Assembly (NCBI GenBank): GCA_017463615.1
Contig: JAFTOU010000055.1
Coordinates: forward strand, 1-32,238
Reading direction: 5' to 3'
Origin: Alistipes sp.
GTDB lineage: Bacteria > Bacteroidota > Bacteroidia > Bacteroidales > Rikenellaceae
Length of the DNA: 32,238 nucleotides
Under the pieces are notes generated by a model. That model made no database searches and was not told the origin of the DNA. It saw only the letters and a program-made list of their open reading frames with translations. A program made the position numbers and the translations under genes. Shown here in pieces: positions 1 through 32,238 of this stretch (its first letter is position 1; the number at the start of each line of letters is the position of its first letter).

Positions 1-124
1 CTTGCCGAGATGCATAACTTTGAGGTTTTGCCTACAAAATTACCACTAACAATTTCAAATCAAAAAATCAAAGAACGATTGTAACTAATTTATATTTAAC
101 ATTTTAACCACTACTTTGCGAAAT

Positions 125-736
125 TTATCGCACCAGTAGTATCAGTTCATCCTCTGTTGGTAATCTCCAACTATCGCCCAATTCTTGGCATTTACGGAGA
201 GTACTTTTGTAGCTAGCGGCGTAATCGTAAGTTCTAATAGCCTTACCGTGTTTGCCATCTTGTGATAACTCTACAATTACTGAATACCCATCGTAGACTC
301 CATACAATGAAAGATTATTATCCTTTTTCTGAGATGTAGAGAAGCCATATGTACTCTTATTCTGGTTATAACTATCATCCATTGAAGTAGAGGTTCTACT
401 GAGGTTTAACGATTTCAAATTCTTAAACGGATTTTCGCCCGTTTGATACTCTTTCTTCATAATCAGATGCAGCTTGTGGCGAGTACACCACGACCACCAA
501 TGAAAACGCGGTATGACAATCTCGCTATCAAGCGCCCATCCGTCAGCAGCAAAGGCATTGAGGATATTTCCCATATTTGTGCGGTCGTAGTAGTTTACAT
601 TATGGTCGTACATAACTGTTACGCGTAAATTCTGACCTCCACCCCTTACATAGACATCGCAATAGGCAACTTTTGTTTGAGCGGAAAGGGAGAATGTTAT
701 TGCCGCGAGTGCAATAAAAGTAAATAATCTTTTCAT
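125..736 (-). CDS. Secreted protein of unknown function with a WRLPT-type C-terminus
   Basis: A 203-residue protein that I do not recognise as a named family. Residues 1-19 form a clear signal peptide (KR, a hydrophobic stretch, then a likely cleavage after SLSA), so it is probably exported to the periplasm or cell surface; there is no lipobox cysteine. The middle is rich in Ser, Asn and Lys and looks poorly structured. The last 20 residues (CQELGDSWRLPTEDELILL) resemble the WRLPT..EL motif found in DUF1566/Lcl-type extracellular domains of Bacteroidota, but the protein ends right after it, so the domain would be short or cut off. It stands alone, with a candidate promoter 130 bp upstream. 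The gene is probably real; the function is unknown. Confidence 0.75.
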   Translation of the reverse strand: MKRLFTFIALAAITFSLSAQTKVAYCDVYVRGGGQNLRVTVMYDHNVNYYDRTNMGNILNAFAADGWALDSEIVIPRFHWWSWCTRHKLHLIMKKEYQTGENPFKNLKSLNLSRTSTSMDDSYNQNKSTYGFSTSQKKDNNLSLYGVYDGYSVIVELSQDGKHGKAIRTYDYAASYKSTLRKCQELGDSWRLPTEDELILLVR

Positions 737-865
737 AAGAGAAAAAGTTTTTACACCTCAGCCCCATAGTGTAGTTAATAATAAAAAAGAAAGTGTGGAG
801 TTGATTTTCGTTTTAGGACTGCGAAAACACTTTCAATATGTTCGTAATCGTGGCGATTACACTCA

Positions 866-897
866 CAAAATTAAAAAATATTTCCGAAACGAGCAAC
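866..897 (-). promoter_or_regulatory. Candidate Bacteroidota promoter for the secreted protein at 736
   Basis: On the minus strand TAATTTTG (866-873) fits the TAnnTTTG -7 element and a TTG (894-896) lies 20 bases upstream, matching the TTTG-N19-21-TAnnTTTG layout apart from one base. It would give a leader of about 120 bases. The rest of 737-930 shows no gene I can support. Confidence 0.35.
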
Positions 898-924
898 TGC
901 TGGACTATTGTTTTGCGGATATAC

Positions 925-958
925 AAAAAAAACACCCCTTGCAAATGCAAGAGGTGTT
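925..958 (-). terminator. Rho-independent terminator of the steroid-reductase operon
   Basis: AACACC and CTTGC (931-943) pair with GCAAG and GGTGTT (947-958) around an AAAT-type loop. On the minus strand the stem is followed by a run of T (925-932 as A on the plus strand). It lies about 20 bases beyond the stop of the lipoprotein gene. Confidence 0.85.
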
Positions 959-979
959 GGTGTATTGGGATGTGAAATG

Positions 980-2509
980 TTACTTCGTTGGGGTGAAGAC
1001 ATCTATGGCGATAGGACCGAAGTTGCCCTCGGTGTCGTAGCCAACGGCAACGGCGGTGACGGTTTGATTCCATGGGCACTTCTCAAATACGCAAGGGTTC
1101 ATATTTTTGAAGTAGTCGTCGCGGATAAGGTTGTTGAGCATTGTCTGGCGCGGAGTGTCGGTCAGATCACCCATAAAGATAACATTGTAGAAGCCTGCGC
1201 ACTTGGTGTCTGGTGTGACGGTAGAGACGAGCACAGCTTTGCCGTCGCTACCCTCGGAGAATGTACCCTTGACCGAGACTGTACACTCGGCGATATTGTC
1301 CGCCTTAGTGGTAAAGCTCTCGCCCATAACAAACGCTGCGGCAGCCTCTCCGTGGTTATCTATGCAGACAGCCCACGGAATATACTCTGTGCCCTGCTGC
1401 AGACCGTAGATAGTGCCCTCCACGCTAACATCGTCGTAGGAGCTGATAATCTCCAGCGCATCGTATATATTGCCGAAGTCCTGCGCAAATGGAGCGAGTG
1501 ACTCCTTGAGGATATCCTTCATAGCCTCAGCCTCGCCCTTCTCGGCAGTGAGCTTGTTGAAGTACGCCTTCTCTACCGTATGCCAGAAGAATACGGTGTG
1601 CTTTGCCGATGGGGTGACCTTCATATAGGCGCGGTCGTACTCAATACTACTAACCTCAAAGGTGAAGCTGCACGCCGCAGGGTCGCCACCCGACTTGGTG
1701 GTAAATGGCACCTTTGTAACGCCCGTAGTCGCTACGCCACCCTCATAGCCAAAGGCGATAAGGTAGTAGTCTCTGCCAGGTGCGCAGCTGTCAATCACGC
1801 CGCTCTGGTTGCCGGTGTAGATAAACTCCTCAATGTCGCTACGCGCAGCGAGGCAGTGCTTGATAAACTCCGCGTCGGACATCTGGTCTACCAGCGGCTT
1901 GTTCCACGGAATGAGCACATACTGCTCCGCCGCATTTGACGGCTTGATGTCGTACGACACGCCCGTGTAGGTTGTACCTCCCACGCTCAGGTCAAAGACA
2001 TTTGTTGATGGAGCAACCTCGGTGGTGCTGAACTTCTGCACAGCGATATCGGTGGTTATTTTGCCATCCTCGTCTATGCCCATAGCCACGGCGTAGTATA
2101 CCGAGCCAGCCTCCAGACCCGTAAAGCCATAGGAGTCGTCGCCCGACGAGAGTATTCTTTTGAGCACATCCTCCTTGGTCATACTGTTGGAGGTCATAAG
2201 ACCGTTGATAGTATTGTCTATAAAGCGCTGGAAGCCGAACTTGTCGTTATACTCGTTGTAGTAGAGCTCGCGCAGGATGTCAAAGTAGTACTTTGCACTC
2301 TTGTCGTCTGGCGAAACCGATACACGCGCCTCTGTGGCGGTGATATCCAGCACCTCAATGGTAAATGGAGCCTCTGTAGCAGGCTTATCTTCAGGCTGCT
2401 CTGGCTGTGGGTTATTCCCACCTGTAGGGATATTGTCATCGCCACCACACGATACAAAGAGTAGGGTGGTGGTAGCGATTGCAAATGTGAAAAATTGTCT
2501 AAAAGTCAT
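980..2509 (-). CDS. Lipoprotein with repeated fibronectin-like domains, last gene of the steroid-reductase operon
   Basis: A 509-residue predicted lipoprotein. The signal peptide ends in LLFVSC, with the lipid-carrying cysteine at residue 21 followed by GGDD, a pattern often seen on exported lipoproteins of Bacteroidota. The rest is built from about three related beta-rich modules beginning near residues 45 (FTIEVLDITATEARVSV), 280 (FTFEVSSIEYDRAYMKV) and 400 (CTVSVKGTFSEGSDG), each with the alternating pattern of Ig/fibronectin-III-like domains; no catalytic motif is evident. The start lies 10 bases after the stop of the short-chain dehydrogenase and the operon terminator follows the gene, so it is almost certainly co-transcribed with the three redox enzymes. 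A role in binding or presenting their substrate at the cell envelope is my inference; it could equally be unrelated. Confidence 0.85.
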   Translation of the reverse strand: MTFRQFFTFAIATTTLLFVSCGGDDNIPTGGNNPQPEQPEDKPATEAPFTIEVLDITATEARVSVSPDDKSAKYYFDILRELYYNEYNDKFGFQRFIDNTINGLMTSNSMTKEDVLKRILSSGDDSYGFTGLEAGSVYYAVAMGIDEDGKITTDIAVQKFSTTEVAPSTNVFDLSVGGTTYTGVSYDIKPSNAAEQYVLIPWNKPLVDQMSDAEFIKHCLAARSDIEEFIYTGNQSGVIDSCAPGRDYYLIAFGYEGGVATTGVTKVPFTTKSGGDPAACSFTFEVSSIEYDRAYMKVTPSAKHTVFFWHTVEKAYFNKLTAEKGEAEAMKDILKESLAPFAQDFGNIYDALEIISSYDDVSVEGTIYGLQQGTEYIPWAVCIDNHGEAAAAFVMGESFTTKADNIAECTVSVKGTFSEGSDGKAVLVSTVTPDTKCAGFYNVIFMGDLTDTPRQTMLNNLIRDDYFKNMNPCVFEKCPWNQTVTAVAVGYDTEGNFGPIAIDVFTPTK

Positions 2510-2519
2510 ATCTATTTAT

Positions 2520-3326
2520 CTATTTTTGCCACTTCATCGTAAAGTTGCGAATCCAGCGCAGTACAAACATCGGCAGGTTCTCCAGCAGCGGAATAAGCAG
2601 GCGCATCCACCAATCAGGCACTACGCAACGACGCTTCTTCCACAGTGAGTTCAGACCACGACGGGCGCAGAACTTAGGGGTTGAGAGGGCGTGAATGTTG
2701 AGGCCAATCTTCTGCCACCTCTTGCTAAGACCGTAGAGGTCGGTAGCGATACCTGCAGGGCATACGGCGGTAACATAGACCTTCTTGTCCTTTACCTCCT
2801 TGGCAAAGGAGATAGAGAAGGACTTGAGATACGCCTTGCTTGCGCTGTAGAGCGACAGACCTGGCCATGGCATCCAGATGGAGTAGGAGGACATATTGAG
2901 GATATATCCACCGCCACGCTCAGCCATATCGGCAGCAAAGAGCTTGCAGAGCAGGGTGTTGGTAATATCGTGCAGGGTTATGGCCTGCTTGATACGCTCA
3001 GCAGGGGTGTTGAGGATGTCGCAGAACGAGAACATACCCGCGTTGTTAATCAGCACATCTATCGTATGTCCCTCGCTCTTGCACCACTGGTGTAGCTCCT
3101 CGGCGGCAGTCATCGTTGCAAGATTCTTGGTAAGGACGGTAACCTTCACACCCTCCTTCTCTCGTATGTCAGCAGCAACCTGCTCCAGCAACTCGCCATC
3201 GCGGCTAACGACAACAAGGTTATAGCCCAGATGTGCCAGCTGCTCGGCATAACACTGACCAATGCCAGAAGATGCACCCGTAACAAGGGCTGTCTTTGAG
3301 CCCTTAACTATCTGACCGCACTTCAT
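2520..3326 (-). CDS. Short-chain dehydrogenase/reductase, candidate hydroxysteroid dehydrogenase
   Basis: A 268-residue classical SDR. The Rossmann motif TGASSGIG is at 16-23, NNAG at 94-97, and the catalytic triad is Ser147, Tyr160 and Lys164 (YSASK). Arg42 after the second strand (VVSRD) suggests NADP(H) preference. The last 30 residues form a hydrophobic, Trp-rich helix (about 239-262) ending in basic residues, which suggests membrane attachment, in keeping with the membrane-bound partner two genes upstream. The start is one base after the stop of the OYE-family gene. In context the likely job is interconversion of a 3-oxo and a 3-hydroxy group on a steroid or bile acid (3-beta-HSDH-like). 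SDR sequence alone does not give the substrate; general 3-ketoacyl or 17-beta-type reductase activity is the alternative. Confidence 0.85.
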   Translation of the reverse strand: MKCGQIVKGSKTALVTGASSGIGQCYAEQLAHLGYNLVVVSRDGELLEQVAADIREKEGVKVTVLTKNLATMTAAEELHQWCKSEGHTIDVLINNAGMFSFCDILNTPAERIKQAITLHDITNTLLCKLFAADMAERGGGYILNMSSYSIWMPWPGLSLYSASKAYLKSFSISFAKEVKDKKVYVTAVCPAGIATDLYGLSKRWQKIGLNIHALSTPKFCARRGLNSLWKKRRCVVPDWWMRLLIPLLENLPMFVLRWIRNFTMKWQK

Positions 3327-3327
3327 A

Positions 3328-4566
3328 CTACTTTATTTTGCGAAGTTCGCGCCACAGACGCTCTGGAATATGCTCGGTGCAGTTGTGGCAGCACATCATC
3401 TTGTCTGAGTACATGCGAGCGATGCAGTAGTCGCGGTGGTCGCAACCTGCACGGGTTGTAAAGTCGCCAGCCTTCAGCTTGTTGATAAAGGCAGGGTCGT
3501 TAATCAGCGCACGCGCCATCTGTACCATCTCAAAGCCCTCGTCAAGCACCTTCTCAATACCCTCGCGCGACACAAGACCGCCGACATATACCAGTGGGCC
3601 CTTAAGCTCGGCGCGGAACTTCTTGGCATTCTCAAGGAAGAAGCATTCCTCAAAGTCGTAGTCCTTAATCATCCACTGACCAAAGAGCGAAACGACAATC
3701 TTCTGCAGCCACTCGTTCCAACCCATATAGTAACCCATGGTCTTTGTTGGGATGCGACCGCGCATAACAGCCATAGGAGCACGCGAAACGAAACCCGACG
3801 AGAGTACTATGCCATGAACGCCAAACTTCTCAATCTCCTTGGCAATCTCGATGCTCTCAGGTACCTGAATACCACTCTTGAAGCCATCCTCCATATTGTG
3901 CTTCACAAGTACAGCCATATTGCACTTTGCAGCAGCCTCCATAACCTCTGTAAGGCACATCTTCATAAAGCGCATACGGTTCTCCAGCGAGCCGCCAAAC
4001 TCGTCACGACGACGGTTTGTCCATGGCGAGAGGAACTGCGAGATAAGGTAGCCGTGACCTGCGTGTATCTCCACGCTATCAAAGCCAGCCTTGTGAGCAG
4101 TATGAACTGCCGTGCCGAAATCCTTAGCCGTCTGCGCAATCTCTGCGTGACTCATACGGCGGTGGAAGGTAGGGGAGTAGAGGTTAAAACCATTTGAAGC
4201 CGATACGGGGAACGAGCCTGCGGTAGACCAGTGGGTCATATTTCCGCAGTGACCGAGCTGAATACCTACGGCAGCACCCTCGGCGTGTACAGCATCTGTA
4301 ATATCGCGCAACTGAGGTACAATCTCGTCGCGCATCCAGAGCTGAGAGTTGAACGACACTCCGCTACGGTTGATAGATGCGTATGCAAGGGTGGTCATAC
4401 CTACGCCACCGCGAGCAACGCTCACATGGTAATCCTTAAGGTCCTGAGTCGGAGCAAAATCCTTGCCCATACTCTCAAATGCCGCCGAGCGAATAACACG
4501 ATTTCGCAGGGTGACAGGTCCCATTTGATATGGGGTAAACAGTTTTGAATCGTCAAGATTCTTCAT
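3328..4566 (-). CDS. Old Yellow Enzyme family flavin reductase, candidate 3-oxo-delta4-steroid 5-beta-reductase
   Basis: A 412-residue FMN-binding TIM-barrel enzyme of the NADH:flavin oxidoreductase/Old Yellow Enzyme family. The family signature is HAGHGYLISQFLSP at 168-181, followed by the NRR.DEFGGS segment; GIQLGHCGN lies at 101-109, and VYVGG near 327 and MARALINDP near 350 mark the phosphate-binding end of the barrel. It lacks the second FAD/NAD(P) domain of the long 2,4-dienoyl-CoA reductase and BaiCD/BaiH enzymes. A Cys cluster survives at the C-terminus (C375, C381, C392, C393, C396): the C-x11-C part of the usual iron-sulphur motif is present, but the first half is C-x5-C without the middle cysteine. 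Residues 262-310 look like an insertion. It sits 12 bases after the 5-alpha-reductase gene. Reduction of a steroid enone is inferred from that context. Confidence 0.88.
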   Translation of the reverse strand: MKNLDDSKLFTPYQMGPVTLRNRVIRSAAFESMGKDFAPTQDLKDYHVSVARGGVGMTTLAYASINRSGVSFNSQLWMRDEIVPQLRDITDAVHAEGAAVGIQLGHCGNMTHWSTAGSFPVSASNGFNLYSPTFHRRMSHAEIAQTAKDFGTAVHTAHKAGFDSVEIHAGHGYLISQFLSPWTNRRRDEFGGSLENRMRFMKMCLTEVMEAAAKCNMAVLVKHNMEDGFKSGIQVPESIEIAKEIEKFGVHGIVLSSGFVSRAPMAVMRGRIPTKTMGYYMGWNEWLQKIVVSLFGQWMIKDYDFEECFFLENAKKFRAELKGPLVYVGGLVSREGIEKVLDEGFEMVQMARALINDPAFINKLKAGDFTTRAGCDHRDYCIARMYSDKMMCCHNCTEHIPERLWRELRKIK

Positions 4567-4578
4567 ATAGTCAAGTTT

Positions 4579-5349
4579 TTAATAAATAAACGGAATAATG
4601 CGTTTTCTGCCAAGTTTGGTAAACTCCTCGCCGAACTCGCTCTCATAACGCTTGTAGAGCGATGCGGCACGAGGACCGAGGTTGGCAAATGTCCAGAGGG
4701 CAAAGACAGCACCTGCCCACGACCAGCTTGCAATAGCGAAGCCTACCCACTCGGTAAACTCGCCGAAGTAGTTTGCCGAAGAGACAAAGCGGAACATACC
4801 ACCCTTCGGAATATAGTGCTTCGTATCGCCTGGCTTACGCAGGTGACGAATGATATAGTCCGAGTGGAGGTTGATGATAAAACCAGCGAGCCAAATAGCT
4901 GCGCCGATGTAGATGTACGGCTTTGCCATCCAGCCATCGTAGTAACCCTGCTCTGGGGCGAGGTAGAATATCCAACCACCCTGCATCAGTGCATTTAAGG
5001 TGTTGAAAATCATACCCATAAGCATAATGCCGAAAGGCATCTTGGAGTTGCCACGGATAAGGAGCGGGAAGATAAACGAGCGCTGGAAGTAGTGGGTCTG
5101 GAAGATGATAAACAGCACCAAAGGTGCAACCTCAAAGCGCACCTCCGAGAGCCACCAGAGCACCGTCATCGCGATAAATACGGGACACTCCATCAGCACC
5201 CACGCCACGCGGTTTGGCACCGGAAAGCCAAACTTAGGGTTGAACAGGTAGCCATAGCCCGCATCTACAAAGTAGAGTGCGATAAATACCACTACGGCAA
5301 TGGCTGCCATAACGATAAGAAATGTGTTATATGTCGCAAGTGTGAACAT
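4579..5349 (-). CDS. Membrane 3-oxo-5-alpha-steroid 4-dehydrogenase (steroid 5-alpha-reductase, SRD5A family)
   Basis: A 256-residue integral membrane protein with about six or seven hydrophobic segments and clear resemblance to animal steroid 5-alpha-reductases. Landmarks are Glu54 in MECPVF, HYFQRSF at 86-92 (Tyr87 and Arg90), LLIRG at 96-100, HSDYIIRHLRKPGDT at 162-176, the ANYFGEFTEW block at 192-201 (Asn193 and Glu197), the SWSW segment at 208-211, and the IIPFIY C-terminus. These correspond to NADPH- and substrate-contacting residues of the human enzymes. The length equals that of SRD5A1/2 (254-259). The reaction would be NADPH-dependent reduction of a 3-oxo-delta4 steroid or bile acid to the 5-alpha (allo) form in the inner membrane. 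It leads the four-gene operon. Family assignment is firm; the natural substrate is inferred. A related enzyme class (DUF1295) is less likely, given the full RKPGDT and ANYFGE motifs. Confidence 0.9.
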   Translation of the reverse strand: MFTLATYNTFLIVMAAIAVVVFIALYFVDAGYGYLFNPKFGFPVPNRVAWVLMECPVFIAMTVLWWLSEVRFEVAPLVLFIIFQTHYFQRSFIFPLLIRGNSKMPFGIMLMGMIFNTLNALMQGGWIFYLAPEQGYYDGWMAKPYIYIGAAIWLAGFIINLHSDYIIRHLRKPGDTKHYIPKGGMFRFVSSANYFGEFTEWVGFAIASWSWAGAVFALWTFANLGPRAASLYKRYESEFGEEFTKLGRKRIIPFIY

Positions 5350-5354
5350 AACTG

Positions 5355-5362
5355 CAAAGATA
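5355..5362 (-). promoter_or_regulatory. Candidate -7 element for the steroid-reductase operon
   Basis: TATCTTTG on the minus strand, a perfect TAnnTTTG, ends only five bases before the ATG at 5349. Transcription would start almost on the start codon, implying a leaderless message. I see no good TTTG at the right distance upstream, so the promoter is tentative; read-through from ychF across the 50-base gap is the alternative. Confidence 0.35.
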
Positions 5363-5399
5363 TAGGTTGTTTGGGTAATATGGTGTTCTAAAACTCGCT

Positions 5400-6500
5400 T
5401 TATACATTGAAAAGGAAGTGCATAATATCGCCATCCTGGACAACATACTCCTTGCCCTCAATGCCAATCTTACCAACATCGCGGCAAGCCTTCTCAGAGC
5501 CGAGAGCAACATAGTCCTCATACTTGATAACCTCAGCGCGGATAAAGCCCTTCTCAAAGTCGGTGTGGATAGTACCTGCCGCCTGTGGAGCCTTAGCACC
5601 GCGAACATAGGTCCATGCGCGAGACTCGTCGGCACCAGTGGTGAAGAAGGTCTCAAGGTTGAGTAGGCGATATGCAGCCTTGATAAGGCGGCTTACGCCC
5701 GACTCGGTAAGACCCATATCCTCAAGGAACATCTGGCGCTCCTCGTAGCTCTCCAGCTCGGCGATATCTGCCTCAGTAGCCGCTGCAACGATAAGCATCT
5801 GGGCATTCTCGTCCTTGATAGCCTCTGCAACAGCCTCGGTGTACTTGTTGCCCGTAACGGCGCTCTTCTCGTCTACATTGCACAGATAGAGCACTGGCTT
5901 GTCGGTAAGCAGGTTGAGGTCCTGCATAATCTTGCGCTCCTCCTTGTCAAGCTCTACGGTACGCGCCGAGAGTCCCTGCTCCAGAGCAGCCTTGTAGCGG
6001 AGCAGAATGTCGTACTGGCGCTTTGCAATCTTGTCACCACCAGTCTGAGCCTGCTTTGCAACCTTAGCGATACGGTTCTCTACAGTCTCAAGGTCCTTGA
6101 GCTGCAGCTCGGTGTCAATAACGCCCTTGTCGCGCACTGGGTCTACGCTGCCATCTACATGGGTGATGTTTCCATCCTCAAAGCAACGCAGAACATGGAT
6201 AATAGCGTTTGTGTTACGGATATTTGCAAGGAACTTATTTCCCAGACCCTCGCCCTTAGATGCGCCCTTAACAAGACCTGCGATATCTACAATCTCAATG
6301 GTTGTAGGCACTACGCGCTTAGGTTTATCTATCTCAGCCAGGCGGATAAGACGCTCGTCTGGCACGGTGATAACGCCAACATTTGGTTCAATAGTACAGA
6401 AAGGGAAGTTTGCCGACTGCGCCTTAGCGTTTGACAAACAGTTGAAAAGTGTTGATTTGCCGACATTTGGAAGTCCGACAATACCACATTGTAAAGCCAT
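5400..6500 (-). CDS. ychF: Redox-regulated ATPase YchF (Obg-family P-loop protein)
   Basis: A 366-residue YchF/OLA1 protein. The P-loop GLPNVGKST is at 9-17, the switch II/G3 motif DIAGL at 70-74, and the nucleotide-specificity motif is N206-V-D-E209 (NxxE rather than NKxD), which in this family is linked to ATP rather than GTP use. The C-terminal TGS-like domain runs from about residue 280 (TFFTTGADESRAWT) to the end. It is a cytosolic, ribosome-associated ATPase linked to stress and redox responses in other bacteria. It follows miaB with a gap of 29 bases on the same strand and probably shares its transcript. Full length and intact. Confidence 0.96.
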   Translation of the reverse strand: MALQCGIVGLPNVGKSTLFNCLSNAKAQSANFPFCTIEPNVGVITVPDERLIRLAEIDKPKRVVPTTIEIVDIAGLVKGASKGEGLGNKFLANIRNTNAIIHVLRCFEDGNITHVDGSVDPVRDKGVIDTELQLKDLETVENRIAKVAKQAQTGGDKIAKRQYDILLRYKAALEQGLSARTVELDKEERKIMQDLNLLTDKPVLYLCNVDEKSAVTGNKYTEAVAEAIKDENAQMLIVAAATEADIAELESYEERQMFLEDMGLTESGVSRLIKAAYRLLNLETFFTTGADESRAWTYVRGAKAPQAAGTIHTDFEKGFIRAEVIKYEDYVALGSEKACRDVGKIGIEGKEYVVQDGDIMHFLFNV

Positions 6501-6529
6501 GTTTCTTCTAAATTATTGCGTATTACTAA

Positions 6530-7873
6530 TTAAATCTCTTCTCCAAAAAGGGTCGCCGATGAGCAACCTGTAATCTTGACCGTTACATAGTCGCCAGCCT
6601 TGTGGTCGCCACGGTCAAAGACAACCATCTTATTCTGCGAAGTGCGTCCGCAGAGCTGCTCCTCGCTGCGCTTAGAGATGCCCTCTACAAGCACCTGACG
6701 AACTTTGCCCACATCTGCCTCGTTGCTCTGAAGCGAAAGGGTATTCTGCAGGGCGATAATCTCGTTCAGACGGCGGGTCTTCTCCTCCTCCGAGATATCA
6801 TCCGTATAGTGGCGGGCAGAGAATGTACCCGGACGCTCGGAGTACTTGAACATAAAGGCTGAGGCATAGCCCACCTCGCGCATAAGCGAGAGGGTCTGCT
6901 CGTGGTCCTCCAGTGTCTCGCCACAGAAGCCGGCAATGAGGTCTGTGGAGATTGAACACTCCGGCATATAGCGACGGATAGCATCTATGCGCTCCAAGTA
7001 CCACTCGCGGGTATACTTGCGGTTCATCTTCTTGAGCATCTCGTTGCTACCGCTCTGTGCTGGCAGGTGGATAGCCTTGCAGATATTCTCGTAACGCGCC
7101 ATAACCTCCAGCAGGCGGTCGGATATATCCTTTGGATGCGATGTGGCAAAGCGCACGCGCAGCAGTGGTGAAATCTCGGCAACCATAGCCATAAGCTCTG
7201 GGAAGCCAACCTCGCCGTAGCTATATGAGTTTACATTCTGACCCAGCAGGGTAACCTCGCGGTAGCCATTCTCAAACAGCGTGCGTGCCTCAGCGATGAT
7301 GGTCTGAGGGTCACGGCTACGCTCAATACCGCGGGTATAAGGGACTACGCAGTAGGCGCAGTAGTTGTTGCAGCCACGCATAATGGCGATATATGCACTC
7401 ACACCATTGCGGTCAAGGCGTACGGGTGCAATCTCGGCGTAGGTCTCCTCCTTAGAGAGCTCGGTGTTGATGCCCTTAGTGCCATCCTCCGCCGTGCGAA
7501 CAAGCTGTGGGAGGTTGCGGTAGGAGTCTGGACCTGCAACAATATCTACGCCAGTCTCTGGAGCGATAAGCTGCTCCTTGAGTCGCTCTGCCATACAGCC
7601 GATAATGCCGACGATAAGGGTTCTCTTGCGCTTCTTGAGCTGACGCATAGCCGACAGACGACCCCAGATGCGCTGCTCGGCGTTGTCGCGGATAGAGCAG
7701 GTGTTAATCAGGATGATGTCTGCCTCGTTGATATCCTCGGTGTAGCGATAGCCATTCTGCTGCATAATGGAGACAACAATCTCGCTGTCGCCAGCGTTCA
7801 TCTGGCAGCCGTAGGTCTCTATGAATAGTTTTCTGCCCTCACCTGTAAGAGGGCGCAGAGTGTTAATCTTCAA
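6530..7873 (-). CDS. miaB: tRNA-2-methylthio-N6-dimethylallyladenosine synthase MiaB
   Basis: A 447-residue radical-SAM methylthiotransferase. The N-terminal UPF0004 domain has the three cluster cysteines C23 (YGCQMN), C59 (TCSIRD) and C93 (GCMAE). The radical-SAM motif CNNYCAYC gives C168, C172 and C175, and a TRAM domain ends the protein (about 385-447). ETYGCQMN at the start and the RGIERSR motif are typical of MiaB rather than RimO or MtaB. It methylthiolates i6A37 of tRNAs that read U-starting codons. It lies 12 bases downstream of the YitT-family gene and upstream of ychF, all on the same strand. Confidence 0.95.
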   Translation of the reverse strand: MKINTLRPLTGEGRKLFIETYGCQMNAGDSEIVVSIMQQNGYRYTEDINEADIILINTCSIRDNAEQRIWGRLSAMRQLKKRKRTLIVGIIGCMAERLKEQLIAPETGVDIVAGPDSYRNLPQLVRTAEDGTKGINTELSKEETYAEIAPVRLDRNGVSAYIAIMRGCNNYCAYCVVPYTRGIERSRDPQTIIAEARTLFENGYREVTLLGQNVNSYSYGEVGFPELMAMVAEISPLLRVRFATSHPKDISDRLLEVMARYENICKAIHLPAQSGSNEMLKKMNRKYTREWYLERIDAIRRYMPECSISTDLIAGFCGETLEDHEQTLSLMREVGYASAFMFKYSERPGTFSARHYTDDISEEEKTRRLNEIIALQNTLSLQSNEADVGKVRQVLVEGISKRSEEQLCGRTSQNKMVVFDRGDHKAGDYVTVKITGCSSATLFGEEI

Positions 7874-7885
7874 AGTAGTAGTGGT

Positions 7886-8878
7886 TTATATGTTCTGTAT
7901 CTCGTCCTTCTCTGGCAGCGGCTTGAAGCCCTCACCAAAGGTGTCGTACGCATCGGTAACGACGATAAATGCTGTAGGGTCTACCTCACGAATAGTGCTC
8001 TGTACAAGCGGAACATCCTTGTTCGGAACAACGAGGAAAATCATCTCCTTCTCGCTGCCAGAGTACATACCCCTTGATTGGATGTAGGTTGCAGAACGGT
8101 CCAAGTCCTTGAGGATAAACTCCTTGAGCGTCTCGTTGTGCTCGTTGAGGATGATGAAAATCAGCTTGTTGTATGAAGCACCGTTGATGGTATATGCCAA
8201 CACGCGCGAGGTGACATAGATTGTAATGAGCGAGTAGAGCGAGAGCAGCCAACCCTGCGGGTCAGGCTCGCCAGTACCCAAACCAAAGCCGATGACAAGC
8301 AGACCCGAGAGTACCACTACAGAGTCGGCAATAAGTACGGCGTTGGAGAAGCCGATGTGAAAATATTTCTGAATCATCATCGCAATGATGTCCGTGCCAC
8401 CCGTAGTTGCCTGCTGACGAACTACAAGACCTACACCCACGCCGAGGAATACCGAGCCGATAAACGAGGCGAGCATAAGGTGGTCGGAGAGGTCAAGGAT
8501 ACCGCCAAGCATCTGCGCAGGGTCAAGTGCCTGCATCGCCTCCTTAGTAGGGAAGGAGAGGCGAGTGATTAGGTTCATACAGCCTGGGGTGTAGAGCGCC
8601 GCCACGATAGTGCGGCTGCCAAACTTGCTGCCGAAAATCAAGAAAGCGAGTATAAGTAGCGGAATATCAAACATATAGCCGAAAGTTCCGACCTGGATGT
8701 TAGGGAAGATATTGTGCAGGACAATACTTGCGCCATAGATACCACCAGGAACAATGTTATACGGGCTGATGAAGAATACATAGCCAGCAGCCAGCAGTGT
8801 GCAACCCAAGAAGATGAAGAACCAAGAGCTCCACCACTTGAGCGAGAAAACGGGTTGGGTTAATGATTTGATATCCAT
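7886..8878 (-). CDS. YitT family membrane protein (DUF161 plus DUF2179)
   Basis: A 330-residue protein with a basic/aromatic N-terminus and about five or six membrane segments between residues 18 and 215 (for example WWSWFFIFLGCTLLAAGYVF), followed by a soluble C-terminal domain of about 80 residues (NEHNETLKEFILKDLDRSATY onwards) that matches the DUF2179 half of YitT-family proteins. GGIYGASIVLHN at about 47-58 and the RQQATTGGTDIIAMM segment in the second half are the repeated signature of the family. The function is not established; the family is often listed as a putative transporter. It heads the yitT-miaB-ychF cluster. Confidence 0.9.
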   Translation of the reverse strand: MDIKSLTQPVFSLKWWSSWFFIFLGCTLLAAGYVFFISPYNIVPGGIYGASIVLHNIFPNIQVGTFGYMFDIPLLILAFLIFGSKFGSRTIVAALYTPGCMNLITRLSFPTKEAMQALDPAQMLGGILDLSDHLMLASFIGSVFLGVGVGLVVRQQATTGGTDIIAMMIQKYFHIGFSNAVLIADSVVVLSGLLVIGFGLGTGEPDPQGWLLSLYSLITIYVTSRVLAYTINGASYNKLIFIILNEHNETLKEFILKDLDRSATYIQSRGMYSGSEKEMIFLVVPNKDVPLVQSTIREVDPTAFIVVTDAYDTFGEGFKPLPEKDEIQNI

Positions 8879-8916
8879 ACAGAATCAGTTATTTGTAATA
8901 ATCCACAATTAGCGCC

Positions 8917-8947
8917 CAAAGATACGAAATTTTATCTAAAGATAAAA
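8917..8947 (-). promoter_or_regulatory. -7 element and adjacent palindrome upstream of the YitT-family gene
   Basis: TATCTTTG on the minus strand (8917-8924) is a perfect TAnnTTTG, 38 bases before the ATG at 8878. Immediately upstream is the palindrome TTTTATCTAAAGATAAAA (8930-8947), between the -7 element and where a -33 element should be. It could be an operator or the terminator hairpin of the MFS gene ending at 8964. No clear TTTG is seen. Confidence 0.45.
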
Positions 8948-8963
8948 GCCTTTTTGAAATATT

Positions 8964-10166
8964 CTATTTCTCGTAGTAGGATTTGTCCAAGCCTAAGGCG
9001 AAATCGTTGCGGTTGAGCAGGGCGATGATGGTGATAATGGCGGCAACGGCGGCGTTGAGTGCAAAGCCGAAGGTGTGGGACGAAGTGTGTGCGATTTTGC
9101 GGGCGAAGTCGATGATAAACGGGCAGAGGATGATGGCGATATAGTTGGCTGCCATGACGACAGAGAGCGCCTGAGTGGCGAGTTGTGGCGGAGCGATAAT
9201 TGCCGCCTTGTCGTAGATAAGGGGCTGCATAACACCGTAGCCTAAGCCCGTAAGGACGATGCCGAGCATAAGCATCGCGGGTGTCTTAAATATCGCAAGG
9301 CAGAGCAGACCCACTGCGAGGAGTAGCGAGCAAATAGCGTTTGTGTAGGAGCGCGTAAAGGCGATAATTCTGTTCAAAAACAGACCGGGCAGCATAATGG
9401 CGAGGAAGAAGAGCGAGATGCTAACACCTGCAAGTTGCTGTCGGATATGGTACTTCTCAAAGAGGAAGGCTGTGTCAAAGGTGACCACCAAGCTGGCGTA
9501 GGTGATGACGAAGTAGAAGAGCGTCAGCACCGCCAAGTGGCGACGGTTGATACTGCTCTGGCGGTACTGGTCGCTCTGGCGAGGCTCTGGGGCAGGGCGG
9601 TTGTTCCTCAGCGCAAGGCACAGCAGCAGCGACACCCCCGGCAGGAGGTAGACCAGAAAGGAGAGGTGCCAATTTATATCGGCAACATAGCCCGTAAGAG
9701 CCGTTGCACCGACAAGGGTAAGGTTGTTTATTGCCGAGCTATAACCGAGCTGCTTGACACGCGCATTGCCCGTAAAATACTCCACCACAAGACCCGTAGA
9801 GAGCGGGATAATCATACCCGCGCCGATACCAAGTATGCAGCTGATAACAATTAGCAGGCTCATACTTTTAGCCAGCAGGCAAGCCACTCCGCAGAGGGTA
9901 AAAATTGCCAAGCCAGCATAGAGCATCGGCAGCTTATTGCGCCCCGTAGCAAGGCGACCAGCGAGGAGCACGAAGGGGATAATGAGTAGGCTCGGTAGCG
10001 ATGTAAGCATCTGAATTTCAAGGTCTGACGCCTTAGGGAAGATGTTGTTCATATCTCCCAAGATGGGCGAGACGGCAAGCCCTGGGAGTGATGTTACAGC
10101 CGAGACCGACCAGATGGCAATAAGTGTAAGGAGCGAGATAGTCCCCTTTCCGGTGTTGATTTTCAT
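8964..10166 (-). CDS. Major facilitator superfamily transporter
   Basis: A 400-residue, very hydrophobic protein with about 12 membrane segments. The loop between helices 2 and 3 has the MFS signature in the form LAGRLATGRNKLPML (about residues 68-82), and ILGIGAGMIIPLSTGLVVEYF (about 115-135) fits helices 4-5. A hydrophilic loop near 192-208 (NNRPAPEPRQSDQYRQSS) separates the two halves. The substrate cannot be told from the sequence. The gene seems to be transcribed alone: a terminator precedes it and a palindrome follows it. The similarity is that of drug/metabolite efflux-type MFS members, but this is only general. Confidence 0.88.
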   Translation of the reverse strand: MKINTGKGTISLLTLIAIWSVSAVTSLPGLAVSPILGDMNNIFPKASDLEIQMLTSLPSLLIIPFVLLAGRLATGRNKLPMLYAGLAIFTLCGVACLLAKSMSLLIVISCILGIGAGMIIPLSTGLVVEYFTGNARVKQLGYSSAINNLTLVGATALTGYVADINWHLSFLVYLLPGVSLLLCLALRNNRPAPEPRQSDQYRQSSINRRHLAVLTLFYFVITYASLVVTFDTAFLFEKYHIRQQLAGVSISLFFLAIMLPGLFLNRIIAFTRSYTNAICSLLLAVGLLCLAIFKTPAMLMLGIVLTGLGYGVMQPLIYDKAAIIAPPQLATQALSVVMAANYIAIILCPFIIDFARKIAHTSSHTFGFALNAAVAAIITIIALLNRNDFALGLDKSYYEK

Positions 10167-10202
10167 AGTTGCATAGTTTTAGTTATTAACTACGCAAAAC
10201 AA

Positions 10203-10227
10203 AAAGAGTGCCTTGTGAGCACTCTTT
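10203..10227 (-). terminator. Terminator of the nusB-yajC-TSCPD operon
   Basis: AAAGAGTGC (10203-10211) pairs perfectly with GCACTCTTT (10219-10227) over a seven-base loop, and on the minus strand the stem runs into TTGTTTTG. It lies 20 bases beyond the stop of the TSCPD gene. Confidence 0.85.
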
Positions 10228-10247
10228 ATCGTTAGGGGAAGCAGACT

Positions 10248-10505
10248 CTACTCGTTTGCAATCTTGCGCAGAGCCTTAGCAAGTTGGTCGGGACACGATG
10301 TTCCGCGACCAGCGCAATCTATACCCTCAAGCCTTGCGATAGCATCCTCAACCTTCATACCAGCGACAAGGGCAGCAATACCCTGAGTATTTCCGCCACA
10401 TCCGCCCACAAACTGTACGCGGGTGATTGTATCGCCGTCAATCTCGGTGAGAATAGCCTGCGAGCAGGTGCCCGAGGTGTAGTATATATTGCTCTTTACT
10501 GCCAT
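10248..10505 (-). CDS. TSCPD-domain protein (TIGR03905 family)
   Basis: An 85-residue protein with the CGGNTQGI segment (about 36-43) and the TSCPD motif (69-73) that names the family; conserved cysteines are C14, C36, C64 and C71. The isolated TSCPD domain is also found at the C-terminus of class II ribonucleotide reductases, where it is thought to bind metal or nucleic acid; the role of the stand-alone protein is not known. Its ATG overlaps the yajC stop by one base (TAATG), which suggests translational coupling. Length is usual for the family. Confidence 0.9.
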   Translation of the reverse strand: MAVKSNIYYTSGTCSQAILTEIDGDTITRVQFVGGCGGNTQGIAALVAGMKVEDAIARLEGIDCAGRGTSCPDQLAKALRKIANE

Positions 10506-10837
10506 TACTTCTTCTCCTTATCGGTAGCTGGCTGCTGCTGTGCAGATGGGTCTGCAACAACCATATTCTTCTCAATACGGAGGGTTACATTGCTATCAAC
10601 CTCAATGAGAAGTGTTGTCTCCTTAACCTCCTTAACTACGGCGTGAATACCGCCAGCGGTGATAACCTTATCGCCCTTCTTGAGGTTAGCCAAAAACTCC
10701 TGCATCTGCTTACGGCGCTTAGACTCTGGACGCCACATAAAGAGCCACATGATAAGAATCATTGCGGCAATCATAATCCAGAAGCCCATACCTGTGCCCT
10801 GTGGCTGCTGTGCTGCAGCCTGTAACATTGTAATCAT
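10505..10837 (-). CDS. yajC: Preprotein translocase subunit YajC
   Basis: A 110-residue YajC protein with one membrane helix (about 18-37, FWIMIAAMILIMWLFMWRP) followed by the conserved basic turn RPESKRRKQMQEF and the small domain LKKGDKVITAGGIHAVVKEV. It is an accessory partner of SecDF at the Sec translocon in the inner membrane. The Gln/Lys-rich tail (97-110) is variable in the family. It lies 75 bases after nusB and overlaps the following TSCPD gene by one base. Confidence 0.95.
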   Translation of the reverse strand: MITMLQAAAQQPQGTGMGFWIMIAAMILIMWLFMWRPESKRRKQMQEFLANLKKGDKVITAGGIHAVVKEVKETTLLIEVDSNVTLRIEKNMVVADPSAQQQPATDKEKK

Positions 10838-10912
10838 AATTCTGTCTATTTTAAGTTGTTAAATTTTCGTAAAGTTAATCAAAAGCTACAAACCTGCCAA
10901 ATAATATCCCTA

Positions 10913-11851
10913 TTAGAGCAGACCTTTGCCCGTTTTGAATATCCAACCCTCCTCTACGCCACGGGTGACAATCTTGTCCAATACGCCGTTGATGAAGGTG
11001 CTACTGGCTGGGGTAGAGTAGTACTTGGCAATGTCGATATACTCGTTCATCGTAACCTTTACAGGTATAGACGAGAAGTTCTTAGACTCGGAGATTGCCA
11101 CGGCAAGGATAACATTATCCATCAGCGCCAGACGCTCAATGTCCCAGTTGTTTGTATGGCTGTCAATAAGCTCGCGGTGGTCGTTGAAGTGGACGATAGA
11201 CTCGCGCAGCAACTTCTTGGCGAAGTCCAAATCCTCCTCGCTCTTGAACTTAGGCAGTAGCTTTATCTGGGTGTGGCTCTCGCGCATAGATGTCAGCGTG
11301 CGGGCTGCCATCGTAAGGATATAGCCCAAATCGTCTACCCAGTGGATAGACTGGTCCTCCAGCACGCCCTCCAGCTGCTCGTTCAGCTCCAGAATGTTGA
11401 GGAAGATGTTTGCTGCCAACTCTGCATCCTCGCGGAAAGAGCGGGTCTCGGCTGCCATATACTGGCGGTAGAATGGCTGCTCGGTGAGGGTGTTGTAGAT
11501 ATTCTTGATAAGGTCCGCGTTCTCGCTCCACGACATACCCTTAGCGGCGCAGTAGTCTGCAATAGCATCGCACGATGCAATGCGCTCAATGGCCCTATTC
11601 TCTACAAATTTGCGGTTTGGATTCAGATCCTCGTAGGTTGGCAACATCTTGTTGCGAGCAATCTCCTGACGCGACTCTGCATAGCGCACAAGCTCTGGCA
11701 GCAGCTGCAGGATGTGGAAATAGAGGTCGTAAGCCTTATCTATAGATGCGATAAGCTTCTTCTCGGTAGCGGGGATGTTGTCGCACTCTGTCTGTAGGTG
11801 TGCATATACAGCCTTGACAACTTTTACTCGCAATAATCTTCTACTTAACAT
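10913..11851 (-). CDS. nusB: Transcription antitermination factor NusB (long Bacteroidota form)
   Basis: A 312-residue protein, about twice the length of Escherichia coli NusB. The NusB domain is in the C-terminal half: FAKKLLRESI, WDIERLALMDNVILAVAISE (about 235-254), IPVKVTMNEYIDIAKYYSTPAS and the FINGVLDKI helix are characteristic. The N-terminal half is the extra helical region normal for Bacteroidota NusB and not a fusion artefact. It binds NusE (S10) and boxA RNA to promote rRNA transcription. It has its own well-formed promoter and heads the nusB-yajC-TSCPD unit. Confidence 0.93.
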   Translation of the reverse strand: MLSRRLLRVKVVKAVYAHLQTECDNIPATEKKLIASIDKAYDLYFHILQLLPELVRYAESRQEIARNKMLPTYEDLNPNRKFVENRAIERIASCDAIADYCAAKGMSWSENADLIKNIYNTLTEQPFYRQYMAAETRSFREDAELAANIFLNILELNEQLEGVLEDQSIHWVDDLGYILTMAARTLTSMRESHTQIKLLPKFKSEEDLDFAKKLLRESIVHFNDHRELIDSHTNNWDIERLALMDNVILAVAISESKNFSSIPVKVTMNEYIDIAKYYSTPASSTFINGVLDKIVTRGVEEGWIFKTGKGLL

Positions 11852-11873
11852 AAGAACTCGGTTAAATTTGGCG

Positions 11874-11905
11874 CAAAGGTAACAAAAAAGTTATGGAATG
11901 GCAAA
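11874..11905 (-). promoter_or_regulatory. Bacteroidota-type promoter of nusB
   Basis: On the minus strand TTTG (11902-11905) and TACCTTTG (11874-11881) are separated by exactly 20 bases, a textbook match to TTTG-N19-21-TAnnTTTG. The start codon at 11851 follows 22 bases after the -7 element. Confidence 0.75.
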
Positions 11906-11911
11906 ACTTTA

Positions 11912-12961
11912 CTATCGGAAAGCACGCCAATCGGCAATATTTTTCTGCTCTTTGACACTTTTTTCAATGGCTGGGTCAATATTTGGGAAGAATTTTAAGC
12001 CACTGCGACTCTCCACCTCGGCAATAGATACTACAGCCTGCTGTGGCACAACATTACCCTCGCTACTATTCTCGTAGAGAAAGCCTATAGCCATAAGCTC
12101 CTCGGCGTTGGTTATCTGGTCTATGCGCTTGCCCGTATTGCCACTGCGTGTGCGGAGCAGTAGCTTGTAGCAGTGCGATGGGCGGGTGATGTGTCGCCCA
12201 CGACTGACGAAGGTCGTAGAGTTCTCAAAGAGCGTGCCTACTACGACATAGAGCGTGTCGGCACACATTGACTGGCGGGTGCAGTCCTCTACCTTAGCCC
12301 AGTTCTGCTGATTTAGGCGGGCATTCTGAGGGAAGATATTTGTGGCGTAGAATGTCTGCGCATTGGTCTGCCAGCTGTTGTAGCGCGATGCCGAGGGGAG
12401 CATATGCCCGCGGTCAAGGGCGCGATTCTCGCTGTCGTTGAAACCTCCTGCAGCAACATTGGGCTGCAAGTGCTGCGCTATGCGTGGCTCGGTGTAGTCA
12501 TAGCGGATGATGTCGTAGCCACCCTCGCCATACTCTGTCACAGCATCGTCGTATGCCCAGGCATCGGTGCGCTCAATCTTTGGCGTTGTGTAGACTTTAT
12601 GCAGCGGATATGCCACCCAATGCGGGGTCATCCTACCCGTGTCGTAGCAGACGGTGTAGTTGCGGACTCTTGTGCCGTCGGATAGGGTAGTGAAGTAGCT
12701 CTTATAGAGCAGGTTATCTCCCTCAACCTGCACGGGAAGCTCTGCCCAGCGGATGTCGCACTCTGCGCTCTCCTGACTGCTCTCAAGGGGCAAGGTAGGG
12801 GGCACTTGAGGAGCGTGGTGCTCGGGGGTGGTATTTTCCACCTGCACGCTCTGCTGAGGCTCATTGCTCTGAGTTGCAGCGGAGGTGTCGTTGTGGAAGT
12901 AGTAGATGTATATGCCTACGCAGAGTAGCGCTATAATCGTAATTCGTTTTAACTCTTTCAT
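11912..12961 (-). CDS. Secreted or membrane-anchored DNA/RNA non-specific endonuclease (NUC1 family)
   Basis: A 349-residue nuclease of the beta-beta-alpha-metal superfamily. An N-terminal hydrophobic helix (7-22) acts as signal or anchor and is followed by a low-complexity linker (24-65). The catalytic core has DRGHML at 183-188 with general-base His186, and the metal-binding region TNIFPQNARLNQQNWAKVE (207-225) with Asn220 and Glu225. This family cleaves both DNA and RNA without sequence specificity, here probably in the periplasm or outside the cell. It starts 14 bases after the rRNA methyltransferase stop and is likely co-transcribed with it; no immunity partner is seen next to it. Confidence 0.9.
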   Translation of the reverse strand: MKELKRITIIALLCVGIYIYYFHNDTSAATQSNEPQQSVQVENTTPEHHAPQVPPTLPLESSQESAECDIRWAELPVQVEGDNLLYKSYFTTLSDGTRVRNYTVCYDTGRMTPHWVAYPLHKVYTTPKIERTDAWAYDDAVTEYGEGGYDIIRYDYTEPRIAQHLQPNVAAGGFNDSENRALDRGHMLPSASRYNSWQTNAQTFYATNIFPQNARLNQQNWAKVEDCTRQSMCADTLYVVVGTLFENSTTFVSRGRHITRPSHCYKLLLRTRSGNTGKRIDQITNAEELMAIGFLYENSSEGNVVPQQAVVSIAEVESRSGLKFFPNIDPAIEKSVKEQKNIADWRAFR

Positions 12962-12975
12962 CGTGCTGTTTGGCT

Positions 12976-14166
12976 CTACTCTACATAGAGGACAAGACCC
13001 TTGAGGTACTCGCCCTCGGGGTGGTAGATGTTGATAGGGTGGTCTGTAGGCTGTGTGAGCTGATGGAGTATGCGCACCTTGCGCCCTGCGATAGCCGCTG
13101 CAGTAAATACGGTTGTGCGGAAGAGCTCCTTAGAGACCGCCTGCGAGCAGGAGAAGGTGAATAGTATACCACCGCTCTTAATCTGCGATAACGCCCTGGC
13201 ATTGAGGCGCTTATATCCCTGCATAGCGTTTCCGAGCACCTTGTGATGCTTTGCAAAAGCGGGTGGGTCAAGGATAATCATATCGTACTTGTCGCCGATG
13301 TTCTTCAGGTACTCCACCGCATCGCAAGCTATGGAGCTATGTGGTGCACCCTCGCCAAAGTTGAGCGCTATGTTGGCATCTGCCAGACGGACAGCCTTCT
13401 CCGAAGCATCTATGGAGCAGACCTCCTTAGCTCCGCCCGCCAGCGCATAGACCGAGAAGCCGCCAGTGTAGCAGAAGGTGTTGAGTACCGTCCTGCCTGC
13501 GGCATAGCGACCTACAAGCTCGCGGTTGAAACGCTGGTCAATGAAGAAGCCGGTCTTCTGACCCTCCTCCCAGTTTACAAGGAACTTGTGCCCATTCTCC
13601 AGCACTACATTGTCCTTGTCTGCCGAGCCGTAGAGATAGCCATCTACAGGGTTGAGGTTCGCCTTGAAAGGCACAGTCTGCGCACTCTTGTCGTAGACGG
13701 CGGTAATCTTGCCATCAAAGACGGCAACTATAGCCTCTGCAATCTGCTTGCGCGAGCGATACATACCCACCGAGTGGCACTGCACCACAGCCGTAGAGCC
13801 GTAGATATCTACCACAAGCCCTGGCAGGTTGTCGCCCTCGCCGTGCACCAGACGGTAGCAGGTGGTCTTCTCACACTCCGTAAGGGCAAGCGTGCGACGC
13901 ACATCGTAGGCGCTGGCAATGCGACTCTGCCACCACGCATCATCTATCGGCGTCTGCTCAAAGCTGAGCACACGCACAGCTATAGAGCCAATCTGATAGT
14001 GACCGCGAGCCAAAAACTCGCCCGAAGCTGAGTATACATCAACAATCTCGCCCTCGGCAAGCTCGCCGCTGCACTCTATATTATATATCGCGCCCGAGAA
14101 TATCCACGGGTGACAACGCTTGAGAGACTCCTCCTTACCGCGCCTAAGAGTAATTTTTGCTATCAT
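12976..14166 (-). CDS. Class I rRNA large-subunit methyltransferase, RlmI/YccW type, with N-terminal PUA domain
   Basis: A 396-residue SAM-dependent methyltransferase. A PUA domain (1-75, RGKEESLKRCHPWIFSGAI) leads to the Rossmann domain with motif I NTFCYTGGF at 229-237 and motif IV DPPAF at 300-304; the cysteine in FTFSCSQ near 350 is the expected catalytic one. It probably makes a 5-methylcytosine in 23S rRNA, like RlmI. I chose the ATG at 14166 over an in-frame one at 14247 because the protein then begins at the usual PUA start (MIAKITLRRG) and because a near-perfect promoter lies at 14183-14214, inside the longer version. Confidence 0.92.
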   Translation of the reverse strand: MIAKITLRRGKEESLKRCHPWIFSGAIYNIECSGELAEGEIVDVYSASGEFLARGHYQIGSIAVRVLSFEQTPIDDAWWQSRIASAYDVRRTLALTECEKTTCYRLVHGEGDNLPGLVVDIYGSTAVVQCHSVGMYRSRKQIAEAIVAVFDGKITAVYDKSAQTVPFKANLNPVDGYLYGSADKDNVVLENGHKFLVNWEEGQKTGFFIDQRFNRELVGRYAAGRTVLNTFCYTGGFSVYALAGGAKEVCSIDASEKAVRLADANIALNFGEGAPHSSIACDAVEYLKNIGDKYDMIILDPPAFAKHHKVLGNAMQGYKRLNARALSQIKSGGILFTFSCSQAVSKELFRTTVFTAAAIAGRKVRILHQLTQPTDHPINIYHPEGEYLKGLVLYVE

Positions 14167-14182
14167 ATAACTATATTTGTCA

Positions 14183-14214
14183 CAAAGGTAGTGTTTTTTG
14201 TTCGGACAGCCAAA
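14183..14214 (-). promoter_or_regulatory. Bacteroidota-type promoter of the RlmI-like gene and nuclease
   Basis: On the minus strand TTTG (14211-14214), 20 bases, then TACCTTTG (14183-14190). The match is exact and it decides the start codon at 14166, 16 bases further on. Confidence 0.78.
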
Positions 14215-14268
14215 TTTTAACCGTCGGATGCGAACAAAACCGAACATACCCGAACGCCCCCTTGTTTG

Positions 14269-14292
14269 TTCGTTCGTTCGTTCGTTCGTTCG
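14269..14292. repeat. Tetranucleotide tandem repeat (TTCG)6
   Basis: Six perfect TTCG units, preceded by CTTGTTTG and followed by GG. The CCCGAACG at 14249-14256 is the reverse complement of the repeat end CGTTCGGG, so a hairpin is possible. It is intergenic: about 55 bases upstream of the promoter at 14211 and 75 bases beyond the fabG terminator. Confidence 0.9.
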
Positions 14293-14366
14293 GGTTGCAC
14301 TCCTAAACTCTGTCGCGCAGCGACACCTCTGAAAGGTTAATGGCCAATAGCCAATGGCTAACAGCT

Positions 14367-14392
14367 AAAAAAAAGGCTGTCAAACGACAGCC
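14367..14392 (-). terminator. Terminator of fabG
   Basis: GGCTGTC (14375-14381), loop AAAC, GACAGCC (14386-14392), followed on the minus strand by eight T (14367-14374). It begins six bases beyond the fabG stop codon. Confidence 0.9.
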
Positions 14393-14398
14393 CTTCTG

Positions 14399-15145
14399 TT
14401 ACATATTCATACCACCGCAGCAGTGGATGACCTGACCCGACACATAGCTTGACAGGTCGGAAGCGAGGAAGAGTGCCACATTGGCAACATCCTCTGGAGT
14501 ACCTCCACGGCGGAGTGGAATAGCCTTAGCCCACTGCTCGCGCACCTCCTCCGACAGCTGACCGGTCATCTCGGTGATGATAAAGCCCGGAGCGATGCAG
14601 TTTGCACGGATGCCACGAGAGCCCATCTCCTTAGCGATAGACTTTGCAAGGCCAATCATACCAGCCTTAGAGGCTGAGTAGTTGCACTGACCTGCGTTGC
14701 CGCTAACGCCCACAACAGAGGACATATTGATGATAGAGCCTGTGCGCTGGCGCGACATTACTGGGGTTACGGCGTGGATAAAGTTGAACGCCGACTTAAG
14801 GTTTACATTGATAACAGCATCCCACTGCGCCTCGCTCATACGGAGCATAAGGCCATCCTTGGTGATGCCTGCGTTATTTACAAGGATGTCGATACGACCG
14901 AAGTCTGCGACAATCTGCTCCACGACTGCGTGGCTCTGCTCAAAATCGGCAGCATTAGAGGCGTAAGCCTTCACGCGAGTACCGTGAGCCTCAAGCTCTG
15001 CAACGGTTGCAAGGACACCATCGTTAAGTTCCAAATCAGTAAAGGCAATGTCTGCTCCCTGCTCCGCAAATCTCATAGCAACGGCTTTGCCGATGCCCCT
15101 TCCCGCACCTGTAATAAGGGCGACTTTTCCTTCAAGTAATTTCAT
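14399..15145 (-). CDS. fabG: 3-oxoacyl-[acyl-carrier-protein] reductase FabG
   Basis: A 248-residue SDR with TGAGRGIG at 12-19, NNAG at 90-93, catalytic Ser143, Tyr156 and Lys160, and the NCIAPGFI..EM segment (182-193) typical of FabG. It carries out the NADPH-dependent reduction of 3-oxoacyl-ACP in fatty acid synthesis. An in-frame start at 15247 would add 34 residues with no family counterpart and would run through the promoter region, so the ATG at 15145 (MKLLEGKVALITG) is preferred. It is divergent from glyA. It lacks the tail seen in the SDR at 2520-3326 and is a separate, housekeeping enzyme. Confidence 0.95.
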   Translation of the reverse strand: MKLLEGKVALITGAGRGIGKAVAMRFAEQGADIAFTDLELNDGVLATVAELEAHGTRVKAYASNAADFEQSHAVVEQIVADFGRIDILVNNAGITKDGLMLRMSEAQWDAVINVNLKSAFNFIHAVTPVMSRQRTGSIINMSSVVGVSGNAGQCNYSASKAGMIGLAKSIAKEMGSRGIRANCIAPGFIITEMTGQLSEEVREQWAKAIPLRRGGTPEDVANVALFLASDLSSYVSGQVIHCCGGMNM

Positions 15146-15175
15146 AATCAAACAATTTGTTAATAAAATTCGCGT

Positions 15176-15183
15176 CAAAGGTA
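15176..15183 (-). promoter_or_regulatory. -7 element of fabG
   Basis: TACCTTTG on the minus strand, 30 bases upstream of the fabG ATG, fits TAnnTTTG. No TTTG is found 19-21 bases upstream. Confidence 0.5.
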
Positions 15184-15205
15184 TGAATTTTTTTGGAAAT
15201 ATGCC

Positions 15206-15213
15206 TATCTTTG
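15206..15213 (+). promoter_or_regulatory. -7 element of glyA
   Basis: TATCTTTG on the plus strand, 46 bases upstream of the glyA ATG. It lies back to back with the fabG element in the 114-base divergent spacer. No good -33 TTTG is visible. Confidence 0.5.
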
Positions 15214-15259
15214 AGGGTTCAAAGTGAAAAAAATGGGATAATAACAATATAAAACGACT

Positions 15260-16537
15260 ATGAAAGATTCACAGATTTTTGATTTGATTGCTCAGGAGCG
15301 CAGCCGTCAAATGCGTGGTATTGAGCTTATTGCGTCAGAGAACTTCGTTAGCGACAGCGTTATGGCAGCCATGGGCTCGGTGCTGACAAACAAGTATGCC
15401 GAGGGTTACCCTGCAGCTCGCTACTATGGCGGTTGCGAGGTGGTAGATAAGGTTGAGAGCCTCGCCATTGAGCGCCTCTGCCGTCTCTACGGTGCTGAGT
15501 ATGCTAATGTGCAGCCACACTCAGGCGCACAGGCAAATATGGCGGTGTTCTTCGCTGTCCTCAAGCCAGGTGATACCTTCCTTGGTCTTAACCTTTCGCA
15601 TGGCGGTCACCTCTCGCACGGCTCGGCTGTAAATATGTCGGGTACATACTTCAATGCAGTTAGCTACTCTGTAAAGGAGAGCGATGGCCGTGTAGACTAC
15701 GACGAGATGGAGGCAAAGGCACTGGAGTGCAAGCCAAAGCTCATCGTTGGTGGTGCTTCGGCATACTCTCGCGAGTGGGACTACGCGCGTATGCGTGCTA
15801 TTGCAGATAAGGTAGGCGCGCTGCTGATGATTGATATGGCACACACTGCAGGTCTTATCGCTGCAGGTCTGCTGGAGAATCCAGTGAAGTATGCCCACAT
15901 CGTAACCTCTACAACCCACAAGACCCTGCGTGGTCCTCGCGGTGGTATCATCCTGCTTGGCAAGGACTTTGATAACCCATGGGGTCTGACAACTCCTAAG
16001 GGCGTTGTGAAGAAGATGTCGCAGATTCTCAACTCGGCTGTATTCCCAGGCATCCAGGGCGGTCCGCTGGAGCATGTTATCGCTGCTAAGGCTGTAGCCT
16101 TCGGTGAGGCATTGGAGCCTTCGTTCAAGGAGTACCAGACTCAGGTTGTTAAGAATGCTCAGGCTCTGGCTGCTGCATTTATCGCTCGCGGCTACAACAT
16201 CGTTTCGGGCGGTACAGACAACCACCTTGTGCTTGTAGACCTGCGCACTAAGTTCCCAGAGCTTACAGGTAAGGTTGCTGAGAAGGCACTCGTTGCGGCA
16301 GATATTACAACCAATAAGAATATGGTTCCATTTGACTCTCGCTCGGCGTTCCAGACCTCTGGTCTGCGCTTCGGTACCCCTGCAATCACCACCCGTGGTG
16401 TGAAGGAGGAGCAGATGGAGGTTATCGTATCGCTTATAGACCGCGTACTTGCAGACCCTGAGAACGAGCAGAATATCGCAACTGTCCGCGCTGAGGTCAA
16501 TGCGATGATGGAGAAATACCCACTCTTTGCATGGTAG
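15260..16537 (+). CDS. glyA: Serine hydroxymethyltransferase
   Basis: A 425-residue PLP enzyme that interconverts serine and glycine with transfer of a one-carbon unit to tetrahydrofolate. [11 protein letters not shown] (21-31), [13 protein letters not shown] (44-58), HSGAQAN (87-93) and the PLP-lysine motif [12 protein letters not shown] with Lys221 are all intact. Full length. The stop codon overlaps the start of the next gene by seven bases, so the two are a translationally coupled pair. Confidence 0.97.
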
Positions 16538-17196
16538 AGTATTTAGAGTTTTTAGAGGCTCTGAGCCAGAACAATAACCGCGAGTGGTTTGCTGCCCATA
16601 AGGAGCAGTATAAGGCTTGTGATAGTCGTCTGAAGGCATTTGCGGCGAAGCTGATAAATGGCATCGCCGCCTTTGACCCTTCGGTCGCAGGACTCACTGT
16701 GGCTGATTGTACCTACCGCATCTACCGCGATATACGCTTCAGCCACGACAAGAGCCCCTATAAAACTTGGTCGGGCGTCTTTGTCGCTCCCCATGGCAAG
16801 AAGGCTGGCTATGCTGGCTACTATGTCCACTTTGAGCCTACGGGCTGCTTTATCTACGCGGGCTCGCACTGCCCAGAACCCGTAGTGCTGCGTAGCATCC
16901 GCGAGGAGATACTGGATAATGGCGATAACATGGTGGCGGCTATTGAGCGCTCAAATGGCTTTACGCTCTATACCGAGAATAGCCTTAAGCGTACCCCAAA
17001 GGACTTCCCTGCGGGATATAAATACGACGCCCTGCTCCGCCTTAAGGACTTCGGCGTTGAGAAACCGTTGGATGCGGCTCTGCTTAAGGATGAGGATGCA
17101 CTGCTACGGTCGGTACTTGAGGATTTGCGGTCAATTCATCCGCTGGTAGAGATACTCAACCGAGCAATTAACTACGCCTACGAAGAGATGGTATAA
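16531..17196 (+). CDS. DUF2461 domain protein (TIGR02453 family)
   Basis: A 221-residue protein with the hallmarks of the DUF2461 family: [21 protein letters not shown] near the start, [23 protein letters not shown] (about 68-90), [20 protein letters not shown] and, towards the end, [12 protein letters not shown]. The family has no firmly assigned reaction. The start codon overlaps the glyA stop by seven bases, so it is expressed with glyA. The match is strong and the gene complete. Confidence 0.93.
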
Positions 17197-17199
17197 TTT

Positions 17200-17291
17200 T
17201 ATCGTGAAAAGCACGCATCTGAGTCATATCCCTTAATACCCAGCAATGGCTGTACGCTTTGTACTATCCATCGCTGGGTATTTTCACGATA
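17200..17291. repeat. Composite inverted repeat between the DUF2461 gene and glsA
   Basis: An outer pair TATCGTGAAAA (17200-17210) and TTTTCACGATA (17281-17291) is perfectly complementary. An inner pair AATACCCAGCAATGG (17235-17249) and CCATCGCTGGGTATT (17268-17282) is complementary except at one position. On the right the two arms are directly joined, while on the left they are separated by 24 bases, so both stems cannot be stacked without a bulge. The inner hairpin followed by TTTTC may serve as the terminator of glyA-DUF2461. No gene is seen in 17197-17354. Confidence 0.75.
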
Positions 17292-17354
17292 TACCGCACC
17301 TACGCACTTTTGACGATAAAATGGCGGTACATATTGTGGTGGAAATCTAAACAG

Positions 17355-18269
17355 TTAGAATATAGACTCTTTGGTCTCAGTGGTCAGCAGCTCCAACGCC
17401 TTGATACCCATAACGGAGTTGCCCTTCGGGTTTAGGCGCGGACTCCATACGGCAACGGAGTACTGCAGCGGATGTATCGCCACAATGCCACCACCCACGC
17501 CGCTCTTGCCGGGCAGACCTACAAGGTAGGCAAACTCTCCCGCCTCGTCGTAGAAGCCGCAGGTCTGCATAATGGCATTTATGCGCTTAACCTGTGAGGA
17601 GGTTAGGCTAAAGCCCGTGTAGTTAAACTTGCGACGGTGGTTGGCAAATGCTAAGAACGCCAACGATAGCTCGCGACAACTCATCTCAATAGAGCACATG
17701 AGGAAGTAGAAGTGTAGCACATCCTCAATGTTGTTCTCTATCGTGCCGTGATACTTGAGCAGGTTTACAATGGCAGCATTCAGATAGCCATTCTCCCGCT
17801 CCGATGCAGCAACCTCTCGGTTGTAGTCTATGGTCTGGTTGTTAGATACCGCCCGCACAAAATTTAGAAAATCATCCTCGGGGCTGTTAAGGTGCGAGAG
17901 TAGGATGTCGGTCATAACCAACGCTCCCGCATTGATAAACGGGTTGCGCGGCACACCCTTCTCTACCTCAAGCTGCACAAGCGAGTTGAACGCCGTACCC
18001 GAAGGCTCCTTGCCAACCCTCTTCCAGAGCTCGTCACCCTTGATAGAGAGACACATAGCCAGCGCAAAGACCTTTGAGATACTCTGTATAGAGAACCGCA
18101 CATCGGCACTCTCAATCGCCGCCTCCTCGCCATAAATGGTGTGCATACACATACCGAATTGGTCGGGATTAACCTTCGCCAACTCAGGAATATAATCTGC
18201 CTGCTTGCCCTCCTTCGCGTATGGCAAAATCGCCTGATAAATACCCTCTAATATCTGCTGATAGTCCAT
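17355..18269 (-). CDS. glsA: Glutaminase A
   Basis: A 304-residue serine-dependent beta-lactamase-fold glutaminase that hydrolyses glutamine to glutamate and ammonia. The catalytic S-x-x-K is S63-I-S-K66 within RFSIQSISKVF. Further signatures are PSGTAFNS, PRNPFINAGAL..TD and, near the end, GVGGGIVA and SPRLNPKGNSV. Full length for the family (about 300-310). A TATCTTTG -7 element (18290-18297, minus strand) lies upstream. It is the last chromosomal gene before the inserted element. Confidence 0.96.
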   Translation of the reverse strand: MDYQQILEGIYQAILPYAKEGKQADYIPELAKVNPDQFGMCMHTIYGEEAAIESADVRFSIQSISKVFALAMCLSIKGDELWKRVGKEPSGTAFNSLVQLEVEKGVPRNPFINAGALVMTDILLSHLNSPEDDFLNFVRAVSNNQTIDYNREVAASERENGYLNAAIVNLLKYHGTIENNIEDVLHFYFLMCSIEMSCRELSLAFLAFANHRRKFNYTGFSLTSSQVKRINAIMQTCGFYDEAGEFAYLVGLPGKSGVGGGIVAIHPLQYSVAVWSPRLNPKGNSVMGIKALELLTTETKESIF

Positions 18270-18289
18270 AAAAACACGTTTACGCTAAA

Positions 18290-18297
18290 CAAAGATA
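18290..18297 (-). promoter_or_regulatory. -7 element of glsA
   Basis: TATCTTTG on the minus strand, 20 bases before the glsA ATG. A TTTG lies at 18321-18324 but the 23-base spacer is longer than usual. Confidence 0.5.
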
Positions 18298-18404
18298 ACA
18301 AAAAATAGAAAACCCCGCACCAAACACTCAATAAAAAAGAGAAGCAAGACCCTCCGCCTCGCTCCTCCTGCTTGTTATCAGTGCCTTAACTGATTTTTCT
18401 GTTT

Positions 18405-18426
18405 TTAGTACTCCTCCTCGTCAAAG
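18405..18426. other. Putative left attachment site (displaced 3' end of the DUF2795-like gene)
   Basis: Contains TACTCCTCCTCGTCAAAG (18409-18426), matching the right copy in 17 of 18 bases. Read on the minus strand it encodes FDEEEY and a stop, the C-terminus of the protein at 31767-31546. A chance 12-codon frame starting at 18441 runs into it and is not considered a gene. Confidence 0.6.
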
Positions 18427-18485
18427 TCATCTTGTGTCTTCATAGACCTTTGATTGACAAATTAATATAACTAATTATACCTCTG

Positions 18486-18503
18486 GGGCAGTATTAGGGC
18501 AGT
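18486..18503 (+). repeat. Left-end GGGCAGT repeat pair (putative integrase arm site)
   Basis: GGGCAGT at 18486-18492 and 18497-18503, starts 11 bp apart, with a related GAGCAGT about 20 bp on. Same motif, orientation and spacing as the right-end cluster. Confidence 0.6.
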
Positions 18504-18589
18504 ATCTGGCATATTGAGCAGTGCCGAAATGCCTTTTTAATCGCCCTAAAATCGCCTTAAAATCTACTGCTCCTCCTCTTCTTGGAGGA

Positions 18590-18607
18590 TATCTTTGTGC
18601 AAAGATA
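18590..18607. promoter_or_regulatory. Palindrome TATCTTTG-TG-CAAAGATA downstream of hsdR
   Basis: A perfect 8-bp inverted repeat whose arms are each a TAnnTTTG -7 element facing opposite ways. It lies between the left-end repeats and the hsdR stop, followed by an AT-rich palindrome (AACAAAAA ... TTTTTGTT, about 18607-18633) that may help terminate hsdR. The remaining sequence of 18427-18657 has no gene. Confidence 0.4.
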
Positions 18608-18657
18608 ACAAAAAAATAATTTTTATTTTTGTTATACCGAGATTTTTTTTCGGTTTT

Positions 18658-21600
18658 TTAGATTACTCCAAAATACTTCTCGAAGAACCCTTTCAACTTC
18701 TCAATCACGGTCTTCTTTTTCTCCTGTCGGTTGCCACCACCGAAGCGGGACATTGCAGGTAGTATCTTGTCAATATCGGTGCCTGTTGTGCGTATTGCTC
18801 CATCACGAAAAGCGTTCTCCACAAATCTTGCGGTCTCGTCTGCTTTGAGGTTCTCGCTTGCGATAATCTCGTCCAAGTCATCCTGCTTACGCTGCTTCAC
18901 ATACGCCTCCCACGCCGCATCAATATCAGTATCGGTATTGACGCTCGCCACGAAGTCCTCAATGAGTTCCTTCTTGCTTCTCAACTGCATACTCGCACTT
19001 ACTGCCTTGCTGATATTGACGAGTATCTCCTTATTCTTGCAGTTGCTCTCGTGGTAGTTCTTCACCAGAAGCAGGATATAGTCAATGTTAATCTCTACCT
19101 GCCTTATCAGTTCAGTCTCAAATATGATGTCATCATTGACCACTTCCTTCTCGCCTTTACCTCTCTTTCTCCACTTATCTTTCAGGTCAAGGTAGTGGCT
19201 CTGATAGTCCTGCATCTGTCCATCTGTGAGCAGTTGCTGACCCTCAAACTGGTCAAACGACTGCAATACATTTATGGACTTCAACAGACTACCAAAGAGG
19301 GTGATGAAGCGTCTCTCCTCCTCTTCGCCCATAGGTATGTATCCATCAGGGTATTGCTTTTGGAGTTCTTCAACAAGTTCTTTATATCCATAACAATGCT
19401 TGCCATTCTCGGCATCATACCCCTCGTAGTATGACTTAAAGTCTTTGAGCAGAACAATGCTCGCCGCATCCTTATCACCGAACAGAGCAATCGCATCATC
19501 GGTCTCTTGTTGGAGGTTGCGAAAACATACGATATTACCGAAGGTCTTCACCGAGTTGAGTATTCGGTTGGTGCGACTGTATGCCTGTATCAATCCGTGC
19601 TGTTTAAGGTTCTTATCTACAAACAGAGTGTTAAGCGTGGTAGCATCAAATCCCGTCAAGAACATATTGACCACGATGAGCAAATCCACCTGACGGTTCT
19701 TCATTCGCAGCGATAGGTCTTTGTAGTAGTTCTGAAACTTATCGCTTGAAGTGTCGTAGTTGGTTGAGAACATCTGGTTGTAATCCTTGATAGCACCCTC
19801 CAAGAAGTCTCTGCTTGGTTGGTCAAGGTTGGTAGTGCTCTCGGGGTTCTCCTCAACGAGTATGCCGTCTATCTCCTCCTCGTTTGCTCCGTATGAGTAG
19901 ATGGTGGCAATCTTCAATCGCTGTGCTTCGGGCAGATGTGCCTGCTGTGCCTTAAACTCGTTGTAATATGCCTTCGCCATCTCAATAGAGGCAACGGCGA
20001 ACATAGCGTTGAAACCCGCCAGTTTCTGCGTCATCTTGCTCTCCTTGACCTCGCCCTTCTTTGCCTTTGCCATCTGCTCAATGTTCTGGGCAACACGATA
20101 GGAGTAGTATGATGACCTCTTGGTCTTCTGGTCAAAGTGCTCCAAGATATACTTCACCACCTCCTTCACTCGTTCAGGGGCAGACATAATACGCTCTCGG
20201 TCAATCGCCGAAATCTGCTTGTCCAAGATATCCTCCTTCGTTTTGAGGGTATTCACATAGTCTATGCGAAACGGCAATACATTCTCATCGTTGATAGCAT
20301 CCACAATGGTGTAGGTGTGGAGTTTATCGCCGAATGCCTGCTGCGTGGTTTTAAGTCTCATATCGCCACCGCTGCCTGCGTTCTGTGCGAAGATAGGTGT
20401 GCCCGTGAAACCGAAGATATGGTATTTCTTGAAGTTCTTGGTTATGGCGTTGTGCATCTCACCAAAATTGCTTCGGTGGCACTCGTCAAATATAATCACT
20501 ACCCTCTGCTGAAAGATAGGATGGTTCTTGTTCTTCTGGATGAAGATGGATAGTTTCTGTATGGTTGTGATGATAATACGATAGTCGTGATAACCGCCGT
20601 TCTTATCTCTGTTTTCAAGTTGTCGTTGAAGGACGGAGGTAGATGTGTTGCTGTCCGCTGCACCCTCCTCAAATCGGTTATACTCCTTCATCGTTTGGTA
20701 GTCAAGGTCTTTTCTATCCACCACGAAGAGCACCTTGTCTATGTAGTCAAGGCGTGAAGCGAGTTGAGCAGTCTTGAACGAGGTGAGTGTCTTACCCGAA
20801 CCTGTCGTATGCCATATATAACCACCGCCTTCGGTCTTGCCGTATTGCTTGTAGTTGTGGGCAACCTCTATGCGAGAGATTATACGCTCCGTTGCTGCAA
20901 TCTGATATGGACGCATCACGAGCAACATCCTTTCGCTCGTAAATACACAATACTTGGTGAGGATGTTTATCAGCGTATGTTTGGCGAAGAATGTGCGTGT
21001 AAAGTCAATCAGGTCGTTGATTGTCTTGTTGTTGCTGTCAGTCCAAAACGATGAGAACTCAAACGAGTTGCTCGTCTTCTTACCCTTGTTCTTGCTTCGC
21101 TCCTGCTCCTTGATATGGTTGAAGCGAGTAGAGTTGGAGTAATACTTTGTGTTGGTGCCGTTGGATATAACGAAAATCTGCACATACTCATACAGTCCGC
21201 TGCCCGCCCAAAAACTATCTCGCTGATAGCGGTCAATCTGATTGAACGCCTCTTTGAGTTGAACACCTCTTCGCTTCAACTCTATATGCACAAGCGGCAG
21301 TCCATTGACGAGTATGGAAACATCATAGCGGGCATCGTGGTTGCCCTGCTCCTCCTCGTATTGGTTGATGACTTGTAGGTAGTTGTTGTGAATGTTTCGC
21401 TTGTCTATCAGATAGATGTTCTTGGTCTCGCCCGTGTCTCTTTTGAGGACTTGGATATGGTCTTCCTGTATCTTGGCGGTCTTTGCCTCAATGCCTTCGT
21501 TCTGGTTGGCAATCACATCATTGAAGAAACGCTCCCACTCGCTGTCGGTGAAGGTGTAGTCGTTAAGTCTCTGCAACTGAACACGGAGGTTATCCACAAG

Positions 21601-21774
21601 GTCTTTCTCCGTGTGGATAGCGAGGTATTCATATCCCTGCTCGGTGAGGTTCTTAATCAACTCCTGCTCCAATTGTGCTTCGGTCTGGTATTTCTCGCTT
21701 GTGCGATACGCAGACTGATAGTCGCTCACAATCGTGTAGTTCTCGTTCTCTGCAATAATGTTGTATTGTGCCAT
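18658..21774 (-). CDS. hsdR: Type I restriction enzyme R subunit HsdR
   Basis: A 1038-residue motor/nuclease subunit. The N-terminal PD-(D/E)xK nuclease has Asp151 (RYDVSILVNG) and E165-L-K167. The translocase follows: Walker A TTGSGKT at 323-329, DECH box at 430-433, TGTP at 457-460, and the second RecA fold with LLIVVNMFLTGFDATTLNTLFVDK and a QAYSRTNRI motif VI. The C-terminal third contacts HsdM. It cuts unmodified DNA at a distance after ATP-driven translocation. It follows hsdS with a three-base gap and is the last gene of hsdMSR. No truncation or frameshift is seen, so restriction should be active if HsdS is in frame. Confidence 0.95.
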   Translation of the reverse strand: MAQYNIIAENENYTIVSDYQSAYRTSEKYQTEAQLEQELIKNLTEQGYEYLAIHTEKDLVDNLRVQLQRLNDYTFTDSEWERFFNDVIANQNEGIEAKTAKIQEDHIQVLKRDTGETKNIYLIDKRNIHNNYLQVINQYEEEQGNHDARYDVSILVNGLPLVHIELKRRGVQLKEAFNQIDRYQRDSFWAGSGLYEYVQIFVISNGTNTKYYSNSTRFNHIKEQERSKNKGKKTSNSFEFSSFWTDSNNKTINDLIDFTRTFFAKHTLINILTKYCVFTSERMLLVMRPYQIAATERIISRIEVAHNYKQYGKTEGGGYIWHTTGSGKTLTSFKTAQLASRLDYIDKVLFVVDRKDLDYQTMKEYNRFEEGAADSNTSTSVLQRQLENRDKNGGYHDYRIIITTIQKLSIFIQKNKNHPIFQQRVVIIFDECHRSNFGEMHNAITKNFKKYHIFGFTGTPIFAQNAGSGGDMRLKTTQQAFGDKLHTYTIVDAINDENVLPFRIDYVNTLKTKEDILDKQISAIDRERIMSAPERVKEVVKYILEHFDQKTKRSSYYSYRVAQNIEQMAKAKKGEVKESKMTQKLAGFNAMFAVASIEMAKAYYNEFKAQQAHLPEAQRLKIATIYSYGANEEEIDGILVEENPESTTNLDQPSRDFLEGAIKDYNQMFSTNYDTSSDKFQNYYKDLSLRMKNRQVDLLIVVNMFLTGFDATTLNTLFVDKNLKQHGLIQAYSRTNRILNSVKTFGNIVCFRNLQQETDDAIALFGDKDAASIVLLKDFKSYYEGYDAENGKHCYGYKELVEELQKQYPDGYIPMGEEEERRFITLFGSLLKSINVLQSFDQFEGQQLLTDGQMQDYQSHYLDLKDKWRKRGKGEKEVVNDDIIFETELIRQVEINIDYILLLVKNYHESNCKNKEILVNISKAVSASMQLRSKKELIEDFVASVNTDTDIDAAWEAYVKQRKQDDLDEIIASENLKADETARFVENAFRDGAIRTTGTDIDKILPAMSRFGGGNRQEKKKTVIEKLKGFFEKYFGVI

Positions 21775-21777
21775 ATC

Positions 21778-22983
21778 TTATGCCTTTTGCTTGAAGGTCA
21801 GTAATTGGTCTCTGTAATACTCGTATTGTTTTCGTCTTGCCTCAATCTCGGTGGGTAGTCCTGCGGTGATATCGGTGGTCAAGGTGCTAAATCTATCTAA
21901 TATATCCACTATCCTCTGTTGCTCTGCGAGAGGTGGGACGGGTATTGGGCAATTGACCATCATCGGTCTTCTGATAGAAACAACAGATGAAGAAACGGAG
22001 TTCCTCATTATGTAGTCGTAGAATGTTGCTCCAATGTAGTAATAAACATACCGTGGCAATACATCCTTCTCATTTGGGACAATTCTATATGCTCTTTGGT
22101 GTAATGCATATTTGCCCTTAACAAAATGAAAAACTTTTCCAACACCTGCACCATCACCTGCTGTAATAATTGCTGTTTCGTCGTAGTCGTAGTCATTAAG
22201 ATATAAGACTTCTGAACCTCTTGTGTAAAAAGGATATTGTCCTTCGGTTAGTCCATCTTGTGTGTTATGAGAACCTGTGCCCAATTCACACACATCACCA
22301 AGTTTCTTCCATTCAACGCTTACGGCATACCCCCCCCCATTTAAGTCGTTGAATGACAGCAATTTATCACGATAATAGTTGTATTGTTGTAATCTTTTTT
22401 GCAGTTCTGCTTGCAATTCTGCTTGCAATTCTGCAAAATTATCTAATATCCTTACTATCTCCTCCTGAACAGGCAGCGGTGGGACAGGGATAGAATGAGT
22501 TCTTAAATCCTTTTGTCTAATACCTTTGAGGGTTGAACCTGTTGCGTGAGAATTAAAATATGTTTGTGTTTCATTACCTTCAAGTATGTATTTCAGATAT
22601 TTTGGACAAACAATTTCTTTATTTGGCTTCAACAAAAGAACACTTTCACTGCAATTCCAATTATCAACAGGTATATCAACTATCGCAACTTTACCAATTG
22701 TTCCGATGCCAGATAGCAAAATATCGTCAATCTCCAATCTTGACCTATTCTGTATAATATTGACAGCATCAGGTGTAATTTTATCTGTTTTATCGCTAAA
22801 AACAATCTTTCCCGTAGTCATTTCTTTTACGGTAAGGTAATGGCAAGTTGCTCCTTTGCCATTAAGAGTGAAGTTTTTTCTTGGGTTCAAACCAGAGCAT
22901 ATGCTTTTTGTGATACTTTCTATGCTCTTATACTCAACTCCATCGGGGCAATGCTGCTGAATAAGTTCTTCTAATCTGCTCAT
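21778..22983 (-). CDS. hsdS: Type I specificity subunit HsdS with two internal simple repeats
   Basis: A 401-residue two-half specificity subunit. TRD1 covers about 1-165, the central conserved helix about 171-212 (PVQEEIVRILDNFAELQAEL ... YYRDKLLSF), TRD2 about 220-345, and the C-terminal conserved helix about 346-401 (PLAEQQRIVDILDRF ... EYYRDQLLTF). The ATG at 22983 (MSRLEELIQQHCPDGVEYK) is the usual start and avoids overlap with hsdM; an upstream ATG at 23007 would overlap it by 20 bases. Two repeats stand out: three 12-bp units encoding the spacer (residues 183-194) and a G9 run encoding Gly216-218. With one G fewer the frame stops after GGGMP, with one more after GGGVCRKR, giving a half-subunit of about 220 residues. 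Confidence 0.93.
   Translation of the reverse strand: MSRLEELIQQHCPDGVEYKSIESITKSICSGLNPRKNFTLNGKGATCHYLTVKEMTTGKIVFSDKTDKITPDAVNIIQNRSRLEIDDILLSGIGTIGKVAIVDIPVDNWNCSESVLLLKPNKEIVCPKYLKYILEGNETQTYFNSHATGSTLKGIRQKDLRTHSIPVPPLPVQEEIVRILDNFAELQAELQAELQKRLQQYNYYRDKLLSFNDLNGGGYAVSVEWKKLGDVCELGTGSHNTQDGLTEGQYPFYTRGSEVLYLNDYDYDETAIITAGDGAGVGKVFHFVKGKYALHQRAYRIVPNEKDVLPRYVYYYIGATFYDYIMRNSVSSSVVSIRRPMMVNCPIPVPPLAEQQRIVDILDRFSTLTTDITAGLPTEIEARRKQYEYYRDQLLTFKQKA
22330..22338 (-). repeat. Homopolymer G9 tract in hsdS (C9 on the plus strand)
   Basis: Nine consecutive G in the coding sense encode Gly216-Gly218, exactly at the junction between the central conserved helix and TRD2. Both shifted frames reach a stop within nine codons. 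A pure G tract of this length inside a coding region is a classic slipped-strand phase-variation site. Confidence 0.9.
22399..22434 (-). repeat. Three 12-bp tandem units encoding the LQAE spacer of HsdS
   Basis: Plus-strand units at 22399-22410, 22411-22422 and 22423-22434 (TTGCARTTCTGC, the first differing by one base) read as AELQ-AELQ-AELQ on the coding strand. They sit in the central spacer helix that sets the distance between the two recognised half-sites. Confidence 0.9.
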
Positions 22984-22987
22984 AGTG

Positions 22988-24550
22988 TTATCCTTCAATA
23001 TCAGCAATAATCTTATCTATCTCTGCTCGCAACACATTCTCTCGTGCCACGATCTGGGCAATCTCCTCGTTGAGTTTCACGATATCAACCTGCTCACGGG
23101 TGTCCTCCTGCTCAACATAGGTAGAGACAGAGAGGTTGTAGTCGTTCTCCGCAACCACACCGTTCGCCACCAACTTGCAGGTGTAATCAACATCCTTTCT
23201 CTCGGCGAAGTAATCAACGATATGCTGGATGTTCTCTGGGGTGAGTTTATTGTTGTTGGTAATCTTCACGCACTCACGGCTCGCATCAATGAAGAGAGTA
23301 GAGTTGTCCTTCTTGTTCTTCTTCAATACCATTATACAGGTAGCGATTTGGGTTCCAAAGAAGAGGTTATCAGGGAGTTGGATGATGCAATCAATATAGT
23401 TGTTGTCAATCAGATACTGGCGTATCTTCTTCTCCGCTCCGCCACGATACATAATGCCTGGGAAGCAGACTATGCTCGCCGTGCCGTTCGTTGCCAACCA
23501 CGCAAGCGAGTGCATAATGAACGCAAGGTCTGCCTTTGACTTTGGTGCAAGCACGCCCGCAGGAGCATAGCGAGGGTCGTTGATAAGGGTAATATCGTCA
23601 TCGCCCTTCCACTTGATAGAGTATGGAGGGTTAGAGACAATCACCTCAAATGGTTCATCGTCCCAATGCTGTGGCGAGAGAAGTGTATCCTCGCAAGCGA
23701 TATTGAACTTGTCGTAGTCAATGTCGTGCAAGAACATATTGATACGGCAGAGGTTGTAGGTGGTAAGGTTAATCTCCTGACCATAGAAACCCTGACGCAC
23801 ATTGTCCTTGCCGAGTATCTTTGCCGCCTTCAAGAGCAGCGAACCCGAACCGCAAGCAGGGTCATAGACCTTATTGACCTCGCTCTTGCCGAGAGTTGCC
23901 AAACGGGTGAGGAGTTCGCTCACCTCCTGTGGTGTGTAATACTCGCCACCGCTCTTACCTGCATTGCTCGCATACATACCCATCAGGTATTCGTAGGCAT
24001 CACCAAAAGCATCAATCGTATTGTCTTGGTAGTCGCCGAGGTTCATCTGCTGAATACCACGAAGGAGTTTCACCAATTTCTCATTTCGCTTGATGACGGT
24101 TGCTCCCAACTTATTTGAATTGACATCAACATCGGCAAACAGACCCTTGAAGTCGTCCTCGCTGTCGGTGCCCTTTGCACTCGCCTCAATAGAGGTGAAA
24201 ATCTTCTCCAAAGTCTCGTTAAGGTTGGCATCCTTGTCGCACACCTTGCATACATTGCAGAAGAGTTGGCTTGGCAAGATGAAGAAACCCTTCACGCCCA
24301 CCATCTCCTCACGGATGCACTCGGCAGTGGCATCGTCCAAAGTGGCGTAGTCAAAATCGGTGTTGCCAGTATCCCACTCGCCCTTGTTGATATAGTTGGT
24401 GATGTTCTCGCTGATGTAGCGATAGAAGAGCATACCGAGAATGTATGCCTTGAAGTCCCATCCATCTACCGCACCTCGCATCTCATCGGCGATTGCCCAT
24501 ATTGTTCTGTGGAGTTCTGCACGCTCCATCTCCTTCTTATTCTCTGCCAT
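22988..24550 (-). CDS. hsdM: Type I DNA methyltransferase subunit HsdM
   Basis: A 520-residue N6-adenine methyltransferase subunit. The N-terminal helical domain (about 1-170) contains WDFKAYILGMLFYRYISENI. SAM motif I is DPACGSGSLLL at 230-240 and catalytic motif IV is N307-P-P-Y310. GGEYYTPQEV at 201-210 and the C-terminal coiled region (NEEIAQIVARENVLRAEIDKII) are typical. It pairs with HsdS to methylate the target and with HsdR to restrict. It has its own promoter and is first in the operon, with hsdS starting four bases after its stop. Confidence 0.96.
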   Translation of the reverse strand: MAENKKEMERAELHRTIWAIADEMRGAVDGWDFKAYILGMLFYRYISENITNYINKGEWDTGNTDFDYATLDDATAECIREEMVGVKGFFILPSQLFCNVCKVCDKDANLNETLEKIFTSIEASAKGTDSEDDFKGLFADVDVNSNKLGATVIKRNEKLVKLLRGIQQMNLGDYQDNTIDAFGDAYEYLMGMYASNAGKSGGEYYTPQEVSELLTRLATLGKSEVNKVYDPACGSGSLLLKAAKILGKDNVRQGFYGQEINLTTYNLCRINMFLHDIDYDKFNIACEDTLLSPQHWDDEPFEVIVSNPPYSIKWKGDDDITLINDPRYAPAGVLAPKSKADLAFIMHSLAWLATNGTASIVCFPGIMYRGGAEKKIRQYLIDNNYIDCIIQLPDNLFFGTQIATCIMVLKKNKKDNSTLFIDASRECVKITNNNKLTPENIQHIVDYFAERKDVDYTCKLVANGVVAENDYNLSVSTYVEQEDTREQVDIVKLNEEIAQIVARENVLRAEIDKIIADIEG

Positions 24551-24600
24551 AATCGGTTTGGGTTGTTATAATCAAGTTGTTGTCAATAAGTCTTAACCCA

Positions 24601-24631
24601 CAAAAATAATAATTATTTCGCAGAAGACAAA
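24601..24631 (-). promoter_or_regulatory. Bacteroidota-type promoter of hsdMSR
   Basis: On the minus strand TTTG (24628-24631), 19 bases, then TATTTTTG (24601-24608). The fit to consensus is exact. The -33 element overlaps the T-run of the upstream terminator, so the R-M operon is insulated from, yet packed against, the preceding genes. Confidence 0.75.
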
Positions 24632-24667
24632 AAAACAACCGCCATAATGTATAACATTACAGCGGTT
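24629..24667 (-). terminator. Terminator of the polymerase-like operon
   Basis: AACCGC (24637-24642) and GCGGTT (24662-24667) form the stem base, extended by CATTA/GTAATG pairing around a short AT loop. On the minus strand the hairpin runs into seven T interrupted by one G. Confidence 0.75.
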
Positions 24668-24698
24668 GGATATGAAGATATGTTATGCATTGAAGGCG

Positions 24699-25508
24699 TT
24701 ATTCTTCTTCGTCTGGTTCTACTCCTCGTTCGTGTTGGTCTATGAAGGAGTGGATGTAGTCTTCACGGAGTTTCACATAACCGTTCTTCGCTGCTTCGGA
24801 ATAGTCCTTTGCGGTTCTGACCTTGCTGACGGGTTTCTTTCTGTCTTTTTGGTTCTCCTCTGCGACAAAGTCATCAAACTTCAATATGTTTCTGCGTTCA
24901 AGAACTGGGAGGTCAAGAGCATACGCATATTCTTTGGGCATTTGAAGCATATAGTTCTTGTCTATTGGCTCGCCAAACGATAGTCCATCTACTCCGCCAT
25001 TCATCTTCTTACAGTCATACCTCATCTCAACGATATGTAAGTCTTCCTCCATAATAGGGTCTAATATGATAATCACTTCTAAAAGCGAAGGGTCAAAATC
25101 ATTATCGCCGAGTTCAAGGGTGTATTCATATACGGTATTCTCTTTATCATACACCGTTGCAGTAGTGAGGCGTAATCCATCCTCTTCACTTGCGTTTCGG
25201 TGAGCGACGAGGATAGGATGGTTCAGTGCCGATAGCACATTCTCCATTGGCATCTTACCCTTTGAGTTGCCCAACTCATAATATATCTCGCCATTATGAC
25301 GGATAGCAACACCAGCATCTTGGTGGTCAAAATACTCATAATTGCTTATATCCAGTCTATCGTCATTGAAGCGGAGAAAGTTTCTGTCTCCACCTTGCAT
25401 CAACTCTTTTGGGTCTTTCAACCAATCATTATCCTCTTTAAAAACAACTCGCATCACCTCATAACGATAACGCTGACCTGCAACACGCACTTTCAATACA
25501 TTATTCAT
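24699..25508 (-). CDS. Unknown 269-residue protein of the mobile element
   Basis: I do not recognise this protein. It is soluble and acidic, with no signal peptide or membrane segment. The first two thirds look beta-rich with many Asp/Glu/Asn (for example RFNDDRLDISNYEYFDHQDAG), and the C-terminus (about 210-269) is charged and helical (EENQKDRKKPVSKVRTAKDYSEAAKNGYVKL) and ends in EPDEEE. It starts 45 bases after the polymerase-like gene on the same strand, and a terminator follows, so the two probably form one transcript. A partner role for the polymerase-like protein is only an inference from that arrangement. Confidence 0.7.
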   Translation of the reverse strand: MNNVLKVRVAGQRYRYEVMRVVFKEDNDWLKDPKELMQGGDRNFLRFNDDRLDISNYEYFDHQDAGVAIRHNGEIYYELGNSKGKMPMENVLSALNHPILVAHRNASEEDGLRLTTATVYDKENTVYEYTLELGDNDFDPSLLEVIIILDPIMEEDLHIVEMRYDCKKMNGGVDGLSFGEPIDKNYMLQMPKEYAYALDLPVLERRNILKFDDFVAEENQKDRKKPVSKVRTAKDYSEAAKNGYVKLREDYIHSFIDQHERGVEPDEEE

Positions 25509-25553
25509 ACCTAAATAATAATTATTTGTATATAAAGTATTTATGCGAATTGG

Positions 25554-27185
25554 TTATGCTGCCTTCTTCTCTTGCTGCCAACCCTTTTTCTTCATAACCA
25601 CTTCTTCGGGGACAAACTTGAAATCATCCATAATAGTCTCGCCCGAACTGCTCTCCAACTTTACATTTAGGGTAGCACCGAACATCTCCTTACCAACTAC
25701 CAACATCGCTTGCTTCACCTTCGCTGCATCGCTCGCCTTACATCCAACACAATCGTGGATGGTATAGAAGTGTTGGACATCGGGTGCAATCGCTTTCAAG
25801 CACGCCTTGATATACTTTACCTCCATCTCCGTCATCATAATAGAGAGGTTGTTTCGCTTCTTCGTTGTTCGTCCTGCCGCTGTTGGTTTCTTACGCTTCA
25901 CCGTCTTCAAATTGGTTCTTGCATCATATACAAGTTTATACAACGCTGGCTCCTCTGCTTTCAGATAAGACATAATAATAAAGTCAAAAGACTTGAATAG
26001 ACCACCATCCTCCAAATGCACTCTCTTGCTTGCATCTTTCTCCTTCAAGTAGGTTTTCAGATACCACCAGAACGGTGTTTCGTCCTGCTTCTCCGTAGGT
26101 TTTATGGCGGTGTAGAGCAGTCGCATAACCAGTGTTTTGATTACTTGTCTTTCATCTTTCGTTATCCCTCTACCGATAGAAATACGACCAATCCACTCAT
26201 AAAAGTCTCCTTTCTCACAATGTTCTAACCAAGCAGACTTTACATTAGGGTATCGCTCTCGGAGTAGAAGACCCAGCATAGTAGGTTGGGCAGCACTGAT
26301 ATCAACCTCCACCACCTGCTCCCCGTCTATACACAGTTCTTTTCTTATCTCACTATGCATATTGGTCAGGCAGGTGTAGTATCTACCTGCGTTATGTATC
26401 AACTTCTCTTCATCGTTGTCCTCGCTGTCATCACTGTGGCGGAGCATATGATAGGTGTCGTGTTCAGCGATAGCACAAACTGCTCTTGCAGCAAACCACT
26501 TATCTGTGAAATGTTTCTTCTCGTCTGCTTTCAGCGTAGAGGTAAAGAAAAAGTCATCAAACTTCTCTAAATAGGTCTTCGCCTGTTTATAGACCTTTGG
26601 TTCTACCGTCATTGACTTTATTGTTTCAAACTGCCTCTCACCAAACCAATCTTCGTATCCCGCCCAATCAATCTCTATATCCAAGGGTAATGCAACGCTG
26701 CCCCTTGAAACACCCTTCATCAGTTCTACCCACTTAAACATATCAACCTTATAATTATATCCGTGAGCACCATCCCTTGAATGACTATAATTATCCTTCA
26801 CCCCTTCTAACAAACCCATCAAACCAAGAGCGAGGATAACCTTGTGAGCATAAATCTTACTACTACACTTATCCTTCTTACTCTTCTTTACTATCTCCTT
26901 CTTATATAACTCAAAGCAAGTTTCACCAAAGCGTCCATTACTAAAACTGCTCTTACAGATAACAAAGAACCACTCCTTAAACTTTCGCTGGTAGTCTTTT
27001 CTATTTTCATTTAACTGGTCTTCTAAATCCACCACTTTCTCTGCGTGAGGATATAATCTCTTTGTCATACTCTCATACAACTCAAATCTCTCATCCTTTG
27101 TCTTACCTTTCAAACTATCTATGAGGGTCATATACTCTTCATACAACCTCTCAATCCTTCTATTTACTACAATCTCTATCTTCAT
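25554..27185 (-). CDS. Divergent A-family (PolI/T7-like) polymerase palm protein
   Basis: A 543-residue protein. The C-terminal half carries, in order and at sensible spacing, counterparts of the three palm motifs of A-family polymerases. Motif A is VEVDISAAQP with Asp295. Motif B has R346-x3-K350-x7-Y358 (ERQVIK ... LLYT), the same R-x3-K-x7-Y pattern as the O-helix of PolI and T7 polymerases, with Thr instead of the usual Gly after Tyr. Motif C is TIHDCVGC with His477-Asp478. GDFYEW (326-331) sits where PolI has DIH..TA, and GRYYTCLTN plus an Arg at 281 precede motif A. No 3'-5' exonuclease motif is visible; residues 1-240 are basic, helical and unassigned. DNA or RNA synthesis, perhaps replication of the element, is inferred; an inactive relative is possible. 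Confidence 0.72.
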   Translation of the reverse strand: MKIEIVVNRRIERLYEEYMTLIDSLKGKTKDERFELYESMTKRLYPHAEKVVDLEDQLNENRKDYQRKFKEWFFVICKSSFSNGRFGETCFELYKKEIVKKSKKDKCSSKIYAHKVILALGLMGLLEGVKDNYSHSRDGAHGYNYKVDMFKWVELMKGVSRGSVALPLDIEIDWAGYEDWFGERQFETIKSMTVEPKVYKQAKTYLEKFDDFFFTSTLKADEKKHFTDKWFAARAVCAIAEHDTYHMLRHSDDSEDNDEEKLIHNAGRYYTCLTNMHSEIRKELCIDGEQVVEVDISAAQPTMLGLLLRERYPNVKSAWLEHCEKGDFYEWIGRISIGRGITKDERQVIKTLVMRLLYTAIKPTEKQDETPFWWYLKTYLKEKDASKRVHLEDGGLFKSFDFIIMSYLKAEEPALYKLVYDARTNLKTVKRKKPTAAGRTTKKRNNLSIMMTEMEVKYIKACLKAIAPDVQHFYTIHDCVGCKASDAAKVKQAMLVVGKEMFGATLNVKLESSSGETIMDDFKFVPEEVVMKKKGWQQEKKAA

Positions 27186-27221
27186 TACTTTATTATATTA
27201 TATATATCACATCTCAATCCA

Positions 27222-27341
27222 TTATATGAATGCCGCTTTCAGCAGCATTCTGTTTCTTCTCTCCGTTTCACTATGAGAAGAAACTTTTATATCAATCATT
27301 CTCTCTTTCTTCTCTTTCATATCTTTCTTTTCTCTTTTCAT
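27222..27341 (-). CDS. Possible 39-residue charged small protein upstream of the polymerase-like gene
   Basis: A short frame from an ATG at 27341 encodes a Lys/Glu/Arg-rich peptide (MKREKKDMKEKKERMIDIK ...). Its stop lies 36 bases before the polymerase-like start on the same strand. Two even shorter frames precede it, linked by TAATG- and TGAAATG-type junctions. The DNA is purine-rich on this strand, which favours chance open frames, so expression is doubtful. The rest of 27186-27481 is AT-rich with no other gene and no clear promoter. Confidence 0.25.
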   Translation of the reverse strand: MKREKKDMKEKKERMIDIKVSSHSETERRNRMLLKAAFI

Positions 27342-27481
27342 TTCACTCTTCTGTCAATTCTCTTTCAACGCCTATATTCGTAATCTTGCTCATTACACTA
27401 TTAAAAATAACAAAAAATCAGGCGACTTGATAGCCAAATCGCAATCACCCATAAATACTTTATACAAAATAAATTAGAGTT

Positions 27482-28027
27482 ATGAAGATATTTCAGGTTT
27501 TATTTAACCGTCCTCTACAATATGAGGATAGAGTTATATACGGCGTGCGTGTTGCTTGCGATGAGGGTAAAGCGAAGCGTCTTATGGACTATGCTGTTGA
27601 GATAATCGGTCAATGGTGTTTTACACAAAAGCACGGTGGTAAGATAACAGAGGACTTCACCGAATGGGTAGATAGAGATGGTAATATCTACGGGTCTCGG
27701 TCTTCCAGAAAACTATACGCATACACGGCGGCACTCTCAACCCGAACATACTTTCGTATTGATGAGTGGATGGTAGATGACAACTGCGATATAGTGAATG
27801 AGATGGAGATAACTGACCCAACAGAGTATTTTAACACCCGCTGTGTATTAGAAGAAGATGATTACAAAACTGGGTATAACGGGTGGTTGCAGGTATATCA
27901 GAAGTTGGTTTCAAGGTATCAGACGCTAACCCAAATCAGTTCTACCCATACTGATATGCTGCTGGACTATGACGAACAGGAGATGTTGGGAGAAGAGGAT
28001 TTGAACCTCCAATATATATTAAATTAG
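27482..28027 (+). CDS. Unknown 181-residue acidic protein
   Basis: I do not recognise this protein. It starts with a proper ATG after an AT-rich leader, has no signal peptide or membrane segment, and becomes strongly acidic towards the C-terminus (EEDD, DYDEQEMLGEED). It is rich in Tyr and Trp, suggesting a compact folded domain. It is divergent from the polymerase-like gene across about 300 bases and has its own terminator about 100 bases downstream. Small acidic accessory proteins of mobile elements often act as regulators or inhibitors, but nothing here shows that. Confidence 0.7.
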   Translation: MKIFQVLFNRPLQYEDRVIYGVRVACDEGKAKRLMDYAVEIIGQWCFTQKHGGKITEDFTEWVDRDGNIYGSRSSRKLYAYTAALSTRTYFRIDEWMVDDNCDIVNEMEITDPTEYFNTRCVLEEDDYKTGYNGWLQVYQKLVSRYQTLTQISSTHTDMLLDYDEQEMLGEEDLNLQYILN

Positions 28028-28126
28028 AGGGTGTTGGGTAAGTTGTTATCCTAAATAGTTGATAATCAGCGATATTAAATACCACTATACAATAAACTAT
28101 GACTTTGGGGTCAATTTTTAGTCAGG

Positions 28127-28158
28127 AGGATGTCCGATTTGGACATCCTATTTTTTTT
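28127..28158 (+). terminator. Terminator downstream of the 181-residue protein gene
   Basis: AGGATGTCC (28127-28135), loop GATTT, GGACATCCT (28141-28149), then A and eight T. A perfect 9-bp stem. Confidence 0.9.
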
Positions 28159-28213
28159 ATTATTTTGGCCGATATAATTGCCTGTTGGCCAGATAGTTAT
28201 GAAAATAATTATT

Positions 28214-28221
28214 TATCTTTG
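28214..28221 (+). promoter_or_regulatory. -7 element of the small gene at 28259
   Basis: TATCTTTG on the plus strand, 38 bases before the ATG at 28259. Its position excludes an upstream in-frame TTG start at 28178. No well-placed TTTG is seen. Confidence 0.5.
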
Positions 28222-28258
28222 CAGAAGAAAAGTGTTTGATAACCTAACTATAAAGAAC

Positions 28259-28450
28259 ATGGACAGCAACCTCATATCAGACAGGCGGTATCTATTCGCC
28301 TCATCAATAGTAGATGACGCATTAGATGACTGGTCAGAGGAGCGGCGAACTGAAATGATTATTTCAATCACTGAAATCAAGGAGGCGATGTTGAAAGAGT
28401 ATCACCCACCGAAATCGGCAGAAAGAAAACACGAAAAAGTATCAAAATAA
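28259..28450 (+). CDS. Unknown 63-residue protein
   Basis: A small soluble protein (MDSNLISDRRYLFASSIVDDAL ...) with a predicted helical body (DDWSEERRTEMIISITEIKEAMLKEY) and a basic tail (KSAERKHEKVSK). No family is recognised. A -7 element just upstream supports the start and the gene. It precedes the serine recombinase gene by about 120 bases on the same strand and could be a small regulator; that is a guess from position and size only. Confidence 0.6.
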   Translation: MDSNLISDRRYLFASSIVDDALDDWSEERRTEMIISITEIKEAMLKEYHPPKSAERKHEKVSK

Positions 28451-28487
28451 TGAGGGTGGTCAAAATAACGCAAAAGTATCAAAATAA
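28435..28487 (+). repeat. Repeated AAAAGTATCAAAATAA motif
   Basis: The 16-base sequence occurs twice (28435-28450 and 28472-28487), and its core TCAAAATAA occurs a third time between them (28460-28468), giving starts 18 and 19 bases apart. The first copy overlaps the end of the 63-residue gene. Possible binding sites upstream of the serine recombinase. Confidence 0.6.
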
Positions 28488-28570
28488 CCTTATGATGAGA
28501 TGATTTGAAACTTGCTATCCACGATAACATTGAAAGCAAATTAACCTAAAAGATTAAAGTGATAGAATAT

Positions 28571-29212
28571 ATGGAAGAAAGAACGAAAGTTGTCATCTAT
28601 GCAAGGGTAAGCACATCCACACAGGACTACACCCGACAGATAACAGAGTTGAGAAATTATGCTTGGAAGCAGAACTACCAAATCGTAAAGGAGTTCAGCG
28701 AGAAGATTTCTGGCGGTAAGAAGATAGAGGAGCGAGCAGCAATTAAAGAACTGTTAGATTTCGTCAAGTCGAATAAGGTAGAGAAGGTCTTGGTGTATGA
28801 GTGCAGCCGACTTTCTCGCCGCCAACTTGACTTCTTATCAATAATTGAGCAACTGACCGAAGCGAGAGTTAGTCTGTATATCTTACAGAACGGACTTGAA
28901 ACACTTCTACCTGACGGCAGACCCAACCCGATAGCCAATCTTTGCTTTGGAATTATCGCCGAATTCAATAATCTCGAAAAAATTTTGATCAGGGCGAGAA
29001 TGGCAAGCGGTTATGAACACCATAGAGCATTGGGTGGTCGTGTTGGTCGCAAGGAGGGATATAGAAAGAGCGAAGAGGACTACCGCACACATTATGACCG
29101 AGAGATAACCTTGCTGCAAAAAGGCAACACATTAGCAGATGTGAGAGCCATCACGGGCACATCCATTAACACATTGAGAAAACTGAAAGAGAAGTATTGT
29201 TTGGTATGCTGA
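28571..29212 (+). CDS. Serine recombinase (resolvase/invertase family)
   Basis: A 213-residue small serine recombinase. YARVSTSTQD at 10-19 holds the catalytic Ser14, and the ECSRLSRR segment has Arg80 and Arg83 of the active site. The E-helix region (about 125-150) and a C-terminal helix-turn-helix (about 185-208, NTLADVRAITGTSINTLRKLK) follow. I prefer the ATG at 28571 to the GTG at 28559. Such proteins resolve cointegrates or invert segments; here no pair of inverted target sites is evident. Its stop overlaps the start of a 53-residue gene. It stands among integration genes, so a role in maintenance or recombination of the element is likely. Confidence 0.92.
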   Translation: MEERTKVVIYARVSTSTQDYTRQITELRNYAWKQNYQIVKEFSEKISGGKKIEERAAIKELLDFVKSNKVEKVLVYECSRLSRRQLDFLSIIEQLTEARVSLYILQNGLETLLPDGRPNPIANLCFGIIAEFNNLEKILIRARMASGYEHHRALGGRVGRKEGYRKSEEDYRTHYDREITLLQKGNTLADVRAITGTSINTLRKLKEKYCLVC

Positions 29213-29367
29213 ACATACGAAGAACGATATGGATATATGAGCACTGCGGAGCGGTGTGTGCTGTCAAATGTGTATGCTATGATATAATCGCAATTCTCGC
29301 TTTTGCTGGGTATTGCTTGACGCTCCCATTTCGGTTCTTTTGGATACTGTGGAAAGGAGTAAAATAA
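29206..29367 (+). CDS. Small 53-residue Cys-rich membrane protein overlapping the recombinase gene
   Basis: An ATG inside the last codons of the serine recombinase gene opens a 53-codon frame in another phase, overlapping it by seven bases. The product starts MLNIRRTIWIYEHC, has five cysteines and one likely membrane helix (about 27-49, DIIAILAFAGYCLTLPFRFFWIL), and ends in WKGVK. The basic N-terminus, single helix and basic end look like a real small membrane protein rather than a random frame, and the overlap suggests translational coupling. No family recognised. Confidence 0.5.
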   Translation: MLNIRRTIWIYEHCGAVCAVKCVCYDIIAILAFAGYCLTLPFRFFWILWKGVK

Positions 29368-29387
29368 GTGCGGCAAATGGTCAATTC

Positions 29388-29420
29388 TTTGATAATTTTT
29401 TCTTCGTTTTGTTATATTTG
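29388..29420 (+). promoter_or_regulatory. Candidate promoter for the HTH-integrase pair
   Basis: TTTG (29388-29391), 21 bases, TATATTTG (29413-29420) fits the Bacteroidota consensus. The block around the -7 element (GTTATATTTGAATAT) recurs exactly 100 bases downstream (29511 onwards, GTTATATTTAATAT), still upstream of the start codon at 29607. Apart from these repeats 29368-29606 holds no gene. Confidence 0.5.
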
Positions 29421-29606
29421 AATATGGAAAGGTTGAGATGAAAGGTTAAGGCAGAAGACGATTTTTTTTGAAAAAAACTTGCCGATTTTCATCATTTTTC
29501 TGGAAGATTTGTTATATTTAATATAGAGGTTAATAAATTGGAGATTAGAAAGATAAGTCCAATTTTAGACCTGTTTCAAGTTAGTTTATATTTAATTTTT
29601 TATTAT

Positions 29607-29870
29607 ATGGAGAATAGTATTAGTTTTATGAAGATGGAGGCTGATATTTCAGCAATCCACACAATGCTCCAGGAGTTGAAGGAGCAGACAGTTGGTAAGG
29701 TGTATAACACACAGGAGTTAAGTGAGTATTTGAAGGTCGGTAAAGGAACCATTGATAAGTTGAGACTGGACGGCGAGTTGGAGTTTTCAAAGTTGGGTAG
29801 AACGATTGTATATACCCAGCGAGACATTGAGAAGTTATTGGAGAAGAACCATTTTAGTTTTGTTGTGTAA
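29607..29870 (+). CDS. Helix-turn-helix DNA-binding protein, excisionase-like
   Basis: An 87-residue protein. A coiled N-terminal segment (MENSISFMKMEADISAIHTMLQE) is followed by a winged HTH of the excisionase/MerR-like type: YNTQELSEYLKVGKGTIDKL, then ELEFSKLGRTIVYTQRDIEKLL. This form is common in Bacteroidota elements directly before integrase genes and may direct excision or regulate the integrase. An in-frame TTG at 29538 would add 23 residues but the ATG at 29607 is more natural. Its TAA stop shares a base with the integrase ATG. Confidence 0.85.
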   Translation: MENSISFMKMEADISAIHTMLQELKEQTVGKVYNTQELSEYLKVGKGTIDKLRLDGELEFSKLGRTIVYTQRDIEKLLEKNHFSFVV

Positions 29871-31201
29871 TGGAGGGAAAGTTGAAATTGAGAACAGACG
29901 CTACACCTAATGAGTATGGCGAGTATCCAGTAGTGATTATGTATTGCACTATGGGTAAGGCAGTGAGAAAGACATCGGACATCAAGGTTGCCCCAGAGCA
30001 CTGGTTAGATGGTAAGGACAACAAGTATGTTAAGGGCGGAAAGGATGGTCATCCAAAGGCAGCACTACTTAACAACAAGTTGAGAAACTTCAAGGATACA
30101 TATGATAAGATGATAAACGAGCATCTCGGTGATGGCAACACAATCATAACAGAAGCGGCGTTGAGAGCAATCCTCAATGGAAAATATCAGCAGCATCTTG
30201 ACACCCAAGAGGGTAAAGTGCCGTTCATACCGTTCGTATTGGAGCATAACGAGGGACTTTACAAAACAGACAAGATTTCAATATCAGTATGGTCGAATGT
30301 GAAATGCTATATGAAGAAGTTTGATAAGTTTCTTCGCACGATGAAAAGGATGAACACCAATGAGGACAATATCCTTTACTGCCGAGATGTAAATGCGGAT
30401 TTGATAAGAGACTATATCATTTGGAGGAAAGAGGTGGAGGGAAACAGTAATGGCACCATCAACAAGGCACTATCACCAATTATAAAGACTGTTAAGGCGT
30501 GTTGCAGAAAAGGATGGATAAGCAGAGTGGAGAGTGAAGAAATCAGCGAGTTGTATCTAAATGATGAAGGAAAGTCATTGGATGACAGTATGGAGAAGGA
30601 GTTTCTAACTATTGAGCAATTGAGAAAGTTTAAGGAACTTGCTGGCAAGGCGAAGTATGATAGAACAAGAGAATACGCAGATGTATTTCTCTTTGCGTGC
30701 TTCACAGGTTTGCGTTGGAGTGATTTGATAAGTTTGAAGTGGAGCGAGATTGATATGGACAAGAATATGATTGCTCGTATGCAGTATAAGGGTCATACTC
30801 GTAAAGCAAAAATGCTCTACATCCCGCTCAATGACATATCAAGAGAGATTTTGGAGAAATGGAATGGTAGATACGATGAGTTTGTGTTCGGACTATTGCC
30901 TAATGATTACGATTTGAGCGATGAGGCAGATTTCTTAAAGGTGAAGAATGCTGCGAACAGAACCATCAACCAGTCGCTTCAAAGTATAGGTAATAAGATG
31001 GGACTGCCCTTCAACCTTCATATACATCTCGGCAGACATACATATGCGATGATGGCACTCAACGGTGGAGTGGATATTAAAACCACCTCTGCATTGCTGG
31101 GACACGCTTCTACATTGGTTACGGAGAAGGTATATGCGACATTGCTGCCTAACACGATTGCAGAAATAGTAGGCGACAAACTCAATGTTAAGTTAGATTA
31201 A
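29870..31201 (+). CDS. int: Tyrosine site-specific recombinase (integrase) of the element
   Basis: A 443-residue phage-integrase-family recombinase. An N-terminal arm-binding region (about 1-110) and a SAM-like core-binding domain (about 115-230) precede the catalytic domain with Arg282 (TGLRWSDL), H386-L-G-R389, His412 (LLGHAS) and the nucleophile Tyr422 (KVYATLL). It is complete and in the size range of Bacteroidetes element integrases. The ATG overlaps the HTH gene stop by one base, so the pair is translationally coupled. It lies next to the right end, whose GGGCAGT repeats are good candidates for its arm sites. Confidence 0.95.
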   Translation: MEGKLKLRTDATPNEYGEYPVVIMYCTMGKAVRKTSDIKVAPEHWLDGKDNKYVKGGKDGHPKAALLNNKLRNFKDTYDKMINEHLGDGNTIITEAALRAILNGKYQQHLDTQEGKVPFIPFVLEHNEGLYKTDKISISVWSNVKCYMKKFDKFLRTMKRMNTNEDNILYCRDVNADLIRDYIIWRKEVEGNSNGTINKALSPIIKTVKACCRKGWISRVESEEISELYLNDEGKSLDDSMEKEFLTIEQLRKFKELAGKAKYDRTREYADVFLFACFTGLRWSDLISLKWSEIDMDKNMIARMQYKGHTRKAKMLYIPLNDISREILEKWNGRYDEFVFGLLPNDYDLSDEADFLKVKNAANRTINQSLQSIGNKMGLPFNLHIHLGRHTYAMMALNGGVDIKTTSALLGHASTLVTEKVYATLLPNTIAEIVGDKLNVKLD

Positions 31202-31204
31202 CAT

Positions 31205-31234
31205 AAGGACAGAACTTCGGTTTTGTCCTTTTTT
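31205..31234 (+). terminator. Terminator of the integrase gene
   Basis: AAGGACA.AAC and GTT.TGTCCTT pair around a TTCG tetraloop (31216-31219), followed by TTTT. It starts four bases beyond the integrase stop. Confidence 0.9.
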
Positions 31235-31240
31235 GTTTCT

Positions 31241-31470
31241 GGGCAGTGAAGATGGGTAATTATGGGTAAGTTTTTGACCTCAAAGAGCGGTTTTTCAGAG
31301 TTGCTCGCTTTCTTGCAAAAAGTGCCCCAGACAGTGTCTGGGCAGTGTTTGGGCAGTGTGCCACCCCTCACTTACTACTCTTATTTTCGGGAGGATTTGG
31401 TCATAGTTTCAGGGCAGTATTTGGGCAGTTTTCGCTCAATTTTGGGTAGTTTTTGGGTAGTTTTTGGGCA
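31241..31470 (+). repeat. Right-end GGGCAGT/GGGTAGT repeat cluster (putative integrase arm sites)
   Basis: GGGCAGT at 31241, 31340, 31351, 31412 and 31423, GGGTAGT at 31444 and 31455, and GGGCA at 31466. Within groups the starts are exactly 11 bp apart, one helical turn. CCCAGACA-G-TGTCTGGG (31326-31342) is a palindrome feeding into the first pair. There is no gene in 31235-31545. Confidence 0.7.
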
Positions 31471-31501
31471 AAAAAAGACCGACTGGACTGCCCAATCGGT
31501 C
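31470..31501 (-). terminator. Hairpin at the right end, probable terminator for the DUF2795-like gene
   Basis: GACCGA.TGG pairs with CCA.TCGGTC (31477-31501) around a short loop. On the minus strand it runs into seven T (31470-31476). It lies 45 bases beyond the stop at 31546 and on the element side of the attachment repeat. Confidence 0.6.
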
Positions 31502-31545
31502 ATTGCAAATTGTTGATATTTAGGTTTTTAACCTTTCTCAACCTC

Positions 31546-31567
31546 TTAATACTCTTCCTCGTCAAAG
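31546..31567. other. Putative right attachment site within the 3' end of the DUF2795-like gene
   Basis: Contains TACTCTTCCTCGTCAAAG (31550-31567), the partner of 18409-18426, and covers the last seven codons and stop of the gene. Integration here leaves the reading frame of the host gene intact. Confidence 0.6.
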
Positions 31568-31767
31568 AAGAAATCCTCCTTGGAAGGGTAGTCAGGCCAA
31601 ATCTCCTCGATGCTCTCGTAGATGTCGCCGTCGTCCTCAATGGCCTCAAGGTTCTCAAGTACCTCAAGTGGTGCGCCAGAACGGTTTGCGTAATCAATAA
31701 GCTCCTCTTTGGTTGCTGGCCATGGTGCATCCTCCAATTTTGATGCAAGCTCAAGTGTCCAATACAT
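31546..31767 (-). CDS. DUF2795-like small acidic protein, probable integration target
   Basis: A 73-residue protein (MYWTLELASKLEDAPWPATK ...) with the WPATKEELIDYANRSGAPLEVLENL core of DUF2795-type proteins and an acidic tail ending FFFDEEEY. Proteins of this exact style are widespread single-copy genes in Bacteroidales; their role is unknown. Its last seven codons are repeated as protein sequence, with synonymous differences, at the left end of the element, which suggests that the element enters at this 3' end and replaces it. A -7 element and a perfect palindrome lie upstream. Confidence 0.88.
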   Translation of the reverse strand: MYWTLELASKLEDAPWPATKEELIDYANRSGAPLEVLENLEAIEDDGDIYESIEEIWPDYPSKEDFFFDEEEY

Positions 31768-31806
31768 AACTATCTAAATTTTAAGGTTTTATTCCACCAT
31801 ATTAAC

Positions 31807-31844
31807 GAACAATATCTATCTCTATTGTTCAGGGTGCAAAAATA
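31807..31844 (-). promoter_or_regulatory. -7 element and GAACAATA palindrome upstream of the DUF2795-like gene
   Basis: TATTTTTG on the minus strand (31837-31844) fits TAnnTTTG, with a weak TTG at 31863-31865. Directly downstream, where transcription should start, is a perfect inverted repeat GAACAATA-N8-TATTGTTC (31807-31830), a good candidate operator or 5' hairpin. Confidence 0.5.
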
Positions 31845-31942
31845 TAAAAAAAATATAATTTACAATATATTTCAGAAATATTTTGTTGTAAAAAGCTGTT
31901 GGCTATTCAGAGGAATTTTTTATTAAGGGTCATTAAAGAATA

Positions 31943-32107
31943 TTAAGGGTTATTAATGGTCGTGTTCCGCGACGCTACGCAGTACAGAAAAATTTGCGCT
32001 GCCGTAGGCAATCATTAATAACCTTTAATAGCCCTTAATAACCTTTAACTGTTGCGCCACGGATTGCACCGTCGGCATAATCTGGACAGCGGGCAGTACT
32101 GCGTAGC
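31943..32107. repeat. Nested inverted repeats between the DUF2795-like and adenosyltransferase genes
   Basis: TTAAGGGTTATTAATG (31943-31958) pairs with CATTAATAACCTTTAA (32013-32028) in 15 of 16 positions, and GCTACGCAGTAC (31974-31985) pairs perfectly with GTACTGCGTAGC (32096-32107). The pairs interlock rather than nest cleanly, so only one can form at a time. ATTAAGGG/CCTTTAAT-type units recur several times around them. No gene is seen in 31845-32112. Confidence 0.65.
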
Positions 32108-32112
32108 CGATA

Positions 32113-32238
32113 CTATGGCTCCCAGAGGAACTCCTGTTCGCCGAGGCGGTCGCACAGCACGCGGCCGAGGGCGTAGAAGTAGTCGGAGAGGCGGTTGAGC
32201 AGCAGCATAGAGTTGTTATCCACGCCGAACTGTTCGGC
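32113..32238 (-). CDS. Cob(I)alamin adenosyltransferase, PduO type (3' end only)
   Basis: The last 41 codons of a gene that begins beyond the window edge. The peptide ends with LLLNRLSDYFYALGR (residues 12-26 of the fragment) and LGEQEFLWEP before a TAG. LNRLSDYFF.LAR is the C-terminal signature of PduO-type ATP:cob(I)alamin adenosyltransferases, which make adenosylcobalamin. The fragment is in frame to the edge. The rest of the protein cannot be judged. Confidence 0.82.
   Translation of the reverse strand, partial: AEQFGVDNNSMLLLNRLSDYFYALGRVLCDRLGEQEFLWEP

Follow-up and report, generated by a model that had tools for sequence, protein, structure and literature searches.

A probable steroid A-ring reduction operon in Alistipes with a third gene from an SDR lineage other than that of Phocaeicola massiliensis

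Gut Bacteroidetes are described as carrying a cluster of a 5-beta-reductase (5BR), a 5-alpha-reductase (5AR) and a 3beta-hydroxysteroid dehydrogenase (3beta-HSDH) that converts 3-oxo-lithocholate to isoallolithocholate (isoalloLCA; PMC12697870, PMC12916643, PMC9645264), with Parabacteroides merdae and Bacteroides dorei named as producers (PMC12916643), and clusters of this type are said to occur in Alistipes as well (PMC11792504, PMC12789469). The isoalloLCA made by gut Bacteroidetes is reported to promote regulatory T cells and to inhibit C. difficile (PMC12916643, PMC11792504). Here we compare with these systems a locus of an Alistipes sp. genome, using the Phocaeicola massiliensis record OY726067.1 as a stand-in for the characterised P. 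merdae, B. dorei and Odoribacteraceae enzymes and likening the published cluster to ours by description; 'Bacteroides dorei' is now Phocaeicola dorei, of the same genus as P. massiliensis. Two matches came from named plasmid records, this P. massiliensis record and one of Nocardia.

The window, by which we mean the whole 32,238-nucleotide stretch analysed (contig JAFTOU010000055.1), holds three minus-strand ORFs in a tight array. The first, 5AR (4579..5349, 256 aa), is a membrane protein and a candidate SRD5A-family 3-oxo-delta4-steroid 5-alpha-reductase by Pfam, phmmer and predicted fold; it is followed after 12 bases by OYE (3328..4566, 412 aa), an OYE-family flavoenzyme that Pfam and structural matches mark as a candidate steroid 5-beta-reductase or delta4-dehydrogenase, and after 1 further base by SDR1 (2520..3326, 268 aa), a candidate 3-oxo-steroid reductase acting at C3 according to Pfam and its conserved active site. 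An earlier note on this DNA had given the same ORFs, strand, coordinates and gaps, and its assignment to three redox families is borne out by scores of 147.8 bits for PF02544 (Steroid_dh; cut-off 22.6), 191.9 bits for PF00724 and 143.7 bits for PF00106; that these are the classes of the published Bacteroidetes cluster is likewise supported, and had already been stated for Alistipes (PMC11792504, PMC12789469). The transcription unit may exceed three genes, with a YchF GTPase gene (5400..6500, minus strand; PF06071, 128.2 bits) ending 50 bases upstream of 5AR, and a minus-strand ORF that looks lipoprotein-like by eye (980..2509; no match in Pfam) lying 10 bases downstream of SDR1. The latter is possibly the final gene of the same transcript, and a terminator-like stem-loop lies beyond it at 958-931. 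YchF, present in 14 of 80 named 5AR loci at a median of 1 kb upstream, is a neighbour outside the function of the operon.

Judged by its sequence and predicted model, the first gene is a genuine SRD5A-family protein, as the earlier note had held from its landmarks of the animal enzymes. In phmmer searches it scored 187 bits with bacterial PbSRD5A (7c83) and 146 bits with human SRD5A2 (7bw1), and its model (pLDDT 89.4) superimposes on these structures with TM-scores of 0.88/0.90 and 0.85/0.89, respectively. Of the SRD5A landmarks, which had been called a full set, HYFQR (residues 86-90, 5080..5094 on the minus strand, read directly from the sequence), RKPGDT (171-176) and ANYFGE (192-197) are all present, and the catalytic Glu54 and Tyr87 (human Glu57 and Tyr91) are kept in 81/81 5AR sequences. 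The set is broken at the Q-E-Y active-site motif, where by a criterion drawn from the crystallised enzymes and not from the family model the Gln position is Met in all 81 sequences (in the window Met53-Glu54, 5188..5193 on the minus strand by alignment to human Gln56-Glu57), as it also is in 5/5 non-Bacteroidales Bacteroidota relatives. The motif and the roles of Glu57 and Tyr91 are described in PMC7815742, which reports the human SRD5A2 mutants Q56A/L as inactive. Seven of eight NADPH residues are retained, N160, D164, R171, N193, E197 and R227 (human numbering) in 81/81 sequences and Y235 in 80, with one gap; the eighth, H231, is replaced by Leu (63) or Ile (16) in 79/81, a position at which the human mutant H231A showed no significant drop in activity (PMC7815742).

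The best structural matches of the OYE model (pLDDT 88.8) are the Fe-S flavoproteins trimethylamine dehydrogenase, 2-naphthoyl-CoA reductase and 2,4-dienoyl-CoA reductase. Solved Fe-S flavoproteins align over 359-374 residues, compared with 319-332 for one-domain YqjM-type OYEs, and residues past 395 align, among the 50 structures listed, with Fe-S flavoproteins only. Conservation marks the tail Cys375-x-His377-x3-Cys381-x10-Cys392 (3391..3444, minus strand) as a candidate metal or Fe-S site, its three Cys being kept in 75/75 sequences that reach the tail and His377 in 72/75; their spacing presumably differs from the 4Fe-4S pattern of 2,4-dienoyl-CoA reductase. PF00724 is the sole Pfam match of this 412-residue protein, which lacks the C-terminal FAD/NAD(P)H (pyridine-nucleotide) domain, and against the BaiCD model (642 positions) it reaches 182 bits where 825 are required. 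The solved relatives listed for it include no steroid enzyme by name, and no relatives were confirmed in viral contigs. On sequence grounds, OYE is of a kind that could perform steroid 5-beta-reductase or delta4-dehydrogenase chemistry. The gut 5-beta-reductase tree of PMC12238238 excluded homologues below 500 aa, so this shorter type would be missing from it.

The earlier note had proposed a comparison of gene order, and the arrangement proved to be common in the genus, where 51 of 61 genomes contain both 5AR and OYE (counted after removal of 24 weak PF02544 rows with E > 1e-20), with OYE directly downstream of 5AR on the same strand in 50; in the one genome with a lone 5AR and the one with a lone OYE, the gene sits at a contig end. 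Across the phylum OYE was found in 3/395 genomes (E <= 1e-80), all of the window's order and all with 5AR adjoining. Three of the genome surveys were limited to 6, 4 and 4 scored candidates in each genome, such that weak members may have been missed. OYE also lies downstream of 5AR in 75/80 named loci, within 183 bases in 73 of these, and an SDR1-type SDR occurs in the fetched stretch of 61/80. These 80 are the best of 105 relatives (116 stretches) sharing exact 8-residue words with 5AR, and because they were found in this way they lean to close kin. Two sequences, L023 and L030, are truncated, and L064 includes a stretch of unknown bases; the loci were arranged in a quick-type tree, in which 25 of 102 inner branches are open. 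That OYE follows 5AR is not a matter of chance.

The third gene is less uniform. SDR1 has the cofactor and active-site residues of classical SDRs (TGxxxGxG, Asn-Ala-Gly, Ser-Tyr-Lys); in an alignment of 30 sequences G23, A96, G97, S147, Y160 and K164 are invariant and T16, G17, G21, N94 and S146 are kept in at least 90%. (Alignments, window included, were picked for spread: 40/76 OYEs, 42/81 5ARs, 30/62 SDR1s and 14/16 SDR2s.) Its best solved relatives are general reductases, with 17beta-hydroxysteroid dehydrogenases lower in the ranking, and it reached no NCBIfam cut-off among the best 25 of 211 matches. The earlier note had placed SDR1 in the same class as the 3-beta-HSDH of the published cluster, but that it is the same enzyme finds no support in P. 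massiliensis (L121), where the stretch examined holds only another SDR, here called SDR2, 25% identical to SDR1. SDR2 in turn reached no NCBIfam cut-off among the matches listed, and none was found elsewhere in the Alistipes genome, where the best score was 55 bits, level with SDR1, against at least 314 for real members. Sequence comparison thus divides the third gene of these clusters into two separate SDR lineages, where one conserved enzyme might have been assumed; because the relatives use both lineages, the 3beta-HSDH label is not transferable by homology to SDR1. Of 105 loci with OYE, 29 have both SDRs; in another 18 the fetched stretch contains none, three of these stretches being shortened. 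The SDR2 survey covered 1,500 bases downstream of OYE in the best 30 of 65 OYE genomes, with L108, L115 and L118 shortened.

The observed base for a functional reading comprises the families, the folds, the catalytic and cofactor residues, the gene order and the presence of the cluster in most genomes of the genus. We consider it probable that the cluster is a steroid A-ring reduction operon with bile acids as the likeliest substrate. OYE would interconvert 5-beta-3-oxo and 3-oxo-delta4 steroids, the membrane-bound 5AR would use NADPH to reduce 3-oxo-delta4 steroids to flat 5-alpha-3-oxo ('allo') products, and SDR1 would reduce the C3 ketone to a 3-alpha or 3-beta hydroxyl, so that on balance bent 5-beta steroids would end up as flat 5-alpha ones. 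In the hindgut the likeliest substrates would be unconjugated secondary bile acids; near named relatives come from the gut (goat caecum, sheep caecum and cattle colon). The reading draws further on the reduction of progesterone by PbSRD5A, on the published cluster of like composition and on the 5-alpha product formed in rumen contents given bile acids. Evidence against it comes from the active-site Met, at the position where Q56A/L abolished the activity of the human enzyme, although the five non-Bacteroidales relatives have this Met as well; from the bile salt hydrolase that was looked for and not found; from the undetectable activity of PbSRD5A on testosterone; from the solved relatives of OYE and SDR1, which are non-steroid enzymes by name and general reductases, respectively; from the 18 OYE loci whose fetched stretch contains no SDR; and from the thioesterase-type ORFs upstream of 5AR in 5/80 loci.

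The same A-ring chemistry could instead serve mainly sterols, plant sterols or steroid hormones, which we think rather doubtful. PbSRD5A, the closest solved relative of 5AR, reduces progesterone in vitro with undetectable activity on testosterone (PMC7815742), and because of this inactivity we regard steroid choice in the family as narrow and hard to predict. Bile salt hydrolase had been considered as support for bile acids and was dropped, since a search of the Alistipes genome (93% complete) for choloylglycine hydrolase (PF02275) found none, an outcome that favours other substrates and means that the bacterium would need other organisms to release bile acids. Forestomach samples, too, yielded relatives carrying 5AR and OYE (L049 and L054 omasum, L050 rumen, L051 reticulum), and Bacteroides sp. 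D8, a cholesterol reducer near B. dorei, has 5-beta-reductase-like genes according to unpublished data mentioned in PMC8468837. However, the same source describes the B. dorei type strain as without cholesterol reduction, and the activity published for the Bacteroidetes cluster is on bile acids (PMC12697870, PMC12916643). We rejected forestomach origin as proof of a non-bile-acid substrate: the four loci count once because they are one lineage, and rumen microbes are able to convert bile acids given to them, with alloCA (5-alpha) and 3beta-CA appearing as new products in rumen contents and Alistipes higher in the bile-acid group (PMC11193847). The operon is a candidate source of both products. 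PMC11193847 and the dairy-cow survey PMC9750977 name 15 bile acid enzymes, none of them a 5-alpha-reductase, a count that leaves aside the 82-entry KEGG list of the former. A further alternative, that the enzymes reduce double bonds of non-steroid lipids such as acyl chains or isoprenoids and are mistaken for steroid enzymes on account of their family names, appears to us very improbable. No second PF00724 protein was found in the genome, which would allow OYE a general role, and there are CoA-thioester reductases among its Fe-S relatives; in addition, the ORF directly upstream of 5AR comes from one group in 5/80 loci, and the three members tested are acyl-ACP thioesterases, a hint of a lipid-related function in that lineage. 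The window's cluster, on the other hand, adjoins no thioesterase gene, the Tyr and Glu binding the C3 ketone of the steroid are the same in every sequence, very-long-chain enoyl-CoA reductase scores 32 bits with 5AR as against 187 and 146 for the steroid reductases, and all structural matches of 5AR at E <= 0.001 are steroid 5-alpha-reductases, the next match standing at E 0.035.

Within the steroid operon reading, it is almost an even question whether the function is simply the known one, with SDR1 a 3-beta-HSDH and the two SDR lineages interchangeable; we put this slightly below even. In its favour, SDR1 is the sole SDR type of Alistipes-type clusters and SDR2 that of Bacteroidaceae-type clusters in the loci examined, each usually adjoining OYE. 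The co-occurrence of both SDRs in the 29 loci is difficult to reconcile with a shared function, and the profile scores bring SDR1 and SDR2 no nearer together than SDR1 and FabG, in a comparison where the profiles scored their own input sequences, P. massiliensis and FabG excepted. We tentatively entertain a joint reading, to which we give the lesser chance, in which the C3 step was carried out by two SDR lineages that occur as neighbours in many Bacteroidales and were lost differentially, Alistipes keeping SDR1 and Bacteroidaceae and kin SDR2, and in which the 5BR is a shortened Fe-S flavoenzyme that would exchange electrons with a separate carrier and not with NAD(P)H. Should the two SDRs attack C3 from opposite faces, the end product of Alistipes would differ from that of Bacteroides-type clusters, and two-SDR clusters would be able to invert both C3 and C5. 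The SDR swap implies that labelling all such clusters as isoalloLCA-producing may be wrong, and predicting from genomes which bile acid isomer each producer makes requires that the third gene be read correctly.

Compared with known systems, 5AR matches PbSRD5A and human SRD5A2 in fold, in the catalytic Glu/Tyr pair and at seven of the eight NADPH positions, and differs from them in the Met for Gln and the Leu or Ile at His231. BaiP/BaiJ would share its proposed reaction, from a 3-oxo-delta4 bile acid to an allo product, but these are Firmicutes enzymes that PMC9645264 sets apart from the membrane-associated Bacteroidetes 5-alpha-reductases. OYE shares its barrel and following tail with BaiCD and gut steroid 5-beta-reductases, 2,4-dienoyl-CoA reductase, 2-naphthoyl-CoA reductase and trimethylamine dehydrogenase, and departs from these Fe-S flavoenzymes in lacking the FAD/NAD(P)H domain and in its low BaiCD score. 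The published Bacteroidetes cluster has the same three enzyme classes, and 5AR and OYE adjoin in both; the P. massiliensis proteins are 56% (5AR) and 60% (OYE) identical to those of the window, whereas SDR2 stands in the place of SDR1. The kind of cluster is thus already known, in Alistipes too, but the third gene here belongs to a lineage other than that of P. massiliensis.

The tight packing claimed in the earlier note was borne out: on the minus strand, the candidate steroid 5-alpha-reductase of the SRD5A family (5AR; 5349-4579; Pfam Steroid_dh, 147.8 bits) is followed after 12 bases by OYE, a candidate steroid 5-beta-reductase (5BR) flavoenzyme (4566-3328; Pfam Oxidored_FMN, 191.9 bits), and after 1 further base by an SDR (3326-2520; Pfam adh_short, 143.7 bits). 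The same strand carries, upstream of 5AR, YchF at a distance of 50 bases and a MiaB-like radical-SAM TRAM gene; on the downstream side a lipoprotein-like ORF begins 10 bases past the SDR, with a terminator-like stem of 12 pairs after it (958-931). Since our scan found 8 such stems where 6.0 were expected, a number no higher than chance, this stem does not fix the limits of the transcript.

The landmark motifs that had been quoted for 5AR were found in its ORF, which scored 187 bits against the bacterial enzyme PbSRD5A, 146 bits against human SRD5A2 and only 32 bits against very-long-chain enoyl-CoA reductase. Its predicted model (pLDDT 89.4) had two structural matches with E <=0.001, namely the solved structures of PbSRD5A (7c83, TM 0.88) and human SRD5A2 (7bw1, TM 0.85). 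Glu54 and Tyr87, aligned to human Glu57 and Tyr91, occur in 81/81 sequences, and of the NADPH residues six are present in all 81 and a seventh in 80 (one gap); the eighth, His231, is not conserved. Human Gln56, the remaining member of the Q-E-Y motif described for steroid 5-alpha-reductases, is Met in 81/81 sequences and in 5/5 relatives from other Bacteroidota. Replacing this Gln by Ala or Leu (Q56A, Q56L) inactivates the human enzyme (both the motif and this effect are from excerpts of PMC7815742), but for these bacteria Met seems to be an ordinary state.

One hint would assign the cluster a lipid role. In 5/80 named loci (the best 80 of 105 relatives, leaning to close kin) one ORF group lies directly upstream of 5AR (L056 5250-5987, L067 5026-5970, L068 3047-3793, L071 5258-5986 and L074 5251-5997), and the three members tested (L056, L068, L071) match acyl-ACP thioesterase (PF01643); the fetched stretches of these five loci yielded no SDR. 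The residues and fold of 5AR, however, favour steroids over such a role. The main substrate may be a steroid other than a bile acid. Two points weaken bile acids as the sole substrate: no choloylglycine hydrolase (bile salt hydrolase) was found in the window's genome (93% complete), and PbSRD5A prefers progesterone, according to the same excerpts (PMC7815742). As for bile acids, the nearest named loci belong to MAGs of Alistipes or Rikenellaceae, several of them sampled from the hindgut of ruminants (goat caecum, sheep caecum, cattle colon), and excerpts of a rumen study (PMC11193847) report alloCA and 3beta-CA as new products of rumen contents given bile acids, with higher Alistipes in the bile-acid group. 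A 5AR/OYE pair would account for an allo product.

One 5AR and one OYE-family protein were found in the 2.38 Mb genome to which the window belongs as contig 34. Elsewhere the window carries type I restriction-modification genes (18658-24550, minus strand), with R and M subunits by Pfam and, by eye, a probable specificity subunit between them. A serine resolvase (28559-29212), a tyrosine integrase (29870-31201; both Pfam) and three ORFs without a Pfam match (24699-28027) together suggest that the contig ends in a mobile element (24699-31201). The longest ORF at 12976-14247 (minus strand) contains a second ATG at 14166, downstream of its own start; the PUA-methyltransferase match begins soon after this ATG, leaving the choice of start uncertain.

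Across 61 genomes of the genus, 5AR and OYE were each detected in 52, both in 51 and neither in eight; the pair was adjacent in 50/51 and on different contigs in the remaining one, while the single 5AR-only and OYE-only genomes each had their gene at a contig end. Other families of the order (40 genomes) held both genes in four, three adjacent, and only 5AR in two; 24 weak family rows were dropped before these genus and order counts. OYE occurred in 65 of 393 genomes of the order sample and in three of 395 in the phylum sample, where, judging by the ordering of the lists, only 6 of the 395 genomes belong to the window's order; all three were of that order and beside 5AR, itself found in eight. 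In these samples, therefore, the pair is a feature of some Bacteroidales and not of Bacteroidota at large. Four loci (L032, L037, L038, L039) show 5AR without OYE within the fetched stretch; the 5AR of L037 lies between two ORFs that look, by eye, MiaB-like and cytidylate-kinase-like.

The third position is divided between the window's own type, SDR1, and a second lineage, SDR2, which sequence profiles separate: members score 336 to 427 (SDR1) or 314 to 397 (SDR2) on their own type and <=74 on the other, with the window's FabG at 95 on SDR1. The nearest NCBIfam models to SDR2, PRK06197/PRK05854, fall below cut-off. SDR1 occurs in 61 of the 80 named loci and SDR2 in 16, 15 of which hold both; among the best 30 of 65 order-sample loci, window included, three have SDR1 alone, 14 both, eight SDR2 alone and five neither, two of these five (L113, L116) coming from the window's family. 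SDR2 lies directly downstream of SDR1 or of OYE in L041, L043, L044, L049, L050, L054, L070, L121 and others; a search of the window's genome revealed no SDR2. A quick tree built from 106 OYE rows required 10 changes of SDR label, vs 49 after shuffling, with ten SDR2-only loci and one cut-short locus on one branch (support 98), and 33 SDR1-only rows, window included, and one cut-short locus on another (support 100). On one simple reading, ancestral clusters may have held both SDRs, with lineages differing in which they retained. In L033 the operon is interrupted between OYE and SDR by two ORFs (8305-10465), of which the first looks, by eye, like a DNA methyltransferase. A contig filed as Lachnospiraceae (L040) has a 5AR-OYE-SDR1-SDR2 cluster of the Bacteroidales type; its OYE groups on the tree with that of a Bacteroidales genome, reflecting either a binning error or transfer.

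The window's operon may be modelled on the published Bacteroidetes scheme, attributed to P. merdae and B. dorei, in which 5BR leads to 3-oxo-delta4-LCA (LCA, lithocholic acid), 5AR to 3-oxo-alloLCA and 3-beta-HSDH to isoalloLCA (PMC12916643); the cluster also appears in PMC12697870, Alistipes is already credited with all three enzymes (PMC11792504), and a table lists 5-alpha-reductase for Alistipes sp. (PMC12789469), all as given in excerpts of these papers. The operon is real and of a kind already known. Our additions are the third enzyme's split history and the unusual anatomy of OYE; a literature search of mainly non-subscription papers, in which only OYE was targeted directly, turned up no description of either. 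The earlier note's three-gene operon stands and its outline is right, but equating the SDR with the published 3-beta-HSDH is not supported, since the SDR1/SDR2 split among relatives means that the window's third gene cannot be so named by homology. In Phocaeicola massiliensis (OY726067.1) the gene order is 5AR-OYE-SDR2; its 5AR and OYE are 56% and 60% identical to those of the window, whereas its SDR2 and the window's SDR share 25% identity.
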